From Diplonema papillatum (taxonomy: Eukaryota; Euglenozoa; Diplonemea; Diplonemida; Diplonemidae), in NCBI GenBank assembly GCA_030068145.1, contig JAPJBO010000070.1:62001-126000 (forward strand): a DNA stretch of 64,000 nucleotides, read 5' to 3'. Positions 1 through 64,000 of this stretch are shown here, in pieces. The notes beneath the pieces were generated by a model that had not been told where the DNA came from, did not search any database, and saw only the letters and a program-made list of their open reading frames with translations. Position 1 is the first letter of the stretch, and the number at the start of each line of letters is the position of its first letter. A program made the translations under genes and the position numbers.

Positions 1-159
1 GGGGGTCTCTTCAGTGAGAAAATTCTCTTGAAACCTTCTGCTGTCCTTCGTCAATATGAGTATCAAACGAGGGGCGAACCGAATGTTGTTCCGGGTTGTA
101 ACCCCTTGCACAAGTGTTCGTACTCTTCGGACTGGTATCAAACCTCTTAGATCTTCGAT

Positions 160-365
160 CTAAAACGAAGAAATGCGTAGTTTTGGTTGATTCTTTTGCT
201 TTTCGTTGTCGACAACATTATTTACTTTCAGCGTCTTTTTCATGCCTTTTTAGTGACGGTATTTTGGGGTTTCTTTCTTTACCACGGACCTTCTGGACTT
301 TCTGGTGCCTTCGAGTTGTCGTACTGTCTCTATGCCGCCCACGTCATGTTCGTTTAAAACTTCGG
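160..365 (+). repeat. Dispersed repeat K, copy 1
   Basis: It shares GAAGAAATGCGTAGTTT, a TTGTCGACAAC palindrome about 40 bp later and GCCGCCCACGTCA with 63091-63215. The first motif alone recurs near 36053 and 63925. Between the motifs the two copies differ by indels. The reading frames crossing it are not shared between copies, so it looks non-coding. Confidence 0.6.
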
Positions 366-540
366 CTGGTTTCTTTCCGTGTTTCTGCCAAGAACGCCGG
401 TGTTCGGGTGTTTTCTGAAGTCGGCTGTTGCTGGCGAGAGGGTGGGAGACAGTGTGGGGACAGGGATTGTTTGATCCGGGTCAAGGGTTCAAGCTAATGT
501 TTTCCAGAGTAAAACTTCGCTTGAAACTCGGGTCTTATCA

Positions 541-700
541 GAAGAGAGAGAGGGAGAGAGAGAGAGAAAACACATCAAAACATGTCAAAAGGTGTGGTAG
601 TCACGCCTGAGCAGTGCTAGGGCCTCTTCCCACCTGTATGTGTTCTCGTTGGTCAACGCTACCACGCCGAGGTTCTCCGAGAGAGACAGAGAGGAGGAGG
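541..700 (+). repeat. Dispersed repeat E, copy 1, with GA microsatellite
   Basis: A GA-rich tract (541-567) leads into a roughly 110-bp segment containing CACGCCTGAGCAG and GTGTTCTCGTTGG and closing with another GA stretch. The same order (GA tract, TCGCGCCTTAGCAG-like core, TGTGTTCTCG, GA tract) returns at 966-1140 and, without the GA tract, at 1485-1575. A serial local duplication is the simplest reading. Confidence 0.6.
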
Positions 701-890
701 AACGGAGGAAGAAATGTGAAAACGGGATTTCGCCTGGAGGCTTTTTGCGTTATTCTGCAGATGCTTTGAGCTATCTTTGTGTCCATGTTTTTCAGTCGTC
801 TTCTTAACCATGGTTAAGTGCACCAATGGTGTCAGCCGAAGCTGGTGGCCGAAACTTCGATACTGGAGGGGGTGGACCTAATGTGTTTTT

Positions 891-950
891 AGAGTAACAG
901 CTGGCTAGAACCTCCGGGACTTTGAAGTCTCCGGGCGACCGTTTGGGGGT
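891..950 (+). repeat. Dispersed repeat A, diverged copy
   Basis: It begins AGAGTAACAG directly behind a T run and continues through CTCCGGGACTTTGAAGTCTC and CGGGCGACC. These are the landmarks of the A family, whose best copy is at 29272. Only about the first 60 bp of the family are recognisable. Confidence 0.55.
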
Positions 951-963
951 GATGGGAGTCGTC

Positions 964-965
<2 letters not shown>

Positions 966-1006
<41 letters not shown>

Positions 1007-1140
1007 ACATAAACCAAGTCAAAGGGTGCGGTTGTCGCGCCTTAGCAGTCCCAGGGCCTCTCCCCACCCACCTATATGTGTTCTCGCTGTCATCGCTACC
1101 ACGCTGACAATGCCGAGAGAGAGAGAGAGAGAGAAAGAGA
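966..1140 (+). repeat. Dispersed repeat E, copy 2, between two GA microsatellites
   Basis: An almost perfect GA tract (966-1004) is followed by the E core, with GTCGCGCCTTAGCAGTCCCA and TATGTGTTCTCGCTGTCATC, and then a second GA tract (1114-1140). Serine-leucine or arginine-glutamate repeats in the translations come from the microsatellite and are not evidence of coding. Confidence 0.7.
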
Positions 1141-1194
1141 ACACAAAACAAAAAGGTTCCGTGTCGGGGGGCTGGCTAGACTCGGACCGGGATT

Positions 1195-1483
1195 GCAAAA
1201 ACGTGCTTGGAATAGATATGTGCTCAACACCGCACTGGTCCCGTCTGCGCCGTGTTTTGGTCCTTAAGCCACGAACACATAAGGCGGATCATCATCAGCG
1301 CGGAACCTGAGTGTCTGCAGACAGGACAACGGTGTGAGTCTGGTTTGTCAGGCGGCTGTTCGTAGCTCGCCACAGCCAGGACCACCCGTGGTATTAGAGC
1401 ACAGGCGAATCCGTCACGGGGAGGAGTCCCCTAAAACTGTGTCTGAGCAATCAGTTAAAATACTCAGGCCCTCGCCCTGATTG
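1195..1483 (-). repeat. Dispersed repeat B, longest copy
   Basis: This is the most complete copy of B. On the + strand it runs GCAAAAACGTGCTTGG, GTGCTCAACACCGCACTGG, CAGCGCGGAACCTGAGTG, AGCCAGGACCACCCGTG, then ATCCGTCACGGGGAG and CGCCCTGATTG. Other copies keep the left end and stop at different points on the right. That is what 5' truncation of a minus-strand retroposon would give. The minus strand carries a degenerate hammerhead-like core (1226-1298) in which GAAAC has become CAAAAC and stem II is mismatched. Confidence 0.75.
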
Positions 1484-1484
1484 G

Positions 1485-1575
1485 GTGGCAGAGGCAGGGT
1501 TATCACGCCTTGCAGTCTCAGGACCCCGTCCCACCCGCCTGTCATTATTTTGTGTTCTCGTTGTCAGTGACAAAT
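1485..1575 (+). repeat. Dispersed repeat E, copy 3 (no GA tract)
   Basis: It contains TTATCACGCCTTGCAGTCTC and TGTGTTCTCGTTGTCA, matching the E core at 594 and 1028. It abuts B copy 1 on its left and P copy 1 on its right. A further scrap of the E end (GTTGTCATCGCTACCGCGC) lies at about 1873. Confidence 0.5.
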
Positions 1576-1862
1576 TTGGTACCAGGGAAAGCCTGCTACA
1601 CGGGAGCCAAGCTTCACGTGTACGGCGGTACTGCAGAGCCACGGGCCTACGGGTCAAGTGGCTACCGATTTCCCAAACTAAAGGATCAAGGCTTGGCGCA
1701 CCTTGGGGCTTGTCGCTCGCGCTGAACATAAGCTCGTCGAGACGGTCAGCCGCAGGGCAGAGCGGACGGGGTTGTAGCACTGTGCTGCCTCCGACTCAAG
1801 CTTTGCAAGCTGTGTGGTTGACCGTCACGTTCCTGGACCAGGAGCGGCCTTTTTCTTTCTTC
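1570..1862 (+). repeat. Dispersed repeat P, copy 1
   Basis: About 290 bp closely matching 51665-51958, with partial copies at 46090-46250 and 4512-4578. Landmarks are GGCGGTACTGCAGAGCCA, CAAGTGGCTACCGATTTCCC, CAAGGCTTGGCGCACCTTGG and TCCTGGACCAGGA, then a TTC-rich tail. Frames are open on both strands in some copies, but indels between copies shift them. I therefore do not call a protein. Confidence 0.75.
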
Positions 1863-2034
1863 TCTTCTTCTTCTCGTTGTCATCGCTACCGCGCTGACTT
1901 TCCGAGAGAGAAACAGAAAGAAACCCGGATGTGGATTCTGGAAAAACAATGATACGCTGATTCAAATGGGTCTTCGCCACGTTCGTCTCCTAAATGGAAT
2001 AAATGGTTGAATCATCATAAAACAAAAAAAAAGA

Positions 2035-2125
2035 TTGGGCGTGTGTTTGTTTGTACGTGCCGGGGGAGGATTAGCCTGTTAGTGAGTGATAGTGAGTGAA
2101 AATGATCGTTAGGCTAATCTTCTCC
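2035..2125 (+). repeat. Dispersed repeat S, copy 1
   Basis: It matches 33005-33092 through GTTTGTTTGTACGTGCCGGG (GTTTGCTTGTATCGGG there), GGATTAGCCTGTTAGT and ATGATCGTTAGGCTAATC. The arms GATTAGCCT and AGGCTAATC in this copy could pair as a hairpin. Confidence 0.5.
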
Positions 2126-2656
2126 AAACACGCTGCCAGCGTTCTCTTTCGTGTTTACAAAGCATTGTTACTACGAAACACTCAGACGCAATTCTGATTC
2201 GCGACACTCTTTTCTTTCTAGCCTTCACACCCCCTTAGAGGGACGATCGTCCGTCTCGGTAACGCTGTTTTAATACGTTGCCGCTTCTTCTGACGATGTA
2301 CAACGCCAGAACCGACAAGCGAGCTCCGTCGCTGACTTCCTGTTTACATACTCTCTCTGGTGTTGGTTTGGACTGATCGTCGATACAACCTTCTGGACTC
2401 CAACCGCAGGCGACCACGGTCTCTCCAGCTTTCTGGCGAAAACTAAGGAGGAGAAAAGAGCAAAAAGGCACAAGACGCGTGTTGAGTAAGAAATGAACCC
2501 ACAAGGGGGCTGGGGCGCTCTGTTTTTGTGTTTCCGAGGATCCGGCGGGACGTGCGGCAGAATGGTGCCGTTTTTGACACCTTTTTTTCAAACAGAACAT
2601 TGTTTGTGAATAGTGCGGCTCGGCACGGATGAGTGGGTGGAGGCAGTCTTCAAGGA

Positions 2657-2712
2657 GTGAGTGTGTGTTTGTGTGTGCGTGCGTGTGTGTATGTGTGTGT
2701 GTGTGTGTGTGC
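2657..2712. repeat. GT/CA microsatellite
   Basis: A run of TG dinucleotides about 55 bp long, interrupted by GTTTG, GCGTGCG and TATG. Confidence 0.9.
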
Positions 2713-2906
2713 TTCATTTTTGCCAACGGTGAGTTCCTTCTCGAGTTGTCTGTCATCCTTTGGCAGCAAGTGGTGGGGGAATGCAAAAATGCAAAAAGAT
2801 GGGGGGGAAAGGAGGGGGAGAGAGAGGGTCACTAACGAGTAGCAGGAGGCCAGAACAATGTATTGGGTGCGCAGAGAGGGTAGGGGCGGGTAGGTTCAAG
2901 AACGTT

Positions 2907-3145
2907 CTGCAAATGGTATGAGCTCAACATCGTGTCCTATCTGCACGGTTTCAGTTCTTCAAGCCACTGGAAGGGGGGTCTTGGTTTAGTGTTCTGGGCA
3001 GAAGACTGTCTCTCGTGCAAGTGTAGATGCTAGCATCTAGTGTTCTCCGAAAATGCGAAAGGGGAGGGGTGGCATCATTTTCGGTTAATGTTTAGGCAGA
3101 ACACCGCCTCTCGTGCATGTTTTGACCCTGGCGTCAAGTTTTAGA
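2907..3145 (+). repeat. B fragment followed by two L repeats
   Basis: At 2907-2975 a diverged B fragment (AACGTTCTGCAAATGGTATG, GAGCTCAACATCGTG) lacks the hammerhead-like part. At 2978-3052 and 3066-3145 are two L repeats in direct orientation. L has a GTTTAGTGTT or GTTAATGTTTAGG motif, then CAGAAGACTGTCTCTCGTGC or CAGAACACCGCCTCTCGTGC, then a GATGCTAGCATC or TGGCGTCAAG segment. Confidence 0.5.
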
Positions 3146-4175
3146 CTGCTTTTATTTGAAGGAAAATAATGAGAGAGAAAAGAAAAGACCTGTGAAAAAC
3201 GGGTTTTTGCCGAAAGGAACGGAGGACAAGACTCCCGGAAGACCGGGGTAGGAGAGGCAAAGGACACTTCAGAAGAGAATTGCTCATGGGCGGAAAGAAA
3301 GGGCGCTGCATTTCAGAAGTAGTAGTAGTTCGAACTTGATGTGCAGCAGCAATCTGTGACGAGAGACTGCACAAGTCGCTACCGACTACCCTCTTGGCAC
3401 GCGTCGTGTCATGCTTCGGTCGCTCCTTGCCTCGCGTACCGATGGTTTCCCGGTGCACGTTTCGCGTCAACTGTGGTAGTCTGGCGAGCTCCGATGAATC
3501 AACAGATGATTCAGCGCACTTCCTTTCTCTCTCGCGGGGCCTCACTTCCTCTCCGGTCCATCTTGCCATTGCGTCGCGCTGAGCACCGGCTGCCAGTCCT
3601 CCATGCTGAGTTGTTCTGTTCCTGTACTTGGCGTTTTCTTCAGTCTTCACGCCGCTGAAGAATGGTTACTGGGGTGGGAGACTAATTGCTAATAACGGTA
3701 GACCAGTACTGACCGGGTATCTTAGCTTAGGCGTGTTTTATCGGTAGTTGTCGACGACCTTCGTGGGTTTTGCCACATGTCGATCGCGGCGCCTCAGGAC
3801 GCAGTGAGCCTATGGGTTGGGGCGGGTGAGGTAAGCGAGAGCAAGTGTTGCAAGGGAGCCCTGTTTGCAGTTCGTTATTACTCGGAAGGCTTCAATCTTC
3901 TATTCTAAAGATCCAAAGATCTAATGCGGCACAGAAAACCAAAAAAAAAAAACAAAAAACAAAAAGAAAAGGCGCTTCGTTTTGTTTGTGGGTGCGGGCG
4001 GACGGTTTCCCGCTTGTTGTGCTTCCGATTCCGATTTTTTGGTTTGCTCTGTTTCTTATTCGGGTTCGGCATCAGGATAAACCTACCAAAACAACGGGGC
4101 GACCAGCAAGATTTTACGAAAATACTCGGGTCGGCCGGGTGCATTTTGCAATGGAAGCTATAACGGGGAGAATAC
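3146..4175. other. No gene recognised
   Basis: I see no protein family or RNA gene here. A short copy of the J leader (GGCGCTTCGTTTTGTTTGTG) begins at 3971 behind an A-rich stretch. The largest open frame (3141-3650, minus) has mixed low-complexity sequence and no motif I recognise. Confidence 0.5.
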
Positions 4176-4578
4176 AGGAACGCGCTTGGAAGATGTGTCC
4201 AACACCGCACCCATCTGGACCCATCTGCACCGTGTTTCGGTTCTTCAAGCCACGGACACACAAGGCGGGCCGTGTCATCAGCAGACAGGACAGCGGTATG
4301 AGTCTAATTTGCCAGGCAGCTGTTCGTAGCTCGTCACAGCCAGGACCACCCGTGCTACTAGACCACAGGCAAGTCCGTCACGGGGAGAAGGACCCTGCAA
4401 CCGTGTTTGAGCAACCAGTTAAAAAAAAACTCAGAGCCGCTGAGCAACAATGCGACTGAAAATGAGACATTTTTTCTTCGTCTTCTGAACGCTTACGCCC
4501 GGCACTCCCCCCCCAAACTAAAGCATCAAGGCTTGGCGCACCTTGGGACTTGGCCTTTGCGCTGAACATAAGCCCAGT
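4176..4578. repeat. Dispersed repeat B copy 2 and P fragment
   Basis: 4176-4445 is a B copy starting at GAACGCGCTTGGAAG and running to the AACTCAGAGCC segment. An internal deletion has removed CGCGGAACCTGAGTGTC-like sequence. Its minus strand keeps CTGATGA (4275-4281), GAAAC and the stem III arms, but the stem II arms no longer match. 4512-4578 is a P fragment (AAAGCATCAAGGCTTGGCGC). Confidence 0.65.
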
Positions 4579-4579
4579 T

Positions 4580-5983
4580 TGCCAACTTTACGACCGCACC
4601 GACCCTCAAAATGCGGACACTCGGGGCGGGCTCCGGCATTTTCAAGTATCCGGGTGACTTAAGGCGAATGGCTTTTTTTGATGTTCGTATTGCTGTTGGC
4701 GCGTTGGAGTAGGCCGAACTCATTCATGCTTGTTTTCGGCTATTACCCACAGAGTATTGCTTTTGGGTGCTATGCGGTTCCGATGTCTGTGAACTTGTTG
4801 CGTTGCTTTGCCTCGGTTTTGTTTTGCCGTTCCGAACGTCTCAGGGCTACGCTCTCTCTTTCTATCTAATGGCCAACTCCCCCGCTTCGGTTTGATTCAC
4901 TCCGTGTTGCATATAGAAATCCGGTCTGGTTGGTTTCATGTTGACGTTCTATCGTTGGGCTCTTGGTTGTCCTCGGAGGCGCGCTTGTCATGGCATCTCT
5001 CGCACGCCTTTGTGCACAGCTGGTCGCTCACGTGGGGTGAAAGTTTGCTTGAAACTGAGGCTTTTATGTCCCCGGGCGACCTTCGTTGAAATGTTCATGT
5101 GCGCAGCGCTGTGGAGCATCATCTACCGGTTAGCACCCGTGTTCGTTCCTTCGGCCACGGCAAGTCGTCTTCACCGGGGTGCCGCAGAAGGTTGCGGCAC
5201 GTGGACGTTCGCGTCGTGATTGTCGGAGGGCGAGTCCTGTTCGCCCGTATCCTTCGCAGCTGCAATAGGTTGCCCCCCGGGTTGTCGTTTTCCCGTGTCT
5301 ACTGGGTGCCCACTACAATTGTGTGTTACGGCGTTTCCAGACGATCGCGGTGGTGCAGATCGTCAGGCGCGAACCCGTGCGTGTTGGAGGGGACTGACCG
5401 AGCTAAGGTATCGTCTTCAACGCTCGCACCAGCCCCCCCACCCCTCCGAGGAGACTGCATCAGAACAAAGGCCAGTCTGTCGAATAGTGCAACTAGTAGA
5501 TAAGTGGGCTCGCCTCTACATGCTTTTGTTTGCCCTGCCCACGTTGATGGACGGTTGGCTTGCTTAGATGTCAGAAGGAAGCCTGGGTGTTCGAGTTAGA
5601 TCGCTTGAGAATCCGGGATTTAGAGTCTCCAGGTGACCTTCGGTTTGTTTGTGGCGCGCTAGGGATGTGAGCTCCGCCCTGCCGTTGGCATGCGGCATCT
5701 CGCACTGCACTGCACGCGCCAACCGGCTTATTTGCGGCGACAGAATCTCAGTTTCCACCAGCCACGCGACGTTTCCACGCACTCGGGACGACGCAGTATA
5801 GCCTTAACATTCCGCACAGAAAGATGCGGTTCATACCTACCCTTCATTTCGCCCTACAAAAATGGACCCGACCCACGACACACGCATTGGACAGGTTCGG
5901 GTTGCCGTGTCCCCGACAAGAGTTGAGCAACGCCTGGGGATGCCCCTTACTCGCTCTATATCCGGGGCAGCTTCGCTTGCTCT
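4580..5983. other. No gene recognised; two A-family relics
   Basis: At 5038-5090 (GTGAAAGTTTGCTTGAAACT, then CCCGGGCGACCTTCG) and 5596-5650 (TCGCTTGAGAATCCGGGATT, then CTCCAGGTGACCTTCGG) there are A-family relics. The rest has short open frames on the + strand with no recognisable domain and no conserved counterpart elsewhere in the window. Confidence 0.5.
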
Positions 5984-5999
5984 AGTCGACTGGATCTGG

Positions 6000-6203
6000 G
6001 GAGAGTGCAAGAACGTGCTTGCAATGGATATGTGCTCAACACCGCACTGGTGCCGTCTGCGTTTCAGTCCTTTCAGCTACGGACGCATGAGGTGGACTAT
6101 CATCAGCGCGAGTGCAGACAGGACAGTGCTGTGAGTCTGATTTGTCACACGGCTGTTCGTATCTCGTCACAGCCAGGACCACCCGTGCTACCAGAGCACA
6201 GAT
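6000..6203 (-). mobile_element. Family B element with 16-bp target-site duplication
   Basis: The B copy is bounded by AGTCGACTGGATCTGG (5984-5999) and AGTTGACTGGATCTGG (6204-6219). These are 16 bp with one mismatch, as expected for a target-site duplication made by non-LTR-type retrotransposition. The element is 204 bp and lacks the last ~80 bp of B copy 1 on the + right side. I infer minus-strand orientation because the + left end is constant among copies and the right end varies. Confidence 0.7.
6062..6106 (-). ncRNA. Hammerhead-like core in B copy 3 (stem II covariant)
   Basis: On the minus strand CTGATGA (6100-6106) is followed by one extra T, then stem II arms AGTCC and GGACT, then GAAAC. 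Most copies have GGTCC and GGACC here, so the outer pair changed from G-C to A-T on both sides. Stem III is shortened by a deletion. No stem I is visible. This is a structural relic or variant, not a proven ribozyme. Confidence 0.4.
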
Positions 6204-6223
6204 AGTTGACTGGATCTGGAGGG

Positions 6224-7160
6224 GGAGGGGCAGGGTACATATAGTGGGTCTGGGGAGGGGAGATGGGGCAGCGGGTGAAAAATGCTGTTTGTCAAGCCTG
6301 CTTGAAGCTTCCTTCGCAGAAACAGGGGGGAAAGGGAGTGCAAGGCCCTTTATGAGCGACCGGACGGAGGCCCTCTGTTTTCGACAATCAGCCGAGGCTG
6401 ATATGTGCAGTCTGGTGTCTTTCGACTTTTTCTTCTTCTGTCCCTTCTCTGTTCGTTTCGCTTCTGCTACACGGGAGCCAAGCTTCGCAGCGAGCTTCTT
6501 CTGCATTCCTCTTCTTCTTGTGTTCCTTTCATTTTTTCACCGCGGTTCCTATTGTGTCCACCTGGGGATGGGGGCAGGGGTTGATTGTCCGTTCTGCTGT
6601 TATAACTTGGGTACGATGCCAGACTAAAGTGTGTGCTGATGCAATGCAATAATGAAACAGGACTCTCTGGGCGCGAAAAGCGTGGCCTCCCCGTGTGCGC
6701 GTTCCTCGCATTTCCAGCGACGAGCCCTTAACGGAAGTCAAGTACGACTACCTTCCGGTCACTTTTGCCAGAACGCTAAAAATCGTTTCAACGGGGCCAT
6801 TAACACAATTCCATAGGTGTTCCCCCCAAACCGCCGACCGTCTCTTTGTGTTTCTGACGGTCGTGTTTTATCTGCGCCATGCTTCGGTGACTCTGGTTCG
6901 GAAGGCACAGCCAGGATCCACCCATGCTACGAGAGTAGGGGGGGCGCAACAAGGGAACGTGGTCAAAAAGCAGCCGCGTGGACAATCATAACCTTTGATA
7001 ATCAAAGGAACAAACGTACACACCCGGCAACTCTTATCGTACAGCACGTGCATACCGACTCAGAGGGAAAGGGAGGTTCCATCGTGTTGAGCAATATGTT
7101 GCTCCTTTGAAACCGTTTCGAGTGTTCCCAAGTGCCCCTGCGAGAGCTATTCCTTTTTTC
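6224..7160. other. No gene recognised
   Basis: I see only short open frames without recognisable domains, a G-rich stretch at about 6217-6275 and scraps of P-like sequence (CTACACGGGAGCCAAGCTTC at about 6469). Confidence 0.5.
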
Positions 7161-7215
7161 GGTGGAGAAAAAGTTAGCTTGAAACTCCTGGGTTTGGTTG
7201 GCAAGTCTGGAGGTG

Positions 7216-8570
7216 ACTCTTGTTGCGCATGGGGGTGTGCTCTTTCTTTTTTGGAAGTGTGAGCTCGCTTTTTTGTGTTGCGTTTCTTCCTTTTCTTTGG
7301 CTTTCCCCGACAGCAAGTGCCACGAAGTAGCCTGCCCAAAGGTGGATTCCGACCTCGGCAGGGTATCTCTGCCGAGCGAGAGTTGTTTGGGTCAGCGGGT
7401 TCTTCTTTTTTTCTCTGAGATGACTGGGGACATAAAACTTTCGAATTCTTTGACTGAGGGGGACGAATCCATCCGCTAGAAGAGGGGGTGGGAGGTGGAA
7501 GCTATTCGAATGTGTAGCCAGAGCCCTGCATCCCAAGCATGCAGGGGTGGGTGGGGATGCAAGAACGTGCTTCGAATGGTAGGCGGTCACAACCGCGGGT
7601 GAGACCCTCAGTGGTATAATCCTTCGACCTTGTCGTGCTTGGATCGTCTCTTTTGTGCAGGATTTGTGTGCACGGAGGTCTGCGTCAGAACCTGGAGTTA
7701 AAGAGGCGGCTGTACTGCAGCCTAAAACGCGTGAAAGTACACAAGAAAAGCGGGTATGACACCCATTCTCTTCAACTCCAGTTTTAACTTCAGCATCTGA
7801 ACTCCACCGTGTGGGGGGCACCAGGCGTTTCGCGAAGCCCGTGTGCGGTGAAGGATTAGCTGCCCATGTTGAAATGCCGCCTCTCGCGGACAGACCACCC
7901 AAACAACCAACGATCTTGTACCCCCGTCCCATCCCCTACTTGTAGCCGGAGTGCTCGGTGGGTGCAGACTGCAAGTCGCTGGATCCCGTCCAACGGAACT
8001 AGTCCACTAACGCCTTGGCAACGATGGAAAACCGTTCCCACCCACAGAGCTACAGCAGCCAGCCTCATGAGACACCACCCGCCGACGATCAGCAAGAAGA
8101 CCCTCCAGGGGATTTCCGGAGACGGCGGCTTGCGCTGGTCAATAAAGCAGCAGCCCTGCACCCAGCAGAACTCTATGTCGTTGGCTTCGTGGAACCCGAG
8201 AAGCAACTGGAAAAAATAAACGTTGCATTTTTTAAGTGTCCATAAAAAAGACAGCCGCTTCGTTTTGTTTGTGTGCCTCTGCCCTGCTTAGTAGTAGAAG
8301 TTTCGACAAACACCGGGGGGGATGTTCAGCCTTTACAAGACAATGTAGGTCAACCCGCAAGATTGTTGACTCTTAACAACGGCCCGGAATCAAACCCTGC
8401 GCGCAGAACGGCCCTTGCGGGACCTTCGTGATTACCAGGTTCATCGTACTCGTATTTGGCCGTTGTCAGTAAAGGATTAACCGCCGGGTATCACAGGTCC
8501 TTGTGCAAGTGACAGGGCGGAATTTGCTCCTTGGGCGGTTCTCTACCGTTTGTGGAGGGTCGCTAGGTCT
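7216..8570. other. No gene recognised; one hairpin and repeat scraps
   Basis: The arms CTCGGCAG (7354-7361) and CTGCCGAG (7369-7376) form a perfect 8-bp stem with a 7-nt loop. A B scrap (GCAAGAACGTGCTTCGAATG) lies at 7559. The longest open frame (7174-7932, minus, 252 codons) begins inside an A-family relic and has no recognisable domain. I do not call it a gene. Confidence 0.4.
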
Positions 8571-8657
8571 CCGGTTTTAGAGTGAAAGTTCGCGTTTAGT
8601 CTTTCTTTCGTTGATCTTGATCGGGCGGCGGAGTGTCAGTTCCAGCTTTACGAATCT

Positions 8658-8798
8658 TTGGCTTGTGCGCACGGGCGGAACTCACCTGCTTTGGTAAGCT
8701 TCACGTAGTACTCTGCCAACAACTAATTTCTAGCGTTATTTGTGGATTAGATTAATTTCTAGTGCCAACAATGCATTGTACTTAACACAAAAGAAAAA
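8658..8798 (+). repeat. Dispersed repeat J, copy 1, with a short insertion
   Basis: J runs from GGCGGAACTCACCTGCTTTG through TAGTACTCTGCCAAC and ACTAATTT to CAACAATGCATTG and AACACAAAA. Other copies are at 43552, 45521 and 48724. This copy alone has a 19-bp insert (8734-8752) flanked by a 10-bp direct repeat, TAATTTCTAG (8724-8733 and 8753-8762). The insert matches the first bases of repeat F. Confidence 0.65.
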
Positions 8799-9035
8799 GA
8801 AGAGGCCGTGTGCCGTCGCTTCGGGGATGTAATAAATAGGCCTTACTAGGAGGAGGCACCGAGAGAAAGAAGAGACATCTGCGTGCGTGAAAAAGGAAGA
8901 AATGGTTGAGTCGCAGCTCCTGATAGAACAAATACCTAGGGTGACGTGTGTAATTCACCCCCCAAATTGCAAGAAAATCGGCGAAGGGTATTAACACACG
9001 CCACTGTGTAAGCACAGTAATGAGCCAGTCTTCGG

Positions 9036-9277
9036 GGGGGGGTCGTTATTATTGGTGCTGGTTTTATGGGATGAGGTGAGGGTAGTTTTTGTAATTTCTC
9101 TTTGCGGTGGTTTGGTAGTCCGTACTACCTCCTTTCTTTTTCACTCGTTCTCTTCTCTACTCACTACTGTACGTACTCTTACACTCCTTTACACTCCTTT
9201 ACTCTCTTTGGCTAGCCAAAAACAAAAAGACTCCTGCGACCGACACCACGAACACATTCGCAATGAATGTGGCCATG
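9036..9277 (+). repeat. Dispersed repeat T, copy 1
   Basis: It begins at a G run plus TCGTTATTATTGGTGCTGG and runs through GGTAGTCCGTACTACCTCC, CACTCGTTCTCTTCTCTACT, a series of TTACTC-type short repeats, and CTGCGACCGACACCACGAAC. Copies at 36848, 49742 and 57953 share the left end. The last two stop after the CTCTACTC segment. Confidence 0.7.
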
Positions 9278-9440
9278 GGCCCCCCACGTGCGTACATGTT
9301 GAGCAGGGGTTGCCATGTAGCCCGTATCGGCCTAAGTCATCATTGCTACTTTCATGGGATGTTCACCGGGGAAGGGTCCGACCTAACCGTTAGTCAACAG
9401 CAACGTCGGAAAAGGGGGAGGGGGAAAGAAGATAGAAAAT

Positions 9441-9556
9441 CGGTGGGATTGTACTGATCTACAACAACCACTCACGAGCTTGTCAATCCCACCGCTCGTG
9501 AGTGGTTGTTTGTAGATCAGTACAACCTTAAACTACGCCTAGCACAAGGCTAGGCG
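9441..9556 (+). other. Long hairpin with a competing pseudoknot-type pairing
   Basis: The arms 9449-9479 and 9494-9525 are complementary over 31 bp with one bulged base and a 14-nt loop. In addition CGGTGGGATTG (9441-9451) is the exact reverse complement of CAATCCCACCG (9484-9494), mostly inside that loop. The order a-b-a'-b' is that of an H-type pseudoknot or of two alternative hairpins. A further perfect stem, CGCCTAGC with GCTAGGCG (9536-9543, 9549-9556), follows. It could equally be a scar of template switching. Confidence 0.7.
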
Positions 9557-9659
9557 GGCTTTAGCGGACCTCCAATACATTAAACATAAGTGGGCAGGCC
9601 GTCCACAGATGCATATATACAGTATGTATACAGTCTTCGGGGGGGGGGGTGATGTACTC

Positions 9660-9948
9660 AACACCCCCGACACGTACTTTCCACCCCCCGAAAAGTACTT
9701 TCCACCCCCCGAAAAGTACTTTCCACCCCCCGACGAAAAATTTCCACCCCCCGAAAAGTACTTTCCACCCCCCGAAAAACACTATCCACCCCCGGACAAA
9801 AAATTTCCACCCCCCAAAATGTACTTTCCACCCCCCGATGGAAATTTTCCACCCCCCAAAAAGTACTTTCCACCCCCGGACAAAAAAATTTCCACCCCCA
9901 GAAAAGTACTTTCCACCCCTCGAAACTACTTTCCACCCCCCGACCAGA
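9660..9948 (+). repeat. 21-bp C-rich minisatellite, block 1
   Basis: About 13 degenerate copies of a 21-bp unit, GAAAAGTACTTTCCACCCCC plus C. The spacing of exact neighbours is 21 bp (9690, 9711). Variants have AAAATTTCC or ACACTATCC in the middle. The unit contains the palindrome AAAGTACTTT. Because 21 is a multiple of three and the unit lacks stops, several frames stay open across it; this is not evidence of coding. Confidence 0.9.
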
Positions 9949-10392
9949 TACGCAAACTCTTTCGAACGCTGCACACGGGTATCCTTCAAGTGACCTCTAA
10001 CTATCTGTTGCATACGCGTATCCGGATCTGAAAGCCGAAGACTTTGTAACACTTTACCGCAACCGAAGTCGCGAACCGGGTTCGGCTTGCACTGCAAAAG
10101 CAGCATAATTGTGTCTTGCGCCCGAGCGCGGAAATCCGCCACCCGCCATTCGGCTAGAGTGCAAGAACACAATTGCGAAGCGTACTACAAACGGATAGTG
10201 TTACAAAGGCGAACGAATCATGCGAGAACCTATGGAGGGGCCCCTCGACAGCTTTCAGAACACGGCATAGTAAGTCAAGAGTCGGATAAGCGTGTACACG
10301 TTTTACTCCCGTTTGATCTGCATTTTCCACCTTTCCCCCCTTTCTTTGATTTGCTGTGTGTATTTGCAAAAACAGTTCCAGCCACAATCTGC

Positions 10393-10886
10393 AGGTCTGC
10401 GGGCTTGCGGGTTTGCGGGTATGCGGGGTTTGCGATTTCGGGTTTGCGGGAACGGGTATGCGGGTTCGGGTATGCGGGTTTGGGTTTGCGGGTTTGCAGG
10501 TTCGGGTATGCGGGTTTGCGGGAACGGGTATGCGGGTTTGCGAGAACGGGTATGCGGGTTCGGGTATGCGGGTTTGCGGGTTTGGGTACGCGGGTATGCG
10601 GGTTTGGGTATGCGGGTTTGGGTTTGCGGGTTTGCAGGTTCGGGTATGCGGGTTTGCGAGAACGGGTATGCGGGTTCGGGTATGCGGGTTTGCGGGTATG
10701 CGGGTTTGGGTTTGCGGGTTTGCAGGTTCGGGTATGCGGGTTTGCGAGAACGGGTATGCGGGTTTGCGGGTATGCGGGTTTGCGGGTTTGGGTTTGCGGG
10801 TTTGCAGGTTCGGGTATGCGGGTTTGCGGGAACGGGTATGCGGGTTTGCGGGAACGGGTATGCGGGTTTGCGATTTCGGGTTTGCC
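10393..10886 (+). repeat. G-rich minisatellite of GGGTATGC / GGGTTTGC steps
   Basis: About 490 bp built from 8-bp steps GGGTTTGC and GGGTATGC, punctuated by GGGTTCGGG, GGGAACGG and GCAGGTTCGG. It is bounded on both sides by GCGATTTCGGGTTTGC (about 10431 and 10870). Runs of GGG every 8 bases could form G-quadruplexes on the + strand. The arginine-proline or glycine-rich translations arise from the repeat. Confidence 0.85.
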
Positions 10887-11300
10887 CGAAAATCCCGAAA
10901 AGTACTTTCCACCCCCCGACCAAAATTTCCACCCCCCGACGAAACGTTTCCCCCCCCGATAAGTACTTTCCACCCCCCGATAAACACTTTCCGCCCCCCG
11001 ACAAAAAAATTCCACCCCCGACAAAGTACTTTCCACCCCCCGAAAAATACTTTCCACCCCCCGAAAAAATTTCCACCCCCCGAAAAGTACTTTCCACCCC
11101 CCGAAAAGTCTTTCCACCCCCCGAAAAGTACTTTCCACCCCCCGAAAAGTACTTTCCACCCCCCGACAAAAATTTCCACCCCCCGACAAGAGTTTCCACC
11201 CCCCGACATCGATTTATACCCCCCGATTTATACTCTATACCCCCGGATTTATACTCTTTACCCCCCGTTTTTCGGGGGGTGGAAAGTACGTGTCGGGGGT
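10887..11300 (+). repeat. 21-bp C-rich minisatellite, block 2, with inverted cap
   Basis: About 16 further copies of the unit seen at 9660-9948, decaying at the right into GATTTATACCCCCC-like and TATACTCTATACC variants. At 11265-11300 one inverted unit (TCGGGGGGTGGAAAGTACGT) faces the array, so the last copies can pair with it. Blocks 1 and 2 therefore enclose the unrelated G-rich minisatellite. Confidence 0.85.
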
Positions 11301-11314
11301 AAAAAGTAATTCAC

Positions 11315-11490
11315 GGGGGGGGGGGGGGGGGGGGGGTACCCACCCCCACCCAGGGTTAGCAACTTCGTTTTGGGTCTCAGGCTTAGTATCAGCACTGGGG
11401 GGGGTACCCACCCACCCCTCGTTGCCGTCCGGCTGACAACGATGCCGAGTTTAGGGGCCTTAGCATCAGCACTGGGGGGGGTATCGGCTT
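11315..11490. repeat. Run of 22 G and a short direct duplication
   Basis: G22 occupies 11315-11336. Downstream, CTTAGTATCAGCACTGGGG (about 11381) and CTTAGCATCAGCACTGGGG (about 11459) are direct repeats separated by about 78 bp. Confidence 0.75.
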
Positions 11491-12028
11491 GGGGAACGCA
11501 AGGGTTTCCGACCACCCGCAAGCGTGAGCAGCACAAACTCAAGAGGTCTACTGGTGGGAGGGGCTAGTTACTAACAACGGTATGTTGGTATCGCCGGGTT
11601 GGTATCAGCGTTGCTTGTGTAAGTGCGATTTGTGATCAATGCGTCAAATCGTGTCCTCAGGATCTCCGAACCGACCCATTTTGGGACCTACAGATAGCGA
11701 TATCGAAAAAGAATCGTCAAGTCAGATTAAAGTGACATTTTTTGCATACAGTAGACAGGCTTTTCGCGGCGTATCCTTTTAATGTCATTAGCATCGACCG
11801 TTAATACTACTGTACCCCCCTTCCCTCCAGTAGTCAACCATTCCCTGCAGTATTTGCATACTGTCAAAAAAGAATGTGTTCCGGGTTCACAGAGCTGAGA
11901 GAGCTCGGCTCGTCGCCTTGGCTTGTTGCTGGCGGTGGATAACCTTAAGGTTCTCACAGTGCACGCCAGGCAATCTAGTAGATGCACTCCTGGCCAGCCG
12001 ACCTAAATGCTTTCGGCTTGCAATAAAC
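11491..12028. other. No gene or repeat recognised
   Basis: Mixed sequence without a recognisable domain, repeat family or RNA gene. Confidence 0.5.
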
Positions 12029-12177
12029 GGGGGGTCGAATAATAACACCTGTGCTATTATTCGATTTGTCGAATAATAAAAAAAGGTTCGGCTACCCGAA
12101 CAGTAGCAGGATCAAATAGTGGTAGTGTTTTTAGACAACCAGACGTGTGTCAAATAACTGTTATTATTCGACCCCCC
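12029..12177. mobile_element. Terminal-inverted-repeat element M, copy 1
   Basis: The ends GGGGGGTCGAATAATAAC (12029-12046) and its exact reverse complement (12160-12177) form an 18-bp terminal inverted repeat around 149 bp. Inside, TATTATTCGA (12055-12064) and TCGAATAATA (12069-12078) form another 10-bp stem, so the end motif occurs four times in alternating polarity. A diverged copy lies in the other orientation at 43775-43894. No coding capacity and no clear target duplication. Confidence 0.65.
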
Positions 12178-12379
12178 CCCCCTTTACAAGAAAGTCTGGG
12201 CTTTGTTTGTGGCACGCTCGGGGTGTACCTGCCCTGCGTTGATTGATGGGCAGCACCTCGCACTGACTTGCTTACGGCATAACCCCCTCGCGAGAGAATC
12301 TCAGCTTCCACCAGCCACGCGACGTTTCGGCACCCTCAGGACGGCAACACTGCAGCCTTACCTTCCGCAGTATCGTGCA

Positions 12380-12662
12380 CCCACAACTTTTTCACAATTC
12401 GGTCAGAATAGCCACAGCATTTGCCCACGATACATTGTGGCTATTGTGGCTCAGTATATATATCTATTTTCCCCCATGCCTGCGTGCAAGTGAGATCGCA
12501 TGTTGCGTGGGGAAAAGCTCGTGGTCGACGGAATTGATTCAAACTGGTGGCGTTTGATTGTTGCCCGTTTTCACGAAGGAGAACGATTCTAGCCACAACA
12601 GCCACAAGGTATTGTGGGTAAATGTTGTGGCTATTCCGACCACATTGTGGAAAAGGTGTGGG
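12380..12662. mobile_element. Foldback element N with 73-bp inverted repeats
   Basis: The arms 12380-12452 and 12590-12662 are inverted copies of each other, identical at 62 of 73 positions by hand alignment. Both contain GAATAGCCACA and short TTGTGGCTATTG-like motifs. The 137-bp centre has a TATATAT stretch and no open frame. Foldback shape, small size and lack of coding suggest a non-autonomous DNA element. I see no target-site duplication. Confidence 0.65.
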
Positions 12663-13385
12663 AGTTCAGTACTGCCTTCCGAGCGGTAGGCTGCGTTGTA
12701 TCCATTGGTGCAACTTTTCTTGCAGTCGAAGTGCGGAACGGGAAACGCGGGGAAGAAGTGTGAAAACGGGAAGAAACTGCGGTCGATTCGATGTCAGCGT
12801 CTCGACCCAGCTATTTCATGAAGCGGCGCAATGCTCGAAAGCGGTGGGAAAACTGCCCCGTTTGCCGAGAACGAGTCTGAGCGGCAAACTGGAGGACTGC
12901 GAGCGGAGGGGTGCTCTCTCTCTCGAGAGTTGAACTCAAATGTTTTCGAGTGAAGGTTTTGAACAAAAGGTTGCTCGACGCTTGGTCGTCGTTTTCTTTT
13001 TCCTGGTGGCGCAAATAACGTGCCCCCTTCTCATCATTGCTTTCGGGAAGCGGGAGTAGGGAAACCTCAATTTGGCGTGGGAGGGGGGCCAGGGAGAGAG
13101 AGTTGAGAGGGTGTGGTGCCCCCCCGAGAAAATCAACTTGTTTCGTGCCACTGGTACCGAACACCGCGACGTACGTAGCCACAGCCAGAAGCGAGAGCAC
13201 GTCTCTATTGTTCCGATAGCGACGACGTGCTGTGATGTACAAAAAGTATCATGCGAACCCAAGGCTCCACAACAACGCACTGCGGAGCTTCAGATCCATA
13301 TCCGCTACGGTGGAGATGGGGCCGATCCTTCGTCTGCGCCGTTCAGCTGGCCGTAATGATAATACTATGACCAGACCCCGGGCTT
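12663..13385. other. No gene recognised
   Basis: Short overlapping open frames on both strands, none with a recognisable domain. An A-like scrap (TTCGAGTGAAGG) lies near 12945. Confidence 0.5.
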
Positions 13386-13390
13386 TTTGT

Positions 13391-13445
13391 AGAGTTAAAG
13401 TTCGCTTGAAATTCCGGGGGTTTAGGGTCTCCGTGTGACCGTTCA
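13391..13445 (+). repeat. Dispersed repeat A, ~55-bp copy
   Basis: It starts AGAGTTAAAGTTCGCTTGAA behind TTTTTGT and keeps TCCGGGGGTTTAGGGTCTCC and GTGTGACCGTTC. A second, poorer relic begins at 13461 behind TTCTCTT, and a 15-bp stub begins at 13924 behind a T run. Confidence 0.65.
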
Positions 13446-13459
13446 TGACTGGGTTCTCT

Positions 13460-14100
13460 TAGAGTAGACTTTTTTTACAGGAAACCTTTGTATAAGGTCT
13501 CCGTGACTCGGCCCGGGGTTGATTGCGCTAACGGTCTAACGTCACTAGGTAGTACGACTCCTGGCCCGCCAGGTATACGACACGAAGGTCCCATCGATAC
13601 TACTGAGCGCCCTGCCTCGGCCAAAAAATGCAAGCCCATGCTCGTTACTTGCATTTCCACACTCTCGCAATTGCCGGAACACTACAACGACGCGGGAAAG
13701 GTAACTGGCCGCGTGGACCAACGCGTGGTAGTTCTGTTTTTTTTTTTTTTTGCTTTTGTTTTTTGTGCGGGACAGCGCCTGGCAAAGAATTGATCGTGTG
13801 CAATCCGAGAGGGCGGGTGGCTGGGGCGGGAAGCAGCTTTCGGCGGGAATGCAAGCGGGTGAATGCCTGCTTTGTCGAGCGGCGGACCCATGCATGCCGT
13901 CCCTCGAACACGAATCTTTTTTTAGAGTGAAAGTTTTTATCGTATTATTTACGGTTTTTGTTGTGCCTTTCCTCCCCAACCTCTCTTGTTGTTCGTTGGC
14001 CTATTTTAAAAAAACTTTGATGATGCTGATAGATATTGGAACAGTAGCCCGATCGGTACTAAATGGAGCATTGTTTGTACTGAAGGAACAATCTTGCGAA
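13460..14100. other. No gene recognised
   Basis: It holds a T15 tract (13737-13751) and the A-family stubs at 13461 and 13924. No domain is recognisable in the open frames. Confidence 0.5.
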
Positions 14101-14516
14101 AATCAAGCGGCTGCACATGGGAAAATAAGACGCGTCACCGGCTAACCACGGTTGAAACCGTTTTACTTCCCTTCTCTGGGCCCGCTAGCAGCGACGGACC
14201 TCGCTTCGCGGTGCCAGCACGAGGGGAGAACTTGGAGATACAGAGAAAGAAGAAAAGCAGAGGGTTGGATGGAGAGGACGCAGGCGTGCGTCGGGGCCCG
14301 TGAGGAAGCACCGGCCACCTTTGCAAGTAATAATAAAACCTCGGGGATAAAAGCCTGCGTGGTTTCCCCGTTCAAGAAAATGATGAGGGGAGGGAATTGT
14401 TTTTCGTTGAACGCTTTGCCCTGGACGTTTGTTTCTTGGTACAGGGCGGAAAGGAAACGCCGTGGATGGCCTGCGACGCGTTCTTATTTCCTCCAGCATT
14501 GCATGTTTGGTAAAAA
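14101..14516 (+). repeat. Short retroposon-like repeat G, copy 1, interrupted
   Basis: It matches 42058-42249 in two blocks: AATAAGACGCGTCACCGGCT to GTTGAAACCG (ending about 14159), and AAAATGATGAGGGGAGGGAA to TGTTTGGTAAAAA (about 14379-14516). Between them is about 219 bp absent from the other copy, so this copy has an insertion or the other a deletion. The 3' end (TTATTTCCTCCAGCATTGCA, then TGTTTGGTAAAAA) belongs to the tail type shared with families C, D and H. The satellite array starts 70 bp downstream. Confidence 0.7.
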
Positions 14517-14585
14517 TCGAAACGAAACTGGTACCCCCGAAAACCCGTGTTGCGTAGTTGGTACGGGGTTTGTGAAACGGCGAGG

Positions 14586-17500
14586 GCTGCATTTTATAAG
14601 CGTACTGGATTATTTTGCCGTAGTGGCAACTTATAAGAGTCCCGCCAGGACCACCTAGACACTTCAGGGCTACATTTTATAAGCGTACTGGATTATTTTG
14701 CCGTAGTGGCAACTTATAAGAGTCCCGCCAGGACCACCTAGACACTTCAAGGCTACATTTTATAAGCGTACTGGATTATTTTGCCGTAGTGGCAACTTAT
14801 AAGAGTCCCGCCAGGACCACCTAGACACTTCAAGGCTACATTTTATAAGCGTACTGGATTATTTTGCCGTAGTGGCAACTTATAAGAGTCCCGCCAGGAC
14901 CACCTAGACACTTCAAGGCTACATTTTATAAGCGTACTGGATTATTTTGCCGTAGTGGCAACTTATAAGAGTCCCGCCAGGACCACCTAGACACTTCAGG
15001 GCTACACTTTATAAGCGTACTGGATTATTTTGCCGTAGTGGCAACTTATAAGAGTCCCGCCAGGACCACCTAGACACTTCAGGGCTACACTTTATAAGCG
15101 TACTGGATTATTTTGCCGTAGTGGCAACTTATAAGAGTCCCGCCAGGACCACCTAGACACTTCAAGGCTACATTTTATAAGCGTACTGGATTATTTTGCC
15201 GTAGTGGCAACTTATAAGAGTCCCGCCAGGACCACCTAGACACTTCAAGGCTACATTTTATAAGCGTACTGGATTATTTTGCCGTAGTGGCAACTTATAA
15301 GAGTCCCGCCAGGACCACCTAGACACTTCAAGGCTACATTTTATAAGCGTACTGGATTATTTTGCCGTAGTGGCAACTTATAAGAGTCCCGCCAGGACCA
15401 CCTAGACACTTCAGGGCTACACTTTATAAGCGTACTGGATTATTTTGCCGTAGTGGCAACTTATAAGAGTCCCGCCAGGACCACCTAGACACTTCAGGGC
15501 TACATTTTATAAGCGTACTGGATTATTTTGCCGTAGTGGCAACTTATAAGAGTCCCGCCAGGACCACCTAGACACTTCAGGGCTACATTTTATAAGCGTA
15601 CTGGATTATTTTGCCGTAGTGGCAACTTATAAGAGTCCCGCCAGGACCACCTAGACACTTCAGGGCTACATTTTATAAGCGTACTGGATTATTTTGCCGT
15701 AGTGGCAACTTATAAGAGTCCCGCCAGGACCACCTAGACACTTCAGGGCTACATTTTATAAGCGTACTGGATTATTTTGCCGTAGTGGCAACTTATAAGA
15801 GTCCCGCCAGGACCACCTAGACACTTCAAGGCTACATTTTATAAGCGTACTGGATTATTTTGCCGTAGTGGCAACTTATAAGAGTCCCGCCAGGACCACC
15901 TAGACACTTCAAGGCTACATTTTATAAGCGTACTGGATTATTTTGCCGTAGTGGCAACTTATAAGAGTCCCGCCAGGACCACCTAGACACTTCAAGGCTA
16001 CATTTTATAAGCGTACTGGATTATTTTGCCGTAGTGGCAACTTATAAGAGTCCCGCCAGGACCACCTAGACACTTCAGGGCTACACTTTATAAGCGTACT
16101 GGATTATTTTGCCGTAGTGGCAACTTATAAGAGTCCCGCCAGGACCACCTAGACACTTCAGGGCTACACTTTATAAGCGTACTGGATTATTTTGCCGTAG
16201 TGGCAACTTATAAGAGTCCCGCCAGGACCACCTAGACACTTCAGGGCTACACTTTATAAGCGTACTGGATTATTTTGCCGTAGTGGCAACTTATAAGAGT
16301 CCCGCCAGGACCACCTAGACACTTCAGGGCTACACTTTATAAGCGTACTGGATTATTTTGCCGTAGTGGCAACTTATAAGAGTCCCGCCAGGACCACCTA
16401 GACACTTCAGGGCTACACTTTATAAGCGTACTGGATTATTTTGCCGTAGTGGCAACTTATAAGAGTCCCGCCAGGACCACCTAGACACTTCAGGGCTACA
16501 CTTTATAAGCGTACTGGATTATTTTGCCGTAGTGGCAACTTATAAGAGTCCCGCCAGGACCACCTAGACACTTCAGGGCTACATTTTATAAGCGTACTGG
16601 ATTATTTTGCCGTAGTGGCAACTTATAAGAGTCCCGCCAGGACCACCTAGACACTTCAGGGCTACACTTTATAAGCGTACTGGATTATTTTGCCGTAGTG
16701 GCAACTTATAAGAGTCCCGCCAGGACCACCTAGACACTTCAGGGCTACACTTTATAAGCGTACTGGATTATTTTGCCGTAGTGGCAACTTATAAGAGTCC
16801 CGCCAGGACCACCTAGACACTTCAGGGCTACATTTTATAAGCGTACTGGATTATTTTGCCGTAGTGGCAACTTATAAGAGTCCCGCCAGGACCACCTAGA
16901 CACTTCAGGGCTACATTTTATAAGCGTACTGGATTATTTTGCCGTAGTGGCAACTTATAAGAGTCCCGCCAGGACCACCTAGACACTTCAGGGCTACACT
17001 TTATAAGCGTACTGGATTATTTTGCCGTAGTGGCAACTTATAAGAGTCCCGCCAGGACCACCTAGACACTTCAGGGCTACACTTTATAAGCGTACTGGAT
17101 TATTTTGCCGTAGTGGCAACTTATAAGAGTCCCGCCAGGACCACCTAGACACTTCAGGGCTACACTTTATAAGCGTACTGGATTATTTTGCCGTAGTGGC
17201 AACTTATAAGAGTCCCGCCAGGACCACCTAGACACTTCAGGGCTACACTTTATAAGCGTACTGGATTATTTTGCCGTAGTGGCAACTTATAAGAGTCCCG
17301 CCAGGACCACCTAGACACTTCAGGGCTACACTTTATAAGCGTACTGGATTATTTTGCCGTAGTGGCAACTTATAAGAGTCCCGCCAGGACCACCTAGACA
17401 CTTCAGGGCTACACTTTATAAGCGTACTGGATTATTTTGCCGTAGTGGCAACTTATAAGAGTCCCGCCAGGACCACCTAGACACTTCAGGGCTACACTTT

Positions 17501-20500
17501 ATAAGCGTACTGGATTATTTTGCCGTAGTGGCAACTTATAAGAGTCCCGCCAGGACCACCTAGACACTTCAGGGCTACATTTTATAAGCGTACTGGATTA
17601 TTTTGCCGTAGTGGCAACTTATAAGAGTCCCGCCAGGACCACCTAGACACTTCAGGGCTACATTTTATAAGCGTACTGGATTATTTTGCCGTAGTGGCAA
17701 CTTATAAGAGTCCCGCCAGGACCACCTAGACACTTCAGGGCTACACTTTATAAGCGTACTGGATTATTTTGCCGTAGTGGCAACTTATAAGAGTCCCGCC
17801 AGGACCACCTAGACACTTCAGGGCTACACTTTATAAGCGTACTGGATTATTTTGCCGTAGTGGCAACTTATAAGAGTCCCGCCAGGACCACCTAGACACT
17901 TCAGGGCTACACTTTATAAGCGTACTGGATTATTTTGCCGTAGTGGCAACTTATAAGAGTCCCGCCAGGACCACCTAGACACTTCAAGGCTACATTTTAT
18001 AAGCGTACTGGATTATTTTGCCGTAGTGGCAACTTATAAGAGTCCCGCCAGGACCACCTAGACACTTCAGGGCTACATTTTATAAGCGTACTGGATTATT
18101 TTGCCGTAGTGGCAACTTATAAGAGTCCCGCCAGGACCACCTAGACACTTCAAGGCTACACTTTATAAGCGTACTGGATTATTTTGCCGTAGTGGCAACT
18201 TATAAGAGTCCCGCCAGGACCACCTAGACACTTCAAGGCTACATTTTATAAGCGTACTGGATTATTTTGCCGTAGTGGCAACTTATAAGAGTCCCGCCAG
18301 GACCACCTAGACACTTCAGGGCTACACTTTATAAGCGTACTGGATTATTTTGCCGTAGTGGCAACTTATAAGAGTCCCGCCAGGACCACCTAGACACTTC
18401 AGGGCTACACTTTATAAGCGTACTGGATTATTTTGCCGTAGTGGCAACTTATAAGAGTCCCGCCAGGACCACCTAGACACTTCAGGGCTACACTTTATAA
18501 GCGTACTGGATTATTTTGCCGTAGTGGCAACTTATAAGAGTCCCGCCAGGACCACCTAGACACTTCAGGGCTACACTTTATAAGCGTACTGGATTATTTT
18601 GCCGTAGTGGCAACTTATAAGAGTCCCGCCAGGACCACCTAGACACTTCAGGGCTACATTTTATAAGCGTACTGGATTATTTTGCCGTAGTGGCAACTTA
18701 TAAGAGTCCCGCCAGGACCACCTAGACACTTCAGGGCTACACTTTATAAGCGTACTGGATTATTTTGCCGTAGTGGCAACTTATAAGAGTCCCGCCAGGA
18801 CCACCTAGACACTTCAGGGCTACACTTTATAAGCGTACTGGATTATTTTGCCGTAGTGGCAACTTATAAGAGTCCCGCCAGGACCACCTAGACACTTCAA
18901 GGCTACATTTTATAAGCGTACTGGATTATTTTGCCGTAGTGGCAACTTATAAGAGTCCCGCCAGGACCACCTAGACACTTCAGGGCTACATTTTATAAGC
19001 GTACTGGATTATTTTGCCGTAGTGGCAACTTATAAGAGTCCCGCCAGGACCACCTAGACACTTCAGGGCTACACTTTATAAGCGTACTGGATTATTTTGC
19101 CGTAGTGGCAACTTATAAGAGTCCCGCCAGGACCACCTAGACACTTCAGGGCTACACTTTATAAGCGTACTGGATTATTTTGCCGTAGTGGCAACTTATA
19201 AGAGTCCCGCCAGGACCACCTAGACACTTCAGGGCTACACTTTATAAGCGTACTGGATTATTTTGCCGTAGTGGCAACTTATAAGAGTCCCGCCAGGACC
19301 ACCTAGACACTTCAGGGCTACACTTTATAAGCGTACTGGATTATTTTGCCGTAGTGGCAACTTATAAGAGTCCCGCCAGGACCACCTAGACACTTCAGGG
19401 CTACACTTTATAAGCGTACTGGATTATTTTGCCGTAGTGGCAACTTATAAGAGTCCCGCCAGGACCACCTAGACACTTCAGGGCTACACTTTATAAGCGT
19501 ACTGGATTATTTTGCCGTAGTGGCAACTTATAAGAGTCCCGCCAGGACCACCTAGACACTTCAGGGCTACACTTTATAAGCGTACTGGATTATTTTGCCG
19601 TAGTGGCAACTTATAAGAGTCCCGCCAGGACCACCTAGACACTTCAGGGCTACACTTTATAAGCGTACTGGATTATTTTGCCGTAGTGGCAACTTATAAG
19701 AGTCCCGCCAGGACCACCTAGACACTTCAGGGCTACACTTTATAAGCGTACTGGATTATTTTGCCGTAGTGGCAACTTATAAGAGTCCCGCCAGGACCAC
19801 CTAGACACTTCAGGGCTACACTTTATAAGCGTACTGGATTATTTTGCCGTAGTGGCAACTTATAAGAGTCCCGCCAGGACCACCTAGACACTTCAGGGCT
19901 ACACTTTATAAGCGTACTGGATTATTTTGCCGTAGTGGCAACTTATAAGAGTCCCGCCAGGACCACCTAGACACTTCAGGGCTACACTTTATAAGCGTAC
20001 TGGATTATTTTGCCGTAGTGGCAACTTATAAGAGTCCCGCCAGGACCACCTAGACACTTCAGGGCTACACTTTATAAGCGTACTGGATTATTTTGCCGTA
20101 GTGGCAACTTATAAGAGTCCCGCCAGGACCACCTAGACACTTCAGGGCTACACTTTATAAGCGTACTGGATTATTTTGCCGTAGTGGCAACTTATAAGAG
20201 TCCCGCCAGGACCACCTAGACACTTCAGGGCTACACTTTATAAGCGTACTGGATTATTTTGCCGTAGTGGCAACTTATAAGAGTCCCGCCAGGACCACCT
20301 AGACACTTCAGGGCTACACTTTATAAGCGTACTGGATTATTTTGCCGTAGTGGCAACTTATAAGAGTCCCGCCAGGACCACCTAGACACTTCAGGGCTAC
20401 ACTTTATAAGCGTACTGGATTATTTTGCCGTAGTGGCAACTTATAAGAGTCCCGCCAGGACCACCTAGACACTTCAGGGCTACACTTTATAAGCGTACTG

Positions 20501-23500
20501 GATTATTTTGCCGTAGTGGCAACTTATAAGAGTCCCGCCAGGACCACCTAGACACTTCAGGGCTACACTTTATAAGCGTACTGGATTATTTTGCCGTAGT
20601 GGCAACTTATAAGAGTCCCGCCAGGACCACCTAGACACTTCAGGGCTACACTTTATAAGCGTACTGGATTATTTTGCCGTAGTGGCAACTTATAAGAGTC
20701 CCGCCAGGACCACCTAGACACTTCAGGGCTACACTTTATAAGCGTACTGGATTATTTTGCCGTAGTGGCAACTTATAAGAGTCCCGCCAGGACCACCTAG
20801 ACACTTCAGGGCTACACTTTATAAGCGTACTGGATTATTTTGCCGTAGTGGCAACTTATAAGAGTCCCGCCAGGACCACCTAGACACTTCAGGGCTACAC
20901 TTTATAAGCGTACTGGATTATTTTGCCGTAGTGGCAACTTATAAGAGTCCCGCCAGGACCACCTAGACACTTCAGGGCTACACTTTATAAGCGTACTGGA
21001 TTATTTTGCCGTAGTGGCAACTTATAAGAGTCCCGCCAGGACCACCTAGACACTTCAGGGCTACACTTTATAAGCGTACTGGATTATTTTGCCGTAGTGG
21101 CAACTTATAAGAGTCCCGCCAGGACCACCTAGACACTTCAGGGCTACACTTTATAAGCGTACTGGATTATTTTGCCGTAGTGGCAACTTATAAGAGTCCC
21201 GCCAGGACCACCTAGACACTTCAGGGCTACACTTTATAAGCGTACTGGATTATTTTGCCGTAGTGGCAACTTATAAGAGTCCCGCCAGGACCACCTAGAC
21301 ACTTCAGGGCTACACTTTATAAGCGTACTGGATTATTTTGCCGTAGTGGCAACTTATAAGAGTCCCGCCAGGACCACCTAGACACTTCAGGGCTACACTT
21401 TATAAGCGTACTGGATTATTTTGCCGTAGTGGCAACTTATAAGAGTCCCGCCAGGACCACCTAGACACTTCAGGGCTACACTTTATAAGCGTACTGGATT
21501 ATTTTGCCGTAGTGGCAACTTATAAGAGTCCCGCCAGGACCACCTAGACACTTCAGGGCTACACTTTATAAGCGTACTGGATTATTTTGCCGTAGTGGCA
21601 ACTTATAAGAGTCCCGCCAGGACCACCTAGACACTTCAGGGCTACACTTTATAAGCGTACTGGATTATTTTGCCGTAGTGGCAACTTATAAGAGTCCCGC
21701 CAGGACCACCTAGACACTTCAGGGCTACACTTTATAAGCGTACTGGATTATTTTGCCGTAGTGGCAACTTATAAGAGTCCCGCCAGGACCACCTAGACAC
21801 TTCAGGGCTACACTTTATAAGCGTACTGGATTATTTTGCCGTAGTGGCAACTTATAAGAGTCCCGCCAGGACCACCTAGACACTTCAGGGCTACACTTTA
21901 TAAGCGTACTGGATTATTTTGCCGTAGTGGCAACTTATAAGAGTCCCGCCAGGACCACCTAGACACTTCAGGGCTACACTTTATAAGCGTACTGGATTAT
22001 TTTGCCGTAGTGGCAACTTATAAGAGTCCCGCCAGGACCACCTAGACACTTCAGGGCTACACTTTATAAGCGTACTGGATTATTTTGCCGTAGTGGCAAC
22101 TTATAAGAGTCCCGCCAGGACCACCTAGACACTTCAGGGCTACACTTTATAAGCGTACTGGATTATTTTGCCGTAGTGGCAACTTATAAGAGTCCCGCCA
22201 GGACCACCTAGACACTTCAGGGCTACACTTTATAAGCGTACTGGATTATTTTGCCGTAGTGGCAACTTATAAGAGTCCCGCCAGGACCACCTAGACACTT
22301 CAGGGCTACACTTTATAAGCGTACTGGATTATTTTGCCGTAGTGGCAACTTATAAGAGTCCCGCCAGGACCACCTAGACACTTCAGGGCTACACTTTATA
22401 AGCGTACTGGATTATTTTGCCGTAGTGGCAACTTATAAGAGTCCCGCCAGGACCACCTAGACACTTCAGGGCTACACTTTATAAGCGTACTGGATTATTT
22501 TGCCGTAGTGGCAACTTATAAGAGTCCCGCCAGGACCACCTAGACACTTCAGGGCTACACTTTATAAGCGTACTGGATTATTTTGCCGTAGTGGCAACTT
22601 ATAAGAGTCCCGCCAGGACCACCTAGACACTTCAGGGCTACACTTTATAAGCGTACTGGATTATTTTGCCGTAGTGGCAACTTATAAGAGTCCCGCCAGG
22701 ACCACCTAGACACTTCAGGGCTACACTTTATAAGCGTACTGGATTATTTTGCCGTAGTGGCAACTTATAAGAGTCCCGCCAGGACCACCTAGACACTTCA
22801 GGGCTACACTTTATAAGCGTACTGGATTATTTTGCCGTAGTGGCAACTTATAAGAGTCCCGCCAGGACCACCTAGACACTTCAGGGCTACACTTTATAAG
22901 CGTACTGGATTATTTTGCCGTAGTGGCAACTTATAAGAGTCCCGCCAGGACCACCTAGACACTTCAGGGCTACACTTTATAAGCGTACTGGATTATTTTG
23001 CCGTAGTGGCAACTTATAAGAGTCCCGCCAGGACCACCTAGACACTTCAGGGCTACACTTTATAAGCGTACTGGATTATTTTGCCGTAGTGGCAACTTAT
23101 AAGAGTCCCGCCAGGACCACCTAGACACTTCAGGGCTACACTTTATAAGCGTACTGGATTATTTTGCCGTAGTGGCAACTTATAAGAGTCCCGCCAGGAC
23201 CACCTAGACACTTCAGGGCTACACTTTATAAGCGTACTGGATTATTTTGCCGTAGTGGCAACTTATAAGAGTCCCGCCAGGACCACCTAGACACTTCAGG
23301 GCTACACTTTATAAGCGTACTGGATTATTTTGCCGTAGTGGCAACTTATAAGAGTCCCGCCAGGACCACCTAGACACTTCAGGGCTACACTTTATAAGCG
23401 TACTGGATTATTTTGCCGTAGTGGCAACTTATAAGAGTCCCGCCAGGACCACCTAGACACTTCAGGGCTACACTTTATAAGCGTACTGGATTATTTTGCC

Positions 23501-26500
23501 GTAGTGGCAACTTATAAGAGTCCCGCCAGGACCACCTAGACACTTCAGGGCTACACTTTATAAGCGTACTGGATTATTTTGCCGTAGTGGCAACTTATAA
23601 GAGTCCCGCCAGGACCACCTAGACACTTCAGGGCTACACTTTATAAGCGTACTGGATTATTTTGCCGTAGTGGCAACTTATAAGAGTCCCGCCAGGACCA
23701 CCTAGACACTTCAGGGCTACACTTTATAAGCGTACTGGATTATTTTGCCGTAGTGGCAACTTATAAGAGTCCCGCCAGGACCACCTAGACACTTCAGGGC
23801 TACACTTTATAAGCGTACTGGATTATTTTGCCGTAGTGGCAACTTATAAGAGTCCCGCCAGGACCACCTAGACACTTCAGGGCTACACTTTATAAGCGTA
23901 CTGGATTATTTTGCCGTAGTGGCAACTTATAAGAGTCCCGCCAGGACCACCTAGACACTTCAGGGCTACACTTTATAAGCGTACTGGATTATTTTGCCGT
24001 AGTGGCAACTTATAAGAGTCCCGCCAGGACCACCTAGACACTTCAGGGCTACACTTTATAAGCGTACTGGATTATTTTGCCGTAGTGGCAACTTATAAGA
24101 GTCCCGCCAGGACCACCTAGACACTTCAGGGCTACACTTTATAAGCGTACTGGATTATTTTGCCGTAGTGGCAACTTATAAGAGTCCCGCCAGGACCACC
24201 TAGACACTTCAGGGCTACACTTTATAAGCGTACTGGATTATTTTGCCGTAGTGGCAACTTATAAGAGTCCCGCCAGGACCACCTAGACACTTCAGGGCTA
24301 CACTTTATAAGCGTACTGGATTATTTTGCCGTAGTGGCAACTTATAAGAGTCCCGCCAGGACCACCTAGACACTTCAGGGCTACACTTTATAAGCGTACT
24401 GGATTATTTTGCCGTAGTGGCAACTTATAAGAGTCCCGCCAGGACCACCTAGACACTTCAGGGCTACACTTTATAAGCGTACTGGATTATTTTGCCGTAG
24501 TGGCAACTTATAAGAGTCCCGCCAGGACCACCTAGACACTTCAGGGCTACACTTTATAAGCGTACTGGATTATTTTGCCGTAGTGGCAACTTATAAGAGT
24601 CCCGCCAGGACCACCTAGACACTTCAGGGCTACACTTTATAAGCGTACTGGATTATTTTGCCGTAGTGGCAACTTATAAGAGTCCCGCCAGGACCACCTA
24701 GACACTTCAGGGCTACACTTTATAAGCGTACTGGATTATTTTGCCGTAGTGGCAACTTATAAGAGTCCCGCCAGGACCACCTAGACACTTCAGGGCTACA
24801 CTTTATAAGCGTACTGGATTATTTTGCCGTAGTGGCAACTTATAAGAGTCCCGCCAGGACCACCTAGACACTTCAGGGCTACACTTTATAAGCGTACTGG
24901 ATTATTTTGCCGTAGTGGCAACTTATAAGAGTCCCGCCAGGACCACCTAGACACTTCAGGGCTACACTTTATAAGCGTACTGGATTATTTTGCCGTAGTG
25001 GCAACTTATAAGAGTCCCGCCAGGACCACCTAGACACTTCAGGGCTACATTTTATAAGCGTACTGGATTATTTTGCCGTAGTGGCAACTTATAAGAGTCC
25101 CGCCAGGACCACCTAGACACTTCAGGGCTACACTTTATAAGCGTACTGGATTATTTTGCCGTAGTGGCAACTTATAAGAGTCCCGCCAGGACCACCTAGA
25201 CACTTCAGGGCTACACTTTATAAGCGTACTGGATTATTTTGCCGTAGTGGCAACTTATAAGAGTCCCGCCAGGACCACCTAGACACTTCAGGGCTACACT
25301 TTATAAGCGTACTGGATTATTTTGCCGTAGTGGCAACTTATAAGAGTCCCGCCAGGACCACCTAGACACTTCAGGGCTACACTTTATAAGCGTACTGGAT
25401 TATTTTGCCGTAGTGGCAACTTATAAGAGTCCCGCCAGGACCACCTAGACACTTCAGGGCTACACTTTATAAGCGTACTGGATTATTTTGCCGTAGTGGC
25501 AACTTATAAGAGTCCCGCCAGGACCACCTAGACACTTCAGGGCTACACTTTATAAGCGTACTGGATTATTTTGCCGTAGTGGCAACTTATAAGAGTCCCG
25601 CCAGGACCACCTAGACACTTCAGGGCTACACTTTATAAGCGTACTGGATTATTTTGCCGTAGTGGCAACTTATAAGAGTCCCGCCAGGACCACCTAGACA
25701 CTTCAGGGCTACACTTTATAAGCGTACTGGATTATTTTGCCGTAGTGGCAACTTATAAGAGTCCCGCCAGGACCACCTAGACACTTCAGGGCTACACTTT
25801 ATAAGCGTACTGGATTATTTTGCCGTAGTGGCAACTTATAAGAGTCCCGCCAGGACCACCTAGACACTTCAGGGCTACACTTTATAAGCGTACTGGATTA
25901 TTTTGCCGTAGTGGCAACTTATAAGAGTCCCGCCAGGACCACCTAGACACTTCAGGGCTACACTTTATAAGCGTACTGGATTATTTTGCCGTAGTGGCAA
26001 CTTATAAGAGTCCCGCCAGGACCACCTAGACACTTCAGGGCTACACTTTATAAGCGTACTGGATTATTTTGCCGTAGTGGCAACTTATAAGAGTCCCGCC
26101 AGGACCACCTAGACACTTCAGGGCTACACTTTATAAGCGTACTGGATTATTTTGCCGTAGTGGCAACTTATAAGAGTCCCGCCAGGACCACCTAGACACT
26201 TCAGGGCTACACTTTATAAGCGTACTGGATTATTTTGCCGTAGTGGCAACTTATAAGAGTCCCGCCAGGACCACCTAGACACTTCAGGGCTACACTTTAT
26301 AAGCGTACTGGATTATTTTGCCGTAGTGGCAACTTATAAGAGTCCCGCCAGGACCACCTAGACACTTCAGGGCTACACTTTATAAGCGTACTGGATTATT
26401 TTGCCGTAGTGGCAACTTATAAGAGTCCCGCCAGGACCACCTAGACACTTCAGGGCTACACTTTATAAGCGTACTGGATTATTTTGCCGTAGTGGCAACT

Positions 26501-28693
26501 TATAAGAGTCCCGCCAGGACCACCTAGACACTTCAGGGCTACACTTTATAAGCGTACTGGATTATTTTGCCGTAGTGGCAACTTATAAGAGTCCCGCCAG
26601 GACCACCTAGACACTTCAGGGCTACACTTTATAAGCGTACTGGATTATTTTGCCGTAGTGGCAACTTATAAGAGTCCCGCCAGGACCACCTAGACACTTC
26701 AGGGCTACACTTTATAAGCGTACTGGATTATTTTGCCGTAGTGGCAACTTATAAGAGTCCCGCCAGGACCACCTAGACACTTCAGGGCTACACTTTATAA
26801 GCGTACTGGATTATTTTGCCGTAGTGGCAACTTATAAGAGTCCCGCCAGGACCACCTAGACACTTCAGGGCTACACTTTATAAGCGTACTGGATTATTTT
26901 GCCGTAGTGGCAACTTATAAGAGTCCCGCCAGGACCACCTAGACACTTCAGGGCTACACTTTATAAGCGTACTGGATTATTTTGCCGTAGTGGCAACTTA
27001 TAAGAGTCCCGCCAGGACCACCTAGACACTTCAGGGCTACACTTTATAAGCGTACTGGATTATTTTGCCGTAGTGGCAACTTATAAGAGTCCCGCCAGGA
27101 CCACCTAGACACTTCAGGGCTACACTTTATAAGCGTACTGGATTATTTTGCCGTAGTGGCAACTTATAAGAGTCCCGCCAGGACCACCTAGACACTTCAG
27201 GGCTACACTTTATAAGCGTACTGGATTATTTTGCCGTAGTGGCAACTTATAAGAGTCCCGCCAGGACCACCTAGACACTTCAGGGCTACACTTTATAAGC
27301 GTACTGGATTATTTTGCCGTAGTGGCAACTTATAAGAGTCCCGCCAGGACCACCTAGACACTTCAGGGCTACACTTTATAAGCGTACTGGATTATTTTGC
27401 CGTAGTGGCAACTTATAAGAGTCCCGCCAGGACCACCTAGACACTTCAGGGCTACACTTTATAAGCGTACTGGATTATTTTGCCGTAGTGGCAACTTATA
27501 AGAGTCCCGCCAGGACCACCTAGACACTTCAGGGCTACACTTTATAAGCGTACTGGATTATTTTGCCGTAGTGGCAACTTGTAAGAGTCCCGCCAGGACC
27601 ACCTAGACACTTCAGGGCTACACTTTATAAGCGTACTGGATTATTTTGCCGTAGTGGCAACTTGTAAGAGTCCCGCCAGGACCACCTAGACACTTCAGGG
27701 CTACACTTTATAAGCGTACTGGATTATTTTGCCGTAGTGGCAACTTATAAGAGTCCCGCCAGGACCACCTAGACACTTCAGGGCTACACTTTATAAGCGT
27801 ACTGGATTATTTTGCCGTAGTGGCAACTTGTAAGAGTCCCGCCAGGACCACCTAGACACTTCAGGGCTACACTTTATAAGCGTACTGGATTATTTTGCCG
27901 TAGTGGCAACTTGTAAGAGTCCCGCCAGGACCACCTAGACACTTCAGGGCTACACTTTATAAGCGTACTGGATTATTTTGCCGTAGTGGCAACTTATAAG
28001 AGTCCCGCCAGGACCACCTAGACACTTCAGGGCTACACTTTATAAGCGTACTGGATTATTTTGCCGTAGTGGCAACTTATAAGAGTCCCGCCAGGACCAC
28101 CTAGACACTTCAGGGCTACACTTTATAAGCGTACTGGATTATTTTGCCGTAGTGGCAACTTGTAAGAGTCCCGCCAGGACCACCTAGACACTTCAGGGCT
28201 ACACTTTATAAGCGTACTGGATTATTTTGCCGTAGTGGCAACTTATAAGAGTCCCGCCAGGACCACCTAGACACTTCAGGGCTACACTTTATAAGCGTAC
28301 TGGATTATTTTGCCGTAGTGGCAACTTATAAGAGTCCCGCCAGGACCACCTAGACACTTCAGGGCTACACTTTATAAGCGTACTGGATTATTTTGCCGTA
28401 GTGGCAACTTGTAAGAGTCCCGCCAGGACCACCTAGACACTTCAGGGCTACACTTTATAAGCGTACTGGATTATTTTGCCGTAGTGGCAACTTGTAAGAG
28501 TCCCGCCAGGACCACCTAGACACTTCAGGGCTACACTTTATAAGCGTACTGGATTATTTTGCCGTAGTGGCAACTTATAAGAGTCCCGCCAGGACCACCT
28601 AGACACTTCAGGGCTACACTTTATAAGCGTACTGGATTATTTTGCCGTAGTGGCAACTTATAAGAGTCCCGCCAGGACCACCTAGACACTTCA
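14586..28693 (+). repeat. 83-bp satellite array, 170 copies
   Basis: The 83-bp unit (GCTACACTTTATAAGCG at its start, CCACCTAGACACTTCAGG at its end) is repeated head to tail. Unit starts fall at 14586, 14669, 14752 and so on. 170 units would end at 28695, and the array stops two bases short of this, so no unit has gained or lost a base. Copies are nearly identical; I saw four variable sites. Unit 1 has GCTGCA. Base 7 is T in many of units 1-54 and in unit 127, otherwise C. CAAGG replaces CAGGG only at unit junctions up to unit 52. TTGTAAG replaces TTATAAG only in units 157, 158, 160, 161, 164, 167 and 168. Each unit has the small stem TTGCC-GTAGT-GGCAA. All frames contain stops. Function is unknown. 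Confidence 0.98.
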
Positions 28694-28832
28694 GCTAGCC
28701 ACCAGCTGCATACGGAGCCTACGAATGTAGCCCTGCCGTAGTGGCAACTTATAAGAGTCCCGCCAGGACCACCTAGACACTTCAGCTAGCCACCAGCTGC
28801 ATACGGAGCCTACGAATGTAGCCCTGCCGTAG
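28694..28832 (+). repeat. 91-bp hybrid satellite units at the right edge
   Basis: One and a half units of 91 bp follow the array. About 51 bp (TGCCGTAGTGGCAAC through CTAGACACTTCA) is the same as in the 83-bp unit. The rest is replaced by 40 new bases starting GCTAGCCACCAGCTGCATAC and ending AATGTAGCCC. The second copy breaks off after CCTGCCGTAG. TGTAGCCC in the hybrid is the reverse complement of GGGCTACA at the 83-bp unit junction. Confidence 0.95.
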
Positions 28833-28934
28833 TTTCAGTTTTCGGGGGTACCAGAAACTAACCAGCAAAGAGGCTTGTTCTCTGCACGCGTGACGTATTC
28901 GTTGAGCGGAACGCCTGGCAATAACTCCCAGATT

Positions 28935-29040
28935 TTTCCTGCGTTTTCGTGGGGACTGCAGCACGCCTCCCATTTACCATTCTGGGACTGGCGGCTTCCT
29001 CGAGCTTTTCCTACACTCCCAGTGCTTGCGAGAGAGAAGG
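28935..29040 (+). repeat. Diverged family C relic
   Basis: CGTGGGGACTGCAGCACG, CTGGCGGCTTCCTCGAGC and TTTTCCTACACTCCCAGTGC parallel CGTGTGGGCTACAGCACA, CTGGCAGCCTCCTCAAGT and ATTTCCTACAAAGCAGGTGC of family C (48828-49051). It carries the same tail type without an A run. Confidence 0.4.
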
Positions 29041-29184
29041 CCACGCTGGGTTCAACCCTGCGCATCTCGGCGGCAACCGTTATCGAATGCCGCAACTGAA
29101 CAACAGGATGACTTACCCCCCAGGATATTGGGCGCGTTATTTGGCATTGCAGACGGAAGACATTGCGTTGGTGGTTCCGAGAAA

Positions 29185-29898
29185 AATACTCGACGTTGCT
29201 GCTTCGACTCCGAATGGAAGGGAGGAAATATAGAGGTAAGGGGCAAATACAATACAAACACAATCTGATTTAGAGTGAAAGTTCGCTTGAAACTCCGGGG
29301 TTTTAAAGTCTCCGGGTGACCTTCGTCGTTAAGGGAAGATATTCTTTGTGCTCTGAGTGTCGTAAGAGTGGTGGTTACACGAGGTAAGAGGATCGGTGGG
29401 TACCTTGGTCGTTGGTCATTGGTGGTTTCGGCCATTGTCCACATACCTTACTTACGGTAGGCCCTCCTCAGTATGGTGCCGCAGTAGGTGACTGTCTGTC
29501 TTCTTGGTACCGTCTGACCGTCTCTTTTCGTGTATTTGTGGTGCTGCTTATGGTTTGCGCAGGTTGAATATCCGTAACTATATCGTATTGCAATACGGGT
29601 GGGGTGCTACAATTAACGTAGCAAGGAGTCGCGAATAGAAGTAAATAAAGAAAGAATTTTTTTTTTTAAATTTGTTGATGATTGTTTGATTTGTTCTTCG
29701 CTTACACCACCCTGTGTTGCTTTCTCACTCAGGACTTTTGACCTGTCGTGTTTGTGTGATTTGTCGTGTCGGGGTAGACCCGCACGACCTCACGTCCGTT
29801 CAACACGTAGTTCGGTAGTTACAGCACTTGGGATCCCTTCTGTTCTTTGTCGGGCAGCATCGTCGAGCATTTCCTTTCAAGCTGGCGCTTATGTAAAA
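29185..29898 (+). mobile_element. Short retroposon-like element D, copy 1, interrupted by A
   Basis: It starts AATACTCGACG, followed by TGCTTCGACTCCGAATGG and AGGGAGGAAATATAGAGG. It ends CATTTCCTTTCAAGCTGGCG, CTTATGTAAAAC. A 415-bp A element (29272-29686) splits it at TGATTT; the D sequence resumes exactly at GTTCTTCGCTTACACC. Without the insert and its duplicated bases the element is about 293 bp, close to the undisturbed copies at 30288 (282 bp) and 36078 (299 bp). No coding capacity. Confidence 0.8.
29272..29686. mobile_element. Family A element, 415 bp, with 6-bp target-site duplication
   Basis: It is inserted in D copy 1 between two TGATTT copies (29266-29271 and 29687-29692). It starts AGAGTGAAAGTTCGCTTGAA, continues CTCCGGGGTTTTAAAGTCTC, CGGGTGACCTTCG and AGTGGTTACACGAGG, and ends near a T-rich stretch and TGTTGATGATTGTT. 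There are no terminal inverted repeats. It is the only copy whose two ends are both fixed by a duplication and whose length exceeds 200 bp. If read on the minus strand, the constant end would be followed by an A-rich target. Confidence 0.75.
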
Positions 29899-30287
29899 CA
29901 TCTTTATGGGCGAGTGCAGCGAAACGGGTTCGGCGCTGGTAGTTCTGACACCCGGACCGGATATCATTCTGAAACTGGAAAGTACTTCCCGAAATGAAGA
30001 GCCATTGCCTACCTGCAAGCCCCTCGAACGCTACGAGCGACCAAACGGAAAATGTATCGGAACTCCAGAGTACCCTAAGCGGGTTGCCAGGCCCACCTGC
30101 CCAACACGAGGCACACGCCCAAGACGTTTGTACTAATAAAGGGTCCGTTGCGAGGGGTCCGAACGATCAGCGGCCATGTGCAAACCGTTGCTCCGGAAAC
30201 AATCCCTTCAGCACATGCGCAGTGTCAACTATGAAAACAAAAGAAAACTAGGCCGATGCCTGCCTTTTTGGTACGTGTCGGGCCGAA

Positions 30288-30569
30288 AATACTTGACGTA
30301 GCTGCTTCGACTCCGAATGGAACGGGGGGAATATAGAGGTAAGGGGCAAATACAATACACACACAAACTGATTTGTTCTTCCGTGTGTTGCTTTCTCACT
30401 CAGGACTTTGACCTGTTGTGCTTGTGTGATTTGTCGTGTAGGGGTAGACCCGCATGACCTCACGTCCGTTCAACACGTGGTTCGGTAGTTACAGCACTTG
30501 GGATCCCTTCTGTTCCTTGCCGGGCAACATCGTCGAGCATTTCCTTTCAAGCTGGCGCATATGTAAAAA
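30288..30569 (+). mobile_element. Short retroposon-like element D, copy 2 (uninterrupted)
   Basis: Start AATACTTGACGTAGCTGCTT; middle GGGTAGACCCGCATGACCTC, GTTCAACACGTGGTTCGG and TTGGGATCCC; end CATTTCCTTTCAAGCTGGCG, CATATGTAAAAAT. It gives the reference length of an intact D. TGCTTCGACTCCG near the 5' end resembles a Pol III B box but sits too near the start for a usual tRNA-derived promoter. Confidence 0.75.
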
Positions 30570-32281
30570 TACTGCACACTGTGGAATTTCGGTAAGAAAA
30601 AAGACTGGACGCCAAGCATGGAGCTCTGCGCGGGGTCGTGGATGACCTACGCATGCGATAAGAGAAAGGCTTCAAAGCAGTCTTCAAGCGCAAAAGTGAA
30701 GAAAAAGAAAAAAAGAGCGCGTGTAGCTGAGCCCGAGAGGAAACGCTTCGAGGGGCTGGGATTGAGGGAGTCAGTCCACCCCCCCTCCCAGCTCTGCACG
30801 AGGGACGCAAGCTTGGCACAATGGAGTCCAGCCTCCGAAGCTGGAGCTGAAGTTGAAAAAAAAAGTACGACAGGCGCTTCGTTTTGTTCGTGCGTGCCGG
30901 TTGATCGTTATCCCACTTGTACTTACCCTGTGCGTGTGTCGTTTTCAGGTAAAGAAATTCTGATCAAACCTTGGGGTTTGCGTTTTCCGGCACACCCGCT
31001 TTTTTCGTGCGTTCTGAGGCTGAACTCCAAGACTCCACCGTGTGCAACGAGCAGCAGTTCGTCGGGCTGTGTCGCGTTCAGGGCCGCAACCGGGAAGGAG
31101 ACGAACTGGTTTACCTCCTAGGTGTCGAGGTTAAAAGATTGAGGCACCTCCAAGAATGCCTGCTGCGGAGGGCCCGAGAGAGGCCCGTTGTTATTGGTAT
31201 GGGTTCAGGGAAGCAAGTTCGGCAAGAAGGGGTCAGCTGCCTTTTTAGACTCTTTTCTCTTTTTTTTTTTCTTTGGAGAGACTGAAACTTTTTTGTAGAC
31301 TGTTTCGAGTTTTAAGTAGCCGGTATTTTTTTTGGTCTCCGGCAAACCGTTGAGGCGGGGTAGGGTATAGAAGGGTGGGTAAATGCGGTTGCGGTGATCA
31401 CTGTCAGATAGGTGGGCCATGCTTTCCTGTCATGTACACATTTTTGTACGTACTTTGTGTGTGTGTGTGTGTCTGTGTTTTTTTACTTTGACTGGCCGTT
31501 TAGGACTGACACCCGGGGCCGACTCCTTTCTTGTTATCAGATTGGCCAAGAATTTGTCCCCACACTGACTGTGCTGCAGTGTTTCCCGCAACAAACTGTA
31601 GTGGTTTGCGTAGCCGGCCCCCGTGCCCCCGCGTATTTCGTAACAAGACACTCTCAGGAAGGTCACGGGATACGTAAGGCTGCGGGCTTTGTGAGGAGGG
31701 TACTCTCTTAGGACAATTCCCCGCAACACAGCACTCCTACTGCAGATTCTACCCTCTCTACGTACGCGGAAGAACATCAAAGGAAAGCCATGGAGAAAGT
31801 GCTCACTCTATTTCGCGGCAGTATAGAAGTAGAACAAGGACGGGGAACAATGGAAGAGGGGAGAGGAAACTAATCGGAAGCACTTTCTGCGGGAGTCTTC
31901 CGGGGAGAGGAAGAAACAAAAAACAAAAAAAAAACACATTTTGACAACCGCGGCTCCTTCCAAGTGTTTTCACCTTCCTTCCCCTCCCCTTCTTGTTGCT
32001 GACTATTTTCTTATTTACAAAACATGAACCGCTGAGGGAAAGAGTGCCTCGTCACACTGGCGAACCGTGGCGTTTTCACTTGCGTCCCGAGCCTAGCTCG
32101 GGACGTAACCTCTCAAGAAGTCTAGACAAGTACTCACAGCATAATTTGCAGTGTTAATCTCTCTCCGATGAGTGCGAGGGTCTTGATATAGAACACCTCT
32201 TCGGTATTGTAAAGTAGGTGCGAGATCAGGCAAACCTGCGGTCTTCGTTTGACTGTGAAACTAAAAAAGAACAGGGAGCTC
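30570..32281. other. No gene recognised; Q fragments
   Basis: TGGAGTCCAGCCTCCGAAGC with GGAGCTGAAGTTG (30823-30862) and GAGGCTGAACTCCAAGACTC with CACCGTG (31017-31045) are facing fragments of the foldback family Q. A J leader (GGCGCTTCGTTTTGTTCGTG) lies at 30872. A T11 tract (31260-31270) and a GT stretch (31456-31470) are also present. I see no coding signal. Confidence 0.45.
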
Positions 32282-32346
32282 ACCGAACTTTGGCGTCCAT
32301 TCGTCATCATCATTTGTCTTGTATTTACCACGGTTGTCCGAGCGAC
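32282..32346 (-). repeat. Repeat R, minus-strand copy
   Basis: Read on the minus strand it gives AAGAGGTCGTCGCTCGGACA, then AACCGTGG and AAGACAAATGATGATGACG. This parallels AAGAGCTCGTGGCTCGCACA and AAACAAATGATGCTGGTGATG at 56829-56890 (+ strand). It is one of the few dispersed repeats lying in the opposite orientation. Confidence 0.55.
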
Positions 32347-32588
32347 GACCTCTTTTCCCGCTCGATTCAGAAGGTGGGCTGGACTTCGTCGCTTTGCGCT
32401 TCGCCGACGATACAGTGTGGCCGGCATGGGCGTCCTTCGACTTCTTCCTCTGCTGGTAACAATATCTAGCGTTATTTGTGAACTGCAAACCCAAAAAGAG
32501 AACGCTGGCAGCGTGCCTGGTGGTTACAGAAAACTGCGCGATCGAACTGCGGCTTAAGCAAAAGTTCTGTGTGAACACGGGGGGTAAA

Positions 32589-32812
32589 AATACTCGACGT
32601 AGCTGCTTGTGGTTGTGTGTCTTGTCGCTAAGGGGGTAGACCCGCACGACCTCACGTCCGTTCAACACGTGGTTCGGTAGTTACAGAACAGGGATCCCTA
32701 CGGCTTGTCTGGCAGCTTCGTCGCATTGCTTCCAAGCTGGGTCGTATGTAAAGTATTGGCGCGTTGTTTAGGCCGAACACTGCCTCCCATGCAGGTTTGG
32801 TGTTGGCATCGG
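32589..32812 (+). repeat. D copy 3 (internally deleted) and an L fragment
   Basis: 32589-32752 keeps the D start (AATACTCGACGTAGCTGCTT) and its 3' half (GTAGACCCGCACGACCTCAC to CCAAGCTGGGTCGTATGTAA) but lacks about 120 bp between. 32766-32812 is an L fragment (GTTTAGGCCGAACACTGCCT). Confidence 0.65.
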
Positions 32813-33004
32813 AGGGGCGACTTTGAACGATGAACAATGCATTTTCACCGGCAACGAAAAGTGTGCCCGTATGAGTAAGTAGTCGGTCGGGTTTAGCACG
32901 CGCCTCTTTCTTTAAAAATGCCCGATGATATCCATGCAGTTTTTGGGATTTGTACGCTTGAACTCGTCCTTCCCCCCCATTCATCATCACACCCACCTAC
33001 CTAA

Positions 33005-33092
33005 TCATGGTATGCGGTGTTTGCTTGTATCGGGAGGATTGGCCTGTTAGTACATGATGAACATGATCGCTGATTAATCTATTCATCCATTT
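33005..33092 (+). repeat. Dispersed repeat S, copy 2
   Basis: GTTTGCTTGTATCGGGAGG, ATTGGCCTGTTAGTAC and ATGATCGCTGATTAATC match S copy 1 at 2035-2125. Confidence 0.5.
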
Positions 33093-33163
33093 TCGGGACC
33101 GGTGCATTCGGCAGGTGAGTTGTTACACACTCATTATCGGACGCCGACTTCCATGGCCACCGC

Positions 33164-33428
33164 GGAATGGATATGTGCCCAGCACCGCACTGGTCCCGTC
33201 TGCGCCGTGCTTCGGTCCACATGAGGCGGACCATCATCAGCGCGGAGCCTGAGTGCCCGCAGACAGGACAGCGGGTGTGAGTCTGGTTCGTCAGGCGGCT
33301 GTTCGTAGCTCGCAGCCAGGACCACCCGTGCTACTAGAGCACAGGCGAATCCGTCACGGGGAGAAGGCCCCTACAACCGTGTCTGAGCAATCAGTTAAAA
33401 AACTCAGGGCACTCGCCCTGATTGTGAC
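33164..33428 (-). repeat. Dispersed repeat B, copy 4
   Basis: It runs from GGAATGGATATGTGCC to TCGCCCTGATTGTGAC, including GAATCCGTCACGGGGAG, so it is almost as long as B copy 1. It lacks the GCAAGAACGTGC left tip. It contains the most compact hammerhead-like core of the window. Confidence 0.75.
33181..33240 (-). ncRNA. Hammerhead-like core in B copy 4 (stem III covariant)
   Basis: On the minus strand CTGATGA (33234-33240) is followed by one T, stem II GGTCC / GGACC closing a 9-nt loop, GAAGC, and stem III (GCACGGCGC with GTGCGGTGC), then T. In other copies the base pair closing stem III is A-T (GAAAC with GGTGT); here both partners changed, giving G-C. The order and spacing match a hammerhead except for the extra T before stem II. 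No stem I can be drawn between the flanks. Confidence 0.45.
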
Positions 33429-33914
33429 TGCGACTCGCGAGGGAGCTTTCGTTACGAGGGTGGGGAGGACATAGCGATGATACGTGTTGGGGTGCACGGC
33501 CGTGCAAACCGAGGTGGAGGGGAGGTCCCTGCCCCCATCGCTGCAGCATCACGTACAGGCGGAAGACTATCTTTCACAGGCCTGACTGAAAGCTCGCATC
33601 AAGGCTGTGGGAAAACACGCTTCGATATCTTCTTGTCCTATTTTTTTTTTTTTTTTTTTTTTTTGGAGGGGGGGATGTGGGGTCTACTTTCGGCTTGCGT
33701 TTTCGTTGCCGTTTCGAGTGGGTCACTGTGCGATGCTACGACCAGATGGTCTAGAAGACGGAGTGCCTCCTGGGTAATAGAACAAGTCTTCCGGTGGTTG
33801 ACTGTGTATTAAGGAAAACTGAACTGCGCAAGAACGGAATCGTCGAGCGGAGCAGGGAGGGGGGAGAGAGCCACTCTAAATTCGAGCTCCAGCTTCTCAG
33901 GCAACGGCTCCACC

Positions 33915-34040
33915 TTATACGTGCTCAACACTATAATATTATGTCCTATCTGCTCCGTATTTCGGTTCTTGAACGCGTAGAACCTGAGTTGCAACAGACA
34001 AGACAGCGCTGTGAGTCTGTCAGGTGGCTGTCCGTATACT
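33915..34040 (-). repeat. Diverged B copy
   Basis: It keeps ACGTGCTCAACACT, TCTGCTCCGTATTTCGGTTC, GTAGAACCTGAGTTGCA and GCGCTGTGAGTCTGTCAGG, in B order. The segment holding CTGATGA and the right arm of stem II is deleted. Confidence 0.55.
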
Positions 34041-34049
34041 GTCGTAGTT

Positions 34050-35555
34050 GATATTGGAACAAAAGGTTGGGAAGCAAGGATCGTCAGCTCACGTTCGTCG
34101 GGGCGAGTCTTCGGTTGCTGCTGGTTTGCTCCTGGGAGCTGGTGCGGAGATCATTCTTTTTTCCGCACCTTTTTGATGACAAGAGCTGAAAAGGCGGGTG
34201 TGTGTGTGTTCGTGTGGTGCCCGCAATAGCTGGGTTTCGGTCGCTTCCACACAAACTGGGCGGGGAATGGGACGCACCGCGACGCAGTCTTTTTTTCATT
34301 TTAGCTCCTTGCGGTCGGAAAAGAAGGAGGGTTCGCACTGCAAACAGACTTCGTGGGGGAAGACCCGAAGTCAACCAGTAGAGTTCGTGAGTATGTGGTT
34401 TTTGGCAATTTCTACAGGACGCTGCCAACCGTCGCTTTTGACAGTGGCAAGTAATCACAGGGGCACCTTCTGCTGCTCTCAATTGCTGACCACGTCGCGG
34501 TGTGAGGGGACGAGTAGGATGGGATGGGAACAATGAAGCAAGAGAGGGATGTGAAGATATGTGACGAGTGCGGTGAGTGTGTGAGTGCAGGGGGGTGAGT
34601 GTGACGGGGGGGGTGTGGTGAGTGTTGACTGCAAATAACCGTAATTGGTAGCGTCTAGAGTATTCTGAGGATTGCGGGGGTTCACGTCGTTTCCTTTTTC
34701 TCGTTTCGAGCTTTAGACCTTCGCGGGTTTCGGCGAGGTTCGTACAACGAGTTCTGAGAGCCTGTGCAGACCCTCGCGTTCTCGTTCACCTCCAGCAGGT
34801 GCACTGAGGAGGTCTCATCCACCGCAGAGTACTCGTTTGGAGGTGGCACTTCGGGTGCTACAATACGCTAGCACCATGCAGTACTGCTACGTGAACTACC
34901 CAGTACCGACCTCTAGCGGGCTCAGGTATTAGGTATGTGTGCAGCGTACGTACATGCCAAGTCTTATTCATTTCTTCTTCGCTGGCTTTAAAATCCCAGG
35001 ACGTTCTATCTCTTTCGCGCGACGATTTACGTCGTTCTGGCGACTTTGCTTCTTTTTAGTTTCGAGTGACATCCGCGCATAATCTTCCTTCTCTTGTAAC
35101 AACTAGCTTTGCTTTGTGTTTTCCTTCTTCCTTTTTTCGTGCATGGACGGTCTCGGTGTGCTGTCGGGGCGGCAAACTGAGGCCAGATCAGCTCGTGGGC
35201 AAATCGTGGGCGATCGGTTAATGCTGATCGTCCGTTCCTTCGGCTACCACGCGCAAGTCCCGAAAGAAATTCCCGAAATGTTTCTTCTTCTACGGTGCAC
35301 GAAAAAGCTGTTCTTTTAACGTTTCACACAATGGATGGAGGCTGGGCCCAGCGTTCACCGTGTTTGTGGATTGCACCCAATGTTCGGCGCCTGTCCGTTA
35401 TCAACGTGCATTTTCTTCACCCTGGGCGTTACCGGCGATCCGAGTATGGTGCCTTGCCTGCTGAAGCATTTCAACTATGATTAGCTTCTTTTCACTCGGG
35501 GTGGGGCTCCGTTGATCTGCAGTTCGTCGGGTTCTTCTTCCAAGCTGGCGCTTTT
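34050..35555. other. No gene or repeat recognised
   Basis: Several open frames of up to about 150 codons exist on both strands, none with a domain I recognise. A GTGAGTG-rich tract (34555-34625) is present. Near 35531-35553 TTCTTCCAAGCTGGCGCTTT resembles the 3' tail of family D and directly precedes F copy 1. Confidence 0.45.
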
Positions 35556-35736
35556 TAGCGTTATTTGTGGATTAGAAGGTCGGTATTTTAAAGTCTCCGG
35601 TTGACCGTAGAGGCTTGAGTATGGCGGGGGGTTGAGAAAAGTGAGAGGGTGCAGCTCGTTTCGGGTGTTGTGTCACTCCGTTGTGAAACCTTGTGAAGTC
35701 CCCTAACGCGTTTAGGGGGTGCTTGGGATTGGGTAG
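35556..35736 (+). repeat. Dispersed repeat F, copy 1
   Basis: About 181 bp nearly identical to 50811-50992: TAGCGTTATTTGTGGATTAG at the start, then AAGTCTCCGGTTGACCG, GTTTCGGGTGTTGTGTCACT and TTGGGATTGGGTAG. It contains the stem CCCCTAA / TTAGGGG. The first 19-20 bases occur alone at 8732 and, diverged, at 32465. Confidence 0.8.
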
Positions 35737-36077
35737 GGTGTGGTCGTTCTGCTACGGCGTGAAAAGCCAGACTTTTTAGACTGTTTCGAGTTGTAAGGAA
35801 CCGGGCATCGTGTCTGCGGTCGACAGTCAAAGGCGGGTTGGTTCTTTCCATGGGTGTGGGTGCAGCTGGCACCGCCAGTTCGTCTGTTGAGTGGTCGTTT
35901 TGCAGCAGTGGTTTCTATGTCTTTGTTGTTGTTGAGAGAGTGGAAGATCAATGGAAGCTCCGGAGTCTCCGGGTGGACCTTTTTCGAAGAGGGTTCCGTT
36001 TCATAGAGTTTATTTCAGAGTGAAAGCTCTTTCCCTTTTTTTTCTCCCCGAAAAGAAATGCGTAGTTTTGTTGAAAA

Positions 36078-36376
36078 AATACTCGACGTAGCTGCTTTGA
36101 CTCCGAATGGAAGGGAGGAAATATAGAGGCAGAGGGGAAAAACAATACAAACACAATCTGATTTTTGTTCTTCGCTTACACCACCGTGTGATGTTCTCTC
36201 ACTCAGGACTTTTGACCTGTTGTGTTTGTGTGATTTGTCGTGTTGGGGTACACCCGCATGACCTCACGTCCGTTCAACGCGTGGTTCGGTAGTTACAGCA
36301 CTTGGGATCCCTTCGGTTCTTTGGCTGGCAGTTGTTGTCGAGCATTTCCTTCCAAGCTGGCGCTTATGTAAAAAAA
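36078..36376 (+). mobile_element. Short retroposon-like element D, copy 4
   Basis: Complete from AATACTCGACGTAGCTGCTT to CATTTCCTTCCAAGCTGGCG, CTTATGTAAAAAA (299 bp). The A run continues into the flank. It sits 24 bp downstream of a K motif (AAGAAATGCGTAGTTTTG). Confidence 0.75.
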
Positions 36377-36649
36377 CGGAGAAGAACTGTGGGAAAGAAG
36401 CAGTAGCGGGGGCGCGTGTAGGTGTGAGGATCTGTGCGGTGTTTGCTGCCATCGGTGGTTTGCCCCAGGGCCAGGGCCTGGAACCACGTCTTTTCTTTTG
36501 TCGCGTGACGGCTGCTGACGATCAACCGGAGTCGACGTCCTGCCTGTTGGCGTTCGACTTCATTTTGCCTCTTCCCACGTTTGCCCCACGGAGCGAAATC
36601 ATGCTTCTTCTTGTGGTTTGCCCCAGGGCATGAAACCACATTTCTTTTT

Positions 36650-37080
36650 AGAGTGAAAGTTCGCTTGAAACCACATTTCTTCTTTGTCATGACCAACCGG
36701 TGTTGACGTGCTGCCTGCTGGCTTTCGACTTTCTTTTGCTTTTCCGACAACCTATCTTTCGACGTCCTCTCCCTCGTCCGCTGTTATCTCTCACCTGCTG
36801 TCGTTTTCTCCCGAATCTCAGTTCAATCCGTCCGTTGGAAAGCGTGTGGGGCGGGTCGTTGTTATTTGAAAGATAAGGAAAAGGTAAAAAATCTTTTTAG
36901 AGTTAAAGTTTTTGTCCGCTGGTCTGGTAGTCCGTGTTACCTCCGTTTTCTTACACTCGTTCTCTTCTCTACTCAGTACTGTACGTACTTTTTCACTCTT
37001 TTACTCTCTTTGGCAAGCCAAAAAAGACTCCTGCGACCGACACCACGAACACATTCGCAATGAATGTGGGGTGGGGTGGG
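36650..37080 (+). repeat. A stub, then T copy 2 containing another A stub
   Basis: An A stub of about 22 bp (AGAGTGAAAGTTCGCTTGAA) starts at 36650 behind TTTCTTTTT. T copy 2 (36848-37080) keeps GGGTCGTTGTTATT, GTCTGGTAGTCCGTGTTACC, TCGTTCTCTTCTCTACTCAG and GCGACCGACACCACGAAC. An A stub starting at 36899 behind ATCTTTTT lies inside it where T copy 1 has other sequence. Further A stubs begin at 37314 and, behind 16 T, at 37515. Confidence 0.6.
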
Positions 37081-37835
37081 TGGGGAAAAGCTACGACACA
37101 AACAAATACTTTAGTCGAGTGAATGCAAGGATAATGTTACAAAGATCTGCTGCTTGGCGACCGAGGCGCGGACGGGCTTGCACTTTCAGCATAGAATGGC
37201 TCGATGCAGCCGGTTTCTATCTGTTGATGTTCCCCTGGCGGGTTCTTTCTGCACCTTCCCCCGCTCCCCTTTCTCGTCGTACCCGCCGCGTCGGGTATTC
37301 TGGACTGCTTGTTTAGAGTGACAGTTCGTTGTTTGTTGTTTTTTGTTTTTTGTTTTTTACTACCGGAAACTTTGACTTTGTGGTGTCAAGAGGAGCCTGC
37401 TTTTCTTCTTTTCTTCTTCTTTTTCCTGTCGGCGTCTGGTGCCTTTTGGCCGCCCGGGAGGCGTGACGGCATGGGGAGACCTCGTCTTCTAGTTTTTCTT
37501 TTTTTTTTTTTTTTAGAGTGGAAGTCTGCTCTTTGTTCTAGTTTTTTGTAACTTGTTTGCTCAGGGTTAGTCAAAAAGTGGTGATCGTCTCTGCCACTCT
37601 GGTTGTCAATTCTTACTGCGTTTGTTTTTCTCAGGTCGGGGGAACGAAGGTTTACCACATGAGGAAGAAGGAGACTCAAGGAAATGCACCAGGACAGCGG
37701 TGTCCCTGGCGCGACAAAAAAAAAGGAAGGGGAGAAGGAAAAACCTCCCCCCCCCCCGTTGAAAAGTTATAACCGGACACGAGTGGTGGGGGTCGGCGGG
37801 GTGGTTGCGCTGACGCATCCACACAGAGACCCCTG

Positions 37836-37856
37836 TTTTTTTTTTTTTTTTTTTTT
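37836..37856 (+). repeat. T21 tract
   Basis: An uninterrupted run of 21 T inside a segment that interrupts the match between 37810-38038 and 52565-52743: GCTGACGCATCCACAC lies directly before TTCTTTTTCACCTGG in the other copy. Confidence 0.9.
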
Positions 37857-37894
37857 GAGCAGGCCGAGTTGGGCCCTCTCTTCAGGTTGTTCTT

Positions 37895-38038
37895 CTTCTT
37901 TTTCACCTGGTATGTCTTGAGTTAGGGATCTCCATGTGAAGCACGGACATGTAAACTATGACAGTGACATGATCTTCAGTTTGGTGTTGCTCAGGCTTAC
38001 ATTTTTGGAACACATTGCAATGTCTCGAAAAAAGAAAA
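37895..38038 (+). repeat. Duplicated segment V, copy 1
   Basis: Nearly identical to 52588-52743. Both encode the start of an open frame (M-K-H-G-H-V-N, then D-S-D-M-I-F-S-L-V-L, ending M-S-R-K). The other copy has 12 extra bases, which keeps the frame. Two or three substitutions are too few to infer selection. I do not recognise the peptide. Confidence 0.75.
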
Positions 38039-38081
38039 GCACTTTTTTTTTTTTTTTGATACATAGATTTTCGCTACTGAC

Positions 38082-38327
38082 CAGTGCTCCCGCTAACCTC
38101 ACTTTTACTGTGGAAACCCAAAAACCTGGGCTTTTTTTTTCTCCCCGCTAGGCTCTCGCGTTTGGTGCAGGCTACTAGCTCGGTCTGCAGGGGGGCACCC
38201 GAGTCTTCTAAAGGGGGGGGGCGGCGAACGGTACCAACGGGAAAAAGGTGAGGAATTCCTCACCCTCTTTTTCCAGCCTCTTTTTTTTTGAGGAATTCCT
38301 CGCATTGTTTCGTTAGCGGGAGCACTG
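38082..38327. repeat. 246-bp segment with 16-bp inverted ends and an internal palindrome
   Basis: CAGTGCTCCCGCTAAC (38082-38097) and its perfect reverse complement (38312-38327) bound the segment. Inside, GGTGAGGAATTCCTCACC (38247-38264) is a perfect 18-bp palindrome, followed by a second GAGGAATTCCTC at about 38290. No coding. A small foldback element is possible. Confidence 0.55.
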
Positions 38328-38329
38328 AT

Positions 38330-39530
38330 ACTGACACGCGTCATACTGCTGCAGGTCGCCGGCTTCGAAAAGTAGGCGCACGCTATTGCCAAAAGCTCAA
38401 TCAAGGTACCGTTTCTGGAGTTGGAACTTGCACTGGAAGACAAAGCCACGGACGATCAGCGCGAGCTATTCTGCCATGATGACGCAAATTATTATTATCC
38501 CGGTGAGTTGCCAGGAGCTGTCCATCACGATGTAACATGGTACACCAGGATGGACCGGCTCAAACGTACAAACCTCTCTACGGGGGGGGTAAATTTCCTG
38601 GGGTTTTGCACGTTTTCGGGCCAAAGAAAAGAGACGGGGCTCTACGGCGCGTACACAGCTGGTGAAAGCCCAAAAAGGTTCGCTTGAAATTGACCTGCCG
38701 TGGCTTCATCTTCGCTGACCTTCGTTTAACCTTTTCATGCGCAACCCCCGTGGTTCCGGAAACAAACGTGCTGTTAAGAAGACAGACTTCTTTCGTGTGT
38801 ACGCCCACGGGAAGTGTTTCCTTCGCCCAATTTGAAACGGGGGGAAAATGTTTCTTGGGTTTGAAGAGCGCGTGGTGCTTGCACCACTGAGGCCAGGTTA
38901 TTTAACCGCGGATTTAGTGAAGGATTGTTCAGGAAACGGTCGCGAGCGAAACCCGACCAGGTAACGACCATTTCACTGTCTTCTTTGTGATGCGAACATC
39001 ACGAGGTGCTGTCCGAAGACACCGCCCACGTGAGCACTGTTAAGCATTGAGTTCTTTTAAGTACATGAACCACATGGATTAGCATGCACTGCCTTGAAAG
39101 TCAGGTTATCGGATGACGTCGTCACCTGCCATTGCGTCGTCAAGGTCGAGCATTTGCAGAGCTAGCGGGGTTTGGCTTTCTTGCGGTTCCAGAGACTGAG
39201 TCGGCGAGTACGAGGGCGGGCACTACGGGTGTTAAGCAGCGGTTGCCAGATACTCCCGTAGCACCTATTCACGGGTTTGCAGGGTAAAAAGGAAGCCCGG
39301 GTTGGGAAGGGTGAGGATCGGGGGTAACGTATCCGGTGGCAAGATTAAGGGGGAGAGGGGGGAGGGTTGCAAAGACCCCATCCCCCCCCTCCCCGCGGGC
39401 TAAACACGTGTAGACGTTAAGTAGAAGACACGCGTGGTCGGGGAGAAAAGAAAGAAAACGGATTTCCTTAGGTCCGAGAGAGTGCGAGAGCGAGAGACGG
39501 TTAAGAAAAGGGGACTTCCGTTCGTACCCA
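38330..39530. other. No gene recognised
   Basis: Open frames here are short and show no known domain. A G-rich/C-rich stretch lies at 39300-39400. An A stub of about 20 bp (AGAGTGAAAGTTCGCTTGAA) follows at 39533. Confidence 0.45.
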
Positions 39531-39641
39531 TTAGAGTGAAAGTTCGCTTGAATTTTTACTTCTTCGGTTCCGAGACATCTATGGATCACGACCACGCCCT
39601 ACTCTACGACAAGCTAGACTCAAGACGGGCAATGCTGCGGC

Positions 39642-39811
39642 AAAGTTAGTCACAACTTTAGCCACAACATGTCGTGGCTATCGCAACTAACTTTTTGACA
39701 GATATATGCGCACTTTATTGTTTTTACAAACATGCATATATTTGCAAAGAAAACTGCATTTTGCGTATGCATGTCACAAAAAAAAGTTGCAGTTTTCTGC
39801 GCATATATCTG
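39642..39811. repeat. Two adjacent foldback sequences
   Basis: First: AAAGTTAGT (39642-39650) pairs with ACTAACTTT (39686-39694), and TAGCCAC with GTGGCTA lies inside. The TAGCCACAAC motif recalls the arms of foldback element N. Second: CAGATATATGCGCA (39699-39712) and its exact reverse complement (39798-39811), with a nested AGAAAACTGCA / TGCAGTTTTCT pair. Both could extrude as cruciforms. Confidence 0.6.
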
Positions 39812-40028
39812 CAAGTTTCCCTTGGTTTTTTCGTGACCCTGCTTGTTGAGGCGCATACACGGTTGCAGGTCAAATCGAACAAACTAGCCGGACGCCCTGC
39901 TCTTGCAAACCGTTCTCGCCCTGCCCCCATTCGGACGTGGAATGCAAGGGTATATCTCCTCTCGTTGTGGCACGAGACGAGTTAACCTCTAGGTTCGGTA
40001 CTCGCCAAAGGAGGGGGGAAGGAACCAT

Positions 40029-40103
40029 GTTAGTTTAGTCTTCGGGCAGAATTCTGCCTCTCATGTAGTGTATGATGCTAGCGCCACGTCTTCTTCGAAA
40101 AAA
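40029..40103 (+). repeat. Dispersed repeat L
   Basis: GTTAGTTTAGTCTTCGGGCA, GAATTCTGCCTCTCATG, GATGCTAGCGCCACG and TCTTCTTCGAA follow the L order. Confidence 0.55.
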
Positions 40104-40230
40104 CGAAAAACGGAAAGAAAAGAGATAAGGGAAGCATGAGACTCCGTAAATAAGTGATGAAGCCATGGGAGACTCGGGCCCTCTGTTTTCTTCTTTTATC
40201 ACGGGTTTGGTTTACTCGTCAAAGGGGGGG

Positions 40231-40358
40231 AATTGCAAGATTGTGCTTGGAATTGGGTATTTTGCTCAACACCGCACTGGTCCCGTGTTTCGGTCCTTTA
40301 AGCCACGGACACATAAGGCGGACCATCATCAGCGCGGAACCTGAGTGTCTGCAGACAG
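40231..40358 (-). mobile_element. Family B element with 12-bp target-site duplication
   Basis: GTCAAAGGGGGG directly precedes (40218-40230, one G longer) and follows (40359-40370) a 128-bp B copy that begins AATTGCAAGATTGTGCTTGG and ends CTGCAGACAG. The left end agrees with B copy 3 while the right end stops about 80 bp earlier. Variable right and fixed left ends fit a 5'-truncated insertion read on the minus strand. Confidence 0.7.
40268..40332 (-). ncRNA. Hammerhead-like core in B copy 5
   Basis: Minus strand: CTGATGA (40326-40332), one T, GGTCC, a 23-nt loop, GGACC, GAAAC, then a stem III shortened to ACAC / GTGT, and T at the expected cleavage position. GCC and GGC inside the loop could extend stem II across a TTAAA bulge. 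Stem I is missing. Confidence 0.4.
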
Positions 40359-40645
40359 GTCAAAGGGGGGCAGGGTGTTATTGAAAACGACTTGTGGGGA
40401 AAACCTGGGTCATAATTCGAACGTTTTGTCAGGAAGAAATCCGATTATTTTGTTATTTGTGTGAATTGGTGCGTATAAATCGAGTTTTTTTGAGTGCGAA
40501 CCCTCCGGAGAAAGGCCGATCACGCTTCTAAGTGAGTGCGTCAGACTCACAGGATTTCCGGGTACCTGACAGCAGGCGGTCTTTGTAGCTCTTCTTGAGC
40601 TCGGAACACAGCCGGGACTCGCTACATTCCTCCTGGTGACTTGCG

Positions 40646-40830
40646 ATGCAGGTGAATTGCAACAGTGCGGTGCGACGCCTTATCATTTACTTGCAAGCGA
40701 AGCAAGCATATTTGCTTCGTTTGCACCGAAGGCGAGTATCAAAGCGAATTGCGCGCAGTAAAGCTAAGCAGACAAATAAAAAGCAAACGAAGGCAACCCA
40801 AGCAAGTTGCCTTGCATCGTTTGCATTCCA
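40646..40830. repeat. Foldback sequence rich in GCAAACGAAGG
   Basis: CGAAGCAA (40698-40705) pairs with TTGCTTCG (40712-40719). GCAAACGAAGGCAAC (40783-40797) pairs, with a few unpaired bases, with GTTGCCTTGCATCGTTTGC (40806-40824). Successive local hairpins suggest a decayed foldback element. Confidence 0.5.
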
Positions 40831-41564
40831 TGCGTTTTTCGCCGTGATTTTTACCTAGTAGTTGACCCGTTACTTCGTTTACTTCGTCTCGTGCAACATC
40901 ACCATGGAGCATCGGTGCGAACATCGTCTCAGACGGTGGGTATAGGAACCCCTTGAGGGGCTATGCACAGTTTACAGCAGATAGAATTGCAGTCGGTTTC
41001 GAACAATCTTTCGCGAATATCGTTGCCTTCTGAGTAGCATCTGAGGCTGAACTCCTACCGCAACTCTCGCTTGAAAGACGCTACAACCTTTTCCTGCGGT
41101 GAACATCGTGGACCGCCCACCATCTAACGATGGATATGACCGCCACCTGCTAGGTAACGGGACTTCTTGGGAGAAGTCTGACGCGCCAATCAAGAAAAAT
41201 GATGGATCCTTCAAGCCGGCAGGGTGCCTTCGCTTGGAAGTGGTTCAGGGGGGGAAGATCACGGAAGGCGTTTGATTTTGTTCTAGGTCAAAACCAAAAA
41301 AAACGAAATGAAACATTGCTTGTATGTGTACCCCCTCCTTTCCCCCGGAGAGGGCTGGTGAACATGATCATTTTTAGAGTTAACCCTTGAAAACTCTCGA
41401 GATTGACTCGTAGATTCTCCAGACGGCTTTCTGCACGCTGGACACTCCGTCCGTAAGGGGTTAAAGCATTTGTGCAAGTAATATTCTCTTAAACCCAGCA
41501 GTCCAGCGTTTTCTCTTCCTCTCCCTTCGCTCATACAATTCAATTACTGATACGATAAGAAACC

Positions 41565-41712
41565 CGTACACTGAGAGAGTAGGAGAGAGGAGTGGAAGGC
41601 GAAGGTTTGTCGCTGACCGCACTATCATCCTGAACCCCAATTTGTTGACGTGGCCTCAGGTGGCAATGATCATGATCAGAGGGTCCTACTCGGGAGGTTG
41701 CATGCGGCTAAA
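41565..41712 (+). repeat. Dispersed repeat H, copy 1
   Basis: It matches 49193-49374: CCGTACACTGAGAGAGTAGG, TTTGTCGCTGACCGCACTA, GACGTGGCCTCAGGTGGCAA, ATGATCAGAGGGTCCTACTC and GTTGCATGCGGCTAAAG. A shorter copy is at 59131. The ending resembles the shared 3' tail of C, D and G, without the TTTCCT block in this copy. Confidence 0.65.
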
Positions 41713-42057
41713 GAGAACAAGAGATGGATCGAGGGAAGCGGGCACCGACGTGCGTGTGCGTGGCCATACAATTGTCAAGTGCGCAGGGAAGCTGCAGGGG
41801 TTGCCATTTGCTGTTCTCGGCGTTTATTCGCGGTCTTTTTGGGGTCGATGATCAGTGTGCGCGCGATGAGCCGGCTTGCCGGCTGATTAAATTTCGAGCC
41901 TTTTTTTTACCGGCAGACTCGTACAAAGTCAGCCGACATTCAACAACGTAAGTTTTGGCGATGCCGCCCATCGTCAGCGGAACCAGCTTGACGCACAAAC
42001 CGGGCAAGATGTGAATCAAGATGTCGTCGCAAAAACTGTCTGATCGGCAGACTTTCC

Positions 42058-42249
42058 AAAAAATAAGACGCGTCACTGGCTAACCACGGTTGAAACCGGA
42101 AAATGATGAGGGGAGGGAATTGTTTTTCGTTGAACGCATTGCCCTGGACGTTTGTTTCTTGGTACAGGGCGCAAGGAAACGCCGTGGAAGGCCTGTGACG
42201 CGTTCTTATTTCCTCCAACATTGCATGTTTGGTAAAAAAAAAAAAAAAA
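42058..42249 (+). mobile_element. Short retroposon-like repeat G, copy 2, with A16 tail
   Basis: Uninterrupted version of G: AATAAGACGCGTCACTGGCT, AAAATGATGAGGGGAGGGAA, CGTTGAACGCATTGCCC, then TTATTTCCTCCAACATTGCA, TGTTTGGT and 16 A (42234-42249). The long A run directly after the conserved tail is the best evidence that these tails are poly(A)-primed retroposon ends. Confidence 0.75.
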
Positions 42250-42606
42250 TCAGCCGGCTGATTAGCAGCCGGTCAGTTTTTCAAGAAGTTTTTTTCCGGC
42301 TGAAATCAGCCGCTCTTTTCCTTAGCGCGAACACTGTCGATGACGAACCCGGATGCCATTACTGGTTGACGTCGAGCCCCTCCCGGCTCGAACGGCTGCT
42401 GCTGGACCTGCATGGCAAGACCCGGTTTTCGAGAGTGTCCCCCGTCATACTACGACGAGTACGCAGAACCTTGCCAACAGGGCTTTCGGACGAACGAAGA
42501 GCAATCTTTTGTTGAGGTAACGGTGGCCTGATGTGCCAGGGGGTTTAAGAGTCGCCGACATGCGGTGCCACGTTCTTCTACGCAGCACTTTACTTTTTCG
42601 CTGTAC

Positions 42607-42860
42607 GAGCATGGGTGTATCTGCCGGTTCGTACCCATGCTCTGGTTTTGTAGTGATTATCACTGGCTCATCCAACGCAGGGTTGGCCATCACTAGTGTT
42701 GTCAAATTGTTGCATTCGTGTGATTGTCACTAGTGTGCTGCCATGTAAGCGACCGGTCAGTCCTCATAGAGATCACCACTCCCCGCCCCGCCCGGACTTC
42801 AGCAGCCATATACTCAATGCGGGAGTGAAAAAGTGCGGAAGTGGTCACTCCCGCATTGAG
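42607..42860. other. Two perfect hairpins
   Basis: GAGCATGGGT (42607-42616) pairs with ACCCATGCTC (42633-42642). CTCAATGCGGGAGTG (42813-42827) pairs perfectly over 15 bp with 42846-42860 across an 18-nt loop. No T tract follows directly, and I see no gene they would terminate. Confidence 0.6.
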
Positions 42861-43447
42861 GGAGTGAGGCCGACTGCACAACCGACCGCAAGACCACTCC
42901 CGCAGAATCCGGAGTAAGAGTCCGGGGTTGTGTATGGGGGGGGGTAAACTTAAGTTAATGTTTGGGGGGAGGATTCCCGATGGCCGAGGACGATTTTGTT
43001 CGCCGCTTTCTGTACGCTCCCCGTGTGTCCGTCGTCGGGTTCTTGCTTCCGCCCTGGGGGGCGTGTTGAAGAGGATTGCCAGAATGATTCGAAACTCAAG
43101 ATGGGCCGGGCTTTGGCCATCTCCGTTGGCTGTTGACGGGTGGGTGTGAGTGTACGGGAAGGGCATGCTTGGATTGGTGGGGGGAAAATCTTAGTTTCGT
43201 GTTCAGGCAGGGGGGGGTGGATGCAACGGCGAACAGGACTATGTATTTTCTTTGTAGAGTGAAGTCTTTTTGCGTGGTCCCCCCTTCTCTCTCGTGTTTG
43301 AAGCGGTTGGTGGCGGCAATCTTCTGGTTCCTGCAGCTAATTCGCCACGTTTGCGTGTGGCTGAAAAGACTTGTGGAATTGTGCCATCTAGCAAGTGCGC
43401 GAAGACACTCTGGTGAGCCAGAGTCGGGTATACGTGCAGCGTGATCA

Positions 43448-43668
43448 GGATTATTGGTTGGGAAATCTTTAGGGTTATGCTTAGGCCGGGTCTGCCTTTC
43501 TTGCACGTTCGATGCGAGTCAAATCTTTTCGAGAAAAGAGAAAAAATTAGTATGGCGCTTCTGTTTGTTTGTGCGCACTAGCGGCTTTTCACCTGATTTG
43601 GTGAGTTGCTTTTAGTACGCCGCCAACTACTAATTTTTAGTACCAACAATGCATTGTTAACACAAAAA
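43448..43668 (+). repeat. L copy and J copy 2
   Basis: 43448-43530 is an L copy (GAAATCTTTAGGGTTATGCT, CGGGTCTGCCTTTCTTGCAC). 43552-43668 is J: GGCGCTTCTGTTTGTTTGTG, CACTAGCGGC, ACTAATTTTTAGTACCAACA, ATGCATTGTTAACAC. Confidence 0.6.
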
Positions 43669-43774
43669 AGGGGGGAAGGAAGGTGTGCCTCCTTCTGTTG
43701 GGGATGTAATCCTGGGAGACTGGCCCGTTTTTTTTTTTTTTCTGTTTTCCACCGCGGCGGTGTGCGTAAGAGGG

Positions 43775-43894
43775 GGGGGGTCGAATAAAAACAGATATTT
43801 GACACGCGTCTGGTTGGCAAGAAACACTACCAATATTTTGCCCCTCATGCCCCGTCCGGAATGCTTTTTTTTTTTTTTTTTTTAGTATTCGACC
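43775..43894. mobile_element. Terminal-inverted-repeat element M, copy 2 (opposite orientation)
   Basis: A G run plus GTCGAATA at the left and TATTCGACC at the right are the element ends. Inside, ATATTTGACACGCGTCTGGT and ACACTACCA match the reverse complement of M copy 1 (12100-12160). The right third differs and includes a T19 tract (43865-43883). Confidence 0.55.
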
Positions 43895-44300
43895 AGGGCC
43901 TTATATATAAAAATTCCTCCCACGTAACTGTCCATAAGTTGCTCGGAGTTACTAAAAATCCCAGTTGCGGCACAACTGCACGTTTATGTACCCGACAGGG
44001 TGCACCTCTTTTGTGGTTGTCACTACTGTCCACCACAGAGAATACCAGCGCCGCAGGCGCGGAAATTTTTTTGAAGCTATTGGGCCAGTCGCAGGTTCCA
44101 AATTTGAGGCTGTACGTTGCTTCAACGATGATCCAAAGGTGCAGTAACCGGTGCTGTGTACTGCTAGTGTGACTGCTGTACTGTAGCACTACTACTGGGC
44201 CCCTCAGTCGGGGCATCATTCTGTGCTTTTTTTTTTTTTTTTTGGTTGCTCGGACTTGGTCCGAGCACCAGACCCATATATAAGCCACTGATTCGACACA
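43865..44300 (+). repeat. Pair of poly-T/TATA units bounding ~400 bp
   Basis: Unit 1: CCCCTCATGCCCCG, T19 (43865-43883), CGACCAGGGCC, TTATATATAA. Unit 2: CCCCTCAGTCGGGGC, T17 (44227-44243), the perfect stem GCTCGGAC / GTCCGAGC (44248-44255, 44259-44266), ACCAGACCC, ATATATAAGCC. They are direct repeats about 360 bp apart. On the minus strand an open frame of 147 codons spans them, with lysine runs from the T tracts at each end. I recognise no domain in it. Confidence 0.5.
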
Positions 44301-44469
44301 TCGACTAATAACTCTGTGTTCTTATTGGACCCGGCCCTTTACTTCTCGTTCTTCTTCTCGTGTTTCGCTTGTAATCACCAGACCAATCCGAAGTTAGAGC
44401 TCAGTGGGTCCTTTGGGAGAGGACTCGGCCACGCTCCCCGTGCACACAGTTTTCAGTTCCAGTTGTTTT

Positions 44470-44591
44470 TCGTGCTTCCTTCGTTAGTGAGGACTTTTGA
44501 CCTGCTGTGTTTGTGTGATTTGTCGTGTTGGGGTAGACCCGCATGACCTCACGTCCGCTCAACACGTGGTTCGGGCATAAAAAAAAAAGAG
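44470..44591 (+). repeat. D copy 5, lacking the usual ends
   Basis: GAGGACTTTTGACCTG, GTTTGTGTGATTTGTCGTGT, GGGGTAGACCCGCATGACC and CAACACGTGGTTCGGG are D sequence. The normal tail is missing and an A run follows directly, so the transcript may have been primed internally. Confidence 0.6.
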
Positions 44592-44991
44592 GTGCGGGGG
44601 GGAGAAAATAATGCAACCGCAACCCAAGGGTCCTGTTCGTTGAACTCTTACTACGTGCGCAACCGTGGCAGTTCGTTTAACAGACGGAGCAGGTGGCAGC
44701 GAGCAAGCTTGCGTTTGCTGGCCGACCCTGCCATTAAGCTCACGTGTCTACTCCGGATTGTCCCAATGGTCCTTATCCCAATGGACCTTGGCGCAGCGCC
44801 TGAACGAAGGAGGGTGGGGAGGAAGCACTGAACGAAAGCTAGCCTCACCAACTGCGCCTCCCTTCGCGATCTCAGGGGACGCGGAAACGCCGCCGGGACT
44901 AGTCAGCGGTCGGCTTTAGTGCACTTCCGCTATTGCTGCGTCACCAACACACTGGTCGACTTCTCCCCCCGAGTGCTTCCTACAAAGCACA

Positions 44992-45140
44992 CGGTGAGGT
45001 CCAGCCTCAAAAGCTTGAGCTGGAGCTGGAGTTATGCGCATTAACACGCGTTTTCGTTGCAGCACCCGCGTTTCGGGTGCTCCTCGGGAGGCACACCCTC
45101 TTTCACTCCAGCTTTAGAGGCACCAGATTCGCTCACCATG
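44992..45140. repeat. Foldback repeat Q, copy 1
   Basis: GTCCAGCCTCAAAAGC and GAGCTGGAGCTGGAGT on the left face ACTCCAGCTTTAGAGGC on the right across about 80 bp containing GCAGCACCCGCGTTTCGGGT. A copy with the same internal motif is at 50518-50695, and fragments are at 30823 and 31017. Confidence 0.55.
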
Positions 45141-45198
45141 GGAACGTGTCGGTTAGGCTTTGGTGGACAATGCCGGACCAACAAAATTGCGAGTGGCC

Positions 45199-45267
45199 AG
45201 AATACGCTTGTGCAACCAGTTCGCACCCAGCGGCACAAGCGTGTTCTCGGCAAGAACACGCTTATGC
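45199..45267. other. A-A'-A hairpin set
   Basis: AGAATACGCTTGTGC (45199-45213) and AGAACACGCTTATGC (45253-45267) are direct copies. Both can pair with GCACAAGCGTGTTCT (45233-45247), which lies between them. Two mutually exclusive stems result, with 19- and 5-nt loops. Confidence 0.6.
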
Positions 45268-45520
45268 AGCCACAATTTGGACGGAGACGTCAAAGTTCTG
45301 TCACTTTGCGAGGTGCACACGCAGACCTCACCGTGCAGGTGTTCGTTCAACAACAGGTCCCGGAACGGTGCATCTTTGCGAACTCCACATCCCCCCACGC
45401 GCCCCCTCTCACTGCAGCGCGACTTCGCACTGAAGGGCCAATGGTCCTCGCAACAGCGGATCTACGGAGCTAGGCTTGAAAACGGGACTCGGGCGGCGGA
45501 CTGAGACGAAACAACAAATT

Positions 45521-45934
45521 AGTATGGCGCTTTCTTTTGTTTGTGTGCACTAGCGGAACTCACCTGCTTTGGTAAGTTTCATGTAGTACGCTGTCAACTA
45601 CTAATTTTTAGTACCAACAATGCATTGTTAACACAAAAAGGCGAGACAGTGCTGGACGAATTTCGAAGGTCGGCTCCGTTCAACATGAACGCCCGGCGAG
45701 CGAGGTCTGAAGCTATCGGTGAACACTTCGATCCTAACGTCCAAAAGCAGGTGGGGGGAAAATCTTAGTTTAATGTTTAGGCAGGACACTGGGGGGAAAC
45801 TCTTAGTTTTGGGGGGGGGGGAAGGGGGGGGTTTGCAATAACGTGCTTGGAATGGGTATGTGCTCAACACCGCACTGGTCCCGTCTGCGCCGTGTTTCGG
45901 TCCTTTAAGCCACGGACACATAAGGCGGACCACT
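45521..45934. repeat. J copy 3, L copy and B copy 6
   Basis: 45521-45641 is J (GGCGCTTTCTTTTGTTTGTG to ATGCATTGTTAACAC). 45748-45800 is an L copy cut short, followed by a second L start (GGGGGGAAACTCTTAGTTTT). 45835-45934 is B, which stops within the CTGATGA segment: the left stem II partner remains, but the ribozyme-like core is cut off at GGACCA. Confidence 0.65.
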
Positions 45935-46089
45935 CACTGGGGGGGGGGAATCACGGTTCAGTGTCTGGGGAGGGTTGGCGGCGCACGCGAGCACGGACAC
46001 GGGTTTTGGGGGGTTTCGTGTGCTTCCGACGATCCCGAATGGGCGCGTAGATTGGTGTGTTGTTGACCTTTTTTGTTTGTTTGTGAGGG

Positions 46090-46250
46090 TTCTTAGACTG
46101 AACACAAGCTCGTCGAGACGGTCAGCCGCAGGGCAGAGCGGACGGGCGTGGTGGCACTGTGCTGCCTCCGACTCAAGCTTTGCAAGCTGTGCTTGACCGT
46201 CCCGTTCCTGGACCAGGAGCGGCGTTTTTCTTTGTCTTTTTCTTTTTTCT
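46090..46250 (+). repeat. Dispersed repeat P, copy 3 (right half)
   Basis: AGCTCGTCGAGACGGTCAGC, GGCACTGTGCTGCCTCCGAC, CTTTGCAAGCTGTGCTTGAC and TTCCTGGACCAGGAGCGG, then the TTC-rich tail. The left half of P is missing. Confidence 0.7.
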
Positions 46251-46259
46251 TTTCTTCTG

Positions 46260-48720
46260 TGAGTTGTACGTGCTTTATGGTCGGTGGGTGGGACTGGGAT
46301 CTTTTCTGCCTCGGGCTAGAATTCAATGCTTTTGAGCCAGGATATCCACTCCGGTTTTTGGAGTGAAAGAAGTGTTGTGCCTTCTTTATTCGTTTCTCCG
46401 CGACGACACGCAAGTGTCAGACTAGTTTACCCCCAGGGGTGGTTTCCTTGTAGGCAGGGTAATCGAATTCATGCTTACGGGCTCCTTCCCCCTAAAGAAA
46501 GTGTGTGCTCCAAGGAAAATGTTCTGCGCAGCAACAATTCTAGGTGTGTAGGTGAAAAGTGCTAGAAGAGGATTTTTTTGAGCATTTTTTTTGAACGGAC
46601 GCCTCATCAAGTGCCGTGAGCAGCCTTGCGTAGTAGAGATCGTTGGTCTCGGGTCAGCGCGAGGAATGAACGCGAGGTGATCGGCAGCAACACAACACGC
46701 CAACAAAACGTATTCAAGCCTGCACTGATCTCAGCAACGCGGGACAATCTACACCTGATTAGGCGTGCGTTTTTCCGCCACATGGTTCGTTGGAGCCTGT
46801 TCTTGCACAAGGTGTTGGTGTGTGCTTGAAGTCAGTGAGCCGGTCCGTCCTATCTCTTGAAACTGCATCGAAGTGCCTGCCGCTGTTTCTCACAGTGAAT
46901 CACGGTCCACCACGGTCTATCAGGTCTATCCCTAGTCCCCAGAGCTGCATCGAACTTGCCGGTGCTGTATTCTCCGGTCTATCACGGTCTATCAAGAGGG
47001 GATGGACCGGCTCAGTCAGGGTGTGTGGGGTGTGCCAGAGACTGCTTGCATTTAGCTAGGCCCAAGGTAAACGTTCAAATTTGCGATGACTTCTGTTTTC
47101 TATTTTTTTTTTTTGGCTCTTTCGCTTTTGACGACGACAGCTACGTTTGCCTTCAAATGCCCCTGTCAGAACAGAAACGCGGGGTCTTCGCAATTCGACA
47201 CAAACAGGGGTGAATCATGTCCCGCAGGAGTGCTTGGTGCTCGGGCGTGTTTGTCAGAGTTGTTCTCAACAAGGTTTTTCGGTTGCATTCCACCATAAAA
47301 TGCACGCGGGCTTGGACAAGAGTGAAATGGTATGGCGCAGGCATTTGTCGCACCTTTTTTCGGTAAGTTGCATGTAGTAACGCTGCGAAAGAACACGTTT
47401 TGGCTCCAAAAATAGTAGACGAAGAAGGAAACGTTTTTGGCTTCAAAATGCGCTAAAAACAGAAGGAAAGACACTTCGAAAGCGATCGAAGGTAACTTTA
47501 ATGGGGTCCCGGGAAACGCGCCAGGTCCGAAAAAAAAAAAACAAGAACGTTCAGACATAGCGAACAGGCTGCTGCTCACGTGCGCTAATCTCGACGACTC
47601 TCTCTTTCCACCTCGTTTAGCACATCCTGGATGTGTGTAGATCACCAGACTACTACAAAGTTGGAGCTCATCAGTATGTCCTTGGGACGGTGCATTTCTT
47701 TGGGGATGAGCGAGGGAGCATAATGCTTTGTCGTCTTGTTCGTACGAACCGCGCGCTGGGTCCTAGAAACGTTCAGACTTGCGATAGGGCTGACTGCTCC
47801 AGTGTTTGTTGCACAACAGAGGTAGGTAGAGAAGTTTTCTGGAGTCAGAGTTCGCTCGAAAAATCCGGTGTTCGGTGGAAATTGAGGACTTTATGCAGGC
47901 TGACTTCCCTTTCAGAAAAGGTAAAGCCTACGCTTGACGAGCTATGCTGACTTCACATCTGGTTCTACTTATTCTAACTGTTCGTTTCCACCTGGGGTAA
48001 GCTCGGCTGACGCCGAGAGAGGAGAGAAGAGACACCCAACAAACCTGCCGAACCCCAGTCGGAGGTCGTGCATTTTCGACTGAACCGCCCATCCGATTTT
48101 CGGACACTTTTTCTCACCCAATTGACGGCATGCACACAACGCCCTGTGTGCTGTGCATTTGTTCGCTTTCCCTTCTTGTCTGAAGGGATGGGGGGGAAGG
48201 ATCCCGTTGTGTCATCGCGAACTGCCGTGTCCGAGGAACAATCAGACTGTATGACTGGGCGGTTTCAGAGTTCACAGCCGCATGCGACAACATTGGCTCT
48301 TCAGCTAGAGTGAAACGTTTTCTTTTTCGTTTTGCTTTTATCCGGGATATCAGTGTCTCCGGGTGATCTTCGATATTGTGCTTGTTCGCAACGATGGGGG
48401 GAGAATCGGCGGTGTTTTCAAAATGCGAGGTCCGATTAAGTAAGCACTGTTCAGACATCGCGGCGTGTTGGCAGTGGGTTCACCTTAAAGAAAAGGTGAC
48501 GATACCAACATAGCGCCCAAGGTTGTTCTACATTCCGCCTTCCGCCCGTCCAGATTCAGGGCACAGAAGAGAGCCAGCGTGCAGGCTTCGTCCGTGGCCA
48601 AGGTTTCCTTCGGTTTCTTTATTCCGTCGAATGTGTGCGCACGCGCGCGTGTGTATGTGGTACGTGTTGGAATCCCTGTCTGTTTTTCGCTATCCTCGCT
48701 ATTTGAATGGGGGCGGACTG
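46260..48720. other. No gene recognised; scattered repeat scraps
   Basis: A J fragment (GGTAAGTTGCATGTAGTA, about 47359), A relics at about 47842 and 48308 (followed by GTGTCTCCGGGTGATCTTCG), and a CGGTCTATCA short repeat (46910-46995). Open frames are short and unrecognised. Confidence 0.45.
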
Positions 48721-48723
48721 TTT

Positions 48724-48822
48724 CGTGCGCACTAGCGGAACTCGCCTGCTTTGGTCAGTTCCATGTAGTACGCTGCGCTGCCAATCACAATAATTCTTAG
48801 TACCAACAGTGCATTGTTAACC
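48724..48822 (+). repeat. Dispersed repeat J, copy 4
   Basis: GTGCGCACTAGCGGAACTCG, CTGCTTTGGTCAGTTCCATG, TAGTACCAACAGTGCATTG and TTAACCCAAG. Its right end touches the AATACTCGA start of C copy 1, so C may have inserted at the J tail. Confidence 0.65.
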
Positions 48823-48827
48823 CAAGA

Positions 48828-49051
48828 AATACTCGAGGGGCTGCCTTGTGCTTACTTCGAAGGAGGCTAGAGGGGGAGAAACAATACAACTACAAAGTGG
48901 GTCTTTTTTGTTGAACGCTTACGCCCGCTACTGAACCCAGATTCACCTGTGTTTCGTGTGGGCTACAGCACATTTACCTCCTTTGATCTTTTGCAACTGG
49001 CAGCCTCCTCAAGTATTTCCTACAAAGCAGGTGCTTATACAAAAAAAAAAA
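48828..49051 (+). mobile_element. Short retroposon-like element C, copy 1, with A11 tail
   Basis: 224 bp from AATACTCGAGGGGCTGCCTT through CTTCGAAGGAGGCTAGAGGG, TTGTTGAACGCTTACGCCCG and GTGTGGGCTACAGCACATTT to TATTTCCTACAAAGCAGGTG, CTTATAC and 11 A. The start matches D and the end is the shared tail type. Non-coding; a SINE-like retroposon is the likeliest class. Confidence 0.75.
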
Positions 49052-49192
49052 GGACAAAACGGTGAAGCTTCGGGTTCACAGGTTTGCCTAGTGCAAATGA
49101 GGATGGGTTCGCTCAGAAACGTGGGGATTCCAACAAGACCGCGCCGAAGGCGCTCAAGCATAGCTTGCCAGGTGTGAATGTGTGCGTGGGAA

Positions 49193-49374
49193 ACCGGAAA
49201 CCGTACACCGCGAGAGTAGGAGAAAGTAGAAAGGGAAACTAGAATTTTCGTTGACCGCACTACCCTGAGCCCAAATCCTGGACGTGGTTTCAGGTGGCAA
49301 ATTTGGCAAATTCATGATCAGAAGGCCCTACTTGGGCGGTTCAGTTTCCTCACACATTGCATGTGGCTAAAAGT
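49193..49374 (+). repeat. Dispersed repeat H, copy 2
   Basis: Longest H copy: CCGTACACCGCGAGAGTAGG, TCGTTGACCGCACTACCCTG, CAGTTTCCTCACACATTGCA, TGTGGCTAAAAG. The last bases follow the TTTCCT...CA...TTGCATGTGG..TAAAA pattern shared with G. Confidence 0.65.
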
Positions 49375-49639
49375 CGTGGCGGATACACGTTTTAAACTTG
49401 TTCGTGTTGCAAGAAGTTGGTGTGTGTAGAAAGAAAAAGAATTTGTCTCCGGCTGACCACACTGTGGCCTTCAGCGCCGGAGTTTGGGGGCAGTGGGGAT
49501 TAGTTCTTTCGCGCTCCCCTGCTGCTCCGTCGGCTCGGGGGTCCGTTCGGTCGGCTGTGCGTTCACGCTCTCTAACACGAGCGAGAAGATATGCGTTCGT
49601 TCGTCTTGCGGTTTCGAGACTGCTTTTTTTTTTTGGCGT

Positions 49640-49735
49640 ACGCGTTCACAAAAAGAGACCCACTTTGTACTTGTATTGTTTCTCCCTCTAGCCTCCTTCG
49701 AAGTAAGCACAAGGCAGCCCCTCGAGTATTTGAAG
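49640..49735 (-). repeat. Family C fragment, minus strand
   Basis: Read on the minus strand: AATACTCGAGGGGCTGCCTT, GTGCTTACTTCGAAGGAGGC, TAGAGGGAGAAACAATACA, CAAAGTGGGTCTCTTTTTGT. It is the 5' half of C in reverse orientation. Its 3' half is missing; a T11 tract lies at 49624-49634. Confidence 0.7.
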
Positions 49736-49741
49736 TAAATT

Positions 49742-50073
49742 CGGGGGGTCGCTGTTGTTGGTGCTGGAAAGAAAGGCAAGATTTTATTTGCGGTGGGTCT
49801 CCGTTGGTCTTCGTTTGTGCTACCTCCGTTCTTTACACTCGTTCTCTTTTCTACTCGATCGAACTGAATTCGCGGGGTTCGGTGCTCAACACCGCACTGT
49901 CCTGTCTGCACCGTGTTTCGGTCCTTAAGTCACGGACACATGAGGCGGACCATTATCAGCGCGGAGCACTTAAGTGGCGTCAGGCGGCTGTTTGTAGCTC
50001 GTCGCAGCCAGGACCACCGGGGGAAATCTTAGGGATATTTGGTTTGCTGTCTCGTGTGTGTTTGATGCTAGCA
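49742..50073. repeat. T copy 4, B copy 7 and L copy
   Basis: 49742-49862 is T (GGTCGCTGTTGTTGGTGCTG to TCGTTCTCTTTTCTACTCG). 49882-50019 is B. On the minus strand it keeps GGTCC, GGACC, GAAAC and stem III (ACACGGTGC / GTGCGGTGT), but CTGATGA has become CTGATAA. 50019-50073 is an L copy (GGAAATCTTAGGGATATTTG, GATGCTAGCATC). Confidence 0.65.
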
Positions 50074-50517
50074 TCAGAGGAAATGCAAGGAGCTTGTTTT
50101 TCTTCTTCACTTTTCGTTCGTCTTGTGTTTTGAAACTGTTTTTGTAGTAAAGTCGGGGGAGGGTCGGAAAATGGTGGTAGTGAGTCGTCAATTCACGCTC
50201 CAGCTAGTAGTGAACTGGCGCGCTCGTTTCGACTTCTGGATCTGACCCCCGAGTATGCGATGCGTGCAAAATTTCGATGGAAGTGGGCGGAAGGGGCTCG
50301 TGACACTCCCCAGCCGCCGTTGTTTTGTTCAGTTCCTCGTCTGTCCCATCCGCCCCGGTGAGGGAGTCAAGCACGAACACAGAGGGTCAGATCTCCTTCG
50401 CATACTCGATGGGGTTTAGGGTGCACGAATCCCAAAGTTCTAGCGGTGTATGTGACTTTGAAGGCCGGTATGTTGAGGTCTCCGGTTGGCTGTAGAGGCT
50501 TGGGGTGAGACAGGAGC

Positions 50518-50695
50518 GTGCATGGTGGAGTCCAGCTACAGACGCTGGAGATAAAGCTGGAGTTTAAAAAGCTGCAGCTGTTTGGGCGCGGATTCCACGC
50601 GGTTTGGTTGCAGCACCCCCGCGTTTTGGGTGTGCCTCGGGCTCACTCTCTTCAACTCCAGGCTGGACCTCGCCGGTGTAGCACACCCTCTCTAA
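50518..50695. repeat. Foldback repeat Q, copy 2
   Basis: TGGAGTCCAGCTACAGACGC and TAAAGCTGGAGTTT on the left face CTTCAACTCCAGGCTGGACC on the right, around GCAGCACCCCCGCGTTTTGG. Confidence 0.5.
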
Positions 50696-50810
50696 CTGGA
50701 GGGACTGAAAAAGACTGGGTAGAGCGGCTTTTTCGGATGACGAGACACTCCGTCCTGATCGCGTTGAGAGAGCGCTTGGGATCGGATGTGGGCCGGTGGT
50801 CGCTTTTTTT

Positions 50811-50992
50811 TAGCGTTATTTGTGGATTAGAAGGTCGGTATTTTAAAGTCTCCGGTTGACCGTAGAGGCTTGAGTATGGAGGGGGGTTGAGAAAAGTGAG
50901 AGGGTGCTGCTCGTTTCGGGTGTTGTGTCACTCCGTTGTGAAACCTTGTGAAGTCCCCTAACGCGTTTAGGGGGGTGCTTGGGATTGGGTAG
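50811..50992 (+). repeat. Dispersed repeat F, copy 2
   Basis: 182 bp nearly identical to 35556-35736, preceded by a T run. A looser relic of the first half (GGCCGGTATGTTGAGGTCTC) lies at 50462. Confidence 0.8.
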
Positions 50993-51035
50993 TTTTTTAC
51001 TTCGGCGTGAAAATAAGACGCGGTGTTTTTGGGTC

Positions 51036-51195
51036 ACGGCAAATACAATACAAACACAATCTGATTTGTTAGAGTGCAAGTTCGCTTAGGGATCCGGGGT
51101 TGTAAAGTCCCCGGGTGACCAATTTCGTAAAAAGGTTCCTTTAAGGTATAGTATGTCAGTGTGCGTATGGTATCTGCTGTAGTGGCAGTACGTGT
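51036..51195 (+). repeat. D-A composite, copy 1
   Basis: The D segment GGCAAATACAATACAAACAC, AATCTGATTTGTT is followed at 51071 by an A element (AGAGTGCAAGTTCGCTTAGG). The same junction and about 160 bp around it recur at 58531-58690 with two differences that I can see. An A stub starts independently at 51410 behind ATCTTTTTT. Confidence 0.75.
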
Positions 51196-51664
51196 ACCGG
51201 TTGACCATTGAGGCTGGGAGTCGGGTAGTGTGAAGGATGTAGGCGCATACGACACCCTTATAACTACGGTGAGCCAAGTTTGTAACTGTTGCGAACCGAC
51301 ACCAAGAAGAAAATTCGCTTTGAAGTTCTTCTTTCGTTCGCTCGGGTTTGTTTTCGAGATCATGCGCGGGCAGACGCGAGCGCTGATGAGGTTTCAGGCT
51401 ATCTTTTTTAGAGTGAAAGTTCGCTTGAAACTCCGTTTTTGCCTTTTTTTTCTTGTTTGGATAGTATTGAAGCAGGAGTTTAGGACTTTCAGACTGCTAA
51501 GCGGTCGGCTTCCTTTCGCAGCTCCATTACCAGGTTTCCCGGATTTGCCGTCAGATCCCGCCAGCTTTTTCGTGCAGCGGTGAGCGGAAATTGTACACAG
51601 TAGCACACCCGTGCAGTGCAGTGCTGTGCGCAACACGGTCCCGGGTTGGGTCGAATGCCACCTT

Positions 51665-51958
51665 TGTTAGACTGTTTCTCGATCGGTACCAGGAAACGCC
51701 TGCTACATGGGAGCCAAGCTCACGTGTTCGGCGGTACTGCAGAGCCATGGGCCTACGGGTCAAGTGGCTACCGATTTCCCAAACTAAAGCATCAAGGCTT
51801 GGCGCACCTTGGGGCTTGGCGCTCGCGCTGAACACAAGCTTGTCGAGACGGTCAGAGCGGACGGGGTTGTAGCACTGTGCTACCTGCGACTCAAGCTTTG
51901 CAAGCTGTGGTTGACCGTCGCGTTCCTGGACCAGGACCGGCCTTTTTTCTTCTTCTTT
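51665..51958 (+). repeat. Dispersed repeat P, copy 4
   Basis: Nearly full-length match to 1570-1862, from GATCGGTACCAGGAAACGCC to the TTC-rich tail after TCCTGGACCAGGACCGG. The 203-codon minus frame across it is not preserved in the other copies. Confidence 0.75.
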
Positions 51959-52051
51959 CTTTCTTTTTCTTCTGCGGTTCCTTCCAGACTGTTTCTCTTT
52001 TTTGCGGAGGGGGGCTGCCTTTTTCATAGTCGGGTTTTGTCGACTTGTTCC

Positions 52052-52150
52052 CGACGCCGCCTTTGCTCGGTACAATGTGACTCGAAGAGCTGGACTTGGG
52101 CCTTCTGGCAGCTCCTGACTATAGAGCTGCCTGCGGGCTTCTTCAGGGTG
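52052..52150 (+). repeat. Duplicated segment O, copy 1
   Basis: CCGACGCCGCCTTTGCTCGG, TACAATGTGACTCGAAGAGC and TATAGAGCTGCCTGCGGG match 53378-53466 (CCGACGCCGTCTTTGCTCGA, and so on). Confidence 0.6.
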
Positions 52151-52311
52151 ATAGGTAGACACACTGACCTGTCGATACTTGCAGTGTTTGTGCCGTGTGA
52201 AGCACGTGATACACTTTGCTTTTTTGGAAGGGGGGGGAGTGTTTTCATGGGGGGTCGTGCTCGCGCTAGGCCATGTGTCCCGAGCATTATGTCAATACGG
52301 CATCCGACGAA

Positions 52312-52532
52312 AACACTCGAGGGGCTGCCTTGTGCTTACTTTGAAGGAGGCTAGAGGGGGAGAAACAATACAACTACAAAATGGGTCTTTTTTGTTGAAC
52401 GCTTACGCCCGCCACTAAACCCAGATTCACCTGTGTTTCGTGTGGGCTACAGCACATTTACCTCCTTTGATCTTTTGCAGCTGGCAGCCTCCTCAAGTAT
52501 TTCCTACATACTTATCATACATACAAAAAAAA
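52312..52532 (+). mobile_element. Short retroposon-like element C, copy 2
   Basis: 221 bp, from AACACTCGAGGGGCTGCCTT to TATTTCCTACATACTTATCA, TACATAC and an A run ending at 52532. Very close to C copy 1 except in the last 25 bp. Confidence 0.75.
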
Positions 52533-52587
52533 TATGCCTTCGCTCTTTCGCTATCCTTTCAAAAACTGTTGCGTTGACGCATCCACA

Positions 52588-52743
52588 CTTCTTTTTCACC
52601 TGGTATGTCTTGAGTTAGGGATCTCCATGTGAAGCACGGACATGTAAACTGTGACAGTGACATGATCTTCAGTTTGGTGTTGGTTCGCTCATTGCTCAGG
52701 CTTACATTTTTGGAACACATTGCAATGTCTCGGAAAAGAAAAA
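52588..52743 (+). repeat. Duplicated segment V, copy 2
   Basis: Second copy of 37895-38038, with a 12-bp addition (GTTCGCTCATTG). It lacks the T21-bearing segment found just upstream in copy 1; GTTGACGCATCCACA runs directly into it. Confidence 0.75.
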
Positions 52744-52811
52744 TACATTGCTTTACTTTCCGTGTGGCTTTTCCGGTCGGAATTCCTCGTCTGCATCCCG
52801 CTCGGGGTGGA

Positions 52812-53545
52812 TAACCTGTCAAACCTGCGCGGAGCACGTTTAGAGCGAAAAAGGCTTGCTGGAAACACCGACGCTTTATGGCCGGTGAAATGTTCCGGCG
52901 CGCGGTGCTTCGAACCCTGAAGTACGATGATGTTTCTTTGATCCTTTCTTAGAGTGAAAGTTCGCTTGAAACTCCGGGGTTTTAAAGTCTCCGGGTGACC
53001 TTCGTCGTTATATGGGAAGATATCCTTTGTGCTCTGTGTGTCGTAAGAGTAGTGGTTACACGAGGTAAGATCCGCTTGGACTGTACTAACCTGTCAAACC
53101 TGCGCGGAACATCTGTAGAGCGAAAAAGGGTTTGCTGGAAACACCGGGGACCAGCGCGTTCTTGGGGGGAGTGATCCGGTATAATGGTTCTGGTGAGCGG
53201 TGCTTGAAGCCCTTGAGCACAAAATAGTGTATTTATTGATCAATACACAATAAAGTTGGCACCGTTGGAACCTGCCATGTAAAGATACAGGGCAAGTCCT
53301 TCGCGCACACGTGCTCAACGACGACTTTTCTTTTCATTCGGGAGAGGGGGTGTTGGTTGCGGAAACGAGACATGCTTCCGACGCCGTCTTTGCTCGATAC
53401 AATGTTACTCGAAGAGCTGGGTTTGGGCTCTCCGTGGCTACAGAGCTGCCTCCGGGTCACGGCAGGCTGGTACTAGGTCGAAGATAACCTAGTTTGGGAA
53501 CCCGGTGCGTGGTGCGAAAGAACGTTGAAGTATGACCAAAAACGT
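52812..53545 (+). repeat. W repeats with an A element and O copy 2 between
   Basis: W is present at 52812-52933, 53092-53226 and, diverged, 53458-53545. Landmarks are AACCTGTCAAACCTGCGCGG, GAGCGAAAAAGG, TTGCTGGAAACACCG, CGCGGTGCTT and TTGAAGTATGA. Between W1 and W2 an A element (52951-53071, behind TTTCTT) extends into AAGATATCCTTTGTGCTCTG and AGTGGTTACACGAGGTAAGA, like the 415-bp A copy. O copy 2 occupies 53378-53466. Confidence 0.6.
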
Positions 53546-53639
53546 GGCGGTGATAAAGCACTACATCAGGTGCTCGCGTATTGGGGAAGAAAAGCGTACG
53601 TGCTGGTAGGGTTCTTGACGAGCTTCTCGATCACACCCG

Positions 53640-53965
53640 AAGTGCGAATGTGTATCACACCATGTAGAAGTGGGAAACACGTTCTTCGGTTTCCATGAGA
53701 TACCTCTCATTCGTCAGGTGTGAAGAAAGCGAGATCACAGTGTGAACGTGTGTCACACTATGTGTTTAGAGCGTGTATGTATATCGCTGCTAGAATTACG
53801 TAGAATACACAATGTTCTTAGAGAGTGCGATGAAAATCACAACAAACTACTCATAGTTATGTAGTTGGCGAATGGGTCGTTTTAGAGTGAATTCTTTTGT
53901 GCGATGCGCCGCCGCAAGCTCTAGTGCGAATGTGTATCACACGATTTCGGGCGCAGTTGAACATC
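53640..53965 (+). repeat. Degenerate GTGCGAATGTGTATCACAC repeat
   Basis: GTGCGAATGTGTATCACACC (53641), GTGAACGTGTGTCACACTA (53741), AGTGCGATGAAAATCACAA and GTGCGAATGTGTATCACACG (53922) recur with irregular spacing. Each is a short imperfect inverted repeat (GTG...CAC). Confidence 0.5.
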
Positions 53966-54050
53966 GATTGTTGTCGAGCCTTGTAGTTTGGATTAGACCT
54001 AAAGCAAAGAATCTATGGCGATAATCTGCATCACCAGCGTAGATCAGCAT

Positions 54051-54254
54051 TGTAGAGTGTAATCGAGTGTCATAGCCGTAATCGAGCTGAGGTCGCTTTC
54101 AGGGGAGGGTAGGTGAATTGGCTCAGCAGTACGGATGGATCATACTATAGACTGTAGAGCGTAATCGAGTTTCATAGCCGCGTAATCGAGCTGAGGTCGC
54201 TTTCAGGGAGGGTAGGTGAATTGGCTCAGCAGTACGGATGAATCATACTATAGG
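54051..54254 (+). repeat. Tandem duplication of 102 bp
   Basis: Two copies (54051-54152, 54153-54254) share GTAATCGAG, CATAGCCG, TAATCGAGCTGAGGTCGCTT, GGGTAGGTGAATTGGCTCAG and CAGTACGGATG with a few substitutions and one-base indels. Within each copy TAATCGAG occurs twice. Confidence 0.85.
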
Positions 54255-54802
54255 CTATTAGAATTGACAACCCAAGTAAGCCACACACTATGCTGTTCGC
54301 TCTGCGTGTATGAACTGCGCGTGGGCTTTATGTGTGAAGCACACTCAGGTTTCCGACTGCCTTTCGTGCTTTCTTTCGAGTGCAGTTCGCTTCGCTTAAA
54401 GACCCGATGAACCCCAGACGGGAAGTCCGCGAGGCGCACGTGGGTAAATACTTTCCGTTTCGCTGCACTTTCCCCCCTTCAGTCTCGCGCACAGACCGAG
54501 CACTGCTGTTTGTTGTTGCGATAGTGGTATTGTCCTTTGACAGAGTGAGCGAATGCCTCTCATCTCACCTTTAAGACACTGCTGTGTCACGCATTCTCTG
54601 GACAGACCCTAGCATCCGGCATTGTGCATGCGTGTTACAGTTGTCGGGTGGTATTGATAAGGGGCTTCATCGGTCACTCGGGTGAGCTTTGTTACGTCAC
54701 CGCCGTAGGTTCCCTGCCCTGGGAGGCCTGGTTGGCTGTCCTTGGATTGTGCTTCCAAGTCGGTGCTGCTTCGTTTTTGGTCCACACCCACGGCTACAGA
54801 GC

Positions 54803-54900
54803 TTTTTTTTTTTTTTTTTTTTTCCTTTATTTGGATCAGGGATTTATAAGGGGATTTCGGCCTAGAGCAATAGTCCATGTAGATGGACGGGTACCCGTCT
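54803..54900 (+). repeat. Poly-T/TATA unit 3
   Basis: T21 (54803-54823), CCTTTATTTGGATCAGGGAT, TTATAAGG, and downstream the palindrome GACGGGTACCCGTC (about 54887). TATAAATCCCTGAT on its minus strand equals the + strand sequence at about 55526, so units 3 and 4 face each other in part. Confidence 0.5.
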
Positions 54901-54942
54901 TTTGCACCGGGGTGCCGAGCACGTGTTTGTCGACCCCCCAGA

Positions 54943-54964
54943 CCCCCCCCCCCCCCCCCCCCCC
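54943..54964 (+). repeat. Run of 22 C
   Basis: Uninterrupted C22 following CGACCCCCCAGA. It lies between two poly-T/TATA units, and short CACTGTGGATCACT-like repeats follow it (55018-55125). Confidence 0.9.
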
Positions 54965-55467
54965 TGTGGTCCACCAGCCAGCCCTGCAAAGTCGTTGAGG
55001 GCCCGAAAATTAGTGCCACCACTGTCCTCCACTGTGGATCACTATGCACCACCATGCGCTATCGTGTCACTGTGCACACCGCAGTAGCGTGGATCACTGT
55101 GCATCACTGCGCACCGTGTATAGATTCCGAGCCAGATGTTCCAGAGGGTGGAGGGTGCAGCAGAGAGGTGGGAGAACCAGCAGTTGTCCGGCAAAGGGCG
55201 CGTGAGGGGGAAAACACAGCAGTTGGATTACAAGGAAGAGTTGGAGAATAAGGGCATGGGGCGTCGTGCCAACTGCTCTCTCTTTGCGAGGACCGCCGAC
55301 ACGGCATCGAAGTACACCGAAGCCTTTGCGAACTTCAATAATGTTCGGCGTACGTTCGTGTACCGCAACGGGTCCTCGGCTTCGGACCCCCCTGGGACCC
55401 CCTATGGACCCCCCCATGACCCCCTATGACTGCTGTGGTAGCCTACCCACACCCGCCAGCCCGTGGG

Positions 55468-55545
55468 TTTTTTTTTTTTTTTTTTTGAGGATGGACGGGT
55501 GACCCGCCCATCTAGACCGGCGTATAAATCCCTGATTTGGATGCT
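55468..55545 (+). repeat. Poly-T/TATA unit 4
   Basis: T19 (55468-55486), the imperfect stem GATGGACGGGT / GACCCGCCCATC (55490-55512), TAGACCGGCG, TATAAATCCCTGATTTGGAT. It aligns with unit 2 as poly-T, hairpin, CAGACC or TAGACC, TATA, then CTGATT. Confidence 0.5.
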
Positions 55546-55604
55546 GTGCTGGCTGAGCATCGGGCATATGACACAGCGGCTTCTCTTGGTGTCCAACCTT
55601 TGAA

Positions 55605-56025
55605 AGCACACGAAACCTTGCTTTCTGCTTTCTGTTTCCTTTCTGCACTTGAGAGCACACTCACGTTCTCTGTTCATTTACGTGTTTAGAAGCACACGAA
55701 ACCTCACATTATATTCCTTTCTGCATTTAAAGCGTTCTTTAAATGACACGAAGCCTCACGTTTCTGTTCAAATACGCCGAATTTCCGCTCTCTTGTCATG
55801 TGGCGCCGTTGTCTACAAGGTTCATCCCTGTCCCCTGCAGCTAGTTGATGGTCCATCAGAGGGGATGGACCTGCCTATCATCGTATTTGGAAGCAACCGC
55901 AAAAAGCCTCGCGTACCGTTCCTTTCTGCACTTGACTTGAAAAAAAGCACACGGAGCCTACCTCTGTTCGTTTTCGCGTTGGAAGCACACGGCCTCGCAC
56001 TCTGTTCTGTTCGTGGGCTTGTCTC
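55605..56025 (+). repeat. Degenerate AAGCACACGAAACCTC repeat
   Basis: AAGCACACGAAACC(T) occurs near 55604 and 55691, with GACACGAAGCCTCAC (55745), AGCACACGGAGCCTAC (55943) and AAGCACACGGCCTCGCAC (55983). Most copies are preceded by TTTCTGCA or followed by TTCTGTTC. The 231-codon open frame 55649-56344 overlaps this and is probably a by-product. Confidence 0.5.
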
Positions 56026-56448
56026 GAAAGCTGTGTCACCAAAAGGCTTCAGTGTGAACTACGACTGCCAGCGGGAAGTAATTGGGCGAGGGTGGGGGGG
56101 GTCGCCCGAGCACTACAACTTTAGCGAGGCGCGGTGGCAACACCTAGGCTGCTTCCCCACTGGGCGTCGCTTAGTTCTTCTTTTTTGTGTTTCCGACGAT
56201 CCCGAATGGACGTACAGATTGGGATTTTTTTTTTTTTTTAGAGTAAGTTTTTTTGGTGCTTTATGTTTGTGCTCATACTGTCGTTGGAAGAATGTTGCGC
56301 GGCGCACCGCACGTGATATACAAGCATGGGAAAGAGGCCGGTGATGCGGCGTTGCAGTGTCGACGTCACGCGCCAACAACGAATGGCAGGAGGTCTTCTT
56401 CACGAACACACAGCGTGCAGCGTTCCTTCTCTAGAGCAGTAATGTTTT

Positions 56449-56736
56449 TACACTCCAGTCCGTAAGTAATCAAGTAATATAATGTGGAATTGTATTTTGT
56501 GAGGAGTTATTTCGTGAAGGGATTAATTGTGTTTCAGACGGGCGCTTCTGGGTTTTGCTTATTTATTTTTCCTGGAGTCTGCCGCCTGGCACCTGCTAGC
56601 GCGTCGGGGGGACGGGCCCAGTAAATCATGAAGCTGAATTTTGTGAATTTCTGTTTCGTGAAACGAATTAATTATTTTTTCACGGATTCGGCGGTCTTCA
56701 CGAATTAGTAATTGATTGATTACGGACTGGAGTGTA
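56449..56736. mobile_element. Terminal-inverted-repeat element flanked by TA
   Basis: TACACTCCAGTCCGTAA (56449-56465) and its perfect reverse complement (56720-56736) bound 288 bp. Counting TA as the duplicated target leaves a 15-bp inverted repeat starting CACTCC. TA duplication with short inverted ends is characteristic of Tc1/mariner-type elements. With no transposase frame inside, this would be a miniature derivative. The interior repeats TTTCGTGAAG / ATTCGTGAAG inward of each end. Confidence 0.65.
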
Positions 56737-56772
56737 TCTACCTGCTGGAGCGTTCCAAGTTTTTCCGGTCTA

Positions 56773-56935
56773 AAATACTCGAGGGACGGCTGCCTTGTGC
56801 TCATTTCGAAGGAGGCTAAAGGGGGAGAAATAAGAGCTCGTGGCTCGCACAACCGCGGCTGATACAAAACAAATGATGCTGGTGATGATGTGAAGAGAGA
56901 GTTGTTTTCGTTGAACGCAAACCCAAGCCGAGGCG
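56773..56935 (+). repeat. C-type start joined to repeat R
   Basis: AATACTCGAGGGACGGCTGC and CATTTCGAAGGAGGCTAAAG are the C start. From 56829 the sequence changes to R (AAGAGCTCGTGGCTCGCACA, GATACAAAACAAATGATG) and then GTTTTCGTTGAACGC, which recurs in G. It suggests the families exchange modules. R recurs at 62545 (+) and 32282 (-). Confidence 0.6.
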
Positions 56936-57099
56936 ACTTTACGAAGGAGGTCACCTCGCCCGTCAATAGCTTCACCCCTCTCAGGGGTTTTCTCCCTGTC
57001 ACCCGCTCGAAAGCGGCAGCGAGCTCGCTTGGCTACGTGAACTTGCTCTGTCTCGACGGGGTGCCCCACAACATGGTAGACATTTAGGTGTTCTATATA

Positions 57100-57345
57100 T
57101 TTTTCGTTGAACGCAGTGCCTGATCGTTTTTTACGTAAAACTGGATGGATTCAGGACGCAAGTGAAAACGCCACGGTTTTCGGCGACGAGCTTCTCATTT
57201 CCTCCAACATTTCATGTTTGGTAAAAACTATACAACTGCAACGTGGGTCTTTTTTGTTGAACGCTTACGCCCGCCACTAAACCCAGATTGGCCCACATGT
57301 GTTTCGTGTGGGCTACAGCACATTTACCTCCTTTCCTCCTGGGGT
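57100..57345 (+). repeat. Diverged G copy joined to a C fragment
   Basis: 57100-57225 has TTTTTCGTTGAACGCAGTGC, CTGATCG, CATTTCCTCCAACATTTCAT, GTTTGGTAAAAAC (G tail). From 57226 C sequence begins mid-element (TATACAACTGCAACGTGGGT) and runs to TTTACCTCCTTTCCTCC. The C part is truncated at its left and joined directly to the A tail of G. Confidence 0.65.
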
Positions 57346-57952
57346 TGCACGATACCAATCCTGGTCTTGTCATGGTGACGACACGGCTGTCCAATGAAAC
57401 TACTCGGAGGATGGCCACAAGTAGACAGAGATCACGCAATACGTGCACGAAATCGGAGAAGAGTCGAACGCTTCAGCAGAGTCTGTGGAGTCTGTGATAC
57501 ATGCTTGGGTACCCGTACCGTAATTCGAGATATGGGACCCCTCGTGCACGCATCAACATTGATCACTGCCCCTCGAGAGGAGTTTAAAAGCCTGCGTGCA
57601 GTTTGCTGGCATTTCGCCTCCGCGGCCATGTGCATTCGGGCTTTCGTTCGACGATGGTCTTTGCTGTCTTATGCTGCGTGCGTGCGAAAGTACATCGGGA
57701 AAGATGCAGATACAGACGACATAGTGTTAGGGGGGTGGGGAATGGGGGGGGGGGGGGAAGAGTCACCTCGCCCTCGCCCCGGGTGTTTCACTGGTTGCAA
57801 GAACTCGCTTTCCTTTGCAAATCTAATGGGGGGGCCGTTGTATAATGGATTAGCTTGAAGGGTATTGGAAAGGTTGAAAAAGGTTTTGGGGGTCACCGTC
57901 GGTTTGTGCTTTTTTTTTGGGGGGGTAATTATTTTTTCGGGGGTTCGCGGGG

Positions 57953-58140
57953 GGGGGGGTCGTTGTTATTGGTGCTGGTTTTGAGGGAAAAGGTAAAGGG
58001 AAAATTCTTTTTTGCGGTGGCCTCCGCTAGTCTGGTAGTCCGTGCTACCTCCATTATTTTACACTCGTTCTCTTCTCTACTCAAATGGGGGGTCGGCTTT
58101 TTAGAGTGCAAGTTTTTAGAGTGCAAGTTCGCTAGGGATT
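57953..58140 (+). repeat. T copy 3 and two A stubs
   Basis: T copy 3 (GGGTCGTTGTTATTGGTGCT to TCGTTCTCTTCTCTACTC) ends at 58082. Two A starts follow, AGAGTGCAAG at 58103 behind CTTTTT.AG-type sequence and AGAGTGCAAGTTCGCTAGGG at 58118 behind TTTTT. The second seems to have inserted 15 bp inside the first. Confidence 0.6.
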
Positions 58141-58476
58141 TCTCACAGTAGAATGTCGCTCGGCTCCGGGGTGTTCGTAGACTCTTGAGATGGCCTTCCG
58201 CAAATGGGTTCGGTGAAAAAGGGATCTGTGCTGCGTACCCTTTTTTTTTTTTTTGTCTGTCGTCTTCTTGTTCCTTATGTTCTCTTTTGCTCAGGGCACT
58301 GGCTGGGGGAGGAAGATCTGGAGTCGTTGGAACGGATGGGTCCCAAACTGCTTACGGGGGGGGGGAGAAGGGAATGCCGACTGAGTGGTACTGAGTTCAT
58401 TGAACTCTGGATTCGTTCCGTACTAGACTGTTGATGGGGCATCATGAAGTGTGAGCTGCAGAGACTATCTCGTTGG

Positions 58477-58945
58477 AATACTCGACGTAGGCTTCGACTC
58501 CGAATGGAAGGGAGGAAATATAGCTAGGGGGGCAAATACAATACAAACACAATCTGATTTGTTGGAGTGCAAGTTCGCTTAGGGATCCGGGGTTGTAAAG
58601 TCTCCGGGTGACCAATTTCGTAAAAAGGTTCCTTTAAGGTATAGTATGTCAGTGTGCGTATGGTATCTGCTGTAGTGGCAGTACGTGTGCTTGTGCGTGT
58701 ATCTTTGTTGCCTATTGCCGGCTATTCGACTCATTTTAGCTTTGTTCTTCGTTTCCACCACCGTGTGTTGTTTTCTCACGGAGGACTTTGACCTGTCGTG
58801 TTTGTGTGATTTGTCGTGCAGGGGTAGACCCGCATGACCTCACGTCCGTTCAACACGTGGTTCGGGAGTTACAGCACTGGGGATCCCTTCGTTCTTTGTC
58901 TGGCAGCATCGTCGAGCATTTCCTTCCAAGCTGGCGCTTAAGTAA
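58477..58945 (+). mobile_element. Element D, copy 6, interrupted by A
   Basis: It starts AATACTCGACGTAGGCTTCG, ends CATTTCCTTCCAAGCTGGCG, CTTAAGTAA. A 177-bp A element (58564-58740) lies between TTTGTT (58558-58563) and TTTGTT (58741-58746), after which D continues CTTCGTTTCCACCACCGTGT. The A element here begins GGAGTGCAAGTTCGCTTAGG. Confidence 0.8.
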
Positions 58946-59130
58946 TATGTTACCGGCGGCCGCTCTCTTCCTTTTTTGCGAGTTGCATTCTTTTTTTTTT
59001 TTTTGCATTTTTCATTCAATTTTTGTGGCGCTCGAGGGACTTTCTCGCTGGCAACAAAAGAATTGTTGGCAGGGGGGTTGTTCTTGTTCTGTCTGGCAAA
59101 GACTTTTAAACCCGCGGCCTGGCCGAGGAA

Positions 59131-59233
59131 GAACCCGTACACCGCGCACAGTAGGAAAAATAATCGAAACTCATGATCATCAGCGGGTCCGGGTGGTTCA
59201 GTTTCCTCACACACATTGCATGTGGCTAAGAGC
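59131..59233 (+). repeat. Dispersed repeat H, copy 3
   Basis: CCCGTACACCGCGCACAGTA, CTCATGATCATCAGCGGG and CAGTTTCCTCACACACATTG, CATGTGGCTAAGAG. The middle of H is deleted. Confidence 0.6.
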
Positions 59234-59234
59234 A

Positions 59235-59599
59235 TTTCTGGGGTGGGGCTAGCGAAGGAACGGACGATCAGCATCCAGTGGCTAAAGGTGATGAACGTGA
59301 GAAGGAAAAGTTGCATGTTCTTCGCGTGTACAGAGTGTAAGCCTCTGGGGGGGAGAGGTTCCTGTATCAGCACTTTGTCGGTGGCTTCGTTTTTCCCTTT
59401 CGTGCGCAACCATTGTCCCGGAAATGCTCCCGTCAGTACGAATGTAGAAAAAGGGTGGCAAAAGGACCTTTCTGCCGACTTCGAAAGGCGGGCCGATGGT
59501 CTTTCCGCTTCGGTGCCTGCGAGACACATCGCCCAACCTGCCTCGCGACGTGTTAGTGGGTGAACAATCCAACCCTTCGACAATTCTGCTTGTCCAGAG

Positions 59600-59631
<32 letters not shown>

Positions 59632-60145
59632 AACGTCGCTATGAACGCTAGGCTGCCACAAGCCAGTTCTCCCTTGTGGTAATTTGTCTGTCACCTCCGG
59701 CTTCGTCCCTTGAACATGAAGCGAGACCAAAGGATCGTTAGGCCCTCGAAGAATTCTCGAGGTCCAATGGCACACCTTTCTTTCTTCCTTTCTCTTTTTC
59801 GCCGGGGGGCCAAGCGGTGGGTGTTCAGTTCTTCCAAACCGCTGATGCTGCGCAACTCGATCAATAATGATCAACAAGCCAATCATCGTCGAATCGAGAG
59901 GCGAACGCAGTCTGAGAGATTAGATTTTCAAGCGACACTCAGGCGAACCCTTGCCCGCTAATGCGTTCGACGACCTGATGAGTCTCAGGAGGGCCTGCGG
60001 CACCAGTTTAGCTGTTCGATGAGCGACTCCTTGCGCAACAAGTTATCAGGACTCACTATTGAGCGAGCAGAAGGTCATTCTTCGCCTGCACCTTCCGGTC
60101 TGTAGCAGGCGGGCGCGCGCCTCTAGACAGACAGAACACTGCCTC
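59235..60145. other. No gene or repeat recognised
   Basis: Open frames up to about 115 codons (+) and the left part of a 247-codon minus frame, which continues into D copy 6. No domain recognised. CTGATGAG at 59975 lacks the other hammerhead parts. Confidence 0.45.
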
Positions 60146-60430
60146 CCGGGGGGGAAACCTTAGTGCAATGTTTAGGCAGGACACTGCCTCACATGCTGGC
60201 ATCAAGTCTTCTTCGAAGAAAGTGTAAAAATGGATAGGGGAAAAGGAAAAGGGGGAAGGGGGATTGCAAGAACGTGCTTGGAATGGATATGTGCTCAACA
60301 CCACACTGGGTCGCATCTGCACCGGGTTTCGGTCCTTGAGCCTGCAGAACACTTAAGGCGGACCATCATCAGCGCGGAACCGCGCGGAGCCTGAGTGTCA
60401 GCAGACAGGACAGGCGGTGTGGGGCTGGCT
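60146..60430. repeat. L copy and B copy 8
   Basis: 60146-60222 is L (GGAAACCTTAGTGCAATGTT, TAGGCAGGACACTGCCTC, CATGCTGGCATCAAG). 60266-60430 is B, with GCAAGAACGTGCTTGGAATG on the left and GACAGGACAGGCGGTGTGG on the right. L precedes B at about 50-130 bp here, at 40029 and at 45748. Confidence 0.65.
60297..60372 (-). ncRNA. Hammerhead-like core in B copy 8
   Basis: Minus strand: CTGATGA (60366-60372), T, GGTCC, loop, GGACC, GAAAC, then a weak stem III (CCGGTGC with GTGTGGTGT, partly wobble pairs) and T. Two mismatches in stem III suggest decay. Confidence 0.35.
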
Positions 60431-60510
60431 TGTGTGTTTTCCCTTTGAATTCGAAGAAGAGAGGCGAAGGGCCGCCTCCCGGGAGCGGGGGCTAGGGGAC
60501 TCCTAAAGCC

Positions 60511-60690
60511 TGACGTGCTTGGAAATGGCGTGTATGCTCAACAGTGTGTCCTGCGCAGTGCTTAGGTCCTTTGTTAGCGACGGACACTTTGGGCGGACCA
60601 TCGACAGTGCGGGACCTGCGTTGTCGGCAGACGGGACGGCCAATGCGAGTCTGGTTCTGTCGGGCGGCTGTTCGGACCATGGTGGCAGGG
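60511..60690 (-). repeat. Dispersed repeat B, strongly diverged copy 9
   Basis: GACGTGCTTGGAAATGGCG, TATGCTCAACAGTGTG, GTTAGCGACGGACACTTTGG, GGCAGACGGGACGGCC and GGCGGCTGTTCGGACC follow B order. The CTGATGA segment reads CTGTCGA. Older than the other copies. Confidence 0.55.
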
Positions 60691-60699
60691 GGCTAGGGG

Positions 60700-62120
60700 G
60701 TCAATCAAACCCTGAATTAGTATGGTAGCACGCGGCGAGCTATAGCCTCAGAAGATGGGACAAAACGAGCTGTGTGTTGTACAAGGATCCCGGACGTAAC
60801 GAAGGGAGGTCTCGTTCGGACCTCTACCCTTCGGTACGACAGGGGCGACTACCGCAAAATCGATCGACGGGAACAAGGAAGAGGGAGGAATTACCTGTGT
60901 TATTTTTTTTCCGATTCCGAATCCTTAAGTTTCCGAATCGTCCCCCTTCCAACCTTGCCTCTCGAGCAAGTGGACTTCTAACACTCAGGGCTTGTCGCCC
61001 GTAATGCCTCCTGTCTCTCTTTAGGTTCTCACTCGACCCTCCTAGACGCACCGGGTGCTCGAACAAGTTTGCTAGAAAGGAGGACGAGGTTCTAGACGAA
61101 GCTCAGAAGAGACCCGCGGTTGAAAGACCAACAAAAAGAGTCGAGAGAATCGATTCCTTGTGCCATGCAATTGTATTCACGGCAAACGGGCAGGCTGGTT
61201 AGTGTACAGCAACACCAGCGTTCGACCCGTATGCGTATCGTACACGCGGGCAATGCAACTCCCTTTACAATCCATCTTCTGCGGCTCGAGCTCAGCGTGA
61301 ACTTGTTTTTCGACGGTTTCAAGTTCTTAAACAGCCGGGATATATTTTTTCACACATCGTTTTTTTTTTTATTCCTTGTTTGTGTGGGCGGCAAGTGTAC
61401 CAGGGTACTAACTCCGACCTGTATGTACCCTGGAGCGGGAACACTGGTTCTCTGGTTGGGCATCTGGAATAAGAGGCGCGATGCCGCGTGCACTAACGTA
61501 GCACTGCATCTCCGCTGCTGGAGCATAGAGGGGCCCGACTCTACAGAGCTGGGCCCGTGCACCATAGACTTGCTTTAGAGTCTCCTGGGAATAGGGATAT
61601 CCTTTATACTGCAGCATGTTCTCAAAGGCGGCTGGTTGCGCGAGGAGACAAGAGATATCGGTGCGAACCTTCGTTGTTGATCGTTGGCGGGCTCATGCTG
61701 TAGACCCTCCTCAGCGTGGTGTCGCTTTGGCGACTTTTTGTAGGTCAAGCTGCCCAGTTTTCCGGAAGAGAAAACTGAGTTTCGAACTTGAAAGCATCCC
61801 CACCTCGCCTTGGAGTGCTAGTACCCCGGAGTGTGCGTCGGTTTGATGTTGTCTAGATGCTTGTGTTTTGTTGTGGTGAAAAGAGGGTGTTTACTCGTCC
61901 AGCAAGTGTCGGACTAGCCCACCCGGAGGCGGTAACTTCTTCTTTTTGGGGGGGCAGGTTCAGGGATTATTCTAATCCCCGAAATTCGGGAAAAATCATG
62001 GTTAAACAGTCTGTAGCATGGCCGGAAAGATTCTTTTTTTTTTTTTGTTTTCCACGTTGAGCGAGGGTTTTTAAGTACGTGCGCTCGGCTAAGGCCGGCG
62101 CGTGGCGAGACTGGAGGCAG
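60700..62120. other. No gene recognised
   Basis: Includes T13 at 62034-62046. The + frame 61120-61578 (152 codons) shows no family I recognise. Confidence 0.45.
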
Positions 62121-62126
62121 CAGTTA

Positions 62127-62202
62127 AAGTTCGGGCGAAGCTAAGTTCGGGCAATGCTAAGTTCGAGTGATGCTAAGTTCGGGCGTTGCTAAGTTCGGTC
62201 AG
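62127..62202 (+). repeat. 16-bp minisatellite, about 4.8 copies
   Basis: AAGTTCGGGCGAAGCT, AAGTTCGGGCAATGCT, AAGTTCGAGTGATGCT, AAGTTCGGGCGTTGCT and a partial fifth unit stand head to tail. Confidence 0.9.
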
Positions 62203-62351
62203 GCTGACCTGTAATCCTGGTATGCGACCTTCGTGGGAGTGTTGCTGCTTCGCCACTTTGTTGTAGACCCCACTTGTGGGTCTTGCGGGTCCTCTAGCCT
62301 CCGTGGCACTGGTTTAGCAAGCACAAGAAAGTTTTCACCAGAAACTCCTGT

Positions 62352-62373
62352 GGTTAAAAAATCTTTTTTAACC
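62352..62373. other. Perfect 10-bp hairpin
   Basis: GGTTAAAAAA and TTTTTTAACC separated by two bases. GGTTAAAAA-like and TTTTTAACC-like pieces recur within the next 60 bp. Confidence 0.6.
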
Positions 62374-62544
62374 GGCCTGATTTGAGAATACTTTTTTTCT
62401 TGGTGAAAAACCCCTTTTTAACCATGCAGGATAATCCCTGGGCAGGTTTGAAGCCGCAGGTTTCCCCCTAGCGGGTGTTGTTGTTTTTTTTCGTTTTTCC
62501 GGTTGTCAACTCTGGTTGGTTGAAAGGTCTACCCTACGAGGGAC

Positions 62545-62660
62545 ATAAGAGCTCGTCACTCGCACAACCGCGGCTGACACAAAACTAATGACGATGATGA
62601 TGGGAAGAGTGAGTTGCGTTCGGTGAACGCAGTGCCTGATCTGCTTGGTAGTCGGCCCTG
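62545..62660 (+). repeat. Repeat R, + copy
   Basis: AAGAGCTCGTCACTCGCACA, ACCGCGGCTGACACAAAACT, AATGACGATGATGATGGG, then GTTCGGTGAACGCAGTGCCT. It parallels 56829-56935. Confidence 0.65.
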
Positions 62661-62922
62661 CAGCGGCCAGATCCTCCGACACATTGCGGGTCGGCGGCGG
62701 CCTGTTGAAAGTGAAAAAAGGCTGCCGGGCTGCTTGCCCACGCGCACGTACCTGCCGCTGAGGGGCGGTGGCGCATTCTCCCCTCGACTCATCTATAATG
62801 GCCAGGGCTAGCCAACCACAGCCGAATCGAGAGTCAACCACAGTCTTGAGGGGGATTTTCAAGCACGTGCACTCGACTGCCGAGTAAACCAAGTACTTCT
62901 CGGCCTACGAGGTCGAGGTCAC

Positions 62923-63215
62923 AGGGGGGAAAATCTTAGTGATGTTTAGGCAGAGCACTGCCTCTCATGCATGGATGTTCTTCGGGACAGCGACGTGGGG
63001 CAAGAACTTTGTGTGAAAGTGATGCCTTCGTCGCATGAGTGTCCAGTCTACTGAGTGCTTTGATCTCATGCGAAGGGAGGCCGACCCGGCAGAAGAAATG
63101 CGTAGTTTCGTTTTATTCTTTTACTTGTTAGTTGTCGACAACTTGTTTTGTGTCGAGGTGTCATACAGATGTAAATCTAAAGCCGCCCACGTCAAATTTT
63201 GTTAGCCAAAACTTG
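62923..63215 (+). repeat. L copy and K copy 2
   Basis: 62923-62980 is L (GGAAAATCTTAGTGATGTTT, AGGCAGAGCACTGCCTCTCA). 63091-63215 is K (AGAAGAAATGCGTAGTTTCG, GTTGTCGACAAC, GCCGCCCACGTCAAA). Confidence 0.6.
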
Positions 63216-63515
63216 CCGTGACACCTATGATCAAAGTAAGTAGGAAAGGAGAAAGGTTGTTTAAAGAAAGAAATGAAAAAGAGAGACTCGGGAGTCCAGC
63301 AGCGCGAGAGTGAATACACACGAGTCGCTGCGCTGCATTGCAATACAATAAAAAAGGCGTGCACTTTTGAGTGAAAACTCGTTCGAAACTCCCGGAAAGA
63401 ATATCATCTCCGGTATGTACCTGCGGTTTGTCGGCTGCAAGGCGTTCCTTCTTTGTGCTTTTTTTGTCCTCAATCCCGTTAAATGAAAAAAAAACAGGTT
63501 CGACGTGCGCACAAT

Positions 63516-63686
63516 AATACTCGAGAGGGCCCCGCCACTGAACCCAGATTTACCTGTGTTTCGTGTGGGCTACAGCACATTTACCTCCTTCGATCTTGGA
63601 ATATTGTTGCGATAGTGGGTACCTTCGATCTTTCGCAACTGGCAGCCTCCTCAAGTATTTCCTACAAAAACAGGTGCGTATACAAA
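63516..63686 (+). repeat. Family C element, copy 4, internally rearranged
   Basis: AATACTCGAGAGGG jumps straight to CCCGCCACTGAACCCAGATT, so about 70 bp are missing. The normal C right part follows, with a 38-bp addition between two GATCTT motifs, and ends TATTTCCTACAAAAACAGGT, GCGTATACAAA. Confidence 0.65.
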
Positions 63687-64000
63687 CCAGAAATATTTGC
63701 AAGAACCGGTTCAAGTCTCTCTCTGCGTGCGTATCCAAAAAGAAAGGATTTGCCCCTAGTTCGATCCCGCTTTGTGATCCACCCGCGACAATTTCGTTCG
63801 CTGAGAGAATGCACGCGAATTCCCTATCGTCCAGTAAAGGGCGATACTGAAGACTGCAGGCGCCGTGTCTATGGTGGATTCGTTGAGGCTGTATCCGATG
63901 GGCTTTTTTTTTTCGACGGCGGGAAGAAGAAATGCGTAGTTTTGCTCTATGAAAGAGAGAGAAAGAGAGAGAAAGGGGGGACGTAGTATAATGGTCTAAC

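What the first reader, a model, noticed from the sequence alone, without database searches (positions are those of the whole stretch)
33181..33240. Hammerhead-ribozyme-like core in dispersed repeat B, with one compensatory change in each of two stems
On the minus strand of B the order is CTGATGA, one T, GGTCC, loop, GGACC, GAAAC, a stem of up to 9 bp (ACACGGCGC with GTGCGGTGT, one G-G mismatch), then T. This is the linear order of a hammerhead with closed stems II and III. It recurs at 1226-1298, 6062-6106, 33181-33240, 40268-40332, 49888-49959 and 60297-60372, to varying degrees of decay. In the copy at 6000 the outer stem II pair is A-T (AGTCC / GGACT) instead of G-C. In this copy the pair closing stem III is G-C (GAAGC, GGTGC) instead of A-T. 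Both are double substitutions that keep pairing. Against it: an extra T lies between CTGATGA and stem II, the putative cleavage triplet would be GUU (GCU here), and I cannot draw a stem I between the flanks. Hammerheads are known in short retroelements and Penelope-like elements, so a ribozyme in a SINE-sized repeat is plausible.
Basis: partly seen in the sequence, partly recalled or inferred. Interest (0 to 1): 0.78.

Follow-up and report, generated by a model that had tools for sequence, protein, structure and literature searches.

The report
Retroelement carrying a scrambled hammerhead ribozyme
A short jumping element with many copies in this eukaryotic genome appears to contain a hammerhead self-cutting RNA whose three strands come in an unusual, knotted order that has rarely been described before; cutting has not been tested.

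Summary
Repeat B is a 500-nt unit of a non-coding, non-LTR retroelement: the copies examined mostly share one 3' end beside a C-run, several have target duplications, and they include 0.3-, 1.3- and 2.3-unit head-to-tail forms. Inside that helix the intact unit holds every conserved hammerhead piece in the order C-S-G: CCACG-CUGAUGA-U-GGUCC, then UGUGUC^CGUGG inside 'loop II', then GGACC-GAA-ACACG. This is the non-circular 'type CSG' permutation of Eckert et al. 2023 (PMC10085705), known there from two similar metagenome sequences that cleave in vitro. With at least 4 bp per stem the descriptor, written after the motif was seen, hit 0 times in 150 shuffled windows. The copy at 33181 lost the cleavage strand by deletion; the window's intact copy is at 40284-40337. 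Against: inconclusive covariation, an extra U after CUGAUGA, competing nested folds, and preferred copy starts upstream of the predicted cut. Cleavage, circular RNA, host species and helper enzyme are not shown. Verdict: retrozyme-like element with a probable type-CSG hammerhead, about 0.6.

The parts
33164..33446 (-). The finding's copy of element B (unit 186-484): 5'-truncated, 3' tail lost, abutting a 28S rRNA fragment. Block C and GGACC-GAA present, block S (cleavage strand) deleted
33084..33180 (-). 28S rRNA fragment at the 3' end of that copy (the two predictions overlap by 17 nt)
   Evidence: Rfam RF02543, 64.2 bits
40233..40359 (-). Copy of B (unit 367-500) with target duplication CCCCCCTTTGAC; the only window copy with the complete C-S-G motif at 4 bp or more per stem
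40320..40337 (-). Block C of that copy: stem I 5' CCGCG (40337-40333), CTGATGA (40332-40326), extra T (40325), stem II 5' GGTCC (40324-40320)
40303..40313 (-). Block S: stem III 3' TGTGT (40313-40309), C17 (40308), predicted cut between 40308 and 40307, stem I 3' CGTGG (40307-40303)
40284..40296 (-). Block G: stem II 3' GGACC (40296-40292), GAA (40291-40289), stem III 5' ACACG (40288-40284)
6006..6201 (-). Copy of B (unit 288-499), TSD CCAGATCCAGTC(A/G)ACTA; C-S-G motif with 3 bp or more per stem; stem II has A-U, stem III reads ACGCA/TGCGT
1193..1483 (-). Copy of B (unit 208-500), core damaged (CAAA for GAAA)
4175..4426 (-). Copy of B (unit 230-497), block C mostly deleted
45833..45932 (-). 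Copy of B (unit 401-500), 99.0% identical, truncated just before stem II so most of block C is missing
49882..50018 (-). Decayed copy of B (unit 306-473)
60264..60433 (-). 0.3-unit copy of B (unit 344-500), block S damaged
60513..60674 (-). Diverged copy (75.9%); CTGTCGA and TAA replace CTGATGA and GAA
33975..34036 (-). Short decayed piece of B (unit 328-394)
7558..7596 (-). Very short 3' piece of B (unit 460-499), tail CCATTCGAAGCACGTTCTTGCAT before CCCC

Best explanation
Repeat B is a non-coding, non-autonomous non-LTR retroelement with a 500-nt repeating unit, organised like a retrozyme. Shown on the copies examined: unit-periodic head-to-tail copies, a common 3' end beside C-runs, target duplications in several, 5' truncation, and a preferred start of multi-unit copies at unit 337-352. 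Inferred: its RNA starts near unit 340-350, reverse transcription is primed by a nicked G-run of the target on the unit's own CCCCCC (unit 2-7), and an unidentified LINE-type enzyme copies it. The hairpin domain (unit 354-470), present in both repeats of a 1.3-unit copy, caps its long helix with a hammerhead core in block order C-S-G: C 389-406, S 413-423, G 430-442, with two 6-nt linkers. It is predicted to cut between C418 and C419. Cutting in both repeats of one transcript would release a 500-nt monomer that could be ligated into a circle (inferred, by analogy with retrozymes).
For: Unit and multimers. Common tail: 26 of 30 loci. 5' ends: of 40 listed junction copies (all 100% identical to the query) I fetched the 5' flank of 20, and 15 of these 20 start at unit 337-352. 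Young 0.3-unit copies with the same start: one was read (L051, unit 345-500, 99.4%), and 11 of the 40 scored rows, that one among them, start beside a C-run and run past six Cs at the 3' end, which I take as 0.3-unit copies; 7 stop at the six Cs, 22 lack the 5' C-run. Target duplications. Ribozyme: the CUGAUGA, GAAA and GUC letters and three 5-bp stems are present. Given blocks C and G, a segment pairing 5 bp on both sides of an NUH arises in 0.00275 of shuffled 500-nt units and 0.00035 of 120-nt stretches. Full descriptor, 4 bp or more per stem: 0 hits in 150 shuffled windows, both strands. 101 of 142 distinct copies keep all three stems at 5 bp (sample chosen by similarity). Three positions in unit 345-500 vary at 8% or more; the one inside the motif (391, A or G opposite U421) keeps stem I paired. 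The motif fits inside the outer helix. A 4-bp AGGU/GCCU (384-387/407-410; both halves intact in 122 of 142) could bridge stems I and II, as proposed for the published permuted forms. The permutation cuts in vitro elsewhere. Column shuffles of 46 copies reach the observed number of two-sided pair changes (3) in only 4 of 500, but see against.
Against: One extra U sits between CUGAUGA and stem II. The nested minimum-energy fold uses stem I and III letters otherwise, and stem II has probability 0.55. Preferred copy starts lie 66-81 nt upstream of the predicted cut, so the templates copied were not cut there, and no excess of starts at 419 shows (few copies). The descriptor was written after the motif was seen. 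No transcript or circle data, and no relative elsewhere: the exact core pattern has no match in viral contigs or genome contigs. A diverged copy (60513-60674) has lost CUGAUGA and GAA.
Confidence: 0.6

Rival explanations
1. B is the same retroelement, but the hairpin is only a structure for reverse-transcriptase recognition or RNA stability; the hammerhead letters in C-S-G order are a coincidence.
For: Covariation inconclusive. The nested hairpin is stable (z -2.77) and could by itself explain a conserved domain. The extra U, the pseudoknot and copy starts upstream of the cut all fit a non-cutting RNA. Rfam finds no ribozyme.
Against: Chance of blocks C and G (0.13 per window) together with a fitting block S (0.0004-0.003) is small; 0 descriptor hits at 4 bp per stem in 150 shuffled windows. 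Short tandem retroelements carrying hammerheads are known in animals (PMC7229834).
Confidence: 0.3
2. A canonical hammerhead (type I-III), in monomer or dimer.
For: CUGAUGA, stem II and GAAA in the usual spacing.
Confidence: 0.03
3. Another self-cleaving ribozyme (for example HDV-like) or a promoter defines the 5' end near unit 339-350; the hammerhead letters are incidental.
For: 15 of 20 copies start at 337-352. A 6-bp helix 339-344/382-387 opening with G.U is possible by eye (not scored: one search tested a register shifted by one).
Against: No HDV-like match in Rfam; I found no P3, L3 or P1.1 equivalent by eye; starts are spread over 16 nt, more like a transcription start or RT fall-off than a precise cut.
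Confidence: 0.07

Closest known systems
Type-CSG hammerhead ribozymes CSG-1 and CSG-2 (Eckert et al. 2023, PMC10085705)
   Same: Block order C-S-G, CUGANGA, GAAA, NUH, three pseudoknotted stems; a helix proposed to join stems I and II
   Different: Published pair: two similar sequences found only in metagenomes, genetic context not given in the sections read. B: one extra U after CUGAUGA, part of a eukaryotic retroelement with many copies, activity untested
Metazoan non-LTR retrozymes (Cervera and de la Pena 2020, PMC7229834)
   Same: Short non-coding tandem units of a few hundred nt, ribozyme in each unit, target duplications longer than 4 bp when present
   Different: Those carry canonical type I hammerheads, RNAs of about 170-400 nt, GC under 50%, circRNA shown; B has the CSG order, a 500-nt unit of 55% GC, C-run targets, no RNA data
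Plant LTR retrozymes (PMC4918200)
   Same: Ribozyme in both terminal repeats, so double cutting gives one circle; a promoter in the repeat is known for NbRZ1 (PMC12029980)
   Different: Type III hammerhead, 4-bp TSD, PBS and PPT like Ty3-gypsy; B has TSDs of about 10-17 bp and 5' truncation; PBS and PPT were not searched for in B
Penelope-like elements with pLTR and hammerhead (PMC11167929)
   Same: Partial-tandem copies, terminal pseudo-repeats with a hammerhead motif, internal start of reverse transcription
   Different: PLEs encode RT and GIY-YIG endonuclease; the 500-nt B unit is too short to encode them

Membership tests
Type-CSG hammerhead | Blocks in 5'-3' order C, S, G | tested here: met
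   unit 389-406, 413-423, 430-442
Type-CSG hammerhead | Conserved CUGANGA, GAAA with A15.1-U16.1, NUH, G10.1-C11.1 | tested here: met
   CUGAUGA 394-400, GAAA 435-438, A438-U417, GUC 416-418, G402-C434; one extra U401; position names recalled
Type-CSG hammerhead | Stems I, II, III | tested here: met
   5 bp each in the consensus; 101 of 142 distinct copies. Pairing is by complementarity, not by a computed fold
Type-CSG hammerhead | Covariation of the stems | tested here: inconclusive
   46 copies, too alike: 3 two-sided cells; 4 of 500 column shuffles reach this, slid controls give 0-4
Type-CSG hammerhead | Cleavage at the predicted site, lost on mutating the core G | not testable with these tools
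   needs in vitro transcription
Hammerhead types I-III | Circular block order with a stem I partner next to the NUH | tested here: not met
Retrozyme | Non-coding retroelement with a self-cleaving ribozyme in each repeat | tested here: inconclusive
   motif in repeats; cleavage unproven
Retrozyme | Retrotransposed head-to-tail multimers with TSDs | tested here: met
   1.3 to 2.3-unit copies; TSD next to multimers in L018, L062 and L064
Retrozyme | Circular RNA of unit length | not testable with these tools
   no RNA data
tRNA/5S/7SL-type SINE | Head related to a known Pol III RNA | tested here: not met
   no tRNA, no Rfam match; T6 inside the unit
Penelope-like element | RT with GIY-YIG endonuclease sharing the terminal repeats | not tested

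The most novel reading that the evidence does not exclude
A young eukaryotic retrozyme family whose hammerhead runs in the non-circular C-S-G order: the first such ribozyme with a known genetic setting (within the papers searched), present in many copies and mobilised into C-runs by a LINE-type enzyme.
Probability: 0.55. Interest if true: 0.87.

Novelty: new variant of a known kind. Interest (0 to 1): 0.76.

Why it matters
Non-circular permutation of a natural RNA was reported in 2023, and its authors call the evidence for the CSG order weaker because they had only two similar sequences, found only in metagenomes. A mobile element with dozens of near-identical C-S-G cores in hand, and probably many more in the genome, would give this form a biological setting, a natural series of variants, and a directly testable cut site. 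It would also show that retrozyme-like propagation does not need a classical hammerhead topology, and that covariance models, which hold no pseudoknots (recalled), miss such elements.

Tried and rejected
HDV-like fold at unit 339: only a 6-bp P1 fits by eye, and one search scored the wrong register. tRNA-derived SINE: no tRNA. Partner LINE by shared 3' tail: the candidate in L018 proved to be a 31-nt B tail in a duplicated host stretch. Many open LINE frames exist, with relatives that carry endonuclease, RT and RNase H domains (domain names recalled from accessions), but none was tied to B. C-S-G hit at 29471: 3 bp in stem III, not kept in its relatives; taken as chance. Covariation as proof: little power. 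Exact pattern search for the core in viral contigs and genome contigs: 0. Literature on C-run-specific LINEs: one search, no hits. Host species: not identified.

Papers: PMC10085705 read as parts 1-3 of 8 of the text plus sections 15, 16 and 18 (part 1 of 2) and passages; PMC7229834 abstract and sections 13, 17; PMC12029980, PMC6155905, PMC4918200, PMC11167929 passages only; others seen as listings. The statement that a CSG hammerhead in a retroelement is not in print rests in the held PMC library only.

Full report
Setting. The window lies in a 271-Mb, 2,910-contig genome that is eukaryotic by its 28S-like fragments.

What B is. A search with the 261-nt finding copy gave 2,996 first-look candidates, of which 40 were scored, yielding 42 matches; the first-look figure is a candidate count, not a verified copy number. 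Of the 30 loci fetched, 26 end in the tail ...CATTCCAAGCACGTTCTTGCAA (two differences allowed; exceptions L001, the finding's own copy, L002, L003 and L024), usually followed by a C-run, while 5' ends vary. Several copies show target duplications that begin in the C-run, for example CCAGATCCAGTC(A/G)ACTA around 6006-6201 and CCCCCCTTTGAC around 40233-40359. This is the anatomy of target-primed reverse transcription. Longer copies repeat head to tail: L061 and L062 hold 2.3 units with a period of exactly 500 bp, L063 to L067 1.3 to 1.6 units (one unit of L063 is shortened), and all seven end at unit position 500. The unit itself holds TCCCCCC at positions 1-7, so a target G-run could prime on it.

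Where copies begin. To avoid a query biased to one start I searched with the unit junction (all 40 listed hits 100% identical) and read the 5' flank of 20 of the 40. Fifteen of 20 start at unit 337-352; the others at 80, 176, 189, 216 and 389. An exact pattern for copies starting here beside a C-run has 92 matches on one strand; the 504 on the other strand count overlapping C-run starts. Young 0.3-unit copies with the same start exist: L051 holds one, read in full. In one search, of the 40 scored rows 11 start beside a C-run and run beyond six Cs at the 3' end (taken as 0.3-unit copies from C-run length; the L051 copy is among them), 7 stop at six Cs as at an internal junction, and 22 have no 5' C-run there. 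So RNA with a 5' end near 340-350 seems to be the usual full-length template, with 0, 1 or 2 whole units behind the first 150 nt. The transcription-start reading is inference; a promoter in the terminal repeat is known for the plant retrozyme NbRZ1 (PMC12029980, passages).

The fold. The minimum-energy fold extends this to 22 pairs, 354-375 with 445-470. A natural copy of the domain (L062) folds better than 199 of 200 shuffles (z -2.77).

The hammerhead. The letters before that C, UGUGU, pair with ACACG starting at the last A of GAAA. So all three hammerhead helices can form, 5 bp each, with a GUC triplet, inside the long helix and compatible with it. But the strand that is cut sits between the two halves of stem II. 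In the naming of Eckert et al. (PMC10085705) the blocks run C-S-G. They found two similar type-CSG sequences, only in metagenomes, cutting in vitro at 0.004 and 0.03 per minute, and regard the evidence for biological relevance as weaker than for type SGC.

Chance. Blocks C and G alone: 0.13 per shuffled window. Block S with 5 bp on both sides, given C and G: 0.00275 anywhere in a shuffled unit, 0.00035 within 120 nt. The full descriptor with at least 4 bp per stem: 0 in 150 second-order Markov shuffles of 64 kb on both strands; with 3 bp, 3 hits, 0.02 per window. The window holds one hit at 4 bp (40332) and three at 3 bp: two B copies (40332, 6106) and one unrelated stretch at 29471. The descriptor was set after the motif was seen, so these figures are generous to it.

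Copies. Of 142 distinct copies, a sample picked by similarity, 111, 107 and 101 keep the descriptor at 3, 4 and 5 bp. The finding's own copy, 33181-33240, does not: 14 nt of loop II, with the cut site and stem I strand, are missing. Three positions in unit 345-500 vary at 8% or more: 364, 391 and 477; 391 (A or G facing U421) is the only one in the motif and keeps pairing, while 364 A to U breaks a pair of the outer helix.

Covariation. Inconclusive. In 46 copies the C-S-G plus outer-helix structure shows 3 two-sided changes, one each in stem II, stem III and the outer helix, each in a single copy. Column shuffles reach 3 in 4 of 500, and the covariation score in 6 of 500, but partners slid by 1 to 3 columns give 0 to 4 such changes, and the tool warns that related sequences can beat the shuffles without structure. 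Most copies descend from a few recent sources, so the test has little power. The copy at 6006-6201 has ACGCA/TGCGT in stem III and A-U in stem II, a single old copy.

Against the ribozyme reading: the extra U after CUGAUGA (Eckert et al. say that insertions there do not exceed one or two nucleotides in known alignments); the competing nested fold; the lack of decisive covariation; and copy starts upstream of the predicted cut, which show that those copied RNAs were uncut at their first motif. Slow cutting, as in CSG-1, or copying of read-through multimers would fit; so would no cutting at all.

Proposed cycle. Transcription from inside the unit (inferred); RNA of 1.3 or more units with two hammerhead domains; partial cutting after C418 giving 500-nt monomers and perhaps circles (inferred); reverse transcription by a LINE-type enzyme from a nicked G-run primed on the unit's C6 (inferred from anatomy); 5'-truncated or 0.3, 1.3 and 2.3-unit copies (shown). 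Internal initiation on tandem RNA has been seen for a Penelope-like element (PMC11167929, passages).

Verdict. A retrozyme-like element (about 0.9) carrying a probable type-CSG hammerhead (about 0.6 overall). New variant of a known kind.

Noticed in passing
window 14583-28785: A 14.2-kb array of an 83-bp tandem repeat, 171 copies, 99% matches.
   Followed up: no
window 33084-33180 and 59522-59671: Two separate 28S rRNA fragments (Rfam 64 and 119 bits, different parts of the gene); the first abuts a B copy, as template switching during reverse transcription might produce.
   Followed up: partly
window 29352-29571 (minus): Another repeated stretch with a weak C-S-G-like motif (CTGAGGA, GGCC/GGCC, GTA); relatives in L013 and L028 do not keep it.
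   Followed up: yes
genome G000, e.g. L071-L077: Many RT-bearing open frames, up to 1,662 codons, often several places with the same score, suggesting recent LINE activity; relatives of one carry endonuclease, RT and RNase H accessions.
   Followed up: partly
L031-L060: In the 30 multi-unit B copies, fetched with a query that itself began with a C-run, insertion sites are C-rich, many with long runs of C.
   Followed up: partly
window 9664-11271: Several tandem arrays with periods of 8-44 bp that stay open in several overlapping frames.
   Followed up: no
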